Shown here: positions 1 through 64,000 of the stretch, piece by piece
How the letters are laid out: each line of letters starts with the position of its first letter
How positions within the stretch are numbered: the first letter of the stretch is position 1
Source of the DNA: Agrococcus baldri
GTDB lineage: Bacteria > Actinomycetota > Actinomycetes > Actinomycetales > Microbacteriaceae
NCBI GenBank assembly: GCA_900114805.1
Contig: FOZN01000002.1
Span: forward strand, 62,001-126,000
Reading direction: 5' to 3'
DNA: 64,000 nucleotides
The notes under the pieces: model-generated
What the model saw: the letters and a program-made list of their open reading frames with translations, nothing else
Told to the model about the DNA's origin: nothing
Databases searched by the model: none
Made by a program: the position numbers and the translations under genes

Positions 1-429
1 CCTGCAACGAGCGTGTTCTCGGTCGGGCAGCATGCCACGAGCGAATCGCTCGAGATCTACGACTACCTGGTCATGGAGCTCGGCTTCGCAAACGGCGCTT
101 CGGCCGTCTGCGAGATCAGTCGGGGCGAGCGGCCGCGAAGTGCCAGCTATCTCGAGCTCACCGTCGTGGGCACCAAGGGTGTCGTCTCGCGCGAGTGGGA
201 TGCTGAGGGCGTGCTCGCCTGGACGGATACGGGCCTCACTGCCTGGGCTGCCGACGGCTTCGCAGAGCGAGTCTTCGTCCGCGAGCTCGAGGCCTTCGTC
301 GCCTCCTCCCGCAGCGAAGCTGAGGTCATCCCGCCGGTGTCAGCGGCCATCCACGCCGTCGACGTTGCTGCTGCCTCAGAAACGTCGCTGCGCGAGGGCC
401 GCACGATCGAGATCGGAGCATCGGTATGA
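1..429 (+). CDS. Gfo/Idh/MocA family oxidoreductase, C-terminal part (5' end outside window)
   Basis: The frame is open from the first base and ends at 429, giving 142 visible residues. They resemble the C-terminal alpha/beta domain of Gfo/Idh/MocA NAD(P)-dependent oxidoreductases: a stretch on gene-specific strands ending in a G-T-K-G turn near residue 58, then the typical tail in which a helix is followed by a short 'EGRTIEIG' strand. The Rossmann nucleotide-binding half lies upstream of the window. The stop overlaps the next gene by four bases (ATGA), so the two are co-transcribed and probably translationally coupled. Substrate cannot be told; members of the family oxidise sugars, inositols and related polyols. 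Confidence 0.75.
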   Translation, partial: PATSVFSVGQHATSESLEIYDYLVMELGFANGASAVCEISRGERPRSASYLELTVVGTKGVVSREWDAEGVLAWTDTGLTAWAADGFAERVFVRELEAFVASSRSEAEVIPPVSAAIHAVDVAAASETSLREGRTIEIGASV

Positions 430-938
430 GCGCCCCACTGACGACGCAGCCCGGGTTCACCCGGGCGCTCGCTGCCGTCCGCGGCGGCGAGATCGGCCTG
501 CTGCGAGCTGTCGCTCTCGACCTCGTCGCCGTCGGCGGGGGCGACGCGCTGCAGGGGCTCCGCATCGAGGCGATCGGCGTCTTGCGCGCCGTGACCGGGC
601 CGAGCTCGGTCGAACTCCAGGCCCACTCGACGTCGGACGGCGGTGCCACGACGTTCCTCGGGCGTGCCGGTCACGGGGTCGTCGTGAACGCACACGTGTC
701 GGTCGTCGCGGGAGAGCGTCGGGAGTGCTTGCGCGCGACGATCAGGCTGGTCGGCACGCACGGCTCCGTCCTTGTCGACCTGCTGCGCCCGCGTCTCGAC
801 GTTCGCACGGCAGCCGGGATGAGGCATCCGTCATTCGGCGCGCGCCGCGCAGAGGTCTCGCCCGGCGATGCAGCCGAAGCCCTTACCGCGATCGCAGCCT
901 CGGCGCGATCCGGCCAAACCATATCGATCACCTGGTGA
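426..938 (+). CDS. Stand-alone oxidoreductase C-terminal-domain-like protein (Gfo/Idh/MocA type, no Rossmann domain)
   Basis: A 170-residue protein starting on the ATGA overlap with the preceding oxidoreductase gene. Its order of elements matches only the C-terminal half of a Gfo/Idh/MocA protein: an 'RGGEIGLLRAV' opening near residue 19, a 'GTHGSVLVD' turn near residue 110 and a final 'SARSGQTISI' strand at the C-terminus. No glycine-rich dinucleotide motif is present. It could be a partner subunit, a substrate-binding or oligomerisation module, or the relic of a duplicated gene that lost its N-terminal half. The frame is intact and well packed between coupled genes, which argues for a functional protein. 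Family assignment is by eye and moderate. Confidence 0.5.
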   Translation: MSAPLTTQPGFTRALAAVRGGEIGLLRAVALDLVAVGGGDALQGLRIEAIGVLRAVTGPSSVELQAHSTSDGGATTFLGRAGHGVVVNAHVSVVAGERRECLRATIRLVGTHGSVLVDLLRPRLDVRTAAGMRHPSFGARRAEVSPGDAAEALTAIAASARSGQTISITW

Positions 939-951
939 TGGAGGACAAGAC

Positions 952-1797
952 ATGAAGTGGCTGACATTCGACGACGATGGTGCCATCAGGCACGGGTACG
1001 TCGAGGGCGACGAGATCGTCGTGACCGGCGACGGCGACCTTGCGGCAGTACTCCGGGGTGAGACCGGCACCGAGGCTGGTGCGCGCCGCCCGATCGAGGG
1101 CGCTCGCATCCTCGCTCCGCTGCTCACACCGGGCAAAGTGATCGCGGCCGCCGCGAACTATCAGGCGCACGTGAAGGAGGCCGGCGGTGAGGCCCGCGAC
1201 CAGGCCAAGGCAACGCCACGTCTCTTCCTGAAGCCCGACACCTCGATCACCGGTCCCGACGCGCCAGTGGTGCTCAACCCGATCACCCAGCAGCTCGACT
1301 GGGAGGTGGAGATCGCCGCGGTGATCGGTCGCCGTGCCCAGAACGTGCCTGTGGATGCGGCACTCGACTATGTGTTCGGCTACGCCACCAGCAACGACAT
1401 CTCCGCACGCAGCCTCGACCTCGGTGTCGAGCGCGACGGCGAGGCCTGGACCGGCTTCTTCGACTGGCTCGAGGGCAAATGGCTCGACGGCTCAGCGCCG
1501 CTCGGCCCTTACCTTGTCACTGCCGACGAAGTGCCAGACCCGCAGAACCTCGACCTCACGCTCGAGCTCAACGGTCAGATCATGCAGCGCGGGAGTTCGA
1601 CCGACATGGTCCACACCGTCGCTGAGCTCGTGTCGTTCAGCTCGAAGCTCATGACCCTCAACCCCGGTGACGTGATCCTCACGGGCACGCCCTCCGGAGT
1701 CGGGGCCACGACAGGCGTCTTCCTGAAGCCCGGCGACAGCATGGTCGCCGAGGTTCAGGGGCTCGGCTCTCTGACCACCCCCATCGTGGCGGCGTAA
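952..1797 (+). CDS. Fumarylacetoacetate hydrolase (FAH) family protein, first copy
   Basis: 281 residues. The ATG at 952 is chosen because a gaggac ribosome-binding site lies just upstream and the protein then begins like the family; an upstream in-frame extension would overlap the previous gene. Visible FAH features are 'NYQAHVKE' near residue 69, the metal-ligand strand 'DWEVEIAAVIG' near residue 117, 'SNDISARSLD' near residue 146 and the C-terminal 'PGDVILTGTPSGVG' loop. FAH proteins cleave or hydrate 2-oxo acids (acylpyruvate hydrolysis, oxaloacetate decarboxylation, 2-keto-3-deoxy-acid steps) with a divalent metal. The substrate here is unknown. A second, different FAH gene closes the same cluster. 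Confidence 0.85.
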   Translation: MKWLTFDDDGAIRHGYVEGDEIVVTGDGDLAAVLRGETGTEAGARRPIEGARILAPLLTPGKVIAAAANYQAHVKEAGGEARDQAKATPRLFLKPDTSITGPDAPVVLNPITQQLDWEVEIAAVIGRRAQNVPVDAALDYVFGYATSNDISARSLDLGVERDGEAWTGFFDWLEGKWLDGSAPLGPYLVTADEVPDPQNLDLTLELNGQIMQRGSSTDMVHTVAELVSFSSKLMTLNPGDVILTGTPSGVGATTGVFLKPGDSMVAEVQGLGSLTTPIVAA

Positions 1798-1866
1798 TGC
1801 CTCCCCGACTCACACACCCCATCCCCACGCATCATTTCCGATCCATCTGATTACAAAGGAGTCATC

Positions 1867-3471
1867 ATGAGATCACGTATCGCCGTCAGCGCTCTTGCGC
1901 TCGGCGTCGCCACCGCCATGCTGGCGGGCTGCGCAAGCAGCAGCCCCGACACCGAGGGGGAAACGGGCGACGCACTCACCTCGGCCAACCTGTACCTGTA
2001 CCAGAAGCCGGTGGTGTTCAATCCGCTGGCACCTGGACAGGGCGCCGAGCAACTGACCATGTCGCTCGTGTACAACGGCCTGTTCAACGTCGGGCCGGAC
2101 TTCGAGTCGGTGCCGCGGCTGGCAGAGTCGTGGGACGTGGCGGATGACGCCATGACCTACACCTTCCATTTGAGGGATGGCCTCACCTGGAGTGACGACG
2201 AGCCACTGACAGCAGATGACGTGGTCTTCACGTACAACCTGTTCGTCAACCCAGACGTCGCGAGCCCCAACACCGCACCCTTTGCAGCCGTCGTTGGCTT
2301 TGACGAAGTCCAAGACGGCACGGCTGACGCACTCGAGGGAATCGTGGCAGAGGACGACCAGACGGTCACGATCAGCCTGGCTGAACCGACCCCCGGCTTC
2401 CTCGCCCTCTTCGGCAGCGGCTACGGCATCCTGCCAGAGCACATCCTTGGCGACGTCGAACCCAGCGCCATCATGGAGCACGAGTTCTTCAAGAAGCCGA
2501 CGGTGAGTTCCGGCCCCTACGTCATGACGGAGTTCAACGTCGACCAGAACGTCGTGCTCGAGGCCAACGACAACTACTGGTCAGAGGTGGGCATCGACAC
2601 GCTCTACCTGCAGATGGTCACCAGTGACGTCGCTACCGCCCAGCTTGCGACGGGCGAGACCGATGTCGTGCAGATCTCTCCGCAAGACCTCGCAACGGTC
2701 GAGGGGCTCGACGGCGTCACGGTCAGCTCGGCGCCCTCGCCCGGATTCCTCCGGCTGCTCGTGAACTTCCAGAAGTTCGACGACGAGCGTGTCCGTCAGG
2801 CGTTCCTCTACGCCATCGACCGTCAAGGCATCATCGACGGCGTGCTCGGAGGCCACGGTGAGACCATCAACAGCACGATCATGACCCCGTGGGCGCTCCC
2901 TGATGATCTCGAAGCCTACGAGTATGACCCCGCGCGGGCGCAGGAGCTCCTCGAAGAAGCCGGCTACGACTTCTCGCAGGAACTGCGACTGAGCTGGATT
3001 CCGGGAACCGCCGACCGTGATGCAGCGGTCGCCGTCGTGCTCGAGAACCTCAAGGCAATCGGCATCAACGCCGTCGCCGACCAGATGGAGAGCGCGAACC
3101 AGCTGGGCATGATCGAGAACGCAGAGTACGACCTGATGGTCTCGGGCGGTGGCACGTACACCCCCGACCCGACGGTCTCGGCCAATGCGCTGCTGTGCGA
3201 TCGCGTCTTCCCGGCCGGTGGCAACACCTCGCTGTTCTGCGACGAGGAACTCGACACGCTGCTGAACGAGGGTGCCGTGACGGCCGACGAGGACGAGCGC
3301 GCAGCGATCTACCAGGACGCTGTTCGCTTGGACAACGAGCTGGTGCCCTACCTGTGGCTGTACGTTCCCGACACACTGTGGGCGACGAGCGACCGCTTGC
3401 AAGGCTTCGAGCCGCACGGCGACTTCGCCAACGGCTTCTGGAACGCCGCCGACTGGACGGTGACGGACTGA
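1867..3471 (+). CDS. ABC transporter substrate-binding lipoprotein, peptide/nickel type (SBP family 5)
   Basis: 534 residues. The N-terminus is a lipoprotein signal with an LAGC lipobox placing the lipidated cysteine at residue 22, followed by a short Ser/Asp linker. The mature part shows the family-5 pattern: 'TYTFHLRDGLTWSDDEPLTA' about residue 100, 'ADDVVFTYN', a central 'DRQGIIDGVL' segment and a C-terminal 'VPYLWLY' strand. A good AAGGAG site precedes the ATG. Such proteins bind peptides, but also opines, oligosaccharides, nickel chelates or amino-sugar derivatives. It heads the importer genes (binding protein, permease, permease, double ATPase) and presumably selects the cluster's substrate. 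Confidence 0.9.
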   Translation: MRSRIAVSALALGVATAMLAGCASSSPDTEGETGDALTSANLYLYQKPVVFNPLAPGQGAEQLTMSLVYNGLFNVGPDFESVPRLAESWDVADDAMTYTFHLRDGLTWSDDEPLTADDVVFTYNLFVNPDVASPNTAPFAAVVGFDEVQDGTADALEGIVAEDDQTVTISLAEPTPGFLALFGSGYGILPEHILGDVEPSAIMEHEFFKKPTVSSGPYVMTEFNVDQNVVLEANDNYWSEVGIDTLYLQMVTSDVATAQLATGETDVVQISPQDLATVEGLDGVTVSSAPSPGFLRLLVNFQKFDDERVRQAFLYAIDRQGIIDGVLGGHGETINSTIMTPWALPDDLEAYEYDPARAQELLEEAGYDFSQELRLSWIPGTADRDAAVAVVLENLKAIGINAVADQMESANQLGMIENAEYDLMVSGGGTYTPDPTVSANALLCDRVFPAGGNTSLFCDEELDTLLNEGAVTADEDERAAIYQDAVRLDNELVPYLWLYVPDTLWATSDRLQGFEPHGDFANGFWNAADWTVTD

Positions 3472-3475
3472 TCCC

Positions 3476-4435
3476 ATGCTGAGAACCCTCGTCACCCGCC
3501 TCGTCTCGAGCGTCGCCGTCTTCCTGCTCATCGCAGTTGGGCTGTTCGCGCTCGTACGCCTCGCCCCCGGCGACCCCATCGAGATGATGGTGCCGCCGGA
3601 GATCGGAGGCGCCGATCGAGAGGCCTACACCGCTGCTGTCCGTGAACGGTTCGGTCTCGACCAACCCGTCGTGGTGCAGTTCTGGCGGTGGCTTGGCGGG
3701 CTGATGACGGGAGATCTCGGCTACTCCTACACGAACGGTCAGCCGGTCGGCGAGCTTCTCGCCGACCGGCTCGGCCCGACAGCACTGCTGATGGGGAGCG
3801 CGCTGCTCATCGGCCTGATCATCGCCGTGCCGGCGGGCGTGATCGCCGCGGTGCGACAGAACAGCATCGCCGACTACACGATCAGCTCGGTGAGCGTCAT
3901 CGCGATCTCGGTGCCGAGCTTCTTCCTCGGCATGCTCGCCATCTACTTCTTCGCGGTAAAGCTGCAGGTGCTCCCGTCATCGGGTATGCATGGAACGGGT
4001 CGCGACGATCTCGGCGACCTCCTGCTGCATATGGTCATGCCGGTCGGTTTGCTCGCCCTAGCGAATGCGGCAAGCTTCATCCGCTACGTGCGCAGCGGCG
4101 TGCTCGAAGAGCTCGGCAAAGACTACGTCCGCACGATCATCGCGAAAGGCGGAACGCCGTCGAGGGCGTTGCGGCACGCGCTGCGCAACAGTCTGCTCTC
4201 ACTCGTCACGGTGCTCGCGATGACGATTCCCATCACGCTCTCTGGTGCAGTCGTGCTCGAGCAGATCTTCGCTTGGCCCGGCATGGGTCAACTGGCCATC
4301 TACGCCCTCACCAACCGCGACTACCCCATTCTCATCGGCTTCGGCCTCTACATCGCCCTGCTCGTCCTGGTCTGCAACCTGATCGCTGACCTGTCCTACT
4401 CGATCATCGACCCGAGAGTGAGGACCGCACGATGA
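3476..4435 (+). CDS. ABC transporter permease, DppB/OppB type
   Basis: 319 residues, starting four bases after the binding-protein stop. It shows the standard DppB layout: an N-terminal membrane helix beginning 'LVTRLVSSVAVFLLIAVGLF' with 'LVRLAPGDP' after it, an outward loop containing 'RFGLDQPVVVQFWRWL' and 'GDLGYSY', then five membrane helices. The cytoplasmic EAA-type loop, 'DYVRTIIAKGGT' near residue 215, contacts the ATPase. The C-terminus 'LSYSIIDPRVR' is typical. It forms the membrane channel with the next gene product, whose start overlaps its stop by ATGA. Confidence 0.92.
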   Translation: MLRTLVTRLVSSVAVFLLIAVGLFALVRLAPGDPIEMMVPPEIGGADREAYTAAVRERFGLDQPVVVQFWRWLGGLMTGDLGYSYTNGQPVGELLADRLGPTALLMGSALLIGLIIAVPAGVIAAVRQNSIADYTISSVSVIAISVPSFFLGMLAIYFFAVKLQVLPSSGMHGTGRDDLGDLLLHMVMPVGLLALANAASFIRYVRSGVLEELGKDYVRTIIAKGGTPSRALRHALRNSLLSLVTVLAMTIPITLSGAVVLEQIFAWPGMGQLAIYALTNRDYPILIGFGLYIALLVLVCNLIADLSYSIIDPRVRTAR

Positions 4436-5337
4436 AACGCCCAAGCCTGCTTCCCACGTCGGCCGTGAACCTCGTTCCGACCGTGCAGGAATCATCGCCG
4501 GACAAGCTCGCGCTGCGCCGGTTCACGCGAAACCCGATCGCGGTGATCGGCGTGATCGCGCTGCTGATCACGGTGCTTGCGAGCGTGCTCGCTCCGATCA
4601 TCAGCCCGTACCCGCCGACGGCCATCGACCTCACGAACGTGCGTCAGCCGCCATCCGCAGATCATCTGCTTGGCACAGACTCGACGGGCCGCGACGTGTT
4701 CAGTCGGCTGCTCGCGGGCGGACAGATCTCGCTCATGGTCGGCTTCCTGGCCGCCCTGATGGCGGTCGCGATCGGCACACTGGCGGGCGTGGCAGCCGGT
4801 TGGTTCGGTGGGATCATCGACGGGATCATCAGCCGCATCATCGACATCATGCTGTCGGTGCCCGCGGTGCTCGTGATCATCGTGCTCGCCGGCGTCATCG
4901 GCCCGAGCGTGCCGATGCTCATCGTGGTGATCGCTGGCCTTGCATGGCCGACGCCCGCGCGCATCGCCCGCGGCGTCGTGCTCAGCCTGCGAGAAGAAGA
5001 GTTCGTTCAAGCCGCCCGAGCCTTCGGCTCGCGAACAGGATTCATCATCTTTCGCCACCTCGTGCCGGGAGTGCTCCCGCCGATCGTGGTCTCGGCAACG
5101 CTGCTCGTGGCGGAAGCCGTGCTGCTCGAGTCGTCGCTGTCGTTCCTCGGCGCCGGCGTGCAACCGCCGGAATCCAGCTGGGGCAACATGCTGAACGAGG
5201 CACAGTCGCTCACCGTGCTCTCGTCCATGCCGTGGCTGTGGGTGCCTGCAGGCCTCATGATCGCCATCACCGTCCTGTCGGCAATGGCGGTCGGCGACGG
5301 CATCCGTGACGCAATCGACCCTCGGAAGAACACGTGA
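4432..5337 (+). CDS. ABC transporter permease, DppC/OppC type
   Basis: 301 residues, ATGA overlap with the upstream permease. A cytoplasmic N-terminus with 'LALRRFTRNPIAVIGV' leads into the first helix; 'HLLGTDSTGRDVFSRLLAG' near residue 77 is the DppC hallmark, and the EAA loop 'EEFVQAARAFGS' sits near residue 190. The C-terminal 'LSFLGAGVQPPESSWGNML' motif is intact. It pairs with the preceding DppB-type protein to form the pore. Nothing in the sequence narrows the substrate. Confidence 0.92.
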   Translation: MKRPSLLPTSAVNLVPTVQESSPDKLALRRFTRNPIAVIGVIALLITVLASVLAPIISPYPPTAIDLTNVRQPPSADHLLGTDSTGRDVFSRLLAGGQISLMVGFLAALMAVAIGTLAGVAAGWFGGIIDGIISRIIDIMLSVPAVLVIIVLAGVIGPSVPMLIVVIAGLAWPTPARIARGVVLSLREEEFVQAARAFGSRTGFIIFRHLVPGVLPPIVVSATLLVAEAVLLESSLSFLGAGVQPPESSWGNMLNEAQSLTVLSSMPWLWVPAGLMIAITVLSAMAVGDGIRDAIDPRKNT

Positions 5338-5338
5338 C

Positions 5339-7003
5339 ATGAACAACGAGACTGCGAAGAAGCCACTGCTCGCCGTGCGTGACCTCACGCTCGACATTGC
5401 CACCCCGAACGGGACGGTGCGGATCCTCGAAGATGTCGCTCTCGAAGTGCACCCGGGTGAGATCGTCGGCATCGTCGGCGAATCTGGATCAGGCAAGAGC
5501 ATGACCGCGCTCAGTGTGCTCCGAATCTTGCCGCCCACCGCAAAGATCGTCAGCGGAGGCATCGACTTCGAAGGCGTCGATCTTGCCACGCTCAGCGCTC
5601 GCCGGATGCGGAGCATCCGAGGTCGCCGCATCGCGATGGTCTTCCAAGACCACATGACGACCCTCGATCCTGTCATCACGATCGGGGCGCAGATCGTGGA
5701 GGCATACCGCATCCACCACCCTCGTTCCTCGCGGGCAGACGCACACGCGCGCATGGTCGAGACCCTGACGCAGGTCGGCGTGCTCGACGCCGTCGAGCGG
5801 GCGAAGCAGTACCCGCACCAGTGGTCCGGCGGTATGCGTCAGCGCGCGGTGATCGCGATGGCGCTGATCAACGACCCCGACCTCATCATCGCCGACGAGC
5901 CCACCACAGCGCTCGATGTCACGATCCAGGCGGAGATCCTCGCCGTGCTTCGGGAGCTCCGTGATCGGCGCGACCTGTCGATTCTGCTCATCACGCACGA
6001 CATGGGCGTCATCGCCGACATGGCCGATCGCATCGTCGTGATGAAAGAGGGGAAGATCGTGGAGACCGCGGAAGTGCACGCGCTCTTCTCGTCTCCCCAG
6101 CATCCGTACACACAGAAGCTGCTCGATGCGGTGCCTCGGCCGTCGGCCGAAGTGTCAGAGGTCGCGCAGCCGGAGGCAGCAGAGCCTGCTGTGCTCGAGG
6201 TGGAGAACCTCGTCGTGGAGTACAACCGGACGTGGCGCAGGAAGGGATTCCACGCGGTCGACGATGTCAGCTTCTCTGTGCCGAAGGGCAAGGTTGTCGG
6301 GCTGGTCGGCGAGTCGGGGTCGGGAAAATCGACGATCGGCAAGGCGATCGTGGGGCTCGCGCCGATTACGTCTGGGCACATCCGGGTCGGAGGAGTCGAG
6401 CTGAAGGAGTTGCGCGGCAGCGCGGCGCGCAAGGCGAGCGAGACCTACGGCATGGTGTTCCAGGATCCGGCGTCGTCGCTCAACCCGAGAATGACGATCG
6501 GCGAATGCATCGGCGAGCCGCTTGTGGCGCACCGGCAATCAATGTCGCGCACCGCACGCCGCGAACGTGTCGTCGAGCTGCTCGAGCAGGTTGAGTTGCC
6601 CGCCGCGTGGGTGACGCGTTTTCCGCATGAGCTCTCCGGTGGCCAGCGCCAGCGCGTCGGTGTCGCACGCGCCCTGGCGCTCGAGCCCGAGCTGCTGATC
6701 GCCGACGAGCCGACCTCGGCGCTCGACGTCTCTGTGCAGGCCGCGGTGCTCGACGTCTTTCAGGAGCTGCAGCAGCGGCTCGGCTTCTCGTGCCTGTTCA
6801 TCAGCCACGACCTCGCCGTCGTCGAACTGCTGTCAGAGAGCGTGGTCGTGCTGCAGCGCGGGCAGATCGTCGAGCAAGGCGACGCGCGATCGGTACTCAA
6901 TGCTCCGCAGACCGAGTACGCGCGCCGCCTCGTCGACGCCGCGCCGCTGCCAGACCCGGCGCGTCAGCGGGCCCGCCACCTCACAACGATCACCACTGCC
7001 TAA
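5339..7003 (+). CDS. ABC transporter double ATP-binding protein (DppD-DppF fusion type)
   Basis: 554 residues in two ABC domains. The first has Walker A GESGSGKS near residue 50, signature 'WSGGMRQR', Walker B 'LIIADEPTTALD'; the second has Walker A GESGSGKS near residue 325, signature 'LSGGQRQR', Walker B 'LLIADEPTSALD'. Each domain ends in the oligopeptide-transporter C-terminal extension (for example 'PQHPYTQKLLDAVPRP'). The ATG at 5339 directly follows the permease stop; an earlier in-frame start would overlap that gene by 32 bases. Fusion of DppD and DppF into one chain is common in actinobacteria. It powers the importer encoded by the three preceding genes. Confidence 0.92.
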   Translation: MNNETAKKPLLAVRDLTLDIATPNGTVRILEDVALEVHPGEIVGIVGESGSGKSMTALSVLRILPPTAKIVSGGIDFEGVDLATLSARRMRSIRGRRIAMVFQDHMTTLDPVITIGAQIVEAYRIHHPRSSRADAHARMVETLTQVGVLDAVERAKQYPHQWSGGMRQRAVIAMALINDPDLIIADEPTTALDVTIQAEILAVLRELRDRRDLSILLITHDMGVIADMADRIVVMKEGKIVETAEVHALFSSPQHPYTQKLLDAVPRPSAEVSEVAQPEAAEPAVLEVENLVVEYNRTWRRKGFHAVDDVSFSVPKGKVVGLVGESGSGKSTIGKAIVGLAPITSGHIRVGGVELKELRGSAARKASETYGMVFQDPASSLNPRMTIGECIGEPLVAHRQSMSRTARRERVVELLEQVELPAAWVTRFPHELSGGQRQRVGVARALALEPELLIADEPTSALDVSVQAAVLDVFQELQQRLGFSCLFISHDLAVVELLSESVVVLQRGQIVEQGDARSVLNAPQTEYARRLVDAAPLPDPARQRARHLTTITTA

Positions 7004-7039
7004 TTCCGTACGACCCATCCCCAAACAGGAGAACACGCA

Positions 7040-7885
7040 ATGCGCATCATGACTGTCTACGCCCATCCCGCAGACACCATCACCAACTGCGGCGGCACGC
7101 TCGCGCTGCACGCCGACGCCGGTGACGAGATCGTGGCCGTGATCCTCACGCACGGTGGCCGCATCCACCCGAACGTGTACGCAGAGGAGGCGCGCAAGGA
7201 AGACGCCGATCCGAGGCTCACCGCGGCCGGCAGGACTGAGATCATCGAGAACAAGAAGGAAGAGCTGCGTCGCGCCGCCGACATCATCGGCATCGGCACG
7301 ATCGAGTTCCTCGACCACGACGATCTCATGAGCACCGTCCAGGAGGACGTCGTGGATCAGGTCGCCGAGCTCATCGCAGAGCATCGACCCGACGTCGTCA
7401 TCGCCGACTACCCGCAGAACCCCGCTGTGACGAACTCCACCCACACCGTCGCGACGATGGTCCTGATCGCGGCGATGGACCGCGCGGCCTCGTTCCTGAG
7501 GAACCTGGACGGCAAGGAAGAGGTCAACGTCAAGCAGGTGTTCCTGGGCGGCCTCCCCGTGCTCGCGAGCGACGCGCTCTCGACCTATGGGGTGCGCAAC
7601 GACCTCATGATCGACATCACGTCGGTCGTCGGCCGGAAGATCGCGGCGATGGACTGCTTCGCCAGCCAGGGCTACGACGGCCCGTTCGCCCGGAAGCTCA
7701 TTGAGGCGAGCAACGGCGAGTTCGGCCGCTCGGCGGGTGTCGCGCTCGCGGAGCCGTACGTCCGGTTCCGCAGCGAGACAAGGTCGCTGCTCCCGCTGAC
7801 CGAACACGCAGATGGGGTTGACCCGCTCACACGTCACGTCACGTACTCCCAGTTCGACGTGCGGCGCGAGTTCCCGATCAAGTAG
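7040..7885 (+). CDS. PIG-L (LmbE-like) deacetylase family protein with an altered active-site motif
   Basis: 281 residues with a clear AGGAG site. The N-terminus has the family fold signature 'VYAHPADTITNCGGTLALHA'. In MshB and relatives this motif is H-P-D-D: the first Asp is the general base and His plus the second Asp bind zinc. Here His9 and Asp12 remain, but the general-base position is Ala11. A third potential zinc ligand is His135 in 'TNSTHTVATM', where other members have H-x-x-H. Family members remove N-acyl groups from amino sugars, mycothiol precursors or similar amides. The protein may use another base, catalyse another reaction, or belong to a divergent clade. Its place after the importer suggests it acts on the imported compound. 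Confidence 0.75.
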   Translation: MRIMTVYAHPADTITNCGGTLALHADAGDEIVAVILTHGGRIHPNVYAEEARKEDADPRLTAAGRTEIIENKKEELRRAADIIGIGTIEFLDHDDLMSTVQEDVVDQVAELIAEHRPDVVIADYPQNPAVTNSTHTVATMVLIAAMDRAASFLRNLDGKEEVNVKQVFLGGLPVLASDALSTYGVRNDLMIDITSVVGRKIAAMDCFASQGYDGPFARKLIEASNGEFGRSAGVALAEPYVRFRSETRSLLPLTEHADGVDPLTRHVTYSQFDVRREFPIK

Positions 7886-7917
7886 CGACCGAGCCCATCC
7901 GCCTGATTGGAAGACGT

Positions 7918-9030
7918 ATGACCGTGACCGTCATGTCCGACCGCATCGGCCGCTCGATCCATGAGCTGCCGACCCCCTCCGTGTTGATCGACCTGCCGAC
8001 GCTGCACCGCAACATCGAGCAGATGATGGGTGTTGCGCGCGACTCTGACGTCGCCCTGCGCCCGCACTGGAAGACGAGCAAGTGCGCCGAAGTCGGTCGC
8101 CTGCAGCTCGGGGCGGGGGCGGTCGGGCTGACGGCAGCGACAGCAGCAGAGGTCGAGGCTCTTGTCGACGCCGGCTTTGACGACATCTTCTGGGCTTATT
8201 CGCCCGTCGGTGCCCACCGCATCCGGACCGCTCTGCGCACCGCGCAGCGCGCTCGGGTGCTCATCGGGCTCGACTCGCTCGCGGCAGCGGAGCCGCTCGC
8301 CGAAGCCGCTGTCGCGGAGGGGATCGAGTTCGAAGTTCGCCTCGAAGTCGATACCGGGCTAGGGCGTGCTGGCGTCGACGCCGACGACGCGTTGACGGTC
8401 GCCCGGCGTCTCGCGCGGATGCCCGGGCTGGTGCTCGAGGGCGTCTTCACGCACGAGGGGCATGTCCAAGGCGTCGGCGCCGACCCCGAGCGCCGCATGA
8501 GCACCGGCACGGCAGCGGGACGCCTGTTGGTGGAGGTCGCTGAAACGCTTCGGGCAGACGGACTCGAGATTCCGGGCGTCTCAGTCGGATCGACCGCCGG
8601 AGCGCGATCGGCACCTCGTGTTGCGGGAGTGACAGAGGCGCGCCCCGGCACGTATGTCTACGGTGATGAGAACCAGGTCGCGATCGGCACGGTCGATCCT
8701 GGTGACACCGCGATGACCGTTCTCAGCAGTGTCATCAGCACGCAGCGCGGCGAGCCAGTGCTCGTCGACGCTGGCATCAAAGCAATGAGCTCGGATGGTG
8801 GCATGCACGGCGACGGTCGGATCGGCACCGTGGTCTCCGACGGCGGGGGCCTGATCTCGGTCGGGCATGAGGAGCACGGCTTCCTCCGCGGTTCGTCGCC
8901 GCTGCAGGTCGGTGACCTGATTCGGGTGCGACCCAACCATGCATGTGGGCTCACCAACATGCATTCGCACGTCTTCGCCGTCGAGGACGGCGTAGTCGTC
9001 GACATCTGGCCCGTTCTGGGCCGTCACTAG
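7918..9030 (+). CDS. D-threonine aldolase / D-serine dehydratase-like PLP enzyme (alanine racemase N-terminal fold)
   Basis: 370 residues, TIM-barrel PLP enzyme. 'LRPHWKTSKCAEVG' near residue 47 carries the presumptive PLP-binding Lys52 (family pattern R-P-H-x-K-T). Near the C-terminus 'RPNHACGLTNMH' supplies the His/Cys pair (about 341 and 343) that binds the catalytic metal in D-serine dehydratase and D-threonine aldolase. Relatives act on D-serine, D-threonine, D-threo-3-hydroxyaspartate or phenylserine by dehydration or retro-aldol cleavage. A ggaag site precedes the ATG at 7918; a second ATG at 7933 is possible. The following RidA gene fits an enzyme that releases an enamine/imine, which favours a dehydratase-type reaction, but this is inference. 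Confidence 0.85.
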   Translation: MTVTVMSDRIGRSIHELPTPSVLIDLPTLHRNIEQMMGVARDSDVALRPHWKTSKCAEVGRLQLGAGAVGLTAATAAEVEALVDAGFDDIFWAYSPVGAHRIRTALRTAQRARVLIGLDSLAAAEPLAEAAVAEGIEFEVRLEVDTGLGRAGVDADDALTVARRLARMPGLVLEGVFTHEGHVQGVGADPERRMSTGTAAGRLLVEVAETLRADGLEIPGVSVGSTAGARSAPRVAGVTEARPGTYVYGDENQVAIGTVDPGDTAMTVLSSVISTQRGEPVLVDAGIKAMSSDGGMHGDGRIGTVVSDGGGLISVGHEEHGFLRGSSPLQVGDLIRVRPNHACGLTNMHSHVFAVEDGVVVDIWPVLGRH

Positions 9031-9043
9031 AAAAGGAATTGCA

Positions 9044-9421
9044 ATGCAGCAGATCTCAGCAACCACGGCCCCGGCTCCGGCAGGCCCATACTCCGCAGGC
9101 ATCGTCAGCGGCGGCTTCCTGTTCCTCGCGGGTCAAGGGCCGTTCAACACGGAGTCGGAGATCGTCGGAGAGACGTTCGCGGATCAGGTCAGACAGACAT
9201 TCGCGAATCTCGAGGCCGTCGCCGCAGCGGCGGGCACGTCGATGCGCAATGCGGTGCGCATCGGCGTCTACCTCAACGACCTCAGTGACTGGGCCGAATT
9301 CAACGAGGTCTCGAAGGAGTTCCTGACCACGCCCTACCCGGCGCGCACGTCGATCCAGGCGGACTTGAACGGCTTCCTTGTCGAGATCGATGCGATCCTC
9401 GCCATCTCCTCGGAGGAGTGA
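9044..9421 (+). CDS. RidA (YjgF/YER057c/UK114) family protein
   Basis: 125 residues, the usual length. It starts 'ISATTAPAPAGPYSAGIVSG' with the family's A-P-x-x-x-G-P-Y-S-x-x pattern, and carries 'FADQVRQTFANLEAVAAAAG' and 'VYLNDLSDWAEFNEV'. RidA proteins form trimers that hydrolyse reactive enamine/imine intermediates released by PLP enzymes to 2-oxo acids and ammonium. The Arg needed for carboxylate binding in canonical RidA appears in 'YPARTSIQ' near residue 103. It lies directly after a PLP lyase-like gene and before a FAH gene, consistent with handling that enzyme's unstable product. Confidence 0.9.
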   Translation: MQQISATTAPAPAGPYSAGIVSGGFLFLAGQGPFNTESEIVGETFADQVRQTFANLEAVAAAAGTSMRNAVRIGVYLNDLSDWAEFNEVSKEFLTTPYPARTSIQADLNGFLVEIDAILAISSEE

Positions 9422-9426
9422 CGGCC

Positions 9427-10284
9427 ATGGAACTGATGCGCATCGGAGCGATCGGCCGAGAACGCCCGGTCGTCAGGCACGACGGCGCGACCTACGCACT
9501 GGACAGCCTCACCGGCGACATCGACGGAGTCTTCCTCGCCAGTGACGGGATCGGTCGCGTCGCGCAGGCGCTCGCCGCTGGTGAGCTGCCTGCGGTGAGC
9601 ATCGAGGGCGAACGCGTCGGCGCGCCGATCGCCCGGCCCACCGCAGTGATCTGCATCGGCCAGAACTACGCCGCCCATGCCGCGGAGTCGGGCGCCGAGC
9701 CGCCAAGCGAGCTGATCGTCTTCTTCAAGCACCCCAACACCGTCGTAGGGCCGTTCGACGACGTCGTCATCCCCCCGGGCGCCGAGCAACTCGACTGGGA
9801 GGTCGAGCTCGGCGTGGTCATCGGGCGCGCCGCGAACCGCCTCTCCTCCCGCGACGAGGCAGAGGCCGCGATCGCTGGGTACGTCGTGTGCAACGACGTC
9901 TCGGAGCGTCACCATCAGCTTGTTACTTCGCTGGGCCAGTGGTCGAAAGGCAAGACCGCGCCGACCTTCTGCCCCGTCGGTCCCCTGCTCGTTCCCGCGG
10001 GCGAGGTTGAGTCGGGCGACTTGCGGATCTGGTCGACGGTGAATGGCGAGCCGCGACAGGACTCGACCACGGCCGACCTCATCTTCGATGTGCCGGCGAT
10101 CGTTCACGGGCTGTCGCAGCACGTCCAGCTCGAGCCCGGCGATCTCATCTGCACCGGTACGCCGCAGGGTGTCGCGTTGTCGGGCCGCTTTCCGTATCTC
10201 GCGGACGGCGACGTGATGGAGATGGGGCTAACCGGCCTCGGCGAGCAGCGCTCGCACCTCATCGCGGCGAGCGCGCGGGCATGA
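9427..10284 (+). CDS. Fumarylacetoacetate hydrolase (FAH) family protein, second copy
   Basis: 285 residues. The ATG at 9427 is preferred because the ggagga site at 9412-9417 is correctly spaced; a GTG at 9418 lies too close to that site. Family features are 'GQNYAAHAAESG' near residue 77, 'QLDWEVELGVVIGRA' near residue 119, 'CNDVSERHHQ' near residue 155, a 'GKTAPTFCPVGPLL' segment near residue 177 and 'PGDLICTGTPQGV' at the C-terminus. It differs clearly from the first FAH protein of the cluster, so the two probably perform successive or different steps. It is the last gene of the + strand cluster; the next gene faces it only four bases away. Confidence 0.87.
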   Translation: MELMRIGAIGRERPVVRHDGATYALDSLTGDIDGVFLASDGIGRVAQALAAGELPAVSIEGERVGAPIARPTAVICIGQNYAAHAAESGAEPPSELIVFFKHPNTVVGPFDDVVIPPGAEQLDWEVELGVVIGRAANRLSSRDEAEAAIAGYVVCNDVSERHHQLVTSLGQWSKGKTAPTFCPVGPLLVPAGEVESGDLRIWSTVNGEPRQDSTTADLIFDVPAIVHGLSQHVQLEPGDLICTGTPQGVALSGRFPYLADGDVMEMGLTGLGEQRSHLIAASARA

Positions 10285-10288
10285 GTCG

Positions 10289-11491
10289 TCAGCTGAGCGA
10301 GTCGAGCGCCTGCGTCAGGTCGGCGATCAGATCCGCGGCCTCTTCCAGCCCCACCGAGAGCCGCAGCAGATCCTCCGGCACGGCCAGCTCGGTGCCCTTC
10401 ACCGACGCGTGCGTCATCTCCGACGGGTAGCAGACGAGCGATTCGATGCCGCCGAGCGACTCTGCCAGCTGGAACAGCCGCGTGCGCGCCACCAGCTCGT
10501 GCACCGCGGGCACGCCGCCGGCGAGCTGGATCGAGACCATGCCGCCGAACCCGCGCATCTGCCGCTTCGCGAGCTCGTGCTGCGGGTGATCCGGCAGTCC
10601 CGGGTAGTGCACGGCGGTGACGGCCGGGTGGCCGACGAGCGCTTCGGCGACCGCCTGCGCGTTCTGGCAGTGCCGCTCAACCCGCACCGCGAGGGTCTTG
10701 AGCGACCGGCTCGTCAGCCAGGCGTCGAACGGGCTGTTCACGGCCCCCACCGCGAACTGCTGGAACCCGACGCTCTCGGCGAGGGACGCATCCGCCGTCA
10801 CCACCGCACCACCGACGAGGTCGGAGTGCCCGCCGATGTACTTCGTGGTCGAGTGGATGACCGCGTCGGCGCCGAGCGCGAGCGGCTGCTGCAGGTAGGG
10901 CGTCGCGAAGGTGTTGTCGGCCACGACGACCGCGCCGGCCGCGTGCCCGAGCTCGGCGAGGCCGGCGATGTCGGCGACCTTCATGAGCGGGTTCGAGGGC
11001 GTCTCGACCCACAGGATGCGGGTGTTCGACCGCACCGCCGCGCGCACGGCGTCGAGATCGCTGGCGTCGGCGGTCGAGATCTCGACGCCCCACTTCTGGT
11101 GCAGCTGCGAGACGAGCCGGTGCGTGCCGCCGTAGACGTCGTTGCCCATCAGCACGTGGTCGCCGGGCTTGAGCACGGCGCGCAGCAGGGCGTCCTCTGC
11201 GGCCAGGCCTGAGCCGAAGGTGAACGCGTGTGTGCCGCCCTCGAGGCTCGCGAGCTGCTGCTGCAGCGCGTCGCGGCTGGGGTTGCCGCCGCGCGAGTAC
11301 TCGTAGCCGTCGCGGAACCCGCCCACGCCGTCCTGCACGAACGTGCTGGTCATGAAGATGGGCGGGATGACGGCGCCGGTGCGCGGGTCGAAGCTCTGCC
11401 CGTCGTGGATGGCGCGGGTTGCGAAGCCGCGGCGGTTGGACACGGTCGCTTCGGCGGGCACGGGGGCGGATGCGTTCGGCTCGGTGGTCAT
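10289..11491 (-). CDS. metB: Cystathionine gamma-synthase/gamma-lyase family PLP enzyme
   Basis: 400 residues, Cys/Met-metabolism PLP family. Seen: 'YEYSRGGNPSRDALQQQLA' near residue 62, 'TFGSGLAAEDALLRAV', the PLP-phosphate segment, and 'HSTTKYIGGHSDLVGG' with the PLP lysine near residue 215; C-terminal 'GGIESLVCYPSEMTHASV' is typical of cystathionine gamma-synthase/lyase. It is transcribed with cbs, whose stop lies one base from its start. With CBS upstream the pair most probably runs homocysteine to cystathionine to cysteine (reverse transsulfuration), so the lyase direction is likely although the protein would usually be annotated MetB. No clear terminator was found after the stop. Confidence 0.88.
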   Translation of the reverse strand: MTTEPNASAPVPAEATVSNRRGFATRAIHDGQSFDPRTGAVIPPIFMTSTFVQDGVGGFRDGYEYSRGGNPSRDALQQQLASLEGGTHAFTFGSGLAAEDALLRAVLKPGDHVLMGNDVYGGTHRLVSQLHQKWGVEISTADASDLDAVRAAVRSNTRILWVETPSNPLMKVADIAGLAELGHAAGAVVVADNTFATPYLQQPLALGADAVIHSTTKYIGGHSDLVGGAVVTADASLAESVGFQQFAVGAVNSPFDAWLTSRSLKTLAVRVERHCQNAQAVAEALVGHPAVTAVHYPGLPDHPQHELAKRQMRGFGGMVSIQLAGGVPAVHELVARTRLFQLAESLGGIESLVCYPSEMTHASVKGTELAVPEDLLRLSVGLEEAADLIADLTQALDSLS

Positions 11492-11492
11492 G

Positions 11493-12890
11493 TCAGGCCT
11501 CCTTCGAGAGGTGGGTGAGCAGGTCGGTGCGGGTGATCACGCCGACCGGCTTGGCGTCCTCGAGCACGAGCAGCGCGTCGTAGTCCTTGAGCGCGGCGCG
11601 GAGCGTTTCGATCGAGTCGGCGATGCCGATCTGCGGCAGCCGCTCCCCCACGTGCTCGGCGATCGGATCGGTGAGCTGCGCCCGCTCGGCGAAGACGGCC
11701 TCCAGCAGCGAGCGCTCGTCGACGGCGCCGGCGACCTCGCCGATCACCACCGGCGGCTCGGCGGTGAGCACCGGCAGCTGGCTGACGCCGTACTCGCGCA
11801 TGATCTCGATCGCGTCGTGCACGGTGTCGCCGGGGTGCGCGTGCACGAGCGCCGGGATCGCGCCGTCGCCGCGCTTGCCGGTGAGCACGTCGCGCACCGT
11901 CGTCTCCGCGTCGGGCGCGGCGAACCCGTAGGAGCGCATCCAGGCATCCGAGTAGACCTTCTGCAGGTAGCCGCGGCCGGAGTCGGGCAGCAGCACCACC
12001 ACGACCGCGTCGGCGGGAAGATCCTTGGCGATGCGCAGCGCGGCGACCACGGCCATGCCGCTCGAGCCGCCGACCAGCAGCCCCTCCTCGCGGGCGAGCC
12101 GGCGAGTCATGGCGAACGACTCGGCGTCGTTCACCGGGATCACCTCGTCGATGACGCTCGGGTCGTAGTTGCCCGGCCAGATGTCCTCACCGACGCCTTC
12201 GACGAGGTAGGGGCGGCCGGTGCCGCCGGAGTAGATGGAGCCCTCGGGGTCGGCGGCGATGATGCGCACGCGGCCGCCTGCCTCTGCGGCGCGCTCCTCG
12301 GAGACGCGGCGCAGGAAGCGGCCGGTGCCGGTGATGGTGCCGCCGGTGCCGGCGCCGGCGACGAAGTGCGTGACGCGGCCGGCGGTGTCGCGCCAGATCT
12401 CCGGGCCTGTGCTCGCCTCGTGCGCGGCGGGCGCCGCCGGGTTGAAGAACTGGTTGGGCTGGTAGGCGCGCTCGATCTCCTCGGTGAGCCGGTCGGCGAC
12501 GCCGTAGTAGCTCTCGGGGCTGTCGGCCGCCACCGCGGTCGGCGTCACGACCACCTCGGCGCCATACGCCCGCAGGGTGGCCAGCTTGTCCTCGGCGACC
12601 TTGTCGGGGCAGACGAACACGCAGCGGTAGCCCTTCTGCTGCGCGACGAGCGCGAGGCCGACGCCGGTGTTGCCGCTCGTCGGCTCGACGATGGTGCCGC
12701 CCGGGCGCAGCAGACCCTCCGCCTCCGCCTCTTCGATCATGCGCAGCGCGATGCGATCCTTCACCGAGCCGCCGGGGTTCAGGAACTCGACCTTCGCGAG
12801 CACCGTCGCCGCGATGCCGGCGGTCACCTTCGTGAGCTGCACGAGCGGGGTGTCGCCGATGGTGTCGAGGATCGATGCCGCGTATCGCAT
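11493..12890 (-). CDS. cbs: Cystathionine beta-synthase
   Basis: 465 residues. The ATG at 12890 begins 'MRYAASILDTIGDTPLVQL', the normal N-terminus; the frame stays open further upstream, but that stretch overlaps the divergent neighbour. 'LNPGGSVKDRIALRMI' carries the PLP lysine at Lys44, 'PTSGNTGVGLALVA' follows, and 'GAGTGGTITGTGRFL' is the phosphate loop. The C-terminal 120 residues form two CBS repeats, as expected for this actinobacterial type. It condenses homocysteine with serine (or O-acetylserine) and sits directly upstream of metB. No haem-binding N-terminal extension is present. Confidence 0.9.
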   Translation of the reverse strand: MRYAASILDTIGDTPLVQLTKVTAGIAATVLAKVEFLNPGGSVKDRIALRMIEEAEAEGLLRPGGTIVEPTSGNTGVGLALVAQQKGYRCVFVCPDKVAEDKLATLRAYGAEVVVTPTAVAADSPESYYGVADRLTEEIERAYQPNQFFNPAAPAAHEASTGPEIWRDTAGRVTHFVAGAGTGGTITGTGRFLRRVSEERAAEAGGRVRIIAADPEGSIYSGGTGRPYLVEGVGEDIWPGNYDPSVIDEVIPVNDAESFAMTRRLAREEGLLVGGSSGMAVVAALRIAKDLPADAVVVVLLPDSGRGYLQKVYSDAWMRSYGFAAPDAETTVRDVLTGKRGDGAIPALVHAHPGDTVHDAIEIMREYGVSQLPVLTAEPPVVIGEVAGAVDERSLLEAVFAERAQLTDPIAEHVGERLPQIGIADSIETLRAALKDYDALLVLEDAKPVGVITRTDLLTHLSKEA

Positions 12891-12962
12891 GCCGTCTGCT
12901 GCCACCGGTCGAGCGTACCGCCGGGGCTGCACCCGCACGGCGGACTGGTGCAGGATGGGCGG

Positions 12963-13340
12963 GTGGATGCGCGCCGGGAGCTGGTGATCGAGCGCGTGCT
13001 GCGCTGCATCGAGCTGGTGCCCGCGGGCCGCGTCGCCTCGTACGGCGCGATCGCCGCCATCTGCGGCATCGGCCCGCGGCAGGTGGGCTCGATCATGCGG
13101 CACTGGTCCGGCGACCTGGCCTGGTGGCGCATCACGAATGCCTCGGGCGACTTCCCCGGCGACTTGCTCGACCGCGCACGCCCGCACTGGGAGGAGGAGG
13201 GCATCGCCGTCAAGCCCAACGGGCTCGGCTGCCGCTACGCCGACTACGCCGCCGACATGGGCGAGCTCGAGCTGCAGTGGCGCGAGGCGACCGCCGACCT
13301 GCCGGACCCGGACGCGGACGACCTGGACGCATCCGCCTGA
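12963..13340 (+). CDS. Alkyltransferase-like / MGMT-family DNA-binding protein
   Basis: 125 residues from the GTG at 12963, chosen because the family homology begins there ('ELVIERVLRCIELVPAGRVA'). The MGMT C-terminal domain pattern is present: 'SYGAIAAICG' and the recognition-helix region 'PRQVGSIMRHW'. The position of the catalytic Cys motif (P-C-H-R) is occupied by 'LAWWRITNASG', with tryptophan, so it should not transfer alkyl groups. Alkyltransferase-like proteins bind O6-alkylguanine and flag it for nucleotide-excision repair. The C-terminal tail is acidic (Asp-rich) and its last codons fall in a short degenerate repeat. It diverges from cbs. Confidence 0.8.
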   Translation: MDARRELVIERVLRCIELVPAGRVASYGAIAAICGIGPRQVGSIMRHWSGDLAWWRITNASGDFPGDLLDRARPHWEEEGIAVKPNGLGCRYADYAADMGELELQWREATADLPDPDADDLDASA

Positions 13341-13401
13341 CGACCGGGACGCATCTGCCGACTTGGACGACGCATCCGCTGGCGGCTTGGACGCACCCGC
13401 C
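13325..13401 (+). repeat. Four degenerate copies of a 13-base unit
   Basis: Copies of ggacgcatccgcc or close variants lie at 13325-13337, 13347-13359, 13365-13380 (with a three-base insertion) and 13389-13401. The first copy encodes the final residues of the alkyltransferase-like gene; the others are downstream of its stop. Spacing is irregular (22, 18 and 24 bases between starts), so this is not a clean tandem array. It may reflect local duplication or a generally favoured ggatgc/gcatcc word in this genome. Confidence 0.5.
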
Positions 13402-13416
13402 CGTGCGCAACGAGCA

Positions 13417-13444
13417 ACGGGCGGCCCCCGAAGGGACCGCCCGT
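13417..13444 (-). terminator. Hairpin terminator after the sugar-binding protein gene
   Basis: Read on the minus strand, acgggcggtccc pairs with ggggccgcccgt around a TTCG loop, with one G-T pair in the stem. It starts 14 bases past the stop of the sugar-binding gene at 13458 and ends that operon. The + strand alkyltransferase-like gene, ending at 13340, could use the same hairpin. Confidence 0.65.
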
Positions 13445-13457
13445 CATGGATCGCTGG

Positions 13458-14564
13458 CTACCCCTCGGTGAGCGGCGCCAGGTCAGGGTTCTCGGCGTAC
13501 GCCTCTGCGGCGTTCTCCTGCGTCACGATGACCGGCTCGAGCAGGTTCGAGGGAACCTCCATCGCGCCGTTGTCCTGCGTGCCGGTGGTGGTGGGCTCCT
13601 CGCCCGCCTGCAGCGCCTGCGCCATCTCGATCGCCGCGGCGACGAGCGCGCGCGTGTCCTTGTAGATGGTGGAGTACTGCACGCCGTCGACGATCGACTG
13701 CACCGACTCGACCTCGGAGTCCTGGCCCGTCACGACCGGCACGTCGCGGCCGGCGTTCTGCACCGAGGTGAGGATGGCGCGGGCGAGGTTGTCGTTCGGC
13801 GAGAGCACGCCGTGCAGGTCCTCACCGCCGTACGAGGCCTGCAGGATCGTGTCCATGCGGTTCTGCGCGTTCTCCGCCGCCCAGTCCTCGGTCGAGGTCT
13901 GCTGCACCGTGGTCTGGCCGGAGACGACGTTCAGGGTGCCGTCGTCGATCATCGGCTGCAGCACGCTCATCGCGCCGTCGAAGAAGACCGCCGAGTTCGA
14001 GTCGTCGGCCGAGCCCGAGAAGAGCTCGATGTTCCAGGTGTCGAGGTCGCCGTGCTGCGCCTCGAGGCCCTCGAGCAGCGACTGCGCCTGCAGCTCGCCG
14101 ACGTGGAAGTTGTCGAACGCGACGTAGTAGTCGACCAGCTCGCTGTCCTGGATCAGGCGGTCGTAGGCGATCACCGTGATGTCGGCGGCGTCGGCGGCCT
14201 CGAGCTGCGTCGCCAGCTGCCCGGTGTCTGCGGCGCCGATGATGATGACCTCTGCGCCGTCGGCGATCATGCTCTGGATCTGCTGCTGCTGGTCGCCGAC
14301 CGAGTTCGACGAGCCCGCGTACTGCACGTTGCCGGTGAAGCCGGCGTCGGTCAGGCCGTTGGTGAACAGGTCGCCGGCCAGCACCCAGTTCTCACTGGTG
14401 CGGTCGGGCAGGGCGACGCCGATCGTGGCGTCGGCGGCGAAGCCGGCCTGCGGCTCACCGCTCTCGCCCTCGGTGCCGGTGCCGGTGTCGGCGCGGCCGC
14501 AGCCGGTCAGTGCGATGCTGACGGCTGCGATGCCGGCCAGCGCCGCGATGGTGGTCTTCCTCAT
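13458..14564 (-). CDS. chvE: Sugar ABC transporter substrate-binding lipoprotein, ChvE type
   Basis: 368 residues. Lipoprotein signal with lipobox 'ALTGC' (Cys22), then an acidic linker. The mature protein is a periplasmic-binding-protein type I fold: 'ATIGVALPDRTSENWVLAG' near residue 46, 'DGAEVIIIGAADTGQL', 'ADITVIAYDRLIQDSELVDY', 'LFSGSADDSNSAVFFDGAM' and 'PVVTGQDSEVESVQSI'. This matches the ChvE/multiple-monosaccharide group that binds xylose, glucose, galactose or arabinose. It is the last gene of a minus-strand operon, after permease and ATPase; the binding protein more often comes first. Confidence 0.9.
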   Translation of the reverse strand: MRKTTIAALAGIAAVSIALTGCGRADTGTGTEGESGEPQAGFAADATIGVALPDRTSENWVLAGDLFTNGLTDAGFTGNVQYAGSSNSVGDQQQQIQSMIADGAEVIIIGAADTGQLATQLEAADAADITVIAYDRLIQDSELVDYYVAFDNFHVGELQAQSLLEGLEAQHGDLDTWNIELFSGSADDSNSAVFFDGAMSVLQPMIDDGTLNVVSGQTTVQQTSTEDWAAENAQNRMDTILQASYGGEDLHGVLSPNDNLARAILTSVQNAGRDVPVVTGQDSEVESVQSIVDGVQYSTIYKDTRALVAAAIEMAQALQAGEEPTTTGTQDNGAMEVPSNLLEPVIVTQENAAEAYAENPDLAPLTEG

Positions 14565-14610
14565 CAGTACTCCTGTGGTGTTCGGTGTGGGATGGGTTGG
14601 GTCGGGTGGC

Positions 14611-15891
14611 TCAGGACGCGACCGTCGGTGCGTCGCGGTCGCGGCCGCGGGTGAGCCCGCGCTGCAGTAGCGCGATGATCGAGAAGCGGCCCTGGCGCTT
14701 GTTGAGCACGTCGATGGCGACGGCGATCAGCAGCACGAGGCCCTTGATCACCTGGATCCAGTCGGAGCCGGTGCCGAGCGCGAACAGGCCGTTCGAGAGC
14801 ACGGCCATCACGAGGCCTCCGATGATGCTGCCGGTGACGGTGCCGATGCCGCCGGCCACGGCCGCGCCGCCGATGAAGACCGCGGCGATCGCGTCGAGCT
14901 CCCAGGTGACGCCGTCGGCGGGGCCGGCCGCCTGGGCGCGGGCGATCCACATCATGCCCGCGACCGATGCGAGCACCGACATGTTGGCGATCACGAAGAA
15001 GTCGATCCAGCGCGAGCGCACGCCCGAGAGCTGGGCTGCGCGGCGGTTGCCGCCGACGGCGTAGATGTGGCGGCCGAGCGTGGTGCGCTGGGTCAGGAAG
15101 CCGTAGCCGAGCACGAAGGCGACCAGCAGGATGCCCGAGAGCGGGAAGCTCGTGCCGGGACGGCCGCTCGCGAAGAGCAGGGTCGTCGCGACGATGATGC
15201 CCGAGAGCAGCGCCAGCCGGGTGATCAGCACCCACTGCGGGGGGACCTCTGCGCCGATCCGCTTGCGACGCGCACGGCCGCGCAGCTCGAAGACCACCAG
15301 CGCGACGATCGCGAGCAGGCCGAGCAGCAGCGTGAGGTTGTTGTAGCCGGTGTCGGGACCGACCTCCGGCAGGTAGCCGGCGAGCGCGTCGACGAAGCCG
15401 CGGTCGACGCCGATGCCGCGCGACTGCCCGACGACCTGGTTGAGGCCGCGGAAGAGCAGCATGCCGGCGAGCGTCACGATGAAGGCCGGCACTCCGACGA
15501 ACGCGACCCAGAATCCCTGCCAGGCGCCGATCAGCAGGCCGAGCCCGAGGCCGATCAGGATCGCCACGCCCCATGGCAGTCCCCAGTCGTTCATGGAGAT
15601 GGCCACGACCACGCTCGCGAACGCCGCCACCGAGCCGACCGAGAGGTCGATGTGGCCAGCGATGATCACCATCACCATGCCGATCGCGAGGATCAGGATG
15701 TACGACTGCGACTGCACGATGTTGATGACGTTGCCCGGGGCGAGGGTCGTGCCGCCGGTGGCGAACTGGAAGGCGAGCACGATCACGATCAGGGCGCCGA
15801 GGATGCCGAACTCCTTCAGCGAGCCCTTCTTGCCGAAGAGCATGCTGAACTCGGCCAGGAAGCCGCGGCGCTCGTCCACGCGATCGGTCAT
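14611..15891 (-). CDS. mmsB: Sugar ABC transporter permease, MmsB/GguB type
   Basis: 426 residues, strongly hydrophobic with about ten predicted membrane segments. Family marks are 'IIAGHIDLSVGSVAAFASVV' near residue 80 and 'VGVPAFIVTLAGMLLFRGLN' near residue 132. The central insert 'RGRARRKRIGAEVPPQWV' and the longer-than-RbsC length are characteristic of the MmsB/XylH subgroup. It begins three bases after the ATPase stop and forms the pore of the ChvE importer. Confidence 0.92.
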   Translation of the reverse strand: MTDRVDERRGFLAEFSMLFGKKGSLKEFGILGALIVIVLAFQFATGGTTLAPGNVINIVQSQSYILILAIGMVMVIIAGHIDLSVGSVAAFASVVVAISMNDWGLPWGVAILIGLGLGLLIGAWQGFWVAFVGVPAFIVTLAGMLLFRGLNQVVGQSRGIGVDRGFVDALAGYLPEVGPDTGYNNLTLLLGLLAIVALVVFELRGRARRKRIGAEVPPQWVLITRLALLSGIIVATTLLFASGRPGTSFPLSGILLVAFVLGYGFLTQRTTLGRHIYAVGGNRRAAQLSGVRSRWIDFFVIANMSVLASVAGMMWIARAQAAGPADGVTWELDAIAAVFIGGAAVAGGIGTVTGSIIGGLVMAVLSNGLFALGTGSDWIQVIKGLVLLIAVAIDVLNKRQGRFSIIALLQRGLTRGRDRDAPTVAS

Positions 15892-15894
15892 GTC

Positions 15895-17430
15895 TCAGTC
15901 ACCCTTCGTCGGCGCCATGCGGCGCATGAGCATCTCCTGGTCGGCATCGGCGGCCTGCAGCTCGCCTGTGATGCGCCCCTCGAAGATCGTGTAGATGCGG
16001 TCGGCCAGGCCCAGCAGCTCCGGCAGCTCGGAGGAGATCAGGATCACGCCCTTGCCCGCATCTGCCAGCTCACGCACGATCTGGTAGATCTCGCTCTTCG
16101 CGCCGACGTCGATGCCGCGGGTGGGCTCGTCGAGGATCAGCAGGTCGGGGTCGGTGAACATCCACTTCGCTAGCACCACCTTCTGCTGGTTGCCGCCCGA
16201 GAGCGTGTCGACGCCGTGCTCGACGCTCGGCGACTTGATGCGCAGCGAGCGGCGGTACTCTTCCGCCGTCTCTGCCTCCTGCAGCCCGTCGACGACGCCG
16301 GCGCGGGCGATCTTGGACAGCTTCGCCGAGACGATCGAGCGCTTGATGGTGTCGAGCAGGTTCAGCCCAAGCGCCTTGCGGTCCTCGCTCACGTAGGCGA
16401 TGCCGTGGCGGATCGCGTCGGGCACGGAGCGCACCTTGATCTCCTCGCCGTCCTTGTGGATCGTGCCGCCGAGCCAGGTGCCGTACTGCCGGCCGAAGAC
16501 GCTCATGGCGAGCTCGGTGCGGCCCGCGCCCATCAGGCCGGCGAAGCCGACGATCTCGCCGCGCCGCACGGTGAAGCTCGAGCCCTTCGCGACCAGGCGC
16601 TCGGCAGAGAGCGGATGCTGCACCGTCCAGTCGCGCACCTCGAAGAAGACCTCGCCCGTGGTGTGGGCGCGCTCTGGGAAGCGCTGACCGAGCGTGCGAC
16701 CGACCATGCCGCGGATGATGCGATCCTCGTCGACGGCGCCCTCGGCGATGTCGAGCGTCTCGATCATCCTGCCGTCGCGGATGATGGTGATGTCGTCGGC
16801 GATCTGCTCGATCTCGTTGAGCTTGTGGGAGATCATGATCGACGTCACGCCCTTGGCCTTCAGGCCGACGATCAGGTCGAGCAGGTGCTGCGAGTCAGCC
16901 TCGTTGAGCGCCGCGGTGGGCTCGTCGAGGATGAGCAGCTTGACGTGCTTCTCGAGCGCCTTGGCGATCTCGACCAGCTGCTGCTTGCCGACGCCGATGT
17001 GCTTGATGGGCGTGTCGGGGTCCTCGTCCAGGCCGACGCGCGCGAGCAGCTCGGTGGCGCGCATCCGCACCGTGTCCCAGTCGATCGCGATGCCGCGACG
17101 GGGCTCGTTGCCGAGGAAGATGTTCTCGGCGATCGACAGCTCGGGCACGAGCGCGAGCTCCTGGTGGATGATGACGATGCCGGCGCGCTCGGAGTCGTTG
17201 ATGCTGCCGAAGGCCACCGGCTCGTTCTGGTAGACGATCTCGCCGTCGAAGGTGCCGTGCGGGTAGACGCCGGAGAGCACCTTCATGAGCGTCGACTTGC
17301 CCGCGCCGTTCTCGCCGCAGATCGCGTGGATGGTGCCCTTGCGAACCTCGAGGCTGACTGCGTCGAGGGCGCGCACGCCGGGGAACTCCTTCGTGATGCT
17401 CCGCATCGACAGGATCACCGGCTCAGCCAC
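15895..17430 (-). CDS. mmsA: Sugar ABC transporter double ATP-binding protein, MmsA/GguA type
   Basis: 511 residues in two ABC domains. The first has Walker A '[16 protein letters not shown]' near residue 41 and signature '[13 protein letters not shown]'; the second carries '[16 protein letters not shown]' in place of a strict Walker A, signature '[14 protein letters not shown]' and Walker B '[12 protein letters not shown]'. Both ends match the sugar (CUT2) importer ATPases. The first gene of the mmsA-mmsB-chvE operon, it begins 68 bases downstream of a 22-bp palindrome that matches one next to the ROK regulator gene. Confidence 0.93.
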
Positions 17431-17497
17431 CCTCGGCTCCTTTCGCGCGCCCGCCGGCCTCGGCAGGAACGCGGATCAACCTACGCGGCACGGAACG

Positions 17498-17519
17498 TTG
17501 CGTCAAGTCTTGAACGCAA
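17498..17519. promoter_or_regulatory. Putative ROK operator upstream of mmsA
   Basis: The 22-bp segment reads ttgcgtcaag t cttgaacgcaa: two arms that are reverse complements except for one extra A on the right. It lies between the ROK gene and mmsA. A second copy of the same pattern is found beside the ROK start, so it is very probably the binding site of that regulator, with a sugar as inducer. The pairing of the two sites is seen directly; the protein-DNA link is inference. Confidence 0.65.
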
Positions 17520-17537
17520 GTAACCAAATCGTTATCT

Positions 17538-18707
17538 TCAGATGAACGCGGCCGCCTTGGCGCTCTGCCGCGCGAGCGTCACGGCCCCGAGCACCTCGGC
17601 CCGCGATCCGAGCGATGTGCCGACGATCCGGGTCGACGTCGTGAGCGCGTGCAGCGCGAAGCGCTCGAACCCGTCGCGCACCGGTTCGAGCAGCAGGTCG
17701 CCGAGCTCGGCGAGCGGGCCGCCCACCACCACCACTGCGGGCGCCAGCAGGTTCGCGGCGTTGGCGATGGCGCGCCCGATGGCGGCCCCGGCGTCGGCGA
17801 CCACGCGGCGGGTGGCGGGGTCGCCCGCCAGCGCCTGCCGCACGATGTCGGCGGAGCTGATGGGCCTGCCGAACACGGCGGACAGCGACTGCGCCATCAC
17901 TCGCACGGAGGCGAGCGTCTCGAGGCACCCGCGGCTGCCGCAGACGCAGAGCGTCCCGGCAGGATCGACCTGCACGTGGCCCAACTCGCCCGCGATGCCG
18001 AAGGAGCCGCGGTGCAGCCGGCCGCCGATCACCAGCCCGCTGCCGATGCCCGTGCCGAGCTTCACGAAGATGAGATCGTCGACCTCGCCGTACGAGCCGA
18101 AGGCGCGCTCGGCGATCGCGCCGAGATCGGAGTCGTTCGCCAGCTCCACGGGCATGCCGAAGGCTTCGCTGATGCGATCCTGCGTCACCCCGTCCCACTC
18201 CGGCAGGATCGAGTGGCCGAGGATCGCGCCGGTGCGCAGGTCGATCGGGCACGGCACGCCGACGCAGATCGCAGCCACGCTTCCGCGCTGCAGCCCGGCC
18301 TCCTCCAGCAGCTCGTCGAGGCGCTCCGCCGCGATGGCGAGGCTGTCGTCCGCTCTGTGCCCGACCGGCAGCACCACCTCGTCCTCGACCAGCACCACCG
18401 GGTCGTCGGCGGCCACGGCGATGCGCACGTGCTGCCGGCCGAAGTCGATGCCGACGACCGTCGGCCCCTCGGCCCGCTCGAGCGTCACGAGGCTCGCGCG
18501 CCGACCCTGGTGCACAGTCGGCTGGGTCGAGACGGCACCGCGCTCCCGCAGATCGCGAACGATGTTCGACACCGTCGCGTGCGCCAGCCCGGTGCGCTCG
18601 GCGATCTCGGACTGCGTCGCGGGCGCCGCGCGCAGCGCCTGCACCACCCGCGCCTGGTTCGCGGCGCGCAGGGCGCCCTGAGAGCCGGGCCTGCGGTTCG
18701 TCGCCAT
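17538..18707 (-). CDS. ROK family transcriptional regulator (XylR/NagC type)
   Basis: 389 residues from ATG 18707; an alternative start 36 bases upstream would place the start inside the operator region. An N-terminal winged helix-turn-helix ('QSEIAERTGLAHATVSNIVR' near residue 32) precedes a ROK sugar-kinase-like domain: 'VVGIDFGRQHVRIAVA' near residue 81, 'GTGIGSGLVIGG' near residue 190, and the zinc-binding ROK signature 'GELGHVQVDPAGTLCVCGSRGC' in part (Cys-x-Cys-x4-Cys visible). It most likely represses the neighbouring ChvE/MmsAB sugar importer and itself, since matching palindromes flank both starts. Confidence 0.9.
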   Translation of the reverse strand: MATNRRPGSQGALRAANQARVVQALRAAPATQSEIAERTGLAHATVSNIVRDLRERGAVSTQPTVHQGRRASLVTLERAEGPTVVGIDFGRQHVRIAVAADDPVVLVEDEVVLPVGHRADDSLAIAAERLDELLEEAGLQRGSVAAICVGVPCPIDLRTGAILGHSILPEWDGVTQDRISEAFGMPVELANDSDLGAIAERAFGSYGEVDDLIFVKLGTGIGSGLVIGGRLHRGSFGIAGELGHVQVDPAGTLCVCGSRGCLETLASVRVMAQSLSAVFGRPISSADIVRQALAGDPATRRVVADAGAAIGRAIANAANLLAPAVVVVGGPLAELGDLLLEPVRDGFERFALHALTTSTRIVGTSLGSRAEVLGAVTLARQSAKAAAFI

Positions 18708-18733
18708 GTCGCCTATCGTGACGCCGCAGCACA

Positions 18734-18756
18734 TTGCTGTCAAGAAATGAACGCAA
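18734..18756. promoter_or_regulatory. Putative ROK operator upstream of the ROK gene
   Basis: The segment ttgctgtcaagaaatgaacgcaa (split here as ttgctgtcaag / aaa / tgaacgcaa) repeats the outer TTGC...GAACGCAA and inner GTCAAG words of the mmsA-side site. It begins 27 bases upstream of the chosen ROK start, as expected for autoregulation. Confidence 0.6.
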
Positions 18757-18794
18757 CCGGGCAGGTGCTGGTCATCGGATGATGCGTGTGCGCC

Positions 18795-20663
<1,869 letters not shown>

Positions 20664-20723
20664 GGGGCAACCGTAGCGCCGCGCACCGACCTGCCCTGCC
20701 GGGCGGGGTGCGAGGATGGTGCC

Positions 20724-21203
20724 ATGGCCCCGCCCGCCGCATTCGTCATGCCGCCGCTGCCGAGCGGGCGGTGGCTCGACGCCGACGGGCGGGTGATCGC
20801 GTACGGCAACCGCTGGGGCATGGGCTCACCGCCGGATGAGGCGTACTCGGTGACGTCGAACACCGAGCGCTATGCGCCGCTGCACGACGTCGCCGACGCG
20901 CTCGTCGCACACCTGCTCGCCGAGTACGACTGCGCCGCTGAAGCGGAGCCGACGGCCTCGAGCGGCACGAAGGAGCTGCGTGCGCTGCGAGTGCGGCCCG
21001 TCGGCGGCGGCACGGGCATCCGCTTCGCCTGGACGGCCTTCCCCGGCGTGCTCGCTGACCTCGGCGGTGAAGTGCCGGAGGCCGCGCCGATGTGCGGCTG
21101 CGACGCGTGCGACGAGTCCCTCGAGCGTGCCGCGGCCCAGTTCTGCGACCGGGTGCTCGCGCACGTCAGCGGCTCGACCGCATGGTCGCGGCGCGCCGAC
21201 TGA
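20724..21203 (+). CDS. Conserved hypothetical protein, DUF6226-like
   Basis: 159 residues from ATG 20724. It opens with 'FVMPPLPSGRWLDADGRVIA' and 'YGNRWGMGSPPDEAYS', followed by an alpha/beta body with 'TGIRFAWTAFPGVLADLGG' and a Cys-rich turn 'PMCGCDACDESLE' near residue 124, which could bind a metal. I associate this arrangement with the DUF6226 family of Microbacteriaceae, from memory only. It stands alone and diverges from the ABC exporter. No function is proposed. Confidence 0.65.
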   Translation: MAPPAAFVMPPLPSGRWLDADGRVIAYGNRWGMGSPPDEAYSVTSNTERYAPLHDVADALVAHLLAEYDCAAEAEPTASSGTKELRALRVRPVGGGTGIRFAWTAFPGVLADLGGEVPEAAPMCGCDACDESLERAAAQFCDRVLAHVSGSTAWSRRAD

Positions 21204-21241
21204 CCGCTTCGCCGGCAGGCTGCCCAGGTGTGCTGACCCGA

Positions 21242-21955
21242 TCACGTGCCGGCAGACGCGAAGCCCTCGAGCAGCGCGCGGTGGTGGGCGAGCCGCTCGT
21301 GACCGCAGGGCTCACCGTGGCCCGGCACGAGCAGCGGCTGCGCGTGGGAGGCGAGCCGGTCGAGCGCGCGCAGCCATCCGCTGACCTCGGTCGACTCGTC
21401 GAGCTGCGGGTCGTCGGCCGTCTCGACCAGGTCGCCGGCGATGGTGACCCCTGCGGCCGGCGCGTGGATCACCAGGTCACCGCTGGTGTGCGCTGGGCCG
21501 AGCGGCTCGAGCTCCACCTCGAGCGCGCCGATGCGGAGCGTGCGCGGCTCGGGCACCGCGGAGCCCGGCAGCACGATCTCGAGGTGACGCACCGCATCCG
21601 CCGTGGCACCCGTGCTGAACCCCAGCACCGCCTCGCGCTGCGTCTCGCCGTGCTCGCGCAGCTCGGCGATGGTGGCAGGATGCGCGTAGGCGGGCACGTC
21701 GTCGAGGACTGCGAGCGCGAAGCAATGATCCCAGTGGGCGTGCGTGATCACGACGGCGACGACGCGGTCGCCGCGCGCTTCGATCGCGGCACGCAGCTCG
21801 GCGGCGCGAGCGGGCAGAGTGCCGGGGTCGACCACGAGCGCCTCACCGGCGTCGGCGATCACCACGGCGTTCATCGTCGCCTCGGGCATCACCCAGCGGT
21901 CGATGCCGGGCGCGACCTGCAGCAGCTCGGGCATGGAGCCTGCCGGCTCAGGCAT
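21242..21955 (-). CDS. MBL-fold metallo-hydrolase
   Basis: 237 residues from ATG 21955, which overlaps the end of the upstream helix-hairpin-helix gene by eight bases. The metallo-beta-lactamase fold is shown by 'VVITHAHWDHCFALAVLDD' (H-x-H-x-D-H) near residue 67, 'PLGPAHTSGDLVIHAPAAGV' near residue 143, 'TIAGDLVE' (bridging Asp) and the C-terminal 'VPGHGEPCGHERL'. This is a glyoxalase-II/beta-lactamase-like hydrolase; the substrate cannot be inferred. Confidence 0.88.
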   Translation of the reverse strand: MPEPAGSMPELLQVAPGIDRWVMPEATMNAVVIADAGEALVVDPGTLPARAAELRAAIEARGDRVVAVVITHAHWDHCFALAVLDDVPAYAHPATIAELREHGETQREAVLGFSTGATADAVRHLEIVLPGSAVPEPRTLRIGALEVELEPLGPAHTSGDLVIHAPAAGVTIAGDLVETADDPQLDESTEVSGWLRALDRLASHAQPLLVPGHGEPCGHERLAHHRALLEGFASAGT

Positions 21956-22160
21956 CGAGGCTCCTGCCCTGCTGCTCGAGCGCCGCACGCAGGATGCGGA
22001 TCGCCCGCGGCCCGACGCCGTGCAGTGCGAGCAGCTCGGCCTCACCCATCGCCGCGACACCGTCGAGCGTCGTGACACCGACAGCGAGCAGCGCCCCGGT
22101 GGCCGGGCGGCCGATCTTCGGCAGGTCGCCGATCTGCTCGGGCAGGCCACGCGTGCTCAT
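21948..22160 (-). CDS. Small helix-hairpin-helix DNA-binding protein
   Basis: 70 residues. 'DLPKIGRPATGALLAVGVTT' and 'ELLALHGVGPRAIRILRAAL' form a compact helix-hairpin-helix module of the kind found in small conserved proteins and at the ends of DNA repair enzymes. The second motif contains the G-V-G-P hairpin that contacts the DNA backbone. It is translationally coupled to the metallo-hydrolase downstream, but no joint role is known to me. Confidence 0.75.
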   Translation of the reverse strand: MSTRGLPEQIGDLPKIGRPATGALLAVGVTTLDGVAAMGEAELLALHGVGPRAIRILRAALEQQGRSLDA

Positions 22161-22194
22161 GCGAGCCAGTGTGCCACCGGCCGCGCACGCATGA

Positions 22195-22229
22195 CGAAGG
22201 GCCGCACCCGAGATGGATGCGGCCCTTCG
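22195..22229 (-). terminator. Terminator of the rplJ-rplL operon
   Basis: Perfect 12-bp inverted repeat cgaagggccgca / tgcggcccttcg with an 11-base loop, starting 16 bases after the rplL stop on the minus strand. It can also end transcripts coming from the other side, but no + strand gene approaches it. Confidence 0.8.
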
Positions 22230-22244
22230 AGATGCAGCGGGTGA

Positions 22245-22634
22245 CTACTTGATGGTCACCGTAGCGCCGGCCTCTTCGAGGTCAGCCTTCGCCTTGTCTG
22301 CGTCTTCCTTCTTCGCGCCCTCGAGCACGTTGGCGGGAGCACCGTCGACGAGGGCCTTGGCCTCGCCCAGGCCGAGCGACGTCAGCGCGCGCACGACCTT
22401 GATGACCTGGATCTTCGCCGAGCCGGCGGCCTCGAGGACGACGTCGAACTCCGTCTGCTCCTCAGCCTCCTCAGCAGCGGCAGCGCCACCGGCAGCCGGA
22501 GCTGCAGCAGCAGCGACCGGAGCCGCAGCGGTGACCTCGAAGGTCTCCTCGAATGCCTTCACGAACTCGCTGAGCTCGATGAGCGTGAGCTCCTTGAACT
22601 GCTCGAGCAGCTCGTCAGTCGACAGCTTTGCCAT
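22245..22634 (-). CDS. rplL: 50S ribosomal protein L7/L12
   Basis: 129 residues, the usual length. N-terminal dimerisation helix '[20 protein letters not shown]', an Ala/Gly/Pro-rich hinge near residues 38-58, and the C-terminal domain with '[20 protein letters not shown]' that contacts elongation factors. It follows rplJ with a good AAGGAG site and a 33-base gap. It forms the stalk of the large subunit with L10. Confidence 0.98.
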
Positions 22635-22667
22635 CGTCTTCTCCTTGTTTCTAGAACTGACCGTGGC

Positions 22668-23186
22668 CTATTCGGCCGCGGACTCCTGCTTGACCCGAAG
22701 CGCCTCGACCGTGCGAACGGCCTGGGCGAGCGGGGCGTTGAACATGTAGGCAGCGCCGAACAGCGAGGCCTTGAAGGCACCTGCCAGCTTGGCCAGCAGC
22801 ACCTCCCGAGACTCGAGGTCGGCGAGCTTGTTGACGTCGTCGGTCGTGAGCGGGTTCCCGTCGAAGAAGCCGTTCTTGACCACGAGCGCCGGGTTCGCCT
22901 TGGCGAAGGCACGCAGCTCCTTCGCGACAGCGACAGGGTCGCCGTGCACGAAGGCGATCGCCGACGGGCCGACAAGCGACTCGTCGAACGCCGTGATACC
23001 GGCGTTGTTGGCTGCGATCTTGGTCAGCGTGTTCTTCACCACGGCGTACGTCGCGTGCTCACTGATCGAACGGCGCAGCGTCTTCAGCTGGCCGACGGTG
23101 AGACCGCGGTACTCGGTCAGCAGAACGGCGTTCGAGCTCTCGAAGAGTTCCGAGAGCTCGGCGACCGCAGCTTCCTTGTTCGCCAT
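22668..23186 (-). CDS. rplJ: 50S ribosomal protein L10
   Basis: 172 residues. '[20 protein letters not shown]' and '[19 protein letters not shown]' near residue 21 are the rRNA-binding N-terminal domain; the C-terminal helices bind L7/L12 dimers. An AAGGAGC site precedes the ATG. Its leader holds an attenuator-like hairpin and a promoter, so L10/L7-L12 autoregulation is likely. Confidence 0.98.
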
Positions 23187-23233
23187 GGTGCTCCTTGCAT
23201 CGTTGCTGGCTTCCCTGGCTCACACATGAAAAT

Positions 23234-23260
23234 GAGCTCCGGCGCATGCGCACGGAGCTC
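23234..23260 (-). promoter_or_regulatory. Attenuator-like hairpin in the rplJ leader (L10 leader region)
   Basis: On the minus strand gagctccg and cggagctc form a perfect 8-bp stem around an 11-base loop and are followed at once by ATTTTCA, about 48 bases before the rplJ start. Position and shape fit the ribosomal-protein L10 leader, in which L10-L7/L12 binding controls premature termination. The upstream part of the leader (to about 23370) was not folded. Confidence 0.55.
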
Positions 23261-23374
23261 GGCCCTCGACGGGACTTCTGCACCTGCGCGGGCCTTCGCT
23301 CTCACGAGCAAGCCTTCGGCTGCCGCGCACCTTTCGAGCACGCGCCAACGACCAGCGGTCTTTGGTATGAGGAA

Positions 23375-23404
23375 AGACTACGGCACGACGGATGCGCGAC
23401 GCAA
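23375..23404 (-). promoter_or_regulatory. Probable promoter of rplJ-rplL
   Basis: Read on the minus strand: -35 TTGCGT at 23399-23404, 18-base spacer, -10 TAGTCT at 23375-23380. Transcription would begin near 23368 and leave a leader of about 180 bases before rplJ, long enough for the L10 leader structure. Confidence 0.5.
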
Positions 23405-23425
23405 GCGCGCGGTGGAGCTCCCGAG

Positions 23426-23484
23426 CGACGACCCTTTCGGGTCGTCGCCGCGACCCCAGGGCCGACGCCCGTCCCGGGCGTCGG
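23426..23484. repeat. 59-bp double-hairpin element, copy A
   Basis: Two hairpins in 59 bases: cgacgaccc/gggtcgtcg with a TTTC loop (GAAA on the other strand), a linker ccgcgaccccagg, then ccgacgccc/gggcgtcgg with a five-base loop. It abuts the stop codon of the sensor kinase gene at 23485. A second copy at 41649-41707 has the same length, 51 of 59 identical bases, and two base-pair-preserving changes in the first stem. Possible roles are a terminator for the kinase gene or a REP-like repeat. Confidence 0.7.
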
Positions 23485-24972
23485 TCACCGCGTTTCACCC
23501 CCGGTCGCCGGCCGCCAGAGCGGCAGCCGCACGGTGAAGGCCGTGCGGCCCGGCTCACTCGACAGCGCGATGCTGCCGTGGTGCGCCTCGACGAGCGCCT
23601 GCACGATCGCGAGCCCGAGGCCCGAGGAGCCCGTCATGCGGGAGCGGCTCGAGTCGCCGCGCGCGAAGCGCTCGAAGACCGACTGCTGCAGCTCCGGCGA
23701 GATGCCGGGGCCGGCGTCGATGATGTCGATCACCGCCTCATCGCCCTCGGCGCGCAGGTGCACGTCGATGGCGGTGCCGTCTGGCGTGTGCACGCGCGCG
23801 TTGGCCAGCAGGTTCGCGACGATCTGCTGCAGCCGCAACTGGTCGCCGGCAACGACCACCGGCTCCTCCGGCAGCTCGAGCGAGATGGGGTGATCGCGTC
23901 CTGCCGCCTGCGCGTCGGCGACGGCCTCGACCACCATGAGCGAGAGGTCGACCTCTGCCCGCAGCAGTTCGCGCCCCTCATCGAGCCTGGCGAGCAGCAG
24001 CAGGTCGTCGACGAGCGCCTGCATGCGGTGCGCGGCCGCCTCGATGCGCTCGAGCGAGGCGCGGGAGTCGTCGCTCAGCTGGGTGTCGTGCTTGCGGGTG
24101 ATCTCTGCGTAGCCGCGCACGGCCGCGAGCGGCGTGCGCAGCTCGTGCGACGCATCCGCCACGAACTGCCGCACCCGCTGCTCGCTGAGGGACCGCGCCT
24201 GGAAGGCCTCCTCGATGTGGTTGAGCATGCGGTTCATCGACTCCTGCACGCGCTCGACCTCGCTCGCCGGCTCCTCGATGCGCACCCGGTTGGTGAGCTG
24301 CGCGTTGCCGGAGGCGAGCGGCAGCTGCGAGATGCGCTCGGTGGTGGCGATGACGGAGGTGAGCGGCCGCAGCGCACGGCGGATGATCATGTCGCCCAGC
24401 AGCAGCACGATCGTGACCGCGGCGATGGCGGAGACGGCGATGACGAAGCCGAGCGCGGCGAGCGTCTGGTTGGCGTCGGCGAGCGAGAGGCCGACGATGA
24501 CGCGCAGATCGCCCACCTCGGTCGCGACCACCCGGTACGAGCCGAAGCCCGGCAGCGACTCGGTCTGGATGGAGCCGGTCGTCGAGGCGAGCACGACCCA
24601 CTCGTCAGCGACGGTGAGCGCGAAGCGCTGGCTGAGCCGATTGACGATGTACGGGTTGATCAGCTCGCCGTCGCGCTCGACGGCGATGAGCGCGCCGACC
24701 GGGTTGCCACCCAGCTCGATCGGCTGGTCCCTGCCGGTCTCGACCGCGCGCTGCGCGGCGACCACCGCGCGGTCGGAGAGCTCGCGCAGCTGCTCGTCGA
24801 CACGGGTCTCGAGCACCACGCGCATGGTCATGACGCTGGCGATCGCGACGGCCGCGGTGAGCAGCGCGAACAGGGCCACCACGACGACCAGGAGCCGTCG
24901 GCGCAGCGACCACGACGACGGGTTCTGGATGCGTCGGCCCAGCTGGGCTGCGGACGCCGCAGCCTGAGTCAC
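23485..24972 (-). CDS. Two-component sensor histidine kinase (HAMP, HisKA; MprB/PhoR type)
   Basis: 495 residues. Membrane helix about residues 27-50, an extracytoplasmic sensor region to about 172, a second helix about 173-196 and a HAMP linker. The phosphoacceptor is in 'FVADASHELRTPLAAVRGYA' near residue 277. The ATPase domain has 'VANLLANARVHTPDG' (N box), 'DIIDAGPGIS' (G1) and 'SSGLGLAIVQALVEAH' (G2). It follows the response regulator gene with a 19-base gap. The stimulus is unknown; related actinobacterial systems sense envelope stress. Confidence 0.92.
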   Translation of the reverse strand: MTQAAASAAQLGRRIQNPSSWSLRRRLLVVVVALFALLTAAVAIASVMTMRVVLETRVDEQLRELSDRAVVAAQRAVETGRDQPIELGGNPVGALIAVERDGELINPYIVNRLSQRFALTVADEWVVLASTTGSIQTESLPGFGSYRVVATEVGDLRVIVGLSLADANQTLAALGFVIAVSAIAAVTIVLLLGDMIIRRALRPLTSVIATTERISQLPLASGNAQLTNRVRIEEPASEVERVQESMNRMLNHIEEAFQARSLSEQRVRQFVADASHELRTPLAAVRGYAEITRKHDTQLSDDSRASLERIEAAAHRMQALVDDLLLLARLDEGRELLRAEVDLSLMVVEAVADAQAAGRDHPISLELPEEPVVVAGDQLRLQQIVANLLANARVHTPDGTAIDVHLRAEGDEAVIDIIDAGPGISPELQQSVFERFARGDSSRSRMTGSSGLGLAIVQALVEAHHGSIALSSEPGRTAFTVRLPLWRPATGGETR

Positions 24973-24991
24973 GCCGTGGTGCTCCTCGCGG

Positions 24992-25744
24992 TCACTCGGC
25001 CGCGCGCAGCTGGTAGCCCACGCCGCGCACGGTGTGGATCATCGCGGGGCCGAGCGTGTCGATCTTCTTGCGCAGGTAGGAGATGTAGAGCTCGACCACG
25101 CTCGCGCGGCCGCCGAAGTCGTACGACCAGACGCGGTCGAGGATCTGCGCCTTCGACAGCACGCGACGCGGGTTCCGCATCAGGTAGCGGAGCAGCTCGA
25201 ACTCGGTGGCCGTGAGGTCGACCTGCTGGCCGCCGCGGCGCACCTCGTAGGAGTCCTCGTCCATCATCAGATCGCCCACCCAGAGCACGCTCGACTCCTC
25301 GGCGGCGGCGGCGGTGCGGCGGATGAGGCCGCGCAGCCTGGCCACGACCTCCTCGAGGCCGAACGGCTTGGTGACGTAGTCGTCGCCGCCGGCGGTGAGG
25401 CCGGCGACACGGTCGTCGAGGGAATCCTTCGCGGTGAGGAAGAGCACCGGCACGTCGAAGCCGGCGGAGCGGAGGCGCTGGAGGACGGTGAGGCCGTCGA
25501 TGTCGGGGAGCATGATGTCGAGCACGACGGCGTCGGGGCGGAACTCGCGCACGGCCTGCAGTGCCTGCTGGCCGTTCGCGGCGGTCTTCACGTCCCAGCC
25601 CTCGTACTTGAGACCCATGGCGACGAGGTCGGCGAGGCTCTGCTCGTCGTCGACGACGACCACCCGGATGGGCGAGCCGTCCTGGCGGGTGAGGCGGGGC
25701 TGAGCCCGCAGCTGCTGCTGAGCGGTATCGGTCATGCCATCCAT
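24992..25744 (-). CDS. Two-component response regulator, OmpR/PhoB family
   Basis: 250 residues. Receiver domain: 'VVVVDDEQSLADLVAMGLKY' near residue 28, phospho-Asp in 'PDAVVLDIMLPDIDGLTVL' near residue 77, 'LFLTAKD' and 'GGDDYVTKPFGLEE'. Winged-helix effector domain: 'VDLTATEFELLRYLMRNPRR', 'LDRVWSYDFGGRASVVELY' and 'IHTVRGVGYQL'. The first ATG (25744) has an AGGAGA site ten bases upstream; another in-frame ATG lies nine bases inside. It pairs with the adjacent sensor kinase. Confidence 0.94.
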   Translation of the reverse strand: MDGMTDTAQQQLRAQPRLTRQDGSPIRVVVVDDEQSLADLVAMGLKYEGWDVKTAANGQQALQAVREFRPDAVVLDIMLPDIDGLTVLQRLRSAGFDVPVLFLTAKDSLDDRVAGLTAGGDDYVTKPFGLEEVVARLRGLIRRTAAAAEESSVLWVGDLMMDEDSYEVRRGGQQVDLTATEFELLRYLMRNPRRVLSKAQILDRVWSYDFGGRASVVELYISYLRKKIDTLGPAMIHTVRGVGYQLRAAE

Positions 25745-25840
25745 TTCGCCAGAGTCTCCTATGCGCGCATCAGGAGTCAGCCTATGCCATTCCTGTGCGT
25801 TCCTGATGTGCGCGAAGCAGCAGTCGCCGGCGCGCGCAGC

Positions 25841-26833
25841 TCAGCCGATGGCGCGGGTGAAGGTGCCGGTCTCGAGCCACTGGCGCAGGCGCGCGATCGA
25901 GGTGCGCAGGTACTCGGCGGCGCCCGCCTTCAGATCGGCCGTGGTGCTCAGCTGCAGGGCGTTCGCGAGCAGCAGCTGCCGCGAGGCGACGAGCGCCTCG
26001 AAGTCGGCTGGCTCCACCTCAGGCAGCGGCAGCAGCTGCTGATAGCCGGCGCGCACCGCAGCCTCGAGCGCCGGGTCCTCGCCGCGCAGGTAGAACGTCG
26101 AGATCGCCAGGTCGAGCACCGGCGCCCCGAGCCCGGCGTCGTCGAAGTCGAACACCGCGAGCCGCCCCTCGTGCCACTTCAGGTTGCCCCCGTGCAGGTC
26201 GGCGTGCAGCGGCCGCAGCCGGCCGGTGCGCAGCCGGTCGAACGCCTCACCGGCGCGCTGCCGCGTGCGCCGCAGCACCTCGCGGTCCTCGTCGCTCAGC
26301 CCGGGTGCGGCGTCGAGCAGGTCGCGGTCGCCGAACAGCGGCTCGACGAAGCGCGGCAGCTCGGCGCCCTCCGGCAGCTGCCACGTCTCGGCGTGCGCGT
26401 GCAGCGCGGCCATCGTGCGACCGAGCGCCGCGGCGGCGTCTGGCCCCAAGGCATCCGCATCCTCGCCCGCGAGCCACCCGGCGACCGTCACGAGCAGGGG
26501 CCGGCCGAGCGCGCTCGAGTCGACCTCGACGAACCACTGCCCCGCACGCGTGCGCTGCGGCCGTGCCACGAGCACCTCGGTCTGCTCGGCGATCGCGGCG
26601 ATCCACGACTGCTGCGCGATCGCGTGCGCCGGCGTGCTCTGCGAATTGGTGCCGACCCGCAGCGCGAAGCGCCGGCCGTCGGATGTGCCGAGCTCGAAGG
26701 TGGTGTTGTAGGCGTGCAGCAGCGGCACGAGCGTCGCCACCTCGAGACCGAACGCCGCTGCTGCCTGCAGCGCGACCGGCCGCAGCGCCTCGACCTGCTC
26801 GGCGTCGCTCAGCTCGTCGTACGGATGCGTCAT
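25841..26833 (-). CDS. Phosphotransferase (aminoglycoside phosphotransferase / stress-response-kinase fold)
   Basis: 330 residues from ATG 26833, where the family homology begins; the frame is open further upstream but only over the divergent nuclease gene. The protein-kinase-like fold is shown by 'GRRFALRVGTNSQSTP' (nucleotide-binding lobe), the Brenner motif 'PLHADLHGGNLKWHEG' near residue 206 and the metal-binding 'AVFDFDDAG'. Relatives are homoserine kinase type 2, choline kinases and the SrkA stress kinase. The substrate is not evident. It stands alone between a two-component system and a divergent nuclease gene. Confidence 0.85.
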   Translation of the reverse strand: MTHPYDELSDAEQVEALRPVALQAAAAFGLEVATLVPLLHAYNTTFELGTSDGRRFALRVGTNSQSTPAHAIAQQSWIAAIAEQTEVLVARPQRTRAGQWFVEVDSSALGRPLLVTVAGWLAGEDADALGPDAAAALGRTMAALHAHAETWQLPEGAELPRFVEPLFGDRDLLDAAPGLSDEDREVLRRTRQRAGEAFDRLRTGRLRPLHADLHGGNLKWHEGRLAVFDFDDAGLGAPVLDLAISTFYLRGEDPALEAAVRAGYQQLLPLPEVEPADFEALVASRQLLLANALQLSTTADLKAGAAEYLRTSIARLRQWLETGTFTRAIG

Positions 26834-26896
26834 GGGCGCTATTGCATCACGCGCGCGGCGGCCCGCCGCGTCGGCGGGGCGTGGGACGATGGAGCG

Positions 26897-27562
26897 GTGG
26901 ACGTGCAGCTCGACATCTTCGGCGATCAGGCCGAGCTGTCGACCGCTCCCCCGGCGTCGGAAGCCGGCCCGCGCGCGCAGGTGCTCGCGCAGTCGACCGT
27001 CGTGATCGCCGGGCACGTGCGCCGGATCGTCGCCTATTCGAGCGACCGCGTCGCGTGGCTGCGCGCGCGCTCGCAGGGCGTCACCGCGACCGACGCGGCG
27101 AAGCTCAGCACGCAGCGCTCGATCCAGAACGTGGCGATGGAGAAGTTCGGCCCGCGCGGCTTCACCGGCAACGCCTTCACCGACCACGGCCGCGCGCGCG
27201 AGCCGCACATCGCCGACTGGGTGCACGACCACTTCTCGCTCACGGCATCCGACGCACTGTTCCACTCGGTGCCGGAGCGCCGTCACCTCGCGACGCCCGA
27301 CTGCATCAGCGACGACGGCAGCGTGCTGGCCGAGATCAAGACGACGTCGAAGCCCTTCGAGCGCATCCCGAAGCACTACCTGCGGCAGATCTGGTGGCAG
27401 CAGTACGTGCTCGGCGCCGAGCGCACGCTCTTCGTCTGGGAGCAGCACCGCGACTTCGTGCCGGTCGGTCCGCCGAGGCACCAGTGGGTGGAGCGCGACG
27501 AGGACGAGATCGCCGCGCTCGTCGACCGCGCCGACCAGCTGCTCGCGCTGCTGGCGCGCTGA
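26897..27562 (+). CDS. YqaJ-like (lambda-exonuclease fold) nuclease
   Basis: 221 residues from the GTG at 26897. Motifs of the YqaJ/lambda-exonuclease fold are visible: 'GVTATDAAKLS' near residue 63 (the motif I Ser/Asp region), 'GRAREPHIADWV' near residue 98, 'ATPDCISDDGSVLAEIKTTS' near residue 134 with catalytic Asp and Glu-x-Lys, and 'YLRQIWWQQYVLGAERTLF' near residue 161. Such enzymes are often phage recombinases, yet no phage genes are nearby and codon use matches the surroundings. The stop overlaps the next start (TGATG), so it is co-transcribed with an alpha/beta hydrolase gene. Confidence 0.8.
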   Translation: MDVQLDIFGDQAELSTAPPASEAGPRAQVLAQSTVVIAGHVRRIVAYSSDRVAWLRARSQGVTATDAAKLSTQRSIQNVAMEKFGPRGFTGNAFTDHGRAREPHIADWVHDHFSLTASDALFHSVPERRHLATPDCISDDGSVLAEIKTTSKPFERIPKHYLRQIWWQQYVLGAERTLFVWEQHRDFVPVGPPRHQWVERDEDEIAALVDRADQLLALLAR

Positions 27563-28305
27563 TGCTGCTCGCGATCCACGGCCTGGGCTCGGATTCCAGC
27601 GCCATGCGCGACTACCTGGCGGGCGCGGTGCCCGCCGGTGTGCAGGTGCTCGCGCCCGACCTGCGCGCGCACGGGACCAGCCCGCTCATCGGCGAGCCCG
27701 CCGACTTCGCGCTCGAGGCGCTGGCGGAGGAGGTCGCCGACGAGCTCGTCCGCGTCGGCGACGGCTCGCCCGTCTCGATCGTCGGCGTCTCGCTCGGCGC
27801 GGCGCTGGCCGCGCTGATCGCGCGCTCGGGCCGCTTCCCGCTCGACCGGGTCGCGCTCGTGCGGCCCGCCTTCACCACCGAGCCGCTGCCGCCGAACCTG
27901 GCCGTCTTCCCCGTGCTGGGGCGGCTCCTCGACGAGCGGCGCCCGCAGCGCGTGCTCGACCAGCTGCGGGCCTCCGGCGCCTGGCGCGCCATCGCGCACG
28001 AGTCGCTCTCGCACGCCCGCGCGTTCGAGGCCCAGGCGACCCAGCCCCTGGCGGCCGAACGACGCATCCGTCTGCTCGAGATCCCCCGCAACGCCGCCTA
28101 CCGGCCGGGCGAGCTGCGCATCCCCGCGCCGACCGTGGTGCTCGCGAGTCCGCGCGACCCGGTGCATCCGCTGCACGTGGCTGAGGCGTGGCGCGACGAG
28201 CTGGGCGTGCGCATGCTCGTCTCACCCGCACGGGACGACGGCGAGCAGGCGATGATGGCGTGGTTCCGGCACCAGCTGGGCAGCTTCCTGACCGGCATCC
28301 GCTAG
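27562..28305 (+). CDS. Alpha/beta-fold hydrolase
   Basis: 247 residues beginning on the TGATG overlap. 'LAIHGLGSDSSAMRDYL' gives the oxyanion-hole HG motif, 'SIVGVSLGAALAALIA' the nucleophile elbow G-x-S-x-G near residue 76, 'VVLASPRDPVHPLHVAEAW' the acid. A histidine expected late in the chain is not obvious ('ARDDGEQAMMAW'), though several C-terminal His residues exist ('WFRHQLG'). Esterase, lactonase or similar. Coupling to the nuclease gene may be only positional. Confidence 0.82.
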   Translation: MLLAIHGLGSDSSAMRDYLAGAVPAGVQVLAPDLRAHGTSPLIGEPADFALEALAEEVADELVRVGDGSPVSIVGVSLGAALAALIARSGRFPLDRVALVRPAFTTEPLPPNLAVFPVLGRLLDERRPQRVLDQLRASGAWRAIAHESLSHARAFEAQATQPLAAERRIRLLEIPRNAAYRPGELRIPAPTVVLASPRDPVHPLHVAEAWRDELGVRMLVSPARDDGEQAMMAWFRHQLGSFLTGIR

Positions 28306-28317
28306 TCGCCACCGAGA

Positions 28318-28380
28318 CTCAACGGCTGCTCGGCACCGATGTGCGAGAAATCGGCACATCGGTCTGCAATGGCCGTTGAG
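28318..28380. terminator. Nested hairpin between convergent genes
   Basis: Outer arms ctcaacgg (28318-28325) and ccgttgag (28373-28380) enclose inner arms accgatgtgc (28335-28344) and gcacatcggt (28354-28363). The structure covers the last 20 or so codons of the DUF998 gene on the minus strand and lies 13 bases past the alpha/beta hydrolase stop on the plus strand, so it can act as a two-way terminator. The inner 10-bp stem is unusually AT-rich for this region. Confidence 0.65.
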
Positions 28381-29020
28381 CCGCGGCGGGCAGCACGTGG
28401 ACGGCCGCCATCGCGAGCATCCAGACGATGCCGATCGCGGCGGCCACGTACTCGAGGGTCGAGCCGATGTCGGTGTTGCCGCGCGCGAGCGAGATGATGC
28501 CGCCGGTCGCGGCGATGCTGCCGACTGCGAGTCCCCCGGCGGTCGAGAGCCGCGCGACCCAGCGGTCGCGCGCGGTCGCGAACTGCAGCATCGCCAGGCA
28601 GCCGGCCGCGAACGCGAGCACCGCGGCGACGATGTGCACCCAGTCGCGCCACTGCGCCTCGTCGGTGAGCAGCGAGGGGCAGCCCATCGAGCAGGGCACG
28701 GCCGCGGCGACCAGGAACAGCGCGCCCGCGGCGACGAGCGCGGCGGCCGGCAGCACGCCGCGCAGGAACGGCAGCCGCGTGCGCACGTCGCGCAGCACCA
28801 CCGCGACCAGCAGGATGCCGGCGATCACCAGCAGGAAGCCCACCTGGAACTGCTCGGCCGTGGGCATGCCCAGCGCCCCGAGCTCGGAGATGTAGAGGAA
28901 CCGGTCGAGCGCTGCGCGCGCCTGCCCGATGACGACCGCCCCGGCCACGAGGCAGACGGCGGCGGCGGATGCGACGACGGCGTCGGCGACGACGACGCCG
29001 TCTGGTCGGTGGCGGGACAC
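28319..29020 (-). CDS. DUF998-type integral membrane protein
   Basis: 233 residues with about six membrane segments. 'DAVVASAAAVCLVAGAVVIG' is the first; 'FLYISELGALGMPTAEQF' near residue 41 is the outward loop with the S-E-x-x-A/G pattern of DUF998 proteins. A Cys pair in 'AVPCSMGCPSL' near residue 109 may form a disulfide. The last 18 residues are encoded inside a nested hairpin and are hydrophilic, possibly not conserved. No function is known for this family. It converges on the alpha/beta hydrolase gene with a 13-base gap. Confidence 0.75.
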   Translation of the reverse strand: MSRHRPDGVVVADAVVASAAAVCLVAGAVVIGQARAALDRFLYISELGALGMPTAEQFQVGFLLVIAGILLVAVVLRDVRTRLPFLRGVLPAAALVAAGALFLVAAAVPCSMGCPSLLTDEAQWRDWVHIVAAVLAFAAGCLAMLQFATARDRWVARLSTAGGLAVGSIAATGGIISLARGNTDIGSTLEYVAAAIGIVWMLAMAAVHVLPAAAQRPLQTDVPISRTSVPSSR

Positions 29021-29124
29021 AGGAGCACTGTAGCCGTGCGCGGCCGTGCGTCACATGCCGTCATGCGGACCTCTGCGCGTCATACGCGTGCGCTAGCGTC
29101 GAGGCGTAGCTGGGAGGAAGTGCG

Positions 29125-30078
29125 ATGCGCGCAGTGCTGGTACGGGAGTTCGGCCCGACCGAGACCGTCGAGATCGGGGAGATCGACGCTCCCATGAAGC
29201 TCGGCACCGAGGTGATCGTCGACGTCCACGCGGCCGGCATGAACCCGATCGACTACAAGACCGCCATCGGCAAGGGCGCCGCGAAGGCCGTCGAGCCGCT
29301 GCTGCCCTGGATCCCGGGCGGCGACGTCGCGGGCACCGTCGCCGAGTCGCCCTACGAGGCGCACGACCTGCAGCCAGGCGACGCCGTGTTCGGCATCGTG
29401 AACCACTGGCGCACGCGCGGCAGCTACGCCGAGCAGGCGGTCGTGCCGAGCCTGGCGCTCGCCCCGAAGCCCGAGTCGCTCAGCTTCGAGGAGGCCGCCG
29501 CGGTGCCGTGCGCAGCGCTCACCGCCTGGGACGCGGTCGTGCGGATCGCCAAGGCGCGCGCCGGCCAGCGCATCCTCATCCACGCCGGTGCCGGCGGCGT
29601 CGGCCACTTCGCTGTGCAGTTCGCGAAGTACTTCGGCGCGCACGTCGCCACCACCGTCTCGGAGCGCAACGTCGACTTCGCGCGCTCGCTGGGCGCCGAC
29701 GAGGTGGTCGACTACCGCAAGGACCGCTTCGAGGAGGTGCTGCAGAAGGTCGACGTGGTCGTCGACCTGATCGGCAACGTCGCCGACGACACGGGCACGC
29801 GCTCGCTCGACGCGCTCAAGCACGGCGGCCTGTATCTGAACGTGCCCACCGGCTCCTGGCCCGACTACGCATCCGTCGCCGCAGGTCGCGGCATGCGCGC
29901 CTCCTCCGTCAAGGTCGAGTCGGACGGCGGCAACCTGGGCATCATCAGCCGTCTGATCGACGCCGGCGATGTGCGCGTCGAGGTGCAGAAGGTGTACCCG
30001 CTCGACAAGGTGCGCGAGGCGTTCGCCGAGCTGCAGGGCGGCCACGTGCGGGGCAAGCTCGTGCTGAAGGTGCGCTGA
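29125..30078 (+). CDS. NADP-dependent oxidoreductase, quinone oxidoreductase-like (MDR superfamily)
   Basis: 317 residues. MDR pattern without a catalytic zinc site: 'VDVHAAGMNPIDYKTAIG' near residue 35, 'PGGDVAGTVAESPYEAHDLQ' near residue 70, 'SFEEAAAVPCAALTAWDAVV' near residue 121 and the Rossmann glycine motif 'LIHAGAGGVGHFAVQFAKYF' near residue 152. Members reduce quinones or enones with NADPH. Monocistronic, with a ggagg site before the ATG. Confidence 0.9.
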   Translation: MRAVLVREFGPTETVEIGEIDAPMKLGTEVIVDVHAAGMNPIDYKTAIGKGAAKAVEPLLPWIPGGDVAGTVAESPYEAHDLQPGDAVFGIVNHWRTRGSYAEQAVVPSLALAPKPESLSFEEAAAVPCAALTAWDAVVRIAKARAGQRILIHAGAGGVGHFAVQFAKYFGAHVATTVSERNVDFARSLGADEVVDYRKDRFEEVLQKVDVVVDLIGNVADDTGTRSLDALKHGGLYLNVPTGSWPDYASVAAGRGMRASSVKVESDGGNLGIISRLIDAGDVRVEVQKVYPLDKVREAFAELQGGHVRGKLVLKVR

Positions 30079-30119
30079 GTCGTCGTTCTCGAGCCCGGCA
30101 GTACGGCAGGATGGTCGCC

Positions 30120-31766
30120 ATGAGCGACGCGAAGAAGCCGCTGCTGGAGGTCTCCGGACTCAAGGTCGAGTTCACCACGCAGGATGGCGTGGTGACGGCA
30201 GTCCATGAGGCGAACCTGTCGATCGGTGCGGGCGAGACCCTCGCGATCGTGGGCGAGTCGGGTTCCGGCAAGTCCACGACCGCGATGGCCGTGATCGGCC
30301 TGCTGCCCGGCAACGGGCGGGCGACCGCCGGCAGCGTGCGCCTGGATGGCGAAGAGCTGATCGGCGCGAGCGAGGCGAAGCTGCGGAAGATCCGAGGCGG
30401 CCGCATCGGGCTCGTCCCGCAGGATCCGATGTCGAACCTCAACCCGGTGGCGAAGATCGGCACGCAAGTGGCCGAGACGCTGCTCGCGCACGGGCTGGCC
30501 ACGCGCAAGAACGTCGATCAGAAGGTCGCCGAGACGCTCGAGGCCGCTGGGCTCCCCGACGCGGCCGCACGCGCAAAGCAGTATCCGCACGAGTTCTCCG
30601 GCGGCATGCGCCAGCGCGCGCTGATCGCGATCGGCCTCGCGTGCCGGCCGCAGCTGCTGATCGCCGACGAGCCGACGAGCGCGCTCGACGTCACCGTGCA
30701 GCGCACCATCCTCGATCAGCTCGACACGATGACGAAGGAGCTCGGCACCTCGGTGCTGCTCATCACGCACGACCTCGGACTCGCGGCAGAGCGCGCCAAG
30801 CACGTCGTGGTCATGCACCGCGGCCGCGTCGTCGAGCAGGGGCCCGCGAAGCAGATCCTCGAGGCGCCGCAGCACCCCTACACGCAGTCGCTCGTCAAGG
30901 CGGCTCCCTCGGTCGCGATGGCTCGCCTGCGCCCGGAGGACTTCTCGAAGGACGAGGGGACGGATGCGGCGCTCGCGCAGGACGTGATCGTCGAGTTCGA
31001 GGGGGTCACCAAGGAGTTCCCCGTGCGGGGCAGCCGCGAGCCGTTCAAGGCCGTCGACGACGTCTCGCTCAAGGTGCCCCGCGGCACGACCGTCTCGATC
31101 GTGGGAGAGTCGGGCTCGGGCAAGACCACGGCTGCCCGCATGCTGCTGAAGGCGTTCGAGCCCACGAGCGGCACCATCCGCTTCGAGGGCAAGGACGTCT
31201 TCGGGCTGTCGAAGCAGGAGCAGCGCGAGTTCCGGCAGCGCGTGCAGCCGGTGTTCCAGGATCCGTACTCGTCGCTCAACCCGATGTTCACGATCGAGAA
31301 GATCATCGAGGAGCCGCTGGCCTTCTACCAGCAGGGTGGCAAGCGAGAGCGAGAGTTGCGCGTGCGCGAGCTGCTGGACCAGGTGGCGCTTCCGAGCGAG
31401 ATGGCGCGCCGGTACCCTTCGGAGCTCTCGGGCGGCCAGCGGCAGCGTGTCGCGATCGCTCGCGCGCTCGCGCTCAAGCCCGACGTGATCGTCTGCGACG
31501 AGCCGGTCTCTGCCCTCGACGTGCTCGTGCAGGATCAGATCCTGCGATTGCTGGGCGACCTGCAGCAGGAGCTCGGCCTCAGCTACCTCTTCATCTCGCA
31601 CGACCTCGCGGTGGTGCGCCTCATCAGCGACTACGTCAGCGTGATGCAGAACGGCAGGCTCGTCGAGGCCGCGACCTCGGAGGAGATCTTCACGAACCCG
31701 CGTGACCCGTACACGCGCAAGCTGCTCGCGTCGATCCCGGGCAACGAGCTCAAGATCGCCAGCTGA
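30120..31766 (+). CDS. ABC transporter double ATP-binding protein, peptide type (second system)
   Basis: 548 residues from ATG 30120, preferred over the ATG nine bases upstream because the ggcagg site is then properly spaced. Two ABC domains: Walker A 'GESGSGKSTTAMAV' near residue 43 with signature 'FSGGMRQRALIA', and Walker A 'GESGSGKTTAARML' near residue 333 with signature 'LSGGQRQRVAIARALA'. The second Walker B is 'VIVCDEPVSALD'. It serves the permeases and binding protein of the opposite-strand operon at 31827-35541, with which it is convergent rather than co-transcribed. Confidence 0.92.
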   Translation: MSDAKKPLLEVSGLKVEFTTQDGVVTAVHEANLSIGAGETLAIVGESGSGKSTTAMAVIGLLPGNGRATAGSVRLDGEELIGASEAKLRKIRGGRIGLVPQDPMSNLNPVAKIGTQVAETLLAHGLATRKNVDQKVAETLEAAGLPDAAARAKQYPHEFSGGMRQRALIAIGLACRPQLLIADEPTSALDVTVQRTILDQLDTMTKELGTSVLLITHDLGLAAERAKHVVVMHRGRVVEQGPAKQILEAPQHPYTQSLVKAAPSVAMARLRPEDFSKDEGTDAALAQDVIVEFEGVTKEFPVRGSREPFKAVDDVSLKVPRGTTVSIVGESGSGKTTAARMLLKAFEPTSGTIRFEGKDVFGLSKQEQREFRQRVQPVFQDPYSSLNPMFTIEKIIEEPLAFYQQGGKRERELRVRELLDQVALPSEMARRYPSELSGGQRQRVAIARALALKPDVIVCDEPVSALDVLVQDQILRLLGDLQQELGLSYLFISHDLAVVRLISDYVSVMQNGRLVEAATSEEIFTNPRDPYTRKLLASIPGNELKIAS

Positions 31767-31778
31767 GCCGCGCCGACG

Positions 31779-31816
31779 GCAGACGCCCCGAGCCGAGTGC
31801 GGCCCAGGGCGTCTGC
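31779..31816. terminator. Bidirectional terminator between ATPase and permease genes
   Basis: A 10-bp perfect stem gcagacgccc / gggcgtctgc with an 18-base loop, 12 bases after the ATPase stop on one side and 10 bases after the permease stop on the other. Confidence 0.7.
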
Positions 31817-31826
31817 TGCTTCGGCG

Positions 31827-32762
31827 TCAGCGCTTGCGCGTGCGCGGATCCATGGCCTCGCGCAGCGACTCGCCCAGCAGGGTGAAGCCGAGCGCCGTGA
31901 TCATGATGCAGACGCCGGGCAGGAAGGCGAGCGACGGCGCGATCGCGAGCTCGTTCTGCGCGTAGGTGAGCATGCGGCCCCACTCGGCCGTCTCAGGCCG
32001 GCCGCCACCCAGGCCGAGGAACGACAGCGCTGCGGCGTCGATGACTGCGGTCGCGAGCGTCAGCGTCGCCTGCACGATCACCGGGCCGACGGAGTTCGGC
32101 AGCAGGTGCGTCATGGTGATGCGGCCGGTGCCGAGGCCCAGCGTGCGGGCGGCCAGCACGTAGTCAGCACTGCGCTGGCCGAGCATCGACGAGCGCAGCA
32201 GACGTGCGAAGATCGGCACTTGCGAGACGCCGATGGCGATCATGATCGCGAGCGGCGTGCGGCCGAGGATGGCTGCGATCGAGACCGCGAGCAGCAGGTT
32301 CGGCACCGACAGCAGGATGTCGACGATGCGCATGATCAGGCCGTCGATCCAGCCGCCGAACGCGCCGGCGATCGCGCCGAGCACCATGCCGCCGGCCAGC
32401 CCGAAGAAGGTCGAGATGACGCCGATCAGCAGGGATGCCTGCGCACCCCAGATGAGCTTCGAGAGCACGTCGCCACCGAAGCGATCGATGCCGAGCGGGA
32501 ACTCCGCCAAGTCACCGGGACCCGGCAGCGAGGTCGGCCGCAGGTGCTCACGACCAGGGGTGTCGAGCTCGGCGTACGGCGCCAGCCAGGGTGCGAGTGC
32601 CGCGACCAGGATGAACAGCAGCACCACGATCGCGCCGACCCAGGCGGCCGGGTTCTTGCGCACGCGACGGAAGACATCGCCCCAGAAGCTGCCGCTGCGG
32701 CGTGGTGCCTCCGCTCCCGTCTCGGGACCGGTGGAGGGCTGGAGGACTTCTGTGGTGCTCAC
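31827..32762 (-). CDS. ABC transporter permease, DppC type (second system)
   Basis: 311 residues from GTG 32762, which forms a GTGA overlap with the preceding permease stop. Cytoplasmic N-terminus with 'FWGDVFRRVRKNPAAWVGA', first helix, then 'FPLGIDRFGGDVLSKLIWGA' near residue 85 (the DppC G-x-D-x-x-G-R/F-D pattern with Phe in place of Arg), EAA loop 'SADYVLAARTLGLGTGRI' near residue 200 and the C-terminal 'LSFLGLGGGRPETAEWGRML'. It pairs with the upstream DppB-type protein. Confidence 0.92.
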   Translation of the reverse strand: MSTTEVLQPSTGPETGAEAPRRSGSFWGDVFRRVRKNPAAWVGAIVVLLFILVAALAPWLAPYAELDTPGREHLRPTSLPGPGDLAEFPLGIDRFGGDVLSKLIWGAQASLLIGVISTFFGLAGGMVLGAIAGAFGGWIDGLIMRIVDILLSVPNLLLAVSIAAILGRTPLAIMIAIGVSQVPIFARLLRSSMLGQRSADYVLAARTLGLGTGRITMTHLLPNSVGPVIVQATLTLATAVIDAAALSFLGLGGGRPETAEWGRMLTYAQNELAIAPSLAFLPGVCIMITALGFTLLGESLREAMDPRTRKR

Positions 32763-33763
32763 TGGATCCTCACTCTCGGGTCGATGATGCTGTAGGAGAT
32801 GTCGACGAGCAGGTTGATCAGCGCGTAGGCGACGGCGATGAAGAGCACGAAGCCCTGCAGCACCGGGAAGTCGCGCGCGAAGATGGCGTTCGCGAGGAAC
32901 GAGCCGATCCCGGGGAAGGCGAACACCGTCTCGGTGAGCACCGCGCCGGAGATCAGCAGGCCCGTCTGCAGGCCGATCGTGGTCACGACCGGCAGCATGG
33001 CGTTCCGCAGCACGAACCGGTTGCGGATGATCTGCTTCGAGACGCCCTTCGCACGGCCGGTGCGCACGTAGTCGGCGTTGACGACCTCGAGCACGGATGC
33101 GCGGGTGATGCGCACGATGATGGCGAGCGGGATGGTCGCCAGCGCCACGGCAGGCAGGATCAGGTGGACGATCGCGTTCCAGGATGCGTCGAACTCGCCG
33201 GTCAGGACGCCATCGAGCACGTAGAAGCCCGTGAAGTGCGTCGCGTCGACGCCGCGATCCTGACGCCCAGTGGTCGGCAGCCAGCCGAGCTGCACCGCGA
33301 ACGCCCACTTGAGCATGAACGCGAGGAAGAAGACGGGGATGGTGATGCCCAGCAGGCTCGCCCCCACCGAGAGGTGGTCGAGCCATCTGCCGTGGTTGCG
33401 GGCCGCCCAGTAGCCGAGCGGGACGCCGATGCCCACGGCGATGATGAGCGCGAACACGGACAGCTCGATAGTGGCCGGGAAGCGGTTCATGAACTCCTCG
33501 AGCACCGGCCTGCGGGTCTCGATCGAGTTGCCGAAGTCGCCCTGCACGAGCTTGCCGAGCCAGGTGATGTACTGCTCAGGCAGCGGCCGGTTGAACCCGT
33601 AGGCCTCGTTGATCCGCTCGATCGCCTCCGGCGTCGCGCGTTCGCCCAGGAGCGCTGCAGCCGGGCCGCCGGGCAGAGCCCGCACCCAGAAGAACAGCAG
33701 CACGGTCAAGCCGAACAGGGTCGGGATCAGCAGCAGCAGGCGTCTGCCGATGGTTCGCAGCAC
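32759..33763 (-). CDS. ABC transporter permease, DppB type (second system)
   Basis: 334 residues. Typical DppB opening 'MLRTIGRRLLLLIPTLFGLT', 'WVRALPGGPAAALLGERAT', 'LPEQYITWLGKLVQGDFGNS' and EAA loop 'NADYVRTGRAKGVSKQII' near residue 225. An extended outward loop around residues 157-185 ('GWLPTTGRQDRGVDATHFTG') is longer than in the first system. The ATG is 101 bases downstream of the binding-protein stop. Confidence 0.92.
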   Translation of the reverse strand: MLRTIGRRLLLLIPTLFGLTVLLFFWVRALPGGPAAALLGERATPEAIERINEAYGFNRPLPEQYITWLGKLVQGDFGNSIETRRPVLEEFMNRFPATIELSVFALIIAVGIGVPLGYWAARNHGRWLDHLSVGASLLGITIPVFFLAFMLKWAFAVQLGWLPTTGRQDRGVDATHFTGFYVLDGVLTGEFDASWNAIVHLILPAVALATIPLAIIVRITRASVLEVVNADYVRTGRAKGVSKQIIRNRFVLRNAMLPVVTTIGLQTGLLISGAVLTETVFAFPGIGSFLANAIFARDFPVLQGFVLFIAVAYALINLLVDISYSIIDPRVRIQ

Positions 33764-33864
33764 GTCGTCTCTCCGTCGGGGGCTAGCTCAGGGGACCGGG
33801 ATCTACCCGGTCGTGCGGATGCCGTGGAGCTTGCGCCCCACGGCATCCGCATGACTGACCGAGA

Positions 33865-35541
33865 CTACTCGCTGAGCTCGATCATGTTGTACACCTCGTC
33901 GTTGACGGGGCTGGCCGGGTACGAGATCACGCGCTCGTTGAATGCCAGCGAGGGCGCCGGGTGCGCGAGCGGCACGCCGGGGATGAACTGGGCGATCTGC
34001 TCGTTGATCTCCTGGTAGCGAGCACCGGCCTCCTCGAAGTCGGGCAGCTCGCGCGCCTCGGCGAGGGCCTGGAAGAGCTCCGGGTTGTCGAAGCCCCACT
34101 CGTTGCCCTGCGACCCGAAGAAGACGCCGACGAAGTTGTCGGTGTCGTTGTAGTCGCCGGTCCAGCCCAGCAGGTGGATGCCGTGGTCGGCGCTGCCCTG
34201 GATGAGGTCGAGGTAGTCGACCCACTCGTTGGAGACGGGGTTGACGGTGATGCCGACCTCCTCCAGCTGGCCGGACAGCGCGACGAAGATCTCCTCGGGG
34301 TTGGGCATGTACGGGCGCGAGATGTTGACGGGGTAGTTGAAGGTCAGCTCCAGCCCGTCCTCGTAGCCGGCCTCGGCGAGCAGCTCACGCGCGCGCTCCG
34401 GGTCGTAGTCGTAGGTCGTGACGTCCTCGTTGTAGCCGTTGACCACGTCGGGGATGAACTGCGTCGCCGGCTCGGTGCCCTCGGGGAGCACCTGCGTGAT
34501 GAGCGCGTCGCGGTCGATCGCGTGCGAGATCGCCTCGCGGACGAGCGGGTCCTGCAGCTCTTCGACCTGCTGGTTGAAGGCGAGGTAGAGGATCGTGAAC
34601 GGGTCACGCTGCATGACGTTGAAGCCGGCCTCCTCGAGCGCGGCGGTGTCGGCCGGCGCGACCAGGTCGTAGCCGTCGACGTCGCCCGCCTCGAGGGCCT
34701 GGCGGCGCGCGGTCGGGTCGTCGATCACGCGGAACACGACCTCCTGCACCTGACCCTGCTCGCCCCAGTAGTCGGGGTAAGCCTGCAGGACGACGGACTC
34801 ACCGGGCGACCAGGAGTCGAAGGTGAAGGGGCCGGTGCCGACCGGGTGCGCCTCGGCGTACTCCGAGTACTCGGGTGCCTCGGCCGAACCGCCGACGTCA
34901 TCCGCGCCGAACTCCTCCATCGCAGTCGGACTCTGCATGGCGAAGGCCGGCAGCGACAGCGAGGGGATGAAGCCCGAGAACGGACGGGTCAACGTGACGG
35001 TGGCGGTGAGCTCGTCGTCGGCCGAGCACGACTCGTAGAGCGCGTCCTCGTCGCCGGCGAACCCGTGGTAGAGCGCGCCGTAGTAGTAGGACAGGCTCTC
35101 GGTCGCGGCGATACCGGTCCAGTTGAACCAGCGTTCGAAGTTGGTGCACACCGCCTCGGCGTCGAACGGAGTGCCGTCGTGGAACGTGACATCGGACTTC
35201 AGGTTGAAGGTGGTCGACAGGCCGTCCTCGGTCGTCGTCCAGTCCTCGGCGAGCAGGGGCGCCGGGTCGGCCGTGCCGGGCTCGACGCCGATCAGGCCCT
35301 CGAAGATGTTGCGCGAGATGCGGAACGTCTCGCCGTCGTTGGCGAAGGCCGGGTCGAGGCCCGAGGGGTCGCTCGAGGAGGCGAAGACGAAGGTGGAGTT
35401 GACGTCGCTGGGCGCGGCGCTGTCGCCGTCGCCTGTGTCGGTGTCGTCGCGCTGGCTCTGCACACAACCGGTGAGCACGAGCGTCATGGCTGCAGCTCCG
35501 GCGAGGCCGGCGAGCAGACGCCGCTTTGCGGGTGAGATCAC
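33865..35541 (-). CDS. Peptide-type ABC transporter substrate-binding lipoprotein (second system)
   Basis: 558 residues from GTG 35541, chosen for the strong AAGGAAAGG site and because it places a normal lipoprotein signal at the N-terminus ('LAGAAAMTLVLTGC', Cys about 27). Family-5 features: 'DWTTTEDGLSTTFNLKSDVT' near residue 95, 'FDAEAVCTNFERW', 'AISHAIDRDALITQVLPEG' and 'GLELTFNYPVN'. Acidic mature protein. It is the first gene of the operon binding protein, DppB, DppC; the ATPase is on the other strand. Confidence 0.92.
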   Translation of the reverse strand: MISPAKRRLLAGLAGAAAMTLVLTGCVQSQRDDTDTGDGDSAAPSDVNSTFVFASSSDPSGLDPAFANDGETFRISRNIFEGLIGVEPGTADPAPLLAEDWTTTEDGLSTTFNLKSDVTFHDGTPFDAEAVCTNFERWFNWTGIAATESLSYYYGALYHGFAGDEDALYESCSADDELTATVTLTRPFSGFIPSLSLPAFAMQSPTAMEEFGADDVGGSAEAPEYSEYAEAHPVGTGPFTFDSWSPGESVVLQAYPDYWGEQGQVQEVVFRVIDDPTARRQALEAGDVDGYDLVAPADTAALEEAGFNVMQRDPFTILYLAFNQQVEELQDPLVREAISHAIDRDALITQVLPEGTEPATQFIPDVVNGYNEDVTTYDYDPERARELLAEAGYEDGLELTFNYPVNISRPYMPNPEEIFVALSGQLEEVGITVNPVSNEWVDYLDLIQGSADHGIHLLGWTGDYNDTDNFVGVFFGSQGNEWGFDNPELFQALAEARELPDFEEAGARYQEINEQIAQFIPGVPLAHPAPSLAFNERVISYPASPVNDEVYNMIELSE

Positions 35542-35761
35542 GGTGCTGGACCTTTCCTTATGGGATCGTTCGCACGCGCCCGCGGCTCCGCGGTGAGCGT
35601 GCGTGAGCACCAACCTAGCCGCACCACAGCGGAAACATCGTTCGCGGACAGTCACGATTGCGCAACGACCTTCCTCCCGCGCGGCCGGTGCTCTCGTCCT
35701 TCAGGACGAGATGGTCCCGGATGCGGTGCGCGGGTCGCACGCACCGGCTTAGCCTGAGCGC

Positions 35762-37216
35762 ATGAACCTGACGCGCGCCTTCGGCATCGGCCTGCGATGG
35801 TGGCCCGCGCCCGTCGCCCTCATCGCGCTCGTGTCGATGGCGATGAGCGCGCAGATCCAGGGGCCAGGAGCGCTCGTCGCCGTGATGCTCGTGCTGGCCG
35901 GGTTCGCCATCTGCATGCGCTGGGTCTGGGCTGCCTACGCGCTCGGCCTGCTCGGCGCGCTCTGGGCCGCGCCGACCGAGCCGAACAACGCCTGGTTCAT
36001 CATCGCCATCGGGCTCGTCACGGCCGCGCTGGCCTCGTGGCACATCGAGCCGCTGCGACTGCGGCTGCTCTCCGGTCTGCCGATCGCCGTCGTCGCGGGC
36101 ATCGCGATCACCTGGCAGCTCAGCACGCAGTCGATGTGGTGGGGTCTGGGCGGTGCCATCGTGCCATCAGTGGACGAGGTGCTGCTCGGGTGGCTGCCGG
36201 CGATGCTCGGCTGGGCAGCGGTCATAGGCGCGCGCGGGCTGCGCGACGCCCTGCGCGCCGAGAGCGCGAAGAAGCAGGCGGTCGCCCGCACCACGGTGGT
36301 CGAGTCCGAGCTGCGCGACGAGCGGCTGCGCGCCGATCTGACCCACGACTTCCACGACGTGATGGCGCACTCGCTCGCCGTGCTCGCCGCCCAGGCCGAG
36401 GGACTGCGCCTGAGCCACCAGCAGCATCCGGAGCGCATCGACCCGGTGCTCACGACCATCAGCGACACGGCGCGGCTCGCGCTGGTCGAGGTGCGGCAGC
36501 TGCTCGAGCGGGTCGATGACGACGCGCGCCGCCCGCAGCCCACCAGCGCCGACATCCCCGGAGTGGTCGCCCAGCTGCGCTCTGCCGGCCCGCGCGTCGC
36601 GCTGCACGACATCGGCGCCCACGGCCACCTGTCGCGGCTGGCCGACATCGCCGCGTACCGCATCGTGCAGGAGAGCCTCACGAACGCCCTCCGCCACGGC
36701 GGTGCCGACATCGACATCGTCGTTGCACTCACCTGGACCGGCCCGGGGCTCTCGATCGCGATCGCCTCCCCCATCCTCGACCGCATCGTGCTGAAGCCCG
36801 CCGGCCGCGGCATCGCCGGGATGCACGAGCGCGCCCGGCTCGCGGGCGGCACGGTGGAGATCGATGCCGATGGCGACAGCTTCGTCGTGAGCGCCTACCT
36901 GCCCTATGAGCCGATCAGCCACGAGCCGACCCCGCCGCTCACCGAGGAGCAGCTGTTCACCCTGCCGGTGCCCAAGCAGCAGCGGCCCGAAGACGTCGTG
37001 GCGCCGTGGATCGTCGAGGCGACCCGGCTGCACCAGCAGCGCCACCCGGAGCAGAGCGGCGCGCAGCAGCCCGGCGCACAGCCCGCCACGCCGTATCCGA
37101 CCACCCCGTACCCCACGCACGACTGGTCGCAGGCGACCACGGTCGATCTGACCGACGCCCGCCTGCCCGATGGGCGCATCCGCAACCCCATGTCGCCCGA
37201 CGAGACGCTCCGGTGA
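35762..37216 (+). CDS. Two-component sensor histidine kinase, NarL-partner type (HisKA_3)
   Basis: 484 residues. Four or five membrane helices occupy residues 15-150, then a coiled linker. The dimerisation domain has 'LRADLTHDFHDVMAHSLAVL' with the phosphoacceptor His near residue 197 and 'ARLALVEVRQLLERV'. The ATPase domain shows 'YRIVQESLTNALRHGGADI' and 'AGRGIAGMHERARLAGG'. A Pro/Gln/Thr-rich C-terminal tail of about 100 residues has no recognisable domain and is unusual for this class. Its stop overlaps the response regulator start. Confidence 0.9.
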   Translation: MNLTRAFGIGLRWWPAPVALIALVSMAMSAQIQGPGALVAVMLVLAGFAICMRWVWAAYALGLLGALWAAPTEPNNAWFIIAIGLVTAALASWHIEPLRLRLLSGLPIAVVAGIAITWQLSTQSMWWGLGGAIVPSVDEVLLGWLPAMLGWAAVIGARGLRDALRAESAKKQAVARTTVVESELRDERLRADLTHDFHDVMAHSLAVLAAQAEGLRLSHQQHPERIDPVLTTISDTARLALVEVRQLLERVDDDARRPQPTSADIPGVVAQLRSAGPRVALHDIGAHGHLSRLADIAAYRIVQESLTNALRHGGADIDIVVALTWTGPGLSIAIASPILDRIVLKPAGRGIAGMHERARLAGGTVEIDADGDSFVVSAYLPYEPISHEPTPPLTEEQLFTLPVPKQQRPEDVVAPWIVEATRLHQQRHPEQSGAQQPGAQPATPYPTTPYPTHDWSQATTVDLTDARLPDGRIRNPMSPDETLR

Positions 37217-37878
37217 GCCAGACCGCGCCGATCCGGCTGCTGCTGGTCGACGACCAGGAGCTCTTCCTGCAGGGGCTGTCGATGATCCTCGAGAGCCAGG
37301 ACGGGCTCGAGGTCGTCGGCACGGCGCTCGACGGCGAGCAGGCGGTCGCGCGCACGCGGGAGCTGCGGCCCGACGTGGTGCTGATGGACATCCGCATGCC
37401 GGTGCTCGATGGCGTCAGCGCCACCGCCGCCATCCGCCGTGAGGCGCCCGAGCCGCCGCCGCACGTGATCGTGCTCACCACGATCCGGCAGGACAAGGCG
37501 GTCGTGGATGCGCTGCGCGCGGGAGCGAGCGGCTTCCTGCTCAAGGACGCCCGGTCGGAGTTCCTCGTGCAGTCGATCCGCGCGGTCGTCGACGGCCAGC
37601 AGGTGATCGCGCCCGCCGAGACCTTCGACCTGCTGCGGGCGTTCGCGCCCGTGCGGCCCGCGCCCGACACGGCGATCCTCGCAGAGCTCACCGAGCGGGA
37701 GCGCGAGCTGTTCGCGCTCGCCGCCCGCGGACTCTCGAACGCGGAGATCGCGAAGCGGCTGTGGGTGGCCGAGACGACTGTGAAGACGCACATGCGCGCG
37801 ATCCTCACGAAGCTCGGCGTCGCGAGCCGCGTGCAGCTCATCGCGCTCGCCTACGAGCATCGCCTCATCGAGGCGTGA
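37213..37878 (+). CDS. Two-component response regulator, NarL/LuxR family
   Basis: 221 residues from the GTG at 37213, overlapping the kinase stop (GTGA). Receiver: 'IRLLLVDDQELFLQGLSMIL', phospho-Asp in 'PDVVLMDIRMPVLDG' near residue 57, 'VIVLTTIRQDKAVVDAL', 'AGASGFLLKDA'. C-terminal LuxR helix-turn-helix: 'LTERERELFALAARGLSNAE', 'IAKRLWVAETTVKTHMRAIL'. Targets unknown. The end overlaps the convergent membrane-protein gene by 14 bases. Confidence 0.94.
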   Translation: MSQTAPIRLLLVDDQELFLQGLSMILESQDGLEVVGTALDGEQAVARTRELRPDVVLMDIRMPVLDGVSATAAIRREAPEPPPHVIVLTTIRQDKAVVDALRAGASGFLLKDARSEFLVQSIRAVVDGQQVIAPAETFDLLRAFAPVRPAPDTAILAELTERERELFALAARGLSNAEIAKRLWVAETTVKTHMRAILTKLGVASRVQLIALAYEHRLIEA

Positions 37879-38479
37879 CCACCGCGCGGTCGTAGGCGAG
37901 GGGCGCTGCAACGCCGGCGAGCACGAGGAGGCTCGTGCCGAGCAGGCCGACGAGGGCGCCGCGCAGCGGCTGGGCGAGTGCGCGGGTGGTCGCGCCGCCC
38001 ACCATGCCGCCGACGATGGCGAGCGCGGCGACCACAGCAGCGCCCTGCCGCACGCGCGGTCGGTCGTGCGCGAACGCGGGCCTCAGCACCGCCCCCGACA
38101 CAGCCATCGCCGTGAGCGGCATGAGCGCGCCGCTCCCGATGCCGGAGTGCAGCAACTTCGGCATCGCGCCCGGTAGCAGCAGCGGCGCGGCGAACGCGAT
38201 CGGGCTCCACCGCACCGCCATGGGCACCAGCTCGCGATGAGAGCGGCGGCTCGCGCCCAGGCCGTGCGCGGCGCCGACGATCGCGCCCGGCAGCAGCACG
38301 AACGGTCCGGTGCGCCACGTCACCGTCGACTCGCTCCCCGCCAGCAGCGCCATCCAGACCCGGAGCGCCCCGATCCACGCCAGCCCCGCGGCTGCACCGA
38401 GCGCGGCACCGCGCAGGTCGTCGCGCGCGACGGTCGCGCGCAGCGCTCCGCCCCGACCTCGGTCTCCCGATGCGCCCAT
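37865..38479 (-). CDS. Hypothetical integral membrane protein
   Basis: 204 residues from ATG 38479, which has a GGGAGG site just upstream; an ATG at 38506 lacks one. Several hydrophobic stretches ('LRGAALGAAAGLAWIGALRV', 'TGPFVLLPGAIVGAAHGLG', 'AAVVAALAIVGGMVGGATTR', 'GALVGLLGTSLLVLAGVAAP') suggest about five or six membrane helices with very Ala/Gly-rich composition. I do not recognise the family. It converges on and overlaps the response regulator gene. Confidence 0.6.
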   Translation of the reverse strand: MGASGDRGRGGALRATVARDDLRGAALGAAAGLAWIGALRVWMALLAGSESTVTWRTGPFVLLPGAIVGAAHGLGASRRSHRELVPMAVRWSPIAFAAPLLLPGAMPKLLHSGIGSGALMPLTAMAVSGAVLRPAFAHDRPRVRQGAAVVAALAIVGGMVGGATTRALAQPLRGALVGLLGTSLLVLAGVAAPLAYDRAVVTPR

Positions 38480-38555
38480 GCCGCCTCCCGCATCCGGTGG
38501 CACCATACGCCCGGCGCGCGCGGCGCGACAGTGCCCATCCGCGGCCGCGGAACGA

Positions 38556-38583
38556 CGAAGGCCCCGCCGGAGCGGGGCCTTCG
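38556..38583. terminator. Terminator downstream of rplA
   Basis: A perfect 11-bp stem cgaaggccccg / cggggccttcg with a six-base loop, 15 bases past the rplA stop on the minus strand. It closes the secE-nusG-rplK-rplA region. Confidence 0.85.
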
Positions 38584-38597
38584 TGTGAGACGGGGTC

Positions 38598-39290
38598 TCA
38601 GCCGATGCTGGTGACGTCCACCGGCACGCCGGGGCCGAAGGTCGTGGAGACCGTGGCCTTCGTGACGTAGCGGCCCTTCGACGACGACGGCTTGAGGCGG
38701 ACGATCTCGTCGAGCGCTGCCTGGATGTTGTCGGTGAGCTGCTCGGCCGAGAACGAGGCCTTGCCGATGATGAAGTGCACGTTCGAGTGCTTGTCGACGC
38801 GGAACTCGATGCGGCCGCCCTTGATGTCGGTGACGGCCTGCGCGACGTTCGGGGTGACGGTGCCGGTCTTCGGGTTCGGCATCAGGCCGCGCGGGCCGAG
38901 CACCTTGCCGAGACGACCGACCTTGCCCATGAGCTCGGGGCTCGCGACGGCTGCGTCGAAGTTGGTCCAGCCGCCGGCGACCTTCTCGATGAGCTCGTCG
39001 GAGCCCACTTCGTCGGCGCCAGCAGCGATGGCGGCCTCGGCTGCGGGGCCCTGCGCGAAGACGATGACGCGAGCGGTCTTGCCGGTGCCGTGAGGAAGAG
39101 AAACGGTACCGCGGACCATCTGGTCTGCCTTGCGCGGGTCGACGCCGAGCTTCAGCGCCACCTCGACGGTCGAGTCGGTGTTCTTCGAGCCGGTCTCGCG
39201 AGCGACTGCGACGGCCTCTGCGGCCGTGTACGAGGCGTCAGCGTCGATCTTCGCCGCTGCGGCCCTGTAGGCCTTGGACTTCTGTGCCAT
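38598..39290 (-). CDS. rplA: 50S ribosomal protein L1
   Basis: 230 residues. '[20 protein letters not shown]' at the C-terminus and '[20 protein letters not shown]' near residue 123, the L1 signature, are intact. It binds 23S rRNA at the L1 stalk and in many bacteria represses its own operon through the mRNA. Order after rplK is standard. Confidence 0.98.
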
Positions 39291-39385
39291 GTGGATCTCC
39301 TAGTTCAGAGTTCGTGGTGCGCGCCTGGCCGGCGCTGCCACTGGTGAGCCGTGCGGCTCGGGTCTGCGCGAGCGCAGCGTCGAGG

Positions 39386-39817
39386 TCAGGCCTCGACGGT
39401 GATGCCCATGGAGCGGGCGGTGCCGGCGACGATCTTCTTCGCGCCCTCGAGGTCGTTCGCGTTGAGGTCGGGCATCTTCTGCTGCGCGATCTCCTCGACC
39501 TGCGCCTGCGTCAGCTTGCCGACCTTCGTCGTGTGCGGGACGCCGGAGCCCTTCTTGACGCCAGCTGCCTTCTTGATGAGCTCAGCTGCCGGCGGGGTCT
39601 TGAGCACGAAGTCGAACGAGCGGTCCTCGTAGACGGTGATCTCGACCGGGATGACGTTGCCACGCTGCGACTCGGTCGCCGCGTTGTACGCCTTGCAGAA
39701 CTCCATGATGTTGACGCCGTGCTGACCGAGCGCCGGACCGACCGGCGGTGCGGGGTTGGCGGCGCCGGCCTGGATCTGCAGCTTGATCAGACCCGTGACC
39801 TTCTTCTTGGGTGCCAT
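39386..39817 (-). CDS. rplK: 50S ribosomal protein L11
   Basis: 143 residues. '[20 protein letters not shown]' with the conserved proline-rich turn, '[19 protein letters not shown]', and the C-terminal 'RNA-binding' signature '[20 protein letters not shown]'. It forms the GTPase-associated centre and is needed for stringent-factor activation. A 95-base gap separates it from rplA. Confidence 0.98.
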
Positions 39818-39878
39818 GTCTCTTCCTTCTTGGTGGTTCGCGGTCGTGGGCTCGCGTGTGAAGCCCGGGACCGCATCC

Positions 39879-39896
39879 AGTCCCCTCTGGGGGACT
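39879..39896 (-). promoter_or_regulatory. Small hairpin at the nusG stop
   Basis: On the minus strand agtcccc and ggggact form a 7-bp stem with a four-base loop, beginning in the nusG stop codon and placed about 60 bases before the rplK start. No T-run follows, so it is not an obvious terminator; it may protect or process the mRNA between nusG and rplK. Confidence 0.35.
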
Positions 39897-40587
39897 AGAG
39901 CTTGCTGACCTGACCGAAGCCGAGCTCGACAGGAGTCTCGCGCTCGAACAGGCTGACGAGCACGGTGAGCTTGCGGCTCGCCGGCTGGATCTCGGAGATC
40001 GTGCCCGGGAAGCCCGCGAACGAGCCCTCGGTGATCGTGATGGTCTCGCCGACCTCGAAGTCGACCTCGACCGCGAGCTGCGTGGGCTTCGCGTCGGGCG
40101 TGGCCTTCTGCTGCTCGGCGAGCTCCTCGTCGGCGAGCGGCTTCAGCATCGTGAACGCCTCGTCGAAGCGCAGCGGCGCCGGGTTGTGGGCATTGCCGAC
40201 GAAGCCGGTGACGCCGGGCGTGTGGCGGACGATCGACCAGGTGTCCTCGTCGAGGTCCATGCGCACCAGCACGTAGCCGGGGACGCGCACGCGGTTGACG
40301 CGCTTGGCCTGGCCGTTCTTCGTCTCGAGCACGTCCTCGGTGGGCACCTGGATCTCGTAGATGCCGTCGACCTGCATGTTCTCGGCGCGCGAGGCGATGT
40401 TGGCCTTGACCTTCTTCTCGTAGCCCGCGTACGAGTGGATGACGTACCAGCGGCCGGGCTTCATGCGCATCTCGCGCTTGAAGTCCTCGTACAGGTCGGT
40501 CTCCGGCTCGGCCGGCTTCTCGTCATCGGGGACGAGGTCGTCGAGCGCCTTGTTCAGCTCGATGTCGAGGTCGTTGACGTCAGACAC
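39895..40587 (-). CDS. nusG: Transcription termination/antitermination protein NusG
   Basis: 230 residues. An acidic N-terminal extension of about 45 residues, common in actinobacteria, precedes the NGN domain ('[20 protein letters not shown]', '[20 protein letters not shown]', 'TPGVTGFVG'). The C-terminal KOW domain is '[20 protein letters not shown]'. It couples RNA polymerase to Rho and the ribosome. Downstream of secE in the usual order. Confidence 0.98.
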
Positions 40588-40618
40588 GTAGTACTTCTCC
40601 TTCAGTCTCGGATCGGGC

Positions 40619-40885
40619 TCAGACGAGGCCGAACAGCGGCAGATCGCCGAACATCCAGCCGACGAAGGAGCCGAACACCAGGTCGAGACCTGACACGAAG
40701 AGCATCATGAACACGACGAACACGAGCACGACGAGCGTGTAGCGGATCAGCTCTTTGCGCGTCGGTGTGACGACCTTGCGCAGCTCGACCAGCACTTCCT
40801 TGAGGAATGCGACCAGGCGCACGAACGGGTTGCGAGAGGCTCCCTCGCGTGAGCGGGGTGCCTCCTCGATCGCGTTCTCAGCCAC
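40619..40885 (-). CDS. secE: Preprotein translocase subunit SecE
   Basis: 88 residues. Hydrophilic N-terminus, the amphipathic helix '[20 protein letters not shown]' with the conserved K/R-x-V-x-x-P-T pattern ('[13 protein letters not shown]'), then one membrane helix '[20 protein letters not shown]'. Single-spanning SecE of the actinobacterial type, stabilising SecY. Confidence 0.96.
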
Positions 40886-40953
40886 AGTGACCCTTCGTCT
40901 GTTCGGCCCGGCGAGTGCCGGAGCCCGTCAGGCACCGTGACCGATGCCTCGAG

Positions 40954-41026
40954 CAGGGCGGACAGGACTCGAACCTGCAACCTGCGGTTTTGGAGACCGC
41001 TGCGCTACCAATTGCGCCACCGCCCT
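40954..41026 (-). tRNA. tRNA-Trp (anticodon CCA)
   Basis: Cloverleaf of 73 bases on the minus strand: acceptor arm AGGGCGG with CCGCCCT, discriminator G, D arm GCGCAATTGGTAGCGC, anticodon loop with CCA, T arm with GGTTCGAGTCC. No CCA tail is encoded. It precedes secE, the conserved actinobacterial order. Confidence 0.97.
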
Positions 41027-41101
41027 GGGCTGGTGGAGACCCATGCGCTCGTGAGCCCGAGGGCACGCGACAGCATGGCAGTCGTCAACCACCAAGGGAA
41101 C

Positions 41102-41131
41102 AGCATACTTCGCCGCCCGGCCCCCTGTCCA
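41102..41131 (-). promoter_or_regulatory. Probable promoter of tRNA-Trp (and perhaps secE-nusG)
   Basis: Minus strand: -35 TGGACA at 41126-41131, 18-base spacer, -10 TATGCT at 41102-41107, about 75 bases before the mature tRNA. It is the best sigma-70-like site in the gap between rraA and the tRNA. Confidence 0.45.
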
Positions 41132-41171
41132 CTTCACGGCCTGTCGCGCATCCGCGAGTACGGTTGGCCGC

Positions 41172-41651
41172 ATGACGAGCACAGCCGATCTCTACGACGA
41201 CCGGGGCGACGAGCTGCAGGCGCTCGAGACGCAGCTGCTCGACCTGGGCGGGCGCACCCGGTTCTCCGGGCCCGTGCGCACCATCCGATGCCGGAACGAC
41301 AACGCGCTCGTGAAGGCGACGCTCGCCTCCCCCGGCGACGGCGCCGTGCTGGTGGTCGACGGCGGCGGCTCGATGGCCACGGCGCTGATGGGAGACATGA
41401 TCGCCGGCTCGGCGCTCGAGCACGGCTGGGCGGGCGTGATCATCCACGGTCCGGTGCGCGACCGCACGGCGCTCGCGCAGCTCGACCTGGGCGTGAAGGC
41501 GCTCGGATCGATCCCCCGCAAGAGCGGCAAGTCGGGCACGGGAGAGGCGGATGCGGTGGTCGAGTTCGGCGGCGTCGCCTTCCGTCCCGGCGCCATGCTC
41601 TGGGCCGACGAGGACGGCGTGCTGGTCGAGCGCGGTGGAGCTCTGGAGTGA
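41172..41651 (+). CDS. rraA: RraA family protein (RNase E activity regulator A / HMG aldolase fold)
   Basis: 159 residues, usual length. 'STADLYDDRGDELQALETQL' at the N-terminus, 'GPVRTIRCRNDNALVKATLA', 'DGAVLVVDGGGSMATALMGD' and 'WAGVIIHGPVRDRTALAQLD' near residue 95 match RraA. The family includes RNase E inhibitors and divalent-metal-dependent 4-hydroxy-4-methyl-2-oxoglutarate/oxaloacetate lyases; the G-D-x(19-20)-R-D arrangement for the lyase is visible ('GDMIAGS' and 'VRDRT'), so lyase activity is possible. The stop codon lies inside a hairpin of the 59-bp repeat. Confidence 0.9.
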   Translation: MTSTADLYDDRGDELQALETQLLDLGGRTRFSGPVRTIRCRNDNALVKATLASPGDGAVLVVDGGGSMATALMGDMIAGSALEHGWAGVIIHGPVRDRTALAQLDLGVKALGSIPRKSGKSGTGEADAVVEFGGVAFRPGAMLWADEDGVLVERGGALE

Positions 41652-41707
41652 CGGCCCTTTCGGGCCGTCACCGCGACCCCGGCGCCGTCGCCCGTCTCGG
41701 GCGTCGG
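41649..41707. repeat. 59-bp double-hairpin element, copy B
   Basis: Hairpin one: tgacggccc / gggccgtca around TTTC, beginning at the T of the rraA stop codon. Hairpin two: ccgtcgccc / gggcgtcgg around five bases, with one T-T mismatch. Same length and layout as copy A at 23426-23484, 51 of 59 bases shared. Here the first stem probably ends the rraA transcript. Confidence 0.7.
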
Positions 41708-41759
41708 TCCGACTGACGTCCCCTGTCCCGAGCATTCGGGCCACCGTAGTGTTGGTGCC

Positions 41760-42953
41760 GTGAACCGCATCTCTGCGCGCATCGCCGCGATCAACGAATC
41801 CGCCACCCTCAAAGTCGACGCGAAGGCCAAGGCGCTGAAGGCCGACGGCCGCGACGTGATCTCCTACGCCGCGGGCGAGCCGAACTTCGCCACGCCGCCG
41901 AACATCGTGGAGGCCGCCCAGCGGGCGCTCGCCGACCCGAAGAACTACCGCTACACGCCCGCCGCCGGCCTGCCCGAGCTGCGCGAGGCGGTCGCCGCGA
42001 AGACGCTGCGCGATTCGGGGCTGCAGGTCGAGGCGAGCCAGGTGCTGGTCACCAACGGCGGCAAGCAGTCGGTCTACCAGGCGTTCCAGACCATCCTCGA
42101 CCCGGGCGACGAGGTGCTCGTGCCGACGCCCTACTGGACCACCTATCCGGAGGCCATCGGGCTGACCGGCGCGAAGCAGGTCGACGTCTTCGCCGGCGCC
42201 GACCAGGGCTACCTGGTCACCGTCGACCAGCTCGAGGCGGCCCGCACCGATCGCACCAAGGTGCTGCTGATGGTGAGCCCCTCGAACCCGACCGGCGCCG
42301 TCTACCCGGCCGAGCGCATCCGCGAGATCGCCGAGTGGGCCGAGAGACACGGCCTGTGGATCATCGCCGACGAGATCTACCAGAACCTCGTCTACGACGG
42401 CGAGCGGGCCGTCTCGGTGGTGGAGGCGCACCCGGCGATCGCCGACCGCACCATCCTCGTCAACGGCGTCGCGAAGACCTACGCGATGACCGGCTGGCGG
42501 GTGGGCTGGATGGTCGGCCCGGCCGACGTCATCAAGGCCGCCGCCAACCTGCAGTCGCACCTGACCAGCAACGTCAACAACGTCGCGCAGCTCGGCGCGG
42601 TCGAGGCGCTGAACGGTCCGCAGGACGCGGTCGCCGAGATGCTGGCGGCGTTCGATGTGCGCCGGAAGACCATCGTGACCGAGCTGTCGAAGATCCCCGG
42701 CTTCTCGGTGCCCACTCCCAAGGGTGCCTTCTACGTCTACGCGGATGTGTCGGGACTGCTGGGCAAGGAGTTCGGCGGGGTGACGCCCACCTCGAGCCTC
42801 GAGCTCGCCGACCTCATGCTCGAGCAGGCCGAGGTCGCGGCGGTGCCCGGCGAGGCCTTCGGGCCGTCGGGCTACCTGCGCTTCTCGTACGCGCTCGCCG
42901 ACGACGCGCTGCTCGAGGGCGCGCAGCGGCTGCAGCGGCTCTTCGGCGCCTGA
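41760..42953 (+). CDS. aspC: Class I/II pyridoxal-phosphate aminotransferase (aspartate aminotransferase type)
   Basis: 397 residues from GTG 41760. '[20 protein letters not shown]' near residue 37, '[20 protein letters not shown]', '[20 protein letters not shown]', '[15 protein letters not shown]', and the PLP-lysine region '[20 protein letters not shown]' near residue 240. The pattern is that of the Thermus/Bacillus subgroup Ib aspartate aminotransferase; preference for other acceptors or prephenate cannot be excluded. Confidence 0.9.
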
Positions 42954-42974
42954 GCCGCGGCGGCGGCGCGCCGC

Positions 42975-43460
42975 TCAGACGTGCTGGGCGTGGGCGCGGT
43001 AGCGCTCGAGCAGCATCGGCCAGTCGGTGTGCTTCGCGCGACCGGCGAGGTTGCTCTCGTTCCAGCCGCCGTGCGTGAGGCGCACCCGCGTGCCGCCGTG
43101 CGGCAGGTCGTCGAAGTCGACCGTCACCACCGTCGGGTCACCCTCGTGCGAGGGGTGGAGGGTGTGCGCGAAGCGCTCGCCCGGCTCGGCCTCGAGCACC
43201 TCGCCCCATTCGCGCTGCTCGCCGTCGCGGCCGTGCTCGATGATGCGGCCGCCCGCGTGCGGCTCCACCTCGATGCGGTCCAGCCCCGTGCCGAATGCGG
43301 TCCAGCCGGGGTGCCACCACTCCTCGAGCCCGTGCACGTAGGCATCCCAGGCGCGCGTGCGGCTGACCGCGACCTCCACCTCATGCGTGATCGGCGCGGA
43401 CGCGTCGCCGGACTCGGCCAGCGCGGTGTCGTCGGCCTGCGCGGTGTCGTGCTCGTCCAT
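42975..43460 (-). CDS. SRPBCC (AHSA1/START-like) domain protein
   Basis: 161 residues from ATG 43460; the 54 bases upstream are open but have no ribosome-binding site. After a Ser/Asp/Thr-rich N-terminus, the helix-grip fold shows as 'THEVEVAVSRTRAWDAYVHG', 'EVEPHAGGRIIEHGRDGEQ', 'WGEVLEAEPGERFAHTLHPS' and 'GTRVRLTHGGWNES'. These proteins bind hydrophobic ligands or act as stress-related cochaperone-like factors. No specific ligand can be named. Confidence 0.82.
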   Translation of the reverse strand: MDEHDTAQADDTALAESGDASAPITHEVEVAVSRTRAWDAYVHGLEEWWHPGWTAFGTGLDRIEVEPHAGGRIIEHGRDGEQREWGEVLEAEPGERFAHTLHPSHEGDPTVVTVDFDDLPHGGTRVRLTHGGWNESNLAGRAKHTDWPMLLERYRAHAQHV

Positions 43461-43514
43461 GATGCTGTCCCCCAACGGTCGACTCTGCCACGGCCGTGAC
43501 GAGCGGGCAAGCAC

Positions 43515-44690
43515 TCAGCGCGAGGCGCCCATCGCCGCGAGCATCGCGAGCGCGATGCCGTGCTCGATGTCGACGGGCACCCCTTGCGGGCCGGGGACGA
43601 GCCCCTCGCCCGTTGCCGCCCGTTCCAGCGAGCGCGCCTGCAGCAGGAAGCCCAGATCCATCGACTGGATGGAGTTGCCCTTGGGATGGGGCCCGGCGAG
43701 GTTGAACATGCGGCCCTCCGCCAGCAGCACCACGTGGCGGCCGTCGCGCTCGATGCGCTCAATCGCCGGCGCGACCTGCCGGCTCGTGGCGCCCTCACGC
43801 AGCGCGTCGACGTCGATCTCCCACGGGAAGTGGCCGATGTTGGCCAGCACCGCGCCGTCGGCGAGCATCGGCAGCGCCGCCGCGGGCAGCGCATCCGGTC
43901 GCCCGGTCGCCGTCACCACGACCTCCGCCCACGGCAGCAGCTCCTCGAGCGTGCCGACGCGGTGGCCGTCGTAGGCGGCCTCGAGCGCCGTCACGGGGTC
44001 GCGCTCGACCACGCCCACCTTGCCGCCCAGCGCTGCCAGATACTGCGCGACGCCGCGGCCGCACCAGCCGTAGCCGATCACGACGAAGCGGCTGCCCGGC
44101 ACCTGCAGGTTGGTGATGCGCATGAGCGACTCGACGGCGCTCTGGCCGACGGCGTGCCGGTTCTCGCCGATCGCCTTGATGCGCGAGTCGTTGATGACGA
44201 TCACCGGGAACGGCACGGCGATGCCCTCCTCGCGCAGCCTGAAGCCGCCGGAGGTGGTCTCCTCGGTGCCACCGACGACCTCGTGCGCGAAGCCGTGCTC
44301 AACGGTGCCGAGCGCGAGGTCGGCGCCGTTGTCGAGCAGCATGTCGGGTCGCGCCTCGAGCGTGCGGCGCAGGTTGGCGCGGTGGTCGTCGAGGGTGTCG
44401 TCGCGCCGGCCGAACAGGCGGGCTCCGGATGCCTGCAGCGCGGCCACGACGTCGTCCTGCGTCGAGCCGTGGTTGCCGGTGCCGACGAGCTGCGCGCCGC
44501 CGGCGGCGAGGGTCTCGACCAGCACGGCGGTCTTGGGCTCGAGGTGCAGCGAGACGCCGATGGTGCGGCCGGCGAAGGGCTGCGTCTGGGCGAACTCGTC
44601 GCGCAGCGCCGCCAGCAGCGGCATGCGCGAGCGGATCCACTCGATGCGGGCGGCGCCCTCGGCGGCGAGCTGCTGTGCGGTGTCGGTCAT
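43515..44690 (-). CDS. S-adenosyl-L-homocysteine hydrolase family protein, archaeal/Thermotoga-type
   Basis: 391 residues, shorter than usual bacterial AhcY (about 480). 'LEPKTAVLVETLAAGGAQLV' near residue 51, 'GNHGSTQDDVVAAL', 'EETTSGGFRLREEGI' and the NAD motif 'FVVIGYGWCGRGVAQYLAAL' near residue 205 are conserved; the G-Y-G-W-C-G form is the archaeal/Thermotoga type rather than G-Y-G-D-V-G. The catalytic stretch reads 'NDSRIKAIGENRHAVGQS': the active-site Lys is kept, but the usual following Asp-Asn appears as Glu-Asn. C-terminal 'HP' and 'MDLGF' are present. It might hydrolyse S-adenosyl- or S-inosyl-homocysteine to homocysteine. It follows murB in the operon. Confidence 0.78.
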   Translation of the reverse strand: MTDTAQQLAAEGAARIEWIRSRMPLLAALRDEFAQTQPFAGRTIGVSLHLEPKTAVLVETLAAGGAQLVGTGNHGSTQDDVVAALQASGARLFGRRDDTLDDHRANLRRTLEARPDMLLDNGADLALGTVEHGFAHEVVGGTEETTSGGFRLREEGIAVPFPVIVINDSRIKAIGENRHAVGQSAVESLMRITNLQVPGSRFVVIGYGWCGRGVAQYLAALGGKVGVVERDPVTALEAAYDGHRVGTLEELLPWAEVVVTATGRPDALPAAALPMLADGAVLANIGHFPWEIDVDALREGATSRQVAPAIERIERDGRHVVLLAEGRMFNLAGPHPKGNSIQSMDLGFLLQARSLERAATGEGLVPGPQGVPVDIEHGIALAMLAAMGASR

Positions 44691-44706
44691 GCGGGTGCCC
44701 TCCTGC

Positions 44707-45906
44707 TCAGAGCGGCAGGCCGACCAGCACCGGCTCGGGCACCAGGTGCACGCCGAACTGGTTCTCGACCCGCGCCTGCACGAAGCGCGCGAGCTCGGCC
44801 ACCTGCTCGCCGGTCGCTCCGCCGCGGTTGGTGAGCGCGAGGGTGTGCTTCGACGAGACGGCGGCTCGCGAGCCCGGCAGCGCGAAGCCGCGGGTGACGC
44901 CGGAGTGCTCGATGAGCCAGGCGGCCGAGAGCTTCACCTGCGGCACCGGCCGGTCGAGCGAGGGCACGCCCGCGCCGGCGGGAGTGTCGGGGTCGAGCGG
45001 CAGCACCGTCGCGGAGGGCTGCGGCGAGACCGACCAGCGCGGCGCATCCACGGGCAGCGCGCTCGCGAAGCGGGCGGAGACGATGGGGTTCGTGAAGAAG
45101 GAGCCGGCGCTCACCGAGTCGGGGTCGTCCGAGAGCACCATGCCCTTCGAGCGCCGCAGCTCGAGCACCGAGGCGCGCACATCCTGGAGCGGCACGCGGG
45201 TGCCGATCTCGACGCCGAGCGCGGTCGCGAGCTGCTGGTAGGCCACCGGCTGGCTCCGCCCGTCGGGCGTTCGGCGCAGCCGGAGGTCGGCCGAGAGCAC
45301 GACGCCCCGCAGCACGCCCCGCTTGATCGCCGAGTCGCGGTAGCCGAGCCGCAGCTCCGACGCCGGCACCTCGCGCACCATCAGGTCGCCGCTCGCATCG
45401 TCGAGTGTGAGCAGCTCGATGCCGAGCAGCGTCGAGGCGACCTCCTGCCCGTACGCGCCGATGTTCTGGATCGGTGCGGCACCGACCGAGCCGGGGATGC
45501 CGCTGAGCGCCTCGAGTCCGGCCAGTCCGTCGGCGACCGTCTGCGCGACCAGCGCATCCCACGACTCCCCGGCCTCGACGCGCAGCACCACCGAGTCGTC
45601 GCTCGGCGGCTCCTCCCCGGCAGGGCGATGCGGCCGCTGCGCGGCGGGCAGGGTGCGGATGCCTCGGGTCGCGACCCGCAGGACCGTCCCGTCGAAGGGC
45701 TCGGACGAGGCGACGGTGTTCGAGCCGCCGCCGAGCAGCAGGTGCGGCGTGTAGTCGTCGTCGAGGGCGGCGGCGTAGGTGCTCGCGATCTCGTCGCGCG
45801 TGGTCGCCTCCACCCAGGTCGCGACCTCGCCGCCGACCTGCATGGTGGTGGCCGCCGCGAGGGTGCGCGGGGTGCTGCGGCTGTCGCTCACTGCGCCCGC
45901 CCTCAT
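44707..45906 (-). CDS. murB: UDP-N-acetylmuramate dehydrogenase
   Basis: 399 residues, longer than the usual 350 because of two Pro-rich inserts (about residues 90-105 and 290-310). FAD-binding features 'AATTMQVGGEVATWVEATT', 'PHLLLGGGSNTVASSEPFDG', 'LSGIPGSVGAAPIQNIGAYG' near residue 134; catalytic serine in 'SVSAGSFFTNP' near residue 266. C-terminal 'GARVENQFG'-like end reads 'QARVENQFGVHLVPEPVLVG'. The start overlaps the upstream dehydratase gene by ATGA. It reduces UDP-GlcNAc-enolpyruvate in peptidoglycan synthesis. Confidence 0.95.
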   Translation of the reverse strand: MRAGAVSDSRSTPRTLAAATTMQVGGEVATWVEATTRDEIASTYAAALDDDYTPHLLLGGGSNTVASSEPFDGTVLRVATRGIRTLPAAQRPHRPAGEEPPSDDSVVLRVEAGESWDALVAQTVADGLAGLEALSGIPGSVGAAPIQNIGAYGQEVASTLLGIELLTLDDASGDLMVREVPASELRLGYRDSAIKRGVLRGVVLSADLRLRRTPDGRSQPVAYQQLATALGVEIGTRVPLQDVRASVLELRRSKGMVLSDDPDSVSAGSFFTNPIVSARFASALPVDAPRWSVSPQPSATVLPLDPDTPAGAGVPSLDRPVPQVKLSAAWLIEHSGVTRGFALPGSRAAVSSKHTLALTNRGGATGEQVAELARFVQARVENQFGVHLVPEPVLVGLPL

Positions 45907-46334
45907 CGATCGATCGCGACGACGACCTGCGCCTTGCCGAGCACGGTCTGCTCGCCCGCGCTGACGGTCAGGTCGATGCGTGCGGTGCCCTCGCCCAGCT
46001 GCCCGACCTTCGCGAGCACGTGCAGGGTCGCACCCGTCTCCTGGTCGACGACCACGGGGCGGGTGAAGCGCACCTGGTAGTCGAGGATGCGCGCGGGGCC
46101 GGCCCAGTCGATGACCGGCTGCACGGCGGCGCCCATCGTCAGCATGCCGTGCGCAAGCACGCCCGGAAGCCCGACAGCCGCGGCGACGTCGTCGCGGTAG
46201 TGGATGGCGTTGAAGTCGCCCGAGGCGCCGGCGTAGCGCACCAGGCTGTCGCGCGTGAAGCGCAGCTCCCGCTCCGCGACCACCTGGCCGACCTCGAGCT
46301 GCGGCTCGAACTGCACCGCCTCGATGCCGCTCAT
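45903..46334 (-). CDS. hadB: MaoC/HadB-like hot-dog dehydratase
   Basis: 143 residues from ATG 46334 (ATGA overlap with the partner gene). 'RFTRDSLVRYAGASGDFNAI' and 'HYRDDVAAAVGLPGVLAHGM' near residue 40 hold the hydratase-2 motif with catalytic Asp and His; 'LDYQVRFTRPVVVDQETG' follows. With the partner it should form a heterodimeric (R)-3-hydroxyacyl dehydratase acting on ACP- or CoA-bound chains. In mycobacteria hadAB lie near tRNA-Trp/secE, as here. Confidence 0.87.
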   Translation of the reverse strand: MSGIEAVQFEPQLEVGQVVAERELRFTRDSLVRYAGASGDFNAIHYRDDVAAAVGLPGVLAHGMLTMGAAVQPVIDWAGPARILDYQVRFTRPVVVDQETGATLHVLAKVGQLGEGTARIDLTVSAGEQTVLGKAQVVVAIDR

Positions 46335-46780
46335 GCCGCCTCCCCCGCGACCACGAGCGACGACGTGGCGGTCACCACGTGGGCGCCCGACGCATCCGTC
46401 ACCTCGGTCTCGCACGTGACCATGTCGTTGCCGCCGAGCGAGCGCACGCGCGTCACCGTCAGCTGCGCGGTGAGCTCGTCGCCCGCGACGATCGGGCGGG
46501 TGGCGGTGAAGCGCTGGTCGCCGTGCACGATGCGCTCGAGCACGATGCCGGCCTCCGGATCGTCGAGCAGCTGGTTCCAGGTGAGCTGCTGGATGACGAT
46601 CGGGAAGGTGGGCGGCGCGATCACGTCGGCGTGGCCGGCGGCGCGCGCGGCCTCGACGTCGAGGTGCTCGGCGTGCGTGGCCTGCACGGCGCGCGCGAAC
46701 TCGCGCACCTTCTCGCGCCCGACGAGGTAGGGGGCTGTGGGCGGGTACTGCCTGCCCTGGAGCTCGGGGTTCACTGGCAC
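46331..46780 (-). CDS. hadA: HadA-like N-terminal hot-dog dehydratase subunit (MaoC dehydratase N-terminal family)
   Basis: 149 residues. 'AAPTFPIVIQQLTWNQLLDD'-type region (reads 'IAPPTFPIVIQ'), 'GIVLERIVHGDQRFTATRPI' and 'AGDELTAQLTVTRVRSLGG' are typical of the non-catalytic FAS1-type dehydratase half that supplies the acyl-chain groove. It lacks the Asp/His catalytic pair found in its partner. Coupled by ATGA to hadB. Confidence 0.87.
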   Translation of the reverse strand: MPVNPELQGRQYPPTAPYLVGREKVREFARAVQATHAEHLDVEAARAAGHADVIAPPTFPIVIQQLTWNQLLDDPEAGIVLERIVHGDQRFTATRPIVAGDELTAQLTVTRVRSLGGNDMVTCETEVTDASGAHVVTATSSLVVAGEAA

Positions 46781-46789
46781 GCGGACAGT

Positions 46790-47752
46790 CTAGGCGGGGA
46801 CGCGCTGCGCGGGCGCGCGCTCCTCCCAGAGGGCCGCGACGTGGCGCGCGTCGGTACCGCAGCAGCCCCCGACGACCGACAGCCGCGGCAGCAGCGGGCG
46901 CAGCGCGTCATGCCCGCTGCGCAGCAGCGCGGTGTCGCCGGCGTCGAGGTGCTCGGCCGCGTCGAGCTCTGCGTGGCTCTGGGTCGACGCGTTGTAGCGC
47001 ACGCTCCCGATCCGGTCTCGCCACGCGCCGCCCTCCTCGAGGGCGCCGTCGACGTGCTCGGGGTGCGCGCAGTTGATCATGTAGTGCAGCACGTGCGCCT
47101 CGCGGTCGACGGTGCCGATCGCCTGCGCCAGGGTCGTGCCGTCGCGCATGCGGCCGTCGGTCTCGACGGTGAAGCCGATGACCACGGGCAGTCCGTGGAA
47201 GTAGGCCGCGCGCGCGATGCCGATCGCCTCGCCGGGGTCGGTGAGCGTGAAGGCGGTGACGAGGTCGGCACCGGCCTCGGCGAAGGCGCCCACCTGCTGC
47301 TCGTGGTAGACCTGCGAGGCACCGGGATCCATCGGCTGCGTCGGCGCGTAGGCGTCGTGGCGCGGGCCGATCGCTCCGCTGACAAGCACGTCGTCGACGT
47401 CGTAGGCATCGCGCAGCTGATGCAGCTCTCGCACGGCGTGCACGTTCGCGTCGTAGAGCTGGCGGCGGCTGTCGCCGAGCCGCGCGCCCCAGTCCGGGTT
47501 GGCGCGCCAGGTCGGCGTCTCGAGCAGCAGCCCCGTGCCGAAGCGATGCGCGAGCGCCGCGTAGGCGGCGAAGTAGGTCGCCAGCAGCGCCCGGCCGCGC
47601 TCGCTGCGCAGCAGCGGGTAGGCGGCGAAGTGCGGCAAGTCGACGTGGTGGTTGAAGATCAGGTCGGTCTCCAGGCCGCCGTCGGTGACGTACGGATGCG
47701 TCGGCGTGGGCCAGCCGTGCTCGGCGGGGCGCGTCGCGGTCTCCATGGACAT
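46790..47752 (-). CDS. mmuM: Homocysteine S-methyltransferase family protein
   Basis: 320 residues from ATG 47752, with a GAGGAAGAGGA-rich site upstream (written here in part). 'YVTDGGLETDLIFNHHVDLP' near residue 20, 'LLLETPTWRANPDWG', 'VSGAIGPRHDAY' and the zinc ligands 'MINCAHPEHV' and 'VVGGCCGTDARHV' near residue 303 (Cys-Cys) fit methylmethionine- or betaine-dependent homocysteine methyltransferases. It makes methionine from homocysteine; the methyl donor is unknown. The hadA stop side is only nine bases downstream. Confidence 0.85.
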   Translation of the reverse strand: MSMETATRPAEHGWPTPTHPYVTDGGLETDLIFNHHVDLPHFAAYPLLRSERGRALLATYFAAYAALAHRFGTGLLLETPTWRANPDWGARLGDSRRQLYDANVHAVRELHQLRDAYDVDDVLVSGAIGPRHDAYAPTQPMDPGASQVYHEQQVGAFAEAGADLVTAFTLTDPGEAIGIARAAYFHGLPVVIGFTVETDGRMRDGTTLAQAIGTVDREAHVLHYMINCAHPEHVDGALEEGGAWRDRIGSVRYNASTQSHAELDAAEHLDAGDTALLRSGHDALRPLLPRLSVVGGCCGTDARHVAALWEERAPAQRVPA

Positions 47753-47878
47753 CGTCGTCCTCTTCCTCTGGCGCGGGCCCCACGGCCCGCGATGCGCGAA
47801 TACTACATCCGTAGTGAACCGAGGTGAAGCCCCCGGATCGCGGCGCATCCAGCGGCCGTCGGCGCCGGCGGGAACGCA

Positions 47879-47904
47879 GAAGGCCCGACCGAAGCCGGGC
47901 CTTC
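47879..47904 (-). terminator. Terminator after tRNA-Met
   Basis: A 9-bp stem gaaggcccg / cgggccttc with an eight-base loop, nine bases past the 3' end of tRNA-Met on the minus strand. It ends the tRNA-Thr/tRNA-Met transcript before the methyltransferase gene. Confidence 0.75.
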
Positions 47905-47912
47905 CCTGACGG

Positions 47913-47986
47913 TAGCGAGGGCGGGGTTCGAACCCGCGACCTCACGATTATGAGTCGTGCGCTCTCACCAACTGAGCTACCCCGCC
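47913..47986 (-). tRNA. tRNA-Met (anticodon CAU, elongator type)
   Basis: 74 bases on the minus strand. Acceptor GGCGGGG pairs with CCTCGCT, including two G-U pairs (1-72 and 5-68), discriminator A. Anticodon stem CACGA/TCGTG with loop CTCATAA; T arm GCGGG/CCCGC. The paired 1-72 position and lack of the three G-C pairs of initiators favour an elongator tRNA-Met; a tRNA-Ile with lysidine-modified CAU cannot be fully excluded. Confidence 0.9.
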
Positions 47987-48025
47987 AGATACGCTCACCC
48001 AAGCACGAGGCATCAAGCAAGCGCG

Positions 48026-48097
<72 letters not shown>

Positions 48098-48120
48098 GAT
48101 GCCGCGTAGGCAACCGAACG

Positions 48121-48149
48121 ATCATAGCATCGGGAGGAACGCCATCGCA
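48121..48149 (-). promoter_or_regulatory. Possible promoter of the tRNA-Thr/tRNA-Met unit
   Basis: Minus strand: -35 TGCGAT at 48144-48149, 17-base spacer, -10 TATGAT at 48121-48126, about 24 bases before the mature tRNA-Thr. The -10 is good, the -35 weak. Confidence 0.4.
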
Positions 48150-48163
48150 CACTGGGAGGCAGC

Positions 48164-49162
48164 ATGACCGACGTCGTCATCGCTGGGGCATCGGGCTTCA
48201 TCGGCAGCCACCTGAGCGCCGCCTTCCGGCAAGAGGGCCGCTCCGTGCGCACCATCGGCAGAGGCCGTGCGGCGGATGCGGTGTGGGGCGATGCAGACGG
48301 CCTCACCCGGGTGCTCGACGGCGCAGCACTGCTCATCAACCTGGCAGGCAAGCCGGTGCATGCGCGCTACGACGATGCGTCCAGGAACGAGATCCTGCGC
48401 TCACGGGTGGAGACCACGCGCGAGCTCGGCGAAGCAGTCGCCCGCTCGGCCGCTCCCCCGGCGCTCTGGCTGAACCAGTCGACCGCCACCGCCTACTCGC
48501 ACTCCACCACCCACGCGCACACCGAGGACGACCCCACCGGCCAGCAGGGCTTCTCGGAGGATGTCGCGCGGGCCTGGGAGCGCGAGTTCGAGCTCGCCGA
48601 TGCGCCGGCGACGCGCAGGGCGGCGATGCGCACGACGATCGCACTGGGGCACGACAGCGAGGCGACCCGGCTGCTGTTCCGGCTTGCGCGGCTGGGGCTC
48701 GGCGGGCCGCAGATCGACGGCTGGTGGTTCGCGCACGACCGCTACCGCAGCCTCGCAGCCGACCGCGGCAGCGAGGAGGCGAGGGCGCCCAGTCGCGGGC
48801 GCGGCACGCGCGGTCGGCAGCGCTTCTCGTGGATCCACATCGACGACGTGGTGGGCGCGGTGCGGCATATCGAGGCGACGCCCTCGATCACCGGGCCGGT
48901 GAACTTCGCAGCGCCGGAGGCGTCGACGAACGCCGAGCTGATGCGGCTGCTGCGGCAGACCGTCGGCATGCCGATCGGCATCCCCGCGCCGCGCTTCGTG
49001 CTGGAGCCAGCCACCTGGCTGCTGCGCACCGAGAGCGAGCTGCTGCTCAAGAGCCGCTGGGTCTCGCCCGGGAAGCTGCTGGCGTCGGGCTACGTCTTCC
49101 AGCAGCCGCGGCTCGACTGGTCGCTGCGGGACATCTGGGCCAGGATGCGCGCTGGAGCCTAG
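48164..49162 (+). CDS. TIGR01777-type NAD-dependent epimerase/dehydratase (with DUF1731 C-terminus)
   Basis: 332 residues. The Rossmann motif 'DVVIAGASGFIGSHLSAAFR' is at the N-terminus; 'LLINLAGKPVHARYDDASRN' near residue 63, 'PALWLNQSTATAYSHS', and the conserved 'RFSWIHIDDVVGAVRHIEAT' near residue 220 define the group. The C-terminal 'GMPIGIPAPRFVLEPATWLL' and 'LLLKSRWVSPGKLLASGYVF' are DUF1731. A 30-residue Arg/Glu-rich insert ('SEEARAPSRGRGTRGRQ') sits before the 'RFSW' motif. Function in the cell is unknown. Confidence 0.88.
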   Translation: MTDVVIAGASGFIGSHLSAAFRQEGRSVRTIGRGRAADAVWGDADGLTRVLDGAALLINLAGKPVHARYDDASRNEILRSRVETTRELGEAVARSAAPPALWLNQSTATAYSHSTTHAHTEDDPTGQQGFSEDVARAWEREFELADAPATRRAAMRTTIALGHDSEATRLLFRLARLGLGGPQIDGWWFAHDRYRSLAADRGSEEARAPSRGRGTRGRQRFSWIHIDDVVGAVRHIEATPSITGPVNFAAPEASTNAELMRLLRQTVGMPIGIPAPRFVLEPATWLLRTESELLLKSRWVSPGKLLASGYVFQQPRLDWSLRDIWARMRAGA

Positions 49163-49291
49163 CTCGCGGTCATCCCGTTCCCCAGACGGGTCATTGGCTG
49201 GATACCGCCGATAATCGCGTTGCCGAACCAGGCGCCCGTCTGAACGACGGAGTCTGGGGGGACCTGAGTCTCGATGCGCGCGCCGCGCGCC
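49163..49291. other. Structured intergenic region between convergent genes
   Basis: A 129-base gap with more A+T than its surroundings. cagacggg (49183-49190) pairs with cccgtctg (49235-49242), enclosing a 44-base segment; ccccagac near 49180 can pair instead with gtctgggg near 49253. The two foldings exclude each other. A minus-strand frame is open across the gap but has no start codon. It may be only the shared terminator of the epimerase and GH13 genes. Confidence 0.4.
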
Positions 49292-51283
49292 CTACTCGAC
49301 CAACGGGTCGGCCGGTTCGGGAAGCACGGTGTCCTTGCTCCAGGCTGCGGTGAGCGTCGGCGCCGCCGGCTCGCCGTGCGACAGCGCGGCGTCCTGCGAG
49401 GCGTTCTCGTCCAGCAGCGCCTGCTGCGCGAGCTCCTCGTGGTCGTCGGTGCTCGGCACCTCGACGCCCGGCAGCGACCACGCCGCGAACGCGGGGCCCG
49501 CGCCCGTCAGCCGCAGCCCACTGTCGCCGAACAGGCTCACCCCGCCGTCGCCGAAGAGCCGCTCCGGCTCGCCCTCGAGCCACACGTCGCCCTCCTCGAG
49601 CACGACGTCGTAGAAGCCGCGGGCGGCGACGCACAGCACGCTCGACTCGGCGCACTCGCGCACCCAGACGAGCACCTCCTCGCCCACGTGCAGCCACCGC
49701 ATCCCCCCGCCCCGCAGGGCCGGCTGGGCCGCGCGCAGCGCCAGCAGCTCGCGGTAGAGCTCGATCGAGTCGGCATGCTCGGCGAGCGACTCCCACGGCA
49801 TGGGCGTGCGCGAGTCCTCGCCGTTCACGCCCGTCAGGCCGAGCTCGTCGCCCGCCCACACGACCGGGATGCCCGGCAGCGACACCGCCATGCCGAGCGC
49901 CGCCGGCACGGCGCCAGGCAGCGCGTTGGTCGCGAAGCGCGGGGTGTCGTGCGTGTCGAGCGCGTTCATGTTGTGCAGGCGCGTGCGCCACGGGATGCCC
50001 GCGATGAACCGCTGGTGCTGCGCGTGCAGGTCGACGCCCGTGTACGAGGGGATGACCGAGCGCGCCATGCCGAGGCCGCCGAACGCCGCGGACCCCGGCA
50101 CCGACAGCCAGCCCCACACGGGCCGGGTGAAGTTCGCATAGGTCATCGCGCCGTGCCACGCGTCGCCCTGGAAGTCATCCGTCGCGTCGTTGGTCGACTC
50201 TCCCAGCAGCAGCGTGTCGGGGTTGATGTCGATCATGGTGCGGCGGATGATCTGCCGCACCTCGGCGTTCAGGTCGTCGGCCTCGTAGCGGCCGGTCATG
50301 TTCGCCACGTCGATGCGCCAGCCGTCGAACGAGTAGGGCGGCCGCAGCCACTTGCCGACCACCGAGTCAGGCCCCTCGATGAACCGATCGCGCAGCTCCT
50401 GCGAGTTCCAGTTCAGCTTCGGCAGCGAGCCGTGCCCGAGCCAGGCCGCGTAGGTGCCGCCCTCGTGGAAGTAGTAGAAGTCGCGCTCCGGTGCCGTCGC
50501 ATCGCCCTGCGCCGCCACGAACCACGCGTGCGTGTCACCCGTGTGGTTGCTGGTGAGGTCGCCGAGCACCTTGAGCCCGCGCGCGTGCGCCGCCTCGACC
50601 AGCGAGACGAGCGCCTCGTCGCCGCCCAGCAGCGGGTCGACGTGGTCGAAGGTCGAGGCGTTGTAGCGGTGGTTCGAGGCGCCGGGGAAGACCGGGGTCA
50701 GGTAGAGCACGGTGGCGCCGAGCTCGACGAGGTGGTCGAGGTGCGCCTCGATGCCCGGCAGGTCGCCGCCGTAGAGCTGCGTCGAGACGCCAGGGCCCGA
50801 GCCGATCACCGGCTCGTCCCAGTCGGCTCGCTGTGCCCAGGCAGGGACCGGATGCCTGTCGGCATCCGCAGAGCGCGCGAAGCGATCGGGGAAGACCTGG
50901 TAGAGCACCGCATCCGTCGCCCACGCCGGGGGCGGCTCGTGCGCCACGAGCGCGAAGTCGGCGTCGTCGCGGGTCTCGATGCCCTGCACGCCCTCCTGGT
51001 TGATCCAGTCGGTGTGGCCGGACTCGTAGTGCACCAGCCAGCGGTAGCGGTGCACCGGGTTCGCGACCCGGATCTCGGCCTCCCACCAGTCGTAGGCACC
51101 GACGGAGCCGATGTGCACGGCCTTGTTGAAGAAGGGCTCGCGGTCGGGGTTCGAGCGCACGAGCACCTCGAGCGGGGTGTCGTGGGCGACCGGGATGCGC
51201 AGGCGCACCCTGACGGTCTCGCCGAGGGCGGGCGTCAGGGTCGAGACGTGGAGGGCAGAACCGTCGTGGTGGGGCTGGAGCAC
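49292..51283 (-). CDS. GH13 glycoside hydrolase, neopullulanase/maltogenic amylase-like
   Basis: 663 residues. An N-terminal beta-sandwich of about 120 residues is followed by the (beta/alpha)8 catalytic domain: 'AVLYQVFPDRFARSADADR' near residue 125, 'GASNHRYNASTFDHVDPLLG' (region I neighbourhood), nucleophile Asp in 'FDGWRIDVANMTG' near residue 320, acid Glu in 'TLLLGESTND' near residue 357, and 'ALDTHDTPRFA' (third Asp) near residue 440. An acidic C-terminal extension follows the final beta domain. No signal peptide: a cytoplasmic enzyme cutting imported maltodextrins, cyclodextrins or pullulan fragments. Confidence 0.9.
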   Translation of the reverse strand: MLQPHHDGSALHVSTLTPALGETVRVRLRIPVAHDTPLEVLVRSNPDREPFFNKAVHIGSVGAYDWWEAEIRVANPVHRYRWLVHYESGHTDWINQEGVQGIETRDDADFALVAHEPPPAWATDAVLYQVFPDRFARSADADRHPVPAWAQRADWDEPVIGSGPGVSTQLYGGDLPGIEAHLDHLVELGATVLYLTPVFPGASNHRYNASTFDHVDPLLGGDEALVSLVEAAHARGLKVLGDLTSNHTGDTHAWFVAAQGDATAPERDFYYFHEGGTYAAWLGHGSLPKLNWNSQELRDRFIEGPDSVVGKWLRPPYSFDGWRIDVANMTGRYEADDLNAEVRQIIRRTMIDINPDTLLLGESTNDATDDFQGDAWHGAMTYANFTRPVWGWLSVPGSAAFGGLGMARSVIPSYTGVDLHAQHQRFIAGIPWRTRLHNMNALDTHDTPRFATNALPGAVPAALGMAVSLPGIPVVWAGDELGLTGVNGEDSRTPMPWESLAEHADSIELYRELLALRAAQPALRGGGMRWLHVGEEVLVWVRECAESSVLCVAARGFYDVVLEEGDVWLEGEPERLFGDGGVSLFGDSGLRLTGAGPAFAAWSLPGVEVPSTDDHEELAQQALLDENASQDAALSHGEPAAPTLTAAWSKDTVLPEPADPLVE

Positions 51284-51306
51284 CCGACCACGCTAGGGCA
51301 TCCGCG

Positions 51307-51435
51307 TCACAGGTCGCGCATCGACTCCTGCGGCTCGCGACCCTTGAAGCGCACGATGTTCACGATCGCAGCGCCCAGGCCGCCCCACAGGACCACCATC
51401 GCCAGGACCATCATCGCAACGGCGTCGCCGCTCAT
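51307..51435 (-). CDS. metS: MetS-like small subunit of an NSS transporter
   Basis: 42 residues. One membrane helix ('AVAMMVLAMVVLWGGLGAAI') followed by a basic/acidic tail 'RFKGREPQESMRDL'. The ATG overlaps the stop of the large transporter gene (ATGA). In Corynebacterium glutamicum MetP and MetS together import methionine and alanine with sodium; the size, topology and coupling here match MetS. Confidence 0.85.
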   Translation of the reverse strand: MSGDAVAMMVLAMVVLWGGLGAAIVNIVRFKGREPQESMRDL

Positions 51436-52964
51436 CGGACCACCTCCTCGTCGCGCTCCGGCGCCTCCATCGGCGTCGACGGCTTCCATCTGGTCAGCGA
51501 GAGCAGGATGCCGGCGACGATCGCGGCAGCCGCAACGCCCCAGCCGAACAGCCCGAGCATCCAGGCCGGGTAGCCCTCGTAGGGCACGGTGATCGCGGTG
51601 ATCGTCTCCTGCACGAGCATGATCACGAGAGCGATCGGCGTGACGAACATCACCAGCACCCGCCACCAGGCGCCCAGCCTGATCGAGCCGTAGCGGCTCA
51701 TGTGATCGGCGAACCAGGGCACCTTGCGCACACCCCACGCGATGGCGACCATCGCCACCAGGGCAGCGAGCAGGATGCCGAAGCGGTTGATGAAGTAGTC
51801 GGCGATGTCGAGCACGTAGACGCCGCTGGTGGTGGAGAACAGCAGGATGCTGATCAGCGCGAGCGGGATGGTGACGATGAGCGTCGCCTGCACGCGGCCG
51901 AGCTCGAGCTTGTCGCGCACGGCCGAGATGACCACCTCGAGGATCGAGATCAGCGACGTGAAGCCCGCGAGCACGAGCGAGACGAAGAACAGCACGCCCA
52001 GCAGCGCCCCCAGGGGAGCCTGCGAGATGATCGCGGGGAAGGCGACGAACGCGAGGCCGATGCCGTCGGCGACCACGTCGGCGACCGCGAGGCCGGAGGA
52101 CTGCGCGAGGAAGCCGAGCGCCGAGAAGACGCCGATGCCGCAGAGCAGCTCGAAGCCGGAGTTGGCGAAGCCCACCACGAAGCCCGAGCCGGTCATGTCG
52201 ACCTTGCGGCCGACGTAGCTGGCATAGGTGATCATGATGCCGAAGCCGACCGAGAGCGAGAAGAAGATCTGACCGAAGGCGCTCGCCCACACCGCCGGGT
52301 TCGCGAGCGCTGCCCAGTCGGGTTGGAACAGGGTCTGCAGCCCCTCCATGGCGCCGGGAAGCATGAGCGCCTGGACGACCAGGGCGATGAAGACGATCAG
52401 CAGGATCGGGATGAAGATGACGGATGTCGCCCCGACGCCCTTCTGCACCCCGAGGGCCATGATCGCGATGGTGACGATCCACATGATCACCATGGGGATC
52501 AGCACCGCGGGCACGAACTGGAGGGTCACGCCCGGATCGCCGGCCTGCAGGAACTCCTGGAACAGGAACGTCTCCGGGTCGTCGCCCCACGCCTGCGTGA
52601 AGGAGAAGCCGGTGTACTGGATCGCCCACGCCAGGATCGCGGCGTAGTAGACGGCGATGACGACGCAGATGGCGACCTGCCACCAGCCGATCCACTCGAG
52701 CTTGCGCGAGATGCGCGCGAAGGACAGCGGGGCCGAGCCGCGCTGGGAGTGGCCAACGGCGTAGTCGAGCAGCAGCAGCGGGATGCCGGCGACCAGCAGC
52801 GCCACCAGGTACGGCAGGATGAACGCCCCGCCGCCGCCCTCGTAGGCGACGTAGGGGAAGCGCCAGATGTTGCCGAGTCCGACCGCCGAGCCGATCGCGG
52901 CCATGATGAAGACGGTCTTGTTCGAGAACCGACCCCGGTCGATCGGTGCCTTGGTGACGGTCAT
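51432..52964 (-). CDS. metP: Sodium-dependent NSS-family amino acid transporter (MetP-like)
   Basis: 510 residues from ATG 52964. The NSS first-helix motif 'AAIGSAVGLGNIWRFPYVAY' with the unwound G-G-G-G-A-F segment is near residue 20; about twelve membrane helices follow, with 'FFSLSVGFGIMITYASYVG' (helix 6 sodium/substrate site) near residue 232. A small MetS-type subunit is coupled downstream. Most likely imports methionine and/or alanine. It interrupts the maltodextrin genes, lying between malG and the GH13 gene. Confidence 0.9.
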   Translation of the reverse strand: MTVTKAPIDRGRFSNKTVFIMAAIGSAVGLGNIWRFPYVAYEGGGGAFILPYLVALLVAGIPLLLLDYAVGHSQRGSAPLSFARISRKLEWIGWWQVAICVVIAVYYAAILAWAIQYTGFSFTQAWGDDPETFLFQEFLQAGDPGVTLQFVPAVLIPMVIMWIVTIAIMALGVQKGVGATSVIFIPILLIVFIALVVQALMLPGAMEGLQTLFQPDWAALANPAVWASAFGQIFFSLSVGFGIMITYASYVGRKVDMTGSGFVVGFANSGFELLCGIGVFSALGFLAQSSGLAVADVVADGIGLAFVAFPAIISQAPLGALLGVLFFVSLVLAGFTSLISILEVVISAVRDKLELGRVQATLIVTIPLALISILLFSTTSGVYVLDIADYFINRFGILLAALVAMVAIAWGVRKVPWFADHMSRYGSIRLGAWWRVLVMFVTPIALVIMLVQETITAITVPYEGYPAWMLGLFGWGVAAAAIVAGILLSLTRWKPSTPMEAPERDEEVVR

Positions 52965-53039
52965 CGCCTGCCTGCTTCCTGCCGCGGTGCTCGTGGGACG
53001 GCCCCACTTTGCCACAGGCCGCGCCTCTGCGGCAGGTGG

Positions 53040-53966
53040 TTACTTGACGGCACCGGCGGTGAGCCCGCCGACGATGTACTTCTGCAAGTAGAGGAACAGC
53101 GCCATCACCGGGATCGCCGCGATCACGGCGCCGGCCGCGAAGATCGGGTAATTCGAGTTCGTCTCCTCGGAGACGTACCGGAACAGCCCGACCGCGAGAG
53201 TGAGCCTGTCGGGGCTGGTCAGCAGCGTCGACGAGATCACGAACTCGCTGGTGGTGCCGATGAACGACAGGAGCCCGACCACGGCAAGGATGGGCGCGAC
53301 CAGGCGCAGGATGATGGTGAAGAAGATGCGGGCGTGACCGGCGCCGTCGATCTTCGCGGCCTCGTCGATGGAGGCGGGGATGGTGTTGAAGAAGCCGTAC
53401 ATGAGGTACGTGTTCACGCCCAGCGCGCCACCCAGGTAGACCATGATCAGGCCGATGAGGGAGTCGAGGCCGATGAACGGGAAGATGTCGCTGATGCCGC
53501 GCATCAGCAGGTAGATGGCGACCACGGCGAGCAGCTGCGGGAACATCTGCACGAGGATGAGGCTCAGCAGCCCGACGCGACGGCCGGTGAAGCGCATCCG
53601 GCTGAACGCGTAGGCGGCCAGCGCGCCGAGGAAGACGGTGCCGACGGATGTCGCTATGCCGACGATCATCGTGTTCATGAACCACGCCGCGTACGGCCGG
53701 CGGGGGTCGCTGAAGAGGTCGACGTAGTTCTCGAACGAGAGGTTGCGGAACAGCTCGTTCGAGCCGGTGAGCGTGCCGGTGGGGTTCAGCGATGCGCTCA
53801 GCACGTAGATGATCGGGAAGGTCGCGAAGATGACCACCGCGATGCCGATCAGATGGCGCCAGCCGAGCTCGCGCGCCCACTTGCGGAAGCTCATCTTGGG
53901 CTGGACCACCTTGCGTGGCGCCTGCTCCGGCTCGTCGGTGGCGATGGGATCGATGTCGATGCTCAT
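53040..53966 (-). CDS. malG: Maltose/maltodextrin ABC transporter permease MalG
   Basis: 308 residues from ATG 53966, in a TGATG overlap with malF. A hydrophilic N-terminal tail, then six membrane helices; 'FATFPIIYVLSASLNPTGTL' near residue 47, 'YAFSRMRFTGRRVGLLSLIL' and the EAA loop 'PASIDEAAKIDGAGHARIFF' near residue 195. The C-terminus 'QKYIVGGLTAGAVK' is typical of MalG. It partners MalF; the ATPase (MsiK/MalK type) is elsewhere in the genome. Confidence 0.94.
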   Translation of the reverse strand: MSIDIDPIATDEPEQAPRKVVQPKMSFRKWARELGWRHLIGIAVVIFATFPIIYVLSASLNPTGTLTGSNELFRNLSFENYVDLFSDPRRPYAAWFMNTMIVGIATSVGTVFLGALAAYAFSRMRFTGRRVGLLSLILVQMFPQLLAVVAIYLLMRGISDIFPFIGLDSLIGLIMVYLGGALGVNTYLMYGFFNTIPASIDEAAKIDGAGHARIFFTIILRLVAPILAVVGLLSFIGTTSEFVISSTLLTSPDRLTLAVGLFRYVSEETNSNYPIFAAGAVIAAIPVMALFLYLQKYIVGGLTAGAVK

Positions 53967-55561
53967 CAGTTCAGATCCTCCAATGCCTTCGTCTGGCGGA
54001 AGGAGATCGCCGAGACGGCGGCCACGATGATGAAGATGATGATCGCGAGCGCGGAGGCCAGGCCGTAGTCGCGCGTGCCCGCCTCGAACGCGGTCTTGTA
54101 GACCAGCGTGATCAGCAGATCGGTGTGGCCGACGTTCTCGTCGACCCCTGCCATTCGCGGCCCACCCCTGGTGAGCATGTAGATGATGTTGAAGTTGTTG
54201 AAGTTGAAGGCGAACGACGAGATCAGCAGCGGCGCGGTCGAGACCAGCAGCAGCGGGAACTTGATGCGGCCGAAGACCTGGAACCCGTTGGCGCCGTCGA
54301 CGGTGGCGGCCTCGGTCAGCTCCTCCGGGATCGACTGCAGCGCCCCCATGCAGACCAGGAACATGTAGGGGAAGCCGAGCCAAATGTTCACCAGCAGCAC
54401 CGAGAACTTGCCCAGCCAGGGCTCGGTGAGCCAGGGGATGTCGGCGGAGCCGAACAGCACCTCGTTGAAGAATCCGAACTCGGTGTTGAACAGGCCGAGC
54501 CAGACCAGTGCCGACAGGAACGACGGGAACGCGTACGGGAGGATCGAGAGCACCCGGTAGACCTTCCGCGAGCGCATGCGGGGGTCGTTGAGGGTGAGGG
54601 CCAGGAACAGGCCGAGGAAGAACGAGAGCCCGACCGAGAGCACCGCGAAGGCGAAGGTCCAGATCGTCACCCAGATGAGCGCCTCGCCGAACTTCTGATT
54701 CTGGAACGGGTAGAGGAAGTTCTCGAAGCCGACGCCGACCTGCCAGCCGGTGCGCAGCACCTGCCCGTCGTCGCTCTGGAACTGCCCCTCGCCCAGGTCG
54801 CGGTAGACGGTGCCGCTCACGGTGTCGGTCATCGTGTCGGCGTCCTCGTCGAAGACGTAGGTCGACTGGAAGACGTAGCCGTTCGTCGCATCCGTGGTGC
54901 GCAGAAAACCGTCGTTGAGGTCGTCGCTGAGCGGCACCTGCAGCGACGCGATCTCCTGCTGCCGCTGCAGCACGTCCTGCAGCTGCAGGCTGGTCCAGCC
55001 ATCGACGGCCGTCGCGCGCTGGCCGTCCATCGTGACGGCACCGGGGTCGACGGGCTCGAGCGGCTGCTCGGCGGTGCCGACCAGCACTCGGCCGTCGGGA
55101 GCGGTCGCGAGCAGCCCGAGGCCCGGCAGCCCCTCGACGACCTGCACGCGGTAGGCAGGTGAGCCCTCCACGCGCACGGTGTTCTGGGAGATGAGCGCGG
55201 CGACCGCGTCATCCTTCGTGGAGTTGTGCCCGTCGCCGTAGTTGGTGAAGGCGATGTACATCGAGTAGCCGATGACGAAGACCTGGAAGAGGGCGAGGAA
55301 GATCAGCCCCGGCGTCAGGTACTTCGCCGGCAGCATGCCGGGGTTGAGGTAGATGACGTTGACCAGCAGCGTCGCCAGCGCGACGATCGTGAGCACCAGC
55401 CAGTCGCGCTGGAAGAACAGCGCCGTCATCGCGAAGACCGTGACGGCGTCGACGATGGCGAGCAGCAGGATCTTGACGACGAGCACCTTCATGCTCGGCG
55501 GCTGATGGTGAATGCCTCGCTTCGGCGCCGTGGGGCGCTCGGCTGCGGACGTCGTCGTCAC
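53966..55561 (-). CDS. malF: Maltose/maltodextrin ABC transporter permease MalF
   Basis: 531 residues. The first helices are at about 27-100. A periplasmic P2-type loop of about 150 residues follows ('GDGHNSTKDDAVAALISQNT' to 'LGEGQFQSDDGQVLRTGWQV'), as in enterobacterial MalF. Then the permease core with 'VYRVLSILPYAFPSFLSALV', the EAA loop 'PEELTEAATVDGANGFQVFG' near residue 425 and 'IIYMLTRGGPRMAG'. It is 102 bases downstream of malE, across a strong hairpin. Confidence 0.94.
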   Translation of the reverse strand: MTTTSAAERPTAPKRGIHHQPPSMKVLVVKILLLAIVDAVTVFAMTALFFQRDWLVLTIVALATLLVNVIYLNPGMLPAKYLTPGLIFLALFQVFVIGYSMYIAFTNYGDGHNSTKDDAVAALISQNTVRVEGSPAYRVQVVEGLPGLGLLATAPDGRVLVGTAEQPLEPVDPGAVTMDGQRATAVDGWTSLQLQDVLQRQQEIASLQVPLSDDLNDGFLRTTDATNGYVFQSTYVFDEDADTMTDTVSGTVYRDLGEGQFQSDDGQVLRTGWQVGVGFENFLYPFQNQKFGEALIWVTIWTFAFAVLSVGLSFFLGLFLALTLNDPRMRSRKVYRVLSILPYAFPSFLSALVWLGLFNTEFGFFNEVLFGSADIPWLTEPWLGKFSVLLVNIWLGFPYMFLVCMGALQSIPEELTEAATVDGANGFQVFGRIKFPLLLVSTAPLLISSFAFNFNNFNIIYMLTRGGPRMAGVDENVGHTDLLITLVYKTAFEAGTRDYGLASALAIIIFIIVAAVSAISFRQTKALEDLN

Positions 55562-55620
55562 TCGGTCTCCTCGTAGGCGATCGGACTGCCTGAGCCTCAG
55601 GCGGGGTGGGGCAGAGGATG

Positions 55621-55652
55621 CGGCGGCCGGCCCCGCCAGGAGCCGGCCGCCG
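55621..55652 (-). promoter_or_regulatory. Hairpin between malE and malF
   Basis: Perfect 11-bp stem cggcggccggc / gccggccgccg with a ten-base loop, 12 bases past the malE stop. Such hairpins between a binding-protein gene and its permease genes often cause partial termination or protect the upstream mRNA, so that more binding protein is made. Confidence 0.7.
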
Positions 55653-55663
55653 GATCATCAGGA

Positions 55664-56926
55664 TCAGCCGTCGAGCGTGCTCTGGATCTTCTCGGCCATC
55701 GACGTCCAGGCTGCAGCCGGGTCAGCGGCGTCGCCGCTGATGATCTGCGCCTCGGTCGTGCCCCAGTCGGCCCACAGGGCGTCCATCTCGGGGATGTTCG
55801 GCATCGGCACGCCCTCGGCGCCGACGGCGCCGTAGGCGGCGACATCCTCGTTCGACTGCGCAGCCTCGAAGGCCGAGGAGAGCGCGGGCGCGCGCTGACC
55901 GGACTCGAAGATGGCCGTCTGCGCCTCGTCGCTGGCGATGTACTCGGTGAGGAACTGCGCCGCGACGATCGGGTTGTTCGCGTACTGCGAGACCATGAAG
56001 CCCTGCACACCGACGAACGGGGTGGCGGGCTCGCCACCGGCCGAAGGGATCTCGCTGATCGCGTAGTTCACGCCCGCCTCCTCGAAGGCGGTGAGGTTCC
56101 AGGGACCGGTGATCGTGTACGGCGAGGCGCCGTTCGCGAACTGCTCCTTGGCGATGTCCTGCGAGATGTTGAGGTTGATGAGGCCGGATGCGCCCCACTC
56201 CGCGAGCGCGCCGGCGAACTCGACGTTGCCCTCGTTGCCGATCTGCAGATCGTCGGGGTTGTAGGAGCCGTCCTCGTTCATGCCGAACACCGGGCCGCCG
56301 AACGATGCCTGCATCGGGTACAGGTGGTACGGGTCGGCGTTGTTCGGGTCGATGCCGACCAGCAGCGGGAACTCGGCGTCGCCGGCAGCGACGGCGGCCT
56401 CACCGGTGGAGACCAGCTCGTCCCACGTGGCCGGCGCCTCGGGCGCGAGGTCGGTGTTGCGCACCAGCGCGATGTTCTCGATCGAGACGGGCACGCCGTA
56501 GACCGAGCCGTTGTAGGTCATGGCCTGGATCGAGACGTCCTCGAAGTCGCCGGCGATGTCGCCGAGCTCGACCGGGGCGATGACACCGTTCTGCACGAGC
56601 TTGCCGATCCAGTCGTGCGCGCCCACGACGACGTCGGGGCCCTCGCCGGAGGGGGCCTGGGTCGTCAGATCGTCGCGGATCGCGCCGAAGTCCTTCACGA
56701 TCACCTCGACGGTGGTGCCCGTCTCCTCCTCGAACGTCGCGACGACGTCCTCGAGCGCATCCGCGCGGTTCTGGTCCATCCAGATGACGAGCTCGCCACC
56801 CGCCTGGGGCGCCTCGGACTCGCCGCCGCCCTCCGTGGGTGCGGGCGTGCCGCCGCCCGAGCATGCCGCGAGCGTGAGCGCGAGTGCGCCGACGCCGACC
56901 GCCTTCATGAGGCTGCTGTGCTTCAT
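55664..56926 (-). CDS. malE: Maltose/maltodextrin-binding lipoprotein MalE
   Basis: 420 residues. Lipoprotein signal 'AVGVGALALTLAAC' with Cys22, then a Gly/Pro/Glu linker. Family-1 binding-protein pattern: 'GELVIWMDQNRADALEDVVA' near residue 43, 'DVVVGAHDWIGKLVQNGVIA', 'YGVPVSIENIALVRNTDLAP' and 'YTITGPWNLTAFEEAGVNYA', which are typical of maltose-binding proteins. First gene of malE-malF-malG; faces the alpha-glucosidase gene across a 219-base gap. Confidence 0.93.
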   Translation of the reverse strand: MKHSSLMKAVGVGALALTLAACSGGGTPAPTEGGGESEAPQAGGELVIWMDQNRADALEDVVATFEEETGTTVEVIVKDFGAIRDDLTTQAPSGEGPDVVVGAHDWIGKLVQNGVIAPVELGDIAGDFEDVSIQAMTYNGSVYGVPVSIENIALVRNTDLAPEAPATWDELVSTGEAAVAAGDAEFPLLVGIDPNNADPYHLYPMQASFGGPVFGMNEDGSYNPDDLQIGNEGNVEFAGALAEWGASGLINLNISQDIAKEQFANGASPYTITGPWNLTAFEEAGVNYAISEIPSAGGEPATPFVGVQGFMVSQYANNPIVAAQFLTEYIASDEAQTAIFESGQRAPALSSAFEAAQSNEDVAAYGAVGAEGVPMPNIPEMDALWADWGTTEAQIISGDAADPAAAWTSMAEKIQSTLDG

Positions 56927-57145
56927 GGTGCCTTCCTTCAGCTGTAGGGGCGCCTCCCCCGACGGGCGTCGGCGGCAAGGCCCGGCTCATAGTGGCCGCA
57001 GGGCGCATGCACGCGCAAGTCGCCGCACGACCTGCGCGGCAATCGTTGGCAAGTCGTGACATTCGTGCCGCGCCGCGGCGCCGTGGGCCCGCGGGCCGGA
57101 CCCTGCCCTGGTGCGCGAGCCAACGCATCCGCATAGCCTGGGCGC
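56927..57145. promoter_or_regulatory. Divergent control region between malE and the alpha-glucosidase gene
   Basis: The 219-base gap must hold both promoters. The segment from about 57010 to 57062 is richer in A+T and contains caagtcg twice (about 57017 and 57050) and ggcaatcgttggcaag, an imperfect palindrome of the sort bound by LacI-type maltose regulators. No exact operator can be fixed, and no LacI-family gene lies in the window. Confidence 0.35.
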
Positions 57146-58798
57146 ATGACTAATCCCTCGACGCAGCCCGTCGCGCCCGAGACCGCCAGCGCCCCCGGCG
57201 CCGAGTGGTGGCGCTCCGCCGTCATCTACCAGATCTACCCGCGCTCCTTCGCCGACGCCTCCGGCGACGGCATCGGCGACCTGGCCGGCATCGCCTCGCG
57301 CCTGCCGCAGGTGGCCGAGCTGGGCGTCGACGCCATCTGGCTCAGCCCCTTCTACCGCTCGCCGCAGAAGGACGCCGGCTACGACGTGGCCGACTACCGC
57401 GACGTCGATCCGCTCTTCGGCACCCTCGACGACTTCGACCGGATGCTCGAGACGGCCCACGGGCTCGGCCTGCGGGTGATCGTCGACCTGGTGCCCAACC
57501 ACTCCTCCGACCAGCACGAGTGGTTCCAGGAGGCGCTGGCGGCAGGGCCCGGGAGCGACGCCCGCAGGCGCTACATCTTCCGCGAGGGCAAGGGCGCCGA
57601 CGGCGAGCAGCCGCCGAACAACTGGCAGAGCGTCTTCGGCGGGCCCGCATGGACCCGGGTGGCGGACGGCGAGTGGTACCTGCACCTGTTCGACACCTCG
57701 CAGCCCGACTTCGACTGGAACCACCCGGAGGTCGGCGACATGTTCGTCGACGTGCTGCGCTTCTGGCTCGACCGCGGTGTCGACGGCTTCCGCGTCGACG
57801 TCGCCCACGGCAACGCGAAGGCCGAGGGGCTGCCCGACGTCGACGAGGAGATGGTGGCCGCCGGCTCGATGGACTCGCCGTACTTCGGCCAGGAGCACGT
57901 GCACGAGATCTACCGCCGCTGGCACGAGGTGCTCGAGGAGTACGAAGGCGACCGGGTGCTGTGCGCTGAGGCATGGGTGCAGCCGCTCGAGAAGATGGCC
58001 CGCTTCGTGCGGCCCGACGAGATGCACCAGGCGTTCAACTTCGTCTACCTCGAGACGCCGTGGAACGCGAAGCAGCTGCGGCAGGTGATCGACGAGTCGA
58101 TCGAGGCCTTCGGCGCCGTCGGCGCTCCCCCGACCTGGGTGCTCTCGAACCACGACACCATCCGGCACCGCACCCGCCTGGCACTGGTGCCGCCGCCGCC
58201 CCACGGCGCCGGCATCGGGCCGACGTCCGAGTCGAAGGCCGACCCGACGGTGTCGCTGCGGCGCGGCCGCGCGGCGACCGCCCTCATGCTCGCGCTGCCC
58301 GGCGGCGCCTACGTCTACCAGGGCGAGGAGCTCGGCCTGCCGGAGGTGACGGCGATCGAGCCCGAGCAGCGGCAGGACCCGACCTTCGCGCGCACGCAGG
58401 GCGAGCTGTGGGGCCGCGACGGATGCCGCGTGCCGATCCCGTGGGAGGCCGACGCGCCCGCCTACGGCTTCAGCGGCACCGGCGAGAGCTGGCTGCCGCA
58501 ACCGCCCGAGTGGGCGGCGCTCGCTCGCGACACGCAGGCGGATGTCGCCGGCTCGACGCTCGAGATGTACCGCCTCGCGCTGCGACTGCGGCGCGAGCTC
58601 GCCCTCGGCAGGGGCGAGCTGGAGTGGCTGGATGTCGGCCCGACCGCGCTGGCGTTCCGCAACGGCACCGTGACGGTGGTGGCGAACCTGGGGCACGACG
58701 CGGTGGATGTGCCGCGCGGCGAGATCCTGCTGACCTCGTCGCCGCTGGATGCGGCCTCGCTCGCCGCCGACGAGGTGGTGTGGGTCAAGACGAGCTAG
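57146..58798 (+). CDS. GH13 alpha-glucosidase (oligo-1,6-glucosidase/maltase type)
   Basis: 550 residues. 'WWRSAVIYQIYPRSFADASG' near residue 16, 'DAIWLSPFYRSPQKDAGYDV' near residue 62, 'RVIVDLVPNHSSDQHEWF' (region I), nucleophile Asp in 'VDGFRVDVAHGNAKA' near residue 215, acid Glu in 'RVLCAEAWVQP' near residue 273 and 'WVLSNHDTIRHRTR' (region IV) near residue 331. No signal peptide. It should release glucose from imported maltose or maltodextrin, working with MalEFG and the other GH13 enzyme. Confidence 0.93.
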   Translation: MTNPSTQPVAPETASAPGAEWWRSAVIYQIYPRSFADASGDGIGDLAGIASRLPQVAELGVDAIWLSPFYRSPQKDAGYDVADYRDVDPLFGTLDDFDRMLETAHGLGLRVIVDLVPNHSSDQHEWFQEALAAGPGSDARRRYIFREGKGADGEQPPNNWQSVFGGPAWTRVADGEWYLHLFDTSQPDFDWNHPEVGDMFVDVLRFWLDRGVDGFRVDVAHGNAKAEGLPDVDEEMVAAGSMDSPYFGQEHVHEIYRRWHEVLEEYEGDRVLCAEAWVQPLEKMARFVRPDEMHQAFNFVYLETPWNAKQLRQVIDESIEAFGAVGAPPTWVLSNHDTIRHRTRLALVPPPPHGAGIGPTSESKADPTVSLRRGRAATALMLALPGGAYVYQGEELGLPEVTAIEPEQRQDPTFARTQGELWGRDGCRVPIPWEADAPAYGFSGTGESWLPQPPEWAALARDTQADVAGSTLEMYRLALRLRRELALGRGELEWLDVGPTALAFRNGTVTVVANLGHDAVDVPRGEILLTSSPLDAASLAADEVVWVKTS

Positions 58799-58811
58799 GC
58801 CCATCGACGCG

Positions 58812-58839
58812 AGAAGCCCGGCCGAGCGGCCGGGCTTCT
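58812..58839. terminator. Bidirectional terminator between alpha-glucosidase and M23 genes
   Basis: Perfect 12-bp stem agaagcccggcc / ggccgggcttct with a four-base GAGC loop, 13 bases after the alpha-glucosidase stop and 31 bases after the convergent peptidase stop. A T-rich end is present on the + strand. Confidence 0.85.
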
Positions 58840-58870
58840 TCGCGTCTGGAGGTCTCGCAGTGCTGGAGGC

Positions 58871-60049
58871 TCAGCGGTACTCGAGGTTCATGTCGCGCGT
58901 CTGCAGCCACAGCATCGGGTCGAACGAGACGTAGTCATGGTTCTTGAGCTCGAGGTGCAGGTGGGGGCCCGTCGAGCGGCCCGAGTTGCCGACCTGGCCG
59001 ATGATGTCGGAGATGTCGACGACCTGGCCGACCTCGACGTTGATCGAGCCGGGCAGCATGTGCGCGTACCAGGACTGCACGAACTGGCCGTCGATGTTGT
59101 GGTCGATGAAGACGGCGTAGCCGCCGCCGCCCGGGTTGTTGCCCTGCCAGACGGCCGAGACGACGCCGTTGGCGATCGGGCGCACATCGGTGCCGATGCC
59201 CGGCGTCAGGTCGCTGCCGCCGTGGAAGCCGCCCGGCCGGTAGCCGAACTGGCTGGACATGGGCACCTGGTCCATGGTCGGGAAGGGCGTCTGCACGAAG
59301 CCCGTGTTGAGCATCTGCCACACCTGCGGGAACGCGGGATCCCCCGTGTAGGAGGCGCCTGGCGTCTCGCCGTCGGCGACCGCCTGGTATGCCGCGCGCT
59401 CGCCGGTCGACATCCGGGCGGCGGCGACCTGGTCGTTCACCACGATGTCGTCGCGAGCGAAGTAGCTGGTGGTCTCCGCCGACACGCTCTCGAGCGTCTG
59501 CACGTCGTGGATCTGCGCGACCTCGGGATCGATGCCCGCGGCGGGCTGCACGGCCTGCGCGGGCAGCGAGGTGACGACCACGAGCGAGCCGATGAACAGC
59601 AGCGCGCCGCCGGCCGTGATCTTCTGCGCGATGCGCCGCACGCTGCGGGTGGGCCTCGAGGGCGGCGCCGTCGGCAGCTGCCGCACGACGCGGGGCGCGA
59701 AGGGTCGAGCCGGTCGAACGCCGGGCACGCTGTCGCCGCCGTTGCCGAGCGAGGGCGCGTCGACGGTGATGATCGGGGCCGTGTAGGTCTGCTCGGCGAC
59801 GTTGACCGTCAGGTCGCGGGCGACGCGGGTCGCGGCCTCCCGCATCGCGCGGCGGCTCGTGTACAGCGGGGCAGAGCCCTGCACGACGGAGACTCGCTCG
59901 GCGGCGCGCGCCTCGCTCGCGGTGAGCGCGATCGCCTCAGCGGCACGCTCACGATCGCGCAGCTGCCGGCGCGTGGGGATCGGTGCATTCACGGGTCGTG
60001 CGGCGTCCACAGCAGACGAGCGCAGTGCTCGTCGAGTGGGGTGAGTCAC
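58871..60049 (-). CDS. M23 family metallopeptidase (membrane-anchored peptidoglycan endopeptidase)
   Basis: 392 residues. A basic cytoplasmic N-terminus of about 140 residues leads to one membrane helix ('GGALLFIGSLVVVTSLPAQA' near residue 150); the outer part has a linker and a C-terminal LytM domain. Zinc site: 'GFHGGSDLTPG' (H-x-x-x-D) near residue 276 and 'GPHLHLEL' (H-x-H) near residue 370, with 'SWYAHMLPGSINVEVGQVVD' between. The length of the cytoplasmic region is unusual. A promoter with MtrA-like direct repeats lies upstream. Confidence 0.9.
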   Translation of the reverse strand: MTHPTRRALRSSAVDAARPVNAPIPTRRQLRDRERAAEAIALTASEARAAERVSVVQGSAPLYTSRRAMREAATRVARDLTVNVAEQTYTAPIITVDAPSLGNGGDSVPGVRPARPFAPRVVRQLPTAPPSRPTRSVRRIAQKITAGGALLFIGSLVVVTSLPAQAVQPAAGIDPEVAQIHDVQTLESVSAETTSYFARDDIVVNDQVAAARMSTGERAAYQAVADGETPGASYTGDPAFPQVWQMLNTGFVQTPFPTMDQVPMSSQFGYRPGGFHGGSDLTPGIGTDVRPIANGVVSAVWQGNNPGGGGYAVFIDHNIDGQFVQSWYAHMLPGSINVEVGQVVDISDIIGQVGNSGRSTGPHLHLELKNHDYVSFDPMLWLQTRDMNLEYR

Positions 60050-60199
60050 GCTTCGGCCGTCCTACAGATCTGGGTGGAATGGGACCGGACATCGCTCCAA
60101 CGGGCGAGTGGCGGCCTTGCCGTGTTCGATATTCGCATGAACCGGCAGTCAGGCGCAAAGGACGCGCTGGGGGCGCCACTTCGCGATGTCCGACAGTCG

Positions 60200-60228
60200 A
60201 ATATAACGGAATGATAACGGTGTCGCAA
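60200..60228 (-). promoter_or_regulatory. Strong promoter of the M23 peptidase gene with 11-base-spaced direct repeats
   Basis: Minus strand: -35 TTGCGA (60223-60228), 17-base spacer, -10 TATATT (60200-60205). On the plus strand ataacgg occurs at 60203-60209 and 60214-60220, one helical turn apart and overlapping the -10 and spacer. This resembles the direct-repeat box of the MtrA response regulator, which controls M23/NlpC peptidase genes in other actinobacteria. The transcript leader would be about 140 bases. Confidence 0.6.
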
Positions 60229-60262
60229 GGGCTGCGCTCTTGCGGGTGGACGCAGCGGCCGA

Positions 60263-61066
60263 CTACACCTCGTGCGGGCGCAGCGGCGCGAGCAGCGCAG
60301 CCAGCTCGTCGGCGAGCGCCGGCGCTGCTGCGAGCAGGAAGTCGCTGCTGGCGGGGCCGCCATCCCAGCCGCGCACGCGGCCGCCCGCCTCCTCCACCAG
60401 CAGCGCGCCGGCCGCCATGTCCCACGGCTGCAGGCCGCGCTCGAAGTACCCGTTCAGCCTGCCGCTCGCGACGAACGCGAGATCGAGCGCCGCCGAGCCG
60501 ATCCGGCGGATGTCGCGCACCGAGCCGATCAGCCCCTGCACCACGGCGGCCTGCCGCTCACGGCGCTGCGCGTCGTACCCGAACCCTGTGCCCACCAGTG
60601 CGACCTCGGCGGGCACCGCATCCGCCACCCTGATCTCGCGTCCGTCCTGCATGGCACCGGCGCCGCGCTGCGCCTCGTACAGCGAGCCGGTCGCCGCGTC
60701 GACGACCGCGCCCGAGATGGCGCGCCAGGTCTTCGGGTCCGGATCGCCCTCCACCAGCGCGATCGAGACCGCGTAGGCGGGGATGTCGTAGAGGTAGTTG
60801 ACCGTGCCGTCGATCGGGTCGATCACCCAGGTGAGCCCGGAGGTGCCCGAGATGCTGGTGCCCTCCTCGCCGAGGATGCCGTCGTCGGGACGGGCGGTGC
60901 GGATGCGCTCGACCACGAGCCGCTCGACCTCGCGGTCGGCCTCGGTGACGATGTCGACCAGGCTCGACTTGCTGGCGGCGATCGTGACGCCGGCCTCGCG
61001 GCGGCTCCTGGCGAGGGTGGCGGCGTCGACGGCGAGGCCGACGAGCAGGTCGTGGAGCTCGCTCAT
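60263..61066 (-). CDS. Inositol monophosphatase family protein
   Basis: 267 residues. Metal-site motifs in order: 'SLVDIVTEADREVERLVVER' near residue 34, 'DDGILGEEGTSISG' (Glu-Glu) near residue 63, 'WVIDPIDGTVNYLYDIPAYA' near residue 80 (D-P-I-D-G-T), and 'QPWDMAAGALLVEEAGG' near residue 208. Could act on inositol-1-phosphate, histidinol phosphate or fructose-1,6-bisphosphate; the pattern fits general IMPase best. Confidence 0.92.
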   Translation of the reverse strand: MSELHDLLVGLAVDAATLARSRREAGVTIAASKSSLVDIVTEADREVERLVVERIRTARPDDGILGEEGTSISGTSGLTWVIDPIDGTVNYLYDIPAYAVSIALVEGDPDPKTWRAISGAVVDAATGSLYEAQRGAGAMQDGREIRVADAVPAEVALVGTGFGYDAQRRERQAAVVQGLIGSVRDIRRIGSAALDLAFVASGRLNGYFERGLQPWDMAAGALLVEEAGGRVRGWDGGPASSDFLLAAAPALADELAALLAPLRPHEV

Positions 61067-61157
61067 GCCTCGAATCTATCCCCGCGCAGCGACGGCCGCT
61101 GAGATCGTCTGACGTGCTTCGTGCCATGTATGCTGGACGACGGCCATGCCTGGCCAC

Positions 61158-61239
61158 GGCGAGTTACCCAAGCGGCCAAAGGGATCTGACTGTAAATCAG
61201 ACGGCTCAGCCTTCGGGGGTTCGAATCCCTCACTCGCCA
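61158..61239 (+). tRNA. tRNA-Tyr (anticodon GUA)
   Basis: 82 bases with a long variable arm, as expected for bacterial class II tRNA-Tyr. Acceptor GGCGAGT pairs with ACTCGCC, discriminator A. Anticodon loop contains CTGTAAA with GTA. T arm ggggg/ccctc encloses TTCGAAT. A terminator follows within ten bases. Confidence 0.96.
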
Positions 61240-61244
61240 CGTTC

Positions 61245-61272
61245 CGAAGCCCCGCCACCGAGCGGGGCTTCG
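61245..61272 (+). terminator. Terminator of tRNA-Tyr
   Basis: Perfect 11-bp stem cgaagccccgc / gcggggcttcg with a six-base loop, five bases after the tRNA end, followed by tcgttcg. Confidence 0.8.
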
Positions 61273-61309
61273 TCGTTCGCGCAGCGACCCCGATCGCGGA
61301 CCGGTTCCG

Positions 61310-61343
61310 GATCCGGGGACCCGCTGGAACGGGACCCCGGATC
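61310..61343. repeat. Inverted repeat upstream of yajQ
   Basis: gatccgggg (61310-61318) and ccccggatc (61335-61343) are perfect arms; the stem extends inward by accc/ggga with one mismatch. It lies 60 bases before yajQ and beyond the tRNA terminator. It could be a second terminator or an operator. Confidence 0.5.
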
Positions 61344-61403
61344 TCGGAGGGGTCCAGCGCCCGGAGATCGGCGGCTCGCGGTGAGGATGCGTAGGATCGG
61401 GGC

Positions 61404-61892
61404 ATGGCAGATTCCTCGTTCGATGTGGTCAGCAAGGTCGACAAGATGGAGGCGGAGAACGCCGTCAACCAGGCGCGCAAGGAGGTCGAGCAGCGCTACG
61501 ACTTCAAGGGCGTCGGTGCCGACGTCTCCTGGAGCGGCGACAAGGTGCTGCTGAAGGCGACCTCGGAGGAGCGCGTGAAGGCGGTGCTCGACGTCGTCCA
61601 GACGAAGTTCATCAAGCGCGGCATCGAGCTCAAGATGCTCGAGCAGGGCGACCCCTACCCCTCGGGCAAGGAGTTCCGCATCGAGATCGGCCTGAAGGAC
61701 GGCATCTCGACCGAGGACGGCAAGAAGGTCACGAAGCTCATCCGCGAGCAGGGGCCGAAGTCGGTCAAGAGCCAGATCCAGGGCGATGAGGTGCGCGTGA
61801 GCTCGAAGAGCCGCGACGACCTGCAGGCCACGATCCAGCTGCTCAAGGGTGGCGACTTCGACATCGATCTGCAGTTCCTCAACTTCCGCTGA
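61404..61892 (+). CDS. yajQ: YajQ family nucleotide-binding protein
   Basis: 162 residues, the family length. 'SSFDVVSKVDKMEAENAVNQ' at the N-terminus, 'EQRYDFKGVGADVSWSGDKV', 'KLIREQGPKSVKSQIQGDEV' and 'VSSKSRDDLQATIQLLKGGD' match YajQ. Members bind nucleotides, in some species cyclic di-GMP, and affect gene expression. It stands between tRNA-Tyr and the cardiolipin synthase gene. Confidence 0.95.
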   Translation: MADSSFDVVSKVDKMEAENAVNQARKEVEQRYDFKGVGADVSWSGDKVLLKATSEERVKAVLDVVQTKFIKRGIELKMLEQGDPYPSGKEFRIEIGLKDGISTEDGKKVTKLIREQGPKSVKSQIQGDEVRVSSKSRDDLQATIQLLKGGDFDIDLQFLNFR

Positions 61893-61916
61893 GCACGGCG
61901 TGCCCATCGTGACCCC

Positions 61917-63368
61917 GTGGAGCTGACCCTCACCCAGGCGCTCACAGCGCTCTTCATCACGGTCGACGTCGCGCTGCGGCTGGCGGCCATCGTGGTCGTG
62001 CCCTACAACCGCAGGCCCGCCTCCGCCATCGCCTGGCTGCTGATCATCATGATCCAGCCCATCGCGGGCTGGATCATCTTCGGTCTGCTCGGCAACAACC
62101 GGCTCTCCGCCGGCCGCCGCAAGAAGATGGCGGCCATCCAGGAGCTCATCGGCGAGAGCACCCTCGACATCGACGACGTCGAGCCGCTGCCGGTCAGCCC
62201 CGAGTGGCTGCCCGGGGTCGTGGCGCTCAACCGCACGCTCTCGTCGATGCCGCACGTCGGCCCCACCGAGGCGGTTGTGTGGGGCGAGTTCGACTCGCAG
62301 CTCGAGGCCATGGCCCGCCGCATCGATGAGGCAGAGCGCTTCGTGCACGTGGAGTTCTACCTGATCGTCGCCTCCGAGCGCACCGAGGTGTTCTTCGCCG
62401 CGCTGGAGCGGGCGGCCGCACGCGGCGTCACCGTTCGCGTGCTCGTCGACCATCTGACGAGCGTGCGCTACCCGCGCCGCAAGGAGACCGTCGCGAGGCT
62501 CGAGGCGATGGGCGCCGAGCTGCGCGACATGCTGCCGCTGCGGCCGTGGAAAGGCCAGTGGCAGCGGCTCGACCTGCGCAATCACCGCAAGCTCGTCGTG
62601 ATCGACGGCCGCGTCGGCTTCACCGGTTCGCTCAACCTCATCGACCCCTCCTACCTGTGGCGCAAGAACATCCGCCGCGGTCTGCAGTGGCGCGACACCT
62701 GGGTCGAGTTCACCGGCCAGCCCGTGCGCGCGCTCGGCGTGCTCTTCTGGTCGGACTGGTGGGCCGAGACGAACGAGCTGGTGGAACTCGCCACCGAGAC
62801 GCCCGAGAGCCACGGCGACCTCAACGCATCCGTCGTGCCATCAGGGCCCGGCTTCGAGGGCGAGATCAACCTGCGCATCTTCCTCGAGCTGGTGCACGCG
62901 GCCGAGCGGCGCATCACGATCGTCAGCCCCTACTTCGTGCCCGACGAGGCGATGCGCTATGCGATCACCTCGGCTGCGCTGCGCGGCATCGAGGTCGAGC
63001 TGTTCGCCAGCGAGATCGGCGACCAGTTCTGGACGTACCACGCGCAGCGCTCGTACTACGAGGAGCTGCTGCGGGCGGGCGTGAAGATCACCCTGTTCGC
63101 GAAGCCGACCGTGCTGCACTCGAAGTTCATGACCTTCGACGAGCACGTCTCGGTGATCGGCTCGTCGAACATCGACATGCGCTCGTTCGGCCTGAACTTC
63201 GAGGTGTCGATGCTCATCGAGGGCGCGTCGATGGTCGCGCAGCTGCAGGGCATGGCGGATGGGTACCGGCTGCAGTCGTCGCAGCTCACCCTGGACGCGT
63301 GGATGGCGCGGCCCCGCATCGCGCAGGCCTTCGACTCGATCGCCCGGCTCACCTCAGCGCTGCAGTAG
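61917..63368 (+). CDS. cls: Cardiolipin synthase (phospholipase D superfamily)
   Basis: 483 residues from GTG 61917. Two N-terminal membrane helices ('ALTALFITVDVALRLAAIVV' and 'AIAWLLIIMIQPIAGWIIFG') are followed by two PLD domains with H-x-K-x4-D motifs: 'NHRKLVVIDGRVGFTGSLNL' near residue 222 and 'LHSKFMTFDEHVSVIGSSNI' near residue 401. It condenses two phosphatidylglycerol molecules to cardiolipin at the membrane. Confidence 0.94.
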   Translation: MELTLTQALTALFITVDVALRLAAIVVVPYNRRPASAIAWLLIIMIQPIAGWIIFGLLGNNRLSAGRRKKMAAIQELIGESTLDIDDVEPLPVSPEWLPGVVALNRTLSSMPHVGPTEAVVWGEFDSQLEAMARRIDEAERFVHVEFYLIVASERTEVFFAALERAAARGVTVRVLVDHLTSVRYPRRKETVARLEAMGAELRDMLPLRPWKGQWQRLDLRNHRKLVVIDGRVGFTGSLNLIDPSYLWRKNIRRGLQWRDTWVEFTGQPVRALGVLFWSDWWAETNELVELATETPESHGDLNASVVPSGPGFEGEINLRIFLELVHAAERRITIVSPYFVPDEAMRYAITSAALRGIEVELFASEIGDQFWTYHAQRSYYEELLRAGVKITLFAKPTVLHSKFMTFDEHVSVIGSSNIDMRSFGLNFEVSMLIEGASMVAQLQGMADGYRLQSSQLTLDAWMARPRIAQAFDSIARLTSALQ

Positions 63369-63385
63369 CCGGGCCGCGCGGGCCG

Positions 63386-64000
63386 CTACAGCTGCTCGGC
63401 GAAGTCGTAGACGACCCACGTGTCGCCGGCTTCGACGCCCTCGCCGGCCACGATGCCGGTCAGCCGGTCGCCGTCGCATCGGTACTGCACCGGCACCGGC
63501 TGCCGCTCGACGTCGGTCACGTCCGTCTCGACGATGCCGGCGGTGGTCATCGTGGAGGTGGTCGTCACATCCGAGTCGATCGGGGAGGTCGCGACCAGCC
63601 CGTCCTGGCCGACCGTGTACTCCCCGATCAGCGTGCCGTCCCAGATGACCTCGACGGAGGAGCCGGTGCCGTCCCTGATCTCGGTGAAGATGCGCCACTG
63701 GTGATACTCGAGGCCGAATCCGCCGGCGCCGTCGAACACGACCGAGAAGGTGCCGGAGACCTCATCGGCGTCCCCTGCGGGCACGTCCCAGGCTGGACTG
63801 GCGGGATCGACCTGCCACCGGCCCGGCAGGCAGTCGAGCGCCCGCTCCGATGCGCTCCGCTCATCGACGGCCGCTGCCGACGGGGCGGGATCGGGTGCCG
63901 GAGCGGAGCCGCTCGGCTCGCCCGGCGGGGCCGGATCGGGTGCTGGCGGCGGCGCCGTCGAGCAGGCGGTCGTGACCAGCAGTGCCGCGACGACGAGCGT
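63386..64000 (-). CDS. Hypothetical lipoprotein (5' end outside window)
   Basis: The minus-strand frame is open from 64000 to its stop at 63386, 204 visible residues. The first visible residues 'TLVVAALLVTTACSTAPPPA' are the end of a lipoprotein signal with cysteine lipobox, followed by a Pro/Ala/Asp-rich linker of about 45 residues. The globular part contains 'CLPGRWQVDPASPAW' and 'YRCDGDRLTGIVAGEGVEA' with two cysteines that may pair, and a Thr-rich stretch 'DSDVTTTSTMTTAG'. I do not recognise the family. It converges on the cardiolipin synthase gene. Confidence 0.7.
   Translation of the reverse strand, partial: TLVVAALLVTTACSTAPPPAPDPAPPGEPSGSAPAPDPAPSAAAVDERSASERALDCLPGRWQVDPASPAWDVPAGDADEVSGTFSVVFDGAGGFGLEYHQWRIFTEIRDGTGSSVEVIWDGTLIGEYTVGQDGLVATSPIDSDVTTTSTMTTAGIVETDVTDVERQPVPVQYRCDGDRLTGIVAGEGVEAGDTWVVYDFAEQL

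Follow-up and report, generated by a model that had tools for sequence, protein, structure and literature searches.

Does the gene cluster that crosses the left edge of the window (the whole analysed stretch of 64,000 nucleotides of Agrococcus baldri DNA) form one catabolic unit and, if so, which compound does it take up and degrade? The original prediction had listed oxidoreductase, importer, PIG-L, DSD1-like, RidA and FAH genes. All of them were found at the coordinates and in the families given, and they belong to one coherent unit for import and catabolism. The list was incomplete, as the window starts inside the block and holds only its right-hand half. The complete block comprises 15 genes, which encode IclR, an amidohydrolase-2 (AH2), a GSA-like aminotransferase (AT), a D-aminoacylase-like hydrolase (Daa), a Gfo/Idh/MocA dehydrogenase (Gfo), a half Gfo/Idh protein (hGfo), FAH1, a family-5 ABC importer (four genes), PIG-L, DSD1, RidA and FAH2. 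The block continues to the left of the window: iclR is reached after about 5.2 kb and the left boundary, as inferred, after about 10.9 kb. Genes for Daa, AT, AH2 and IclR as well as two BNR-repeat genes lie outside the window on which the original prediction was based. Spacing between the genes in the window ranges from -4 to 69 bases. The features are listed below; L003 is the extended stretch including upstream DNA, and window positions equal L003 positions minus 12000.

L003 1138: left end of the missing block (flanks collinear by blastn with contig 3 of A. baldri and with genome G249; G+C)
L003 1265-6668, divergent from iclR: two genes with BNR repeats and signal-like N-termini
L003 ~6831-11416, + strand: iclR and the genes for AH2, AT and Daa, on the same strand, coupled and upstream of Gfo
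1..429, + strand: 3' end of the Gfo gene; the full gene begins 587 bases left of the window
426..938, + strand: hGfo, resembling the C-terminal part of Gfo2 (see below) and lacking a Rossmann domain
952..1797, + strand: FAH1, FAA_hydrolase family by family match
1867..3471, + strand: family-5 solute-binding protein (SBP_bac_5), lipobox-like N-terminus judged by eye
3476..4435, + strand: DppB-type permease
4432..5337, + strand: DppC-type permease
5339..7003, + strand: fused DppD-DppF-type ATPase
7040..7885, + strand: PIG-L superfamily protein with HPAD replacing HPDD, the alanine being common to GalB
7918..9030, + strand: DSD1-like PLP enzyme (Ala_racemase_N/D-ser_dehydrat) with dehydratase-type H341-x-C343
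9044..9421, + strand: RidA
9418..10284, + strand: FAH2, closely matched in 3/13 relatives within the stretches examined
10285..10294, no strand: right end of the missing block (same evidence as for the left end)

A block of 21,157 bases (21.16 kb) is absent at the homologous site of the compared A. baldri genome, where the flanks are collinear in blastn; that genome carries its own copy of the block on a different contig. No direct repeats of at least 9 bases were found at the ends, and inverted matches there were limited to 10 and 9 bases. The 21-kb set is apparently an acquired island.

The possibility that these enzymes are rarely linked elsewhere, raised with the original prediction, is at odds with their distribution. 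In tblastn searches of 13 relatives, which were found through PIG-L and hence carry a selection bias, the genes for IclR, AH2, AT, Daa, Gfo and FAH1 were co-located in every case, and the same stretch held the importer (12/13), RidA (12/13), DSD1 (11/13) and PIG-L (9/13). Presence counts rest on tblastn rather than on gene maps because the greedy gene caller picks shadow ORFs. The block is conserved and collinear in five close relatives except for FAH2. In the eight distant relatives, Pseudolysinimonas excepted, cluster proteins are 31-62% identical and PIG-L is 62-71% identical, so that orthology there rests on co-location. FAH2 is probably accessory: its count of three covers the relatives' stretches, and the Brachybacterium contig ends shortly past RidA. 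Both FAH genes of the predicted set are present, and a core role of the second is unsupported. The block is rare (PIG-L in three of 297 genomes of the order). PIG-L had no match at E<=1e-20 among 72,556 plasmid records; AH2 and DSD1 each had one distant plasmid match.

A palindrome, TGGAA-N5-TTCCA, precedes iclR here and in all five close relatives and is the sole such site in this 2.9 Mb genome. The island is probably under IclR control.

The PIG-L protein had been predicted to act as N-deacylase. Its motif reads HPAD, with alanine for the first aspartate of HPDD, in 14 out of 14 sequences; 24 control PIG-L members from five genomes, read in frame, comprised 16 with HPDD, six with HPAD and one each with HSAD and HIGD. 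On these grounds deacetylase as default assignment was rejected. Residues H9, D12 and H135, which we take to be the zinc ligands His, Asp and His, are invariant in the 14 sequences, PF02585 scored above its cut-off, and the fold matched (model pLDDT 62). The best PDB sequence match was GalB (5cgz), at weak similarity. The fold search gives no support for the rejection: chains of deacetylases or putative deacetylases occupied ranks 1-5 and GalB rank 6, all at comparable E-values and from a model of poor quality. Judged by its motif, PIG-L is more likely a GalB-like hydratase or lyase than a deacetylase, and, since PIG-L carries HPAD instead of HPDD, Daa is the better candidate for the N-deacylase. 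The roles of PIG-L, AT and AH2 are guesses.

Daa retains H67, H69, C96, H224, H255, D400, Y196, Y286 and R416 in 8/8 sequences, nine residues that in D-aminoacylases serve metal, acetamido or carboxylate holding or catalysis and that include those presumed to be the metal ligands. Lys252 and Ser289 (A. faecalis numbering) are not kept; the core six sequences have Arg257 and His292 there. The two distant sequences have Ala/Ala and Asn/Ala-type replacements, with Ala at the Lys position and Asn or Ala at the Ser position. With the carboxylate-binding Lys changed to Arg and Ser to His, the clamp is altered.

For the DSD1-like enzyme, either dehydration or cleavage had been envisaged. According to the available excerpts of PMC4401734, the metal site tells dehydratases (His/Cys) from D-threonine aldolase (His/Asp), although His/Cys is noted as well for 3LLX, a 'predicted aldolase or racemase'. 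H341 and C343 are invariant in 8/8 DSD1 sequences, giving a His/Cys site as in D-serine dehydratase, and the His/Asp site was absent from all eight; by this criterion an aldolase function was rejected and the cleavage variant is not sustained. In Microlunatus no DSD1 was detected genome-wide (E<=1e-25) and no RidA in the stretch, and a sugar-acid-dehydratase-like gene lies beside PIG-L.

No Pfam or NCBIfam match was obtained for hGfo. It showed no convincing similarity to the adjoining Gfo (hhalign probability 0.8%) and matched instead the C-terminal part of Gfo2, the second and longer Gfo-like protein of distant cluster versions, which leaves its interpretation as a fragment of the neighbour unsupported. 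Its dN/dS was 0.26-0.44 in three pairs. For both FAH proteins the best NCBIfam model was 2,4-didehydro-3-deoxy-L-rhamnonate hydrolase (NF053535); the NCBIfam scores given here for island proteins all fall below the model cut-offs. The predicted model of the binding protein was poor (pLDDT 57) and unsuited to fold search. No island gene was assigned to a kinase, aldolase or C4-dehydrogenase. GH36 genes lie near two distant cluster versions.

The reading that we favour, at somewhat less than even probability, is an acquired, probably IclR-controlled catabolic island for an N-acylated D-2-amino, 3-hydroxy compound, most likely an amino-sugar acid. BNR-repeat proteins, probably secreted, may attack an external polymer, and the family-5 importer would take up a product with a 3-hydroxyl group and an N-acylated 2-amino acid part of D configuration. 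Alternatively, an amino sugar might be oxidised to the acid by Gfo/Idh, with AH2 as possible lactonase. Inside the cell Daa would remove the N-acyl group, DSD1 would dehydrate and deaminate the product, and RidA would hydrolyse the enamine or imine. The resulting 2-oxo-3-deoxy acid would be oxidised and then split by the FAH enzymes to pyruvate-level products, AT might act on an aldehyde or on a further amino group, and PIG-L would serve as hydratase or lyase. The predicted logic of deacylation, dehydrative deamination and FAH cleavage is supported. The gene set, its linkage, the conserved palindrome, the absence from the homologous site and the active-site residues are observations, whereas the reactions, the regulation and the class of substrate are inferred. 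A wider version is doubtful. In it, secreted BNR-fold enzymes of an uncharacterised kind would liberate a sugar acid, N-acylated and perhaps di-amino, from a polymer, and a novel non-phosphorylative pathway would degrade it with Daa, DSD1/RidA, a PIG-L hydratase/lyase, AT and diketo-acid hydrolases; the whole would move between actinobacterial families as one island.

It is possible but unlikely that the imported compound is an N-acylated 3-hydroxy-D-amino acid (or a short peptide) rather than a sugar acid and is then deacylated, dehydrated and degraded. The importer is of the peptide type, the Daa family includes D-aminoacylases, Daa has Thr where OngB (discussed below) has Ser292, and the best PDB relatives of DSD1 are D-serine and D-threo-3-hydroxyaspartate dehydratases. 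Such a substrate does not account for Gfo/Idh and Gfo2, FAH proteins most similar to a diketo-sugar-acid hydrolase, the BNR genes, the GH36 genes and the Microlunatus dehydratase-like gene; moreover, family-5 binding proteins also carry sugars.

Very unlikely is the ong route itself, in which GlcNAc1A derives from oxidised chitin. It has the same set of D-aminoacylase-like deacylase, deaminase of the DSD1/D-threonine-aldolase fold and RidA, as far as the available parts of its description go, and PpOngB is among the eight PDB sequences listed for Daa. Against it, the island has no kinase or symporter and a regulator of another family, and the Daa profile scored D-aminoacylases above PpOngB (330 vs 285 bits). 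PpOngB Lys254, Ser291 and Ser292 are Arg257, His292 and Thr293 in the core six (positions counted by hand on the alignment; that of Gln298 is not alignable), and the Thr argues against GlcNAc1A itself.

BNR genes diverge from iclR in five of six genomes (this one and four of five close relatives), in R. albidiflava and A. baldri as no more than fragments where contigs end, with a weak match of 52 residues in A. baldri. The proteins are probably secreted and have 3-4 Asp boxes each; they may not be glycosidases. Release by them of a nonulosonate-like (sialic-acid-type) sugar for import is very unlikely, given that the [FY]RIP arginine motif of GH33 sialidases is absent from 5/5 BNR proteins, that none of the island genes encodes a sialate-catabolic lyase, kinase or epimerase, and that PS02070 has no BNR genes within its 2.1 kb.

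If the favoured reading is real, the island offers a natural test for changed chemistry in the PIG-L deacetylase fold. Its single palindrome and clean borders should allow it to be tested readily. As predicted, no described pathway with this gene set was found in open-access papers. The beta-hydroxyaspartate cycle provides the top NCBIfam models for IclR (BhcR, 127 of 350 bits) and DSD1 (BhcC, 146 of 690 bits), both below cut-off; BhcC has a His/Asp metal site whereas DSD1 has HxC, and no other cycle genes were recognised in the island. GalB, a 4-oxalomesaconate hydratase of PIG-L fold, shares the alanine of HPAD but is 24% identical in the fold match, and the island lacks gallate genes. The L-rhamnose diketo-hydrolase pathway supplies the top model of both FAH proteins, yet their scores of 183 and 232 bits lie below its cut-off of 500, and the island genes include no rhamnonate dehydratase. 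The nearest system is the ong cluster of Pseudoalteromonas prydzensis, which in the available parts of its description converts GlcNAc1A from chitin oxidation to KDG-6-P (PMC9537276, PMC12017989) with an experimentally shown set of D-aminoacylase-like deacylase, D-amino acid deaminase and RidA (PMC9537276). From the same parts, ong has a MurR/RpiR regulator, SSS/TBDR uptake and KdgK where the island has IclR, a family-5 ABC importer and FAH enzymes, and Gfo/Idh, AH2, AT and PIG-L are extra in the island. Membership was rejected on the OngB residues and because no KDG kinase, SSS symporter or MurR/RpiR regulator occurs among the island genes. Like ong, the island links a D-amino acid deaminase and RidA to a deacylase; it does so in Actinobacteria and with different deacylase specificity residues, and, if the pathway is real, would represent a second lineage and gene set for the recently described deacylate-then-deaminate route of N-acyl amino-sugar acids.

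The genes named in the original prediction were all found, each in the stated family. As the first gene was truncated at the window edge, DNA to its left was fetched (L003; window position equals L003 position minus 12000) from the 2.90-Mb host genome, in which the window corresponds to contig C6:62001-126000. This added the following features to the block (gene starts picked by eye):

L003 about 6831-7637, same strand as the window genes, coupled: iclR
L003 7634-8533, same strand, coupled: AH2, an amidohydrolase-2 gene
L003 8530-9855, same strand, coupled: AT, a GSA-like class III aminotransferase gene
L003 about 9860-11416, same strand, coupled: Daa, a D-aminoacylase-like hydrolase gene
After Daa, same strand, coupled: complete Gfo/Idh gene (Gfo); its 3' end is the first feature of the window
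Divergent from iclR: two BNR-repeat genes

From AH2 to the second FAH gene (FAH2), gaps measured -4 to 69 bases.

The block is apparently an acquired island. By DNA collinearity, contig 3 of a comparison genome of Agrococcus baldri lacks C6:51138-72294 (21,157 bases; L003 1138 to window 10294) with matching flanks, and the same-genus genome G249 lacks C6 47029-72294. A. baldri carries its own copy of the block on contig 8. G+C content of the island is 66.1% compared to 70.5 and 70.4% in the flanks. No integrase was recognised among the island genes, and no direct repeats of at least 9 bases were found at its ends. PIG-L was detected in three of 297 genomes of the order, this one included (E<=1e-25), and AH2 in one of 396 genomes of the phylum, this genome itself (E<=1e-50). 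Housekeeping divergence was judged from ClpP alone, which is 97.3% identical to that of G249, 95.5% to that of A. baldri and 76.9% to those of both Ruania species; the first two values suggest an Agrococcus-like host. Against the Ruania ClpP figure, 13 of the 14 block proteins common to R. albidiflava are 79-94% identical, the exception being the half Gfo/Idh protein hGfo (72%). Since Daa, hGfo, DSD1, IclR and FAH2 of Microbacteriaceae PS02070 fall below its ClpP value (62-80% versus 81.1%), the contrast between block and ClpP is clear for Ruania alone. PIG-L (window 7040-7885) shares 93-94% identity with its Ruania counterparts and 88% with that of A. baldri, a closeness to Ruania that most of its neighbours do not show; an identity scan along the stretch revealed no clear breakpoint. 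Beyond the block, after cystathionine genes, lies a sugar ABC importer, by eye of the xylose type (window 13458-17430; binding protein, permease, ATPase), and G249 has matching DNA at the same place.

Thirteen relatives were taken from a single PIG-L scan of named genomes, a selection that may over-state the part of PIG-L. Gene order of the block is the same in the five close ones (Ruania albidiflava, Ca. Ruania gallistercoris, PS02070, a Brachybacterium MAG and A. baldri). In PS02070 and A. baldri the gene after RidA is FAH2, in the two Ruania it is not, and the Brachybacterium contig stops soon after RidA. The other eight are Enemella, two Nakamurella, Microlunatus, two Virgisporangium, Asanoa and Pseudolysinimonas. 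In tblastn searches of the fetched stretches (for Brachybacterium, two overlapping stretches of one contig), IclR, AH2, AT, Daa, Gfo and FAH1 occurred together in all 13 relatives. The four importer parts were present in 12 (missing from the Enemella stretch), RidA in 12 (all but the Microlunatus stretch; 31-35% identical in six) and DSD1, the D-serine-dehydratase-like PLP enzyme, in 11 (all but the Enemella and Microlunatus stretches, whose whole genomes likewise gave none at E<=1e-25). PIG-L lies in the same stretch in nine and on another contig in four (Enemella, N. aerolata, both Virgisporangium). FAH2 proper was counted in three stretches, weaker matches at FAH1 places being left uncounted. 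When whole genomes were searched, each of the 13 relatives had AH2, AT and Daa on a single contig. Among the distant relatives Pseudolysinimonas stands closer; in the other seven, identities of IclR, AH2, AT, Daa, Gfo and FAH1 range from 31 to 62%, so orthology there is judged from co-location. In Pseudolysinimonas kribbensis the AT, Daa, Gfo and binding-protein genes match partly or in separate pieces, which may reflect decay or sequencing error.

In this genome 31 bases separate the palindrome TGGAA-N5-TTCCA from the iclR start downstream of it, and all five close relatives also have it shortly before iclR; IclR probably binds there. It occurs once in L003 (none in 200 shuffles) and is the single site in this genome (backward-read control 0), with two sites each in PS02070 and A. 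baldri (control 1 each) and none in the island-less G249 (control 2). In a scan of the distant stretches other than N. aerolata and both Virgisporangium, sites were found in Asanoa, Microlunatus (two) and Enemella, a shorter version in Pseudolysinimonas and none in N. lactea. BNR genes are divergent from iclR in this genome, Ca. R. gallistercoris and Brachybacterium; R. albidiflava and A. baldri show pieces where their contigs end (in A. baldri a weak 52-residue match), a weaker match (27-28%) lies in the N. aerolata stretch, and the 2.1 kb of PS02070 contain none. The five BNR proteins read contain three to four Asp boxes each and lack the [FY]RIP motif; their signal-like N-termini suggest secretion.

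All 14 cluster PIG-L proteins carry AHPAD. Among 24 family members from five genomes, 16 have HPDD, six HPAD (five of them from clusters, the sixth a second copy in N. lactea), one HSAD and one, in Ruania, HIGD. The Asp that the cluster proteins lack serves as the general base. GalB (5cgz), the best PDB sequence match, has the same Ala. In a fold search with a model of pLDDT 62.4, ranks 1-5 were deacetylase or putative deacetylase chains and GalB ranked sixth; as scores were similar for both, the fold does not separate the two. The second N. lactea copy lies outside the cluster (G688:C12:133180-133599), and the HSAD protein, with GalB-like letters, elsewhere in A. baldri (G686:C2:121439-121825).

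In Daa, nine functional letters are invariant in eight of eight sequences. The core six (this genome and the close relatives) have Arg257 and His292 at Lys252 and Ser289 (A. faecalis numbering) and Thr293 at the position of PpOngB Ser292, as counted on the alignment. Residue roles, other than those of the metal ligands, follow PMC12017989. DSD1 has H341-x-C343 in eight of eight sequences. This matches the His/Cys metal site of D-serine dehydratase, shared by 3LLX (predicted aldolase or racemase), and differs from the His/Asp site of D-threonine aldolase (PMC4401734). FAH1 and FAH2 both best matched the NCBIfam 2,4-didehydro-3-deoxy-L-rhamnonate hydrolase, below its cut-off. In a five-sequence search with filters off, the longer protein matched best by hGfo was that of Pseudolysinimonas (E 4e-42). 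Those of N. aerolata, Enemella and V. ochraceum followed at E 3e-7 to 5e-7, and that of V. aurantiacum reached only E 0.03. A Pfam scan of three of these placed V. ochraceum over the Gfo/Idh cut-offs and N. aerolata below, with no match for Enemella. With dN/dS of 0.26-0.44 for hGfo and 0.12-0.16 for Gfo (three pairs each), the half protein is the faster-evolving of the two.

The types of FAH protein, a sugar-acid-dehydratase-like gene adjoining PIG-L in the Microlunatus version, which lacks both DSD1 and RidA, GH36 genes close to two of the distant cluster versions, and IlvD/Edd dehydratases near distant AT/AH2 relatives (two of four plasmid neighbourhoods opened, out of 12 plasmid matches; the remaining two were other settings) make us lean, from gene content, towards a role in sugar-acid chemistry. 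A tentative reading, to which we give somewhat less than an even chance, is that an N-acyl compound, perhaps an amino-sugar acid, is deacylated, deaminated and cleaved by FAH enzymes. Histidinol-dehydrogenase-like genes adjoin the Asanoa version (L040 1850-3154) and, by eye only, that of V. aurantiacum (L036 6086-7405).

Searches of open-access papers for this gene set yielded nothing but the work on the ong chitin-oxidation pathway. As no KdgK, symporter or MurR/RpiR regulator was recognised among the island genes and the deacylase differs from OngB at specificity residues, the island was not assigned to ong, and identity with it was rejected. According to PMC9537276, a trio of D-aminoacylase-fold deacylase, PLP D-amino acid deaminase and RidA was shown experimentally: OngB deacetylates GlcNAc1A, OngC, which also accepts D-serine and D-threonine, converts the amine to KDG, and growth requires OngD (RidA), whose role was not established there. 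The island has the same trio and, by analogy with ong, Daa would deacylate, DSD1 deaminate and RidA assist.
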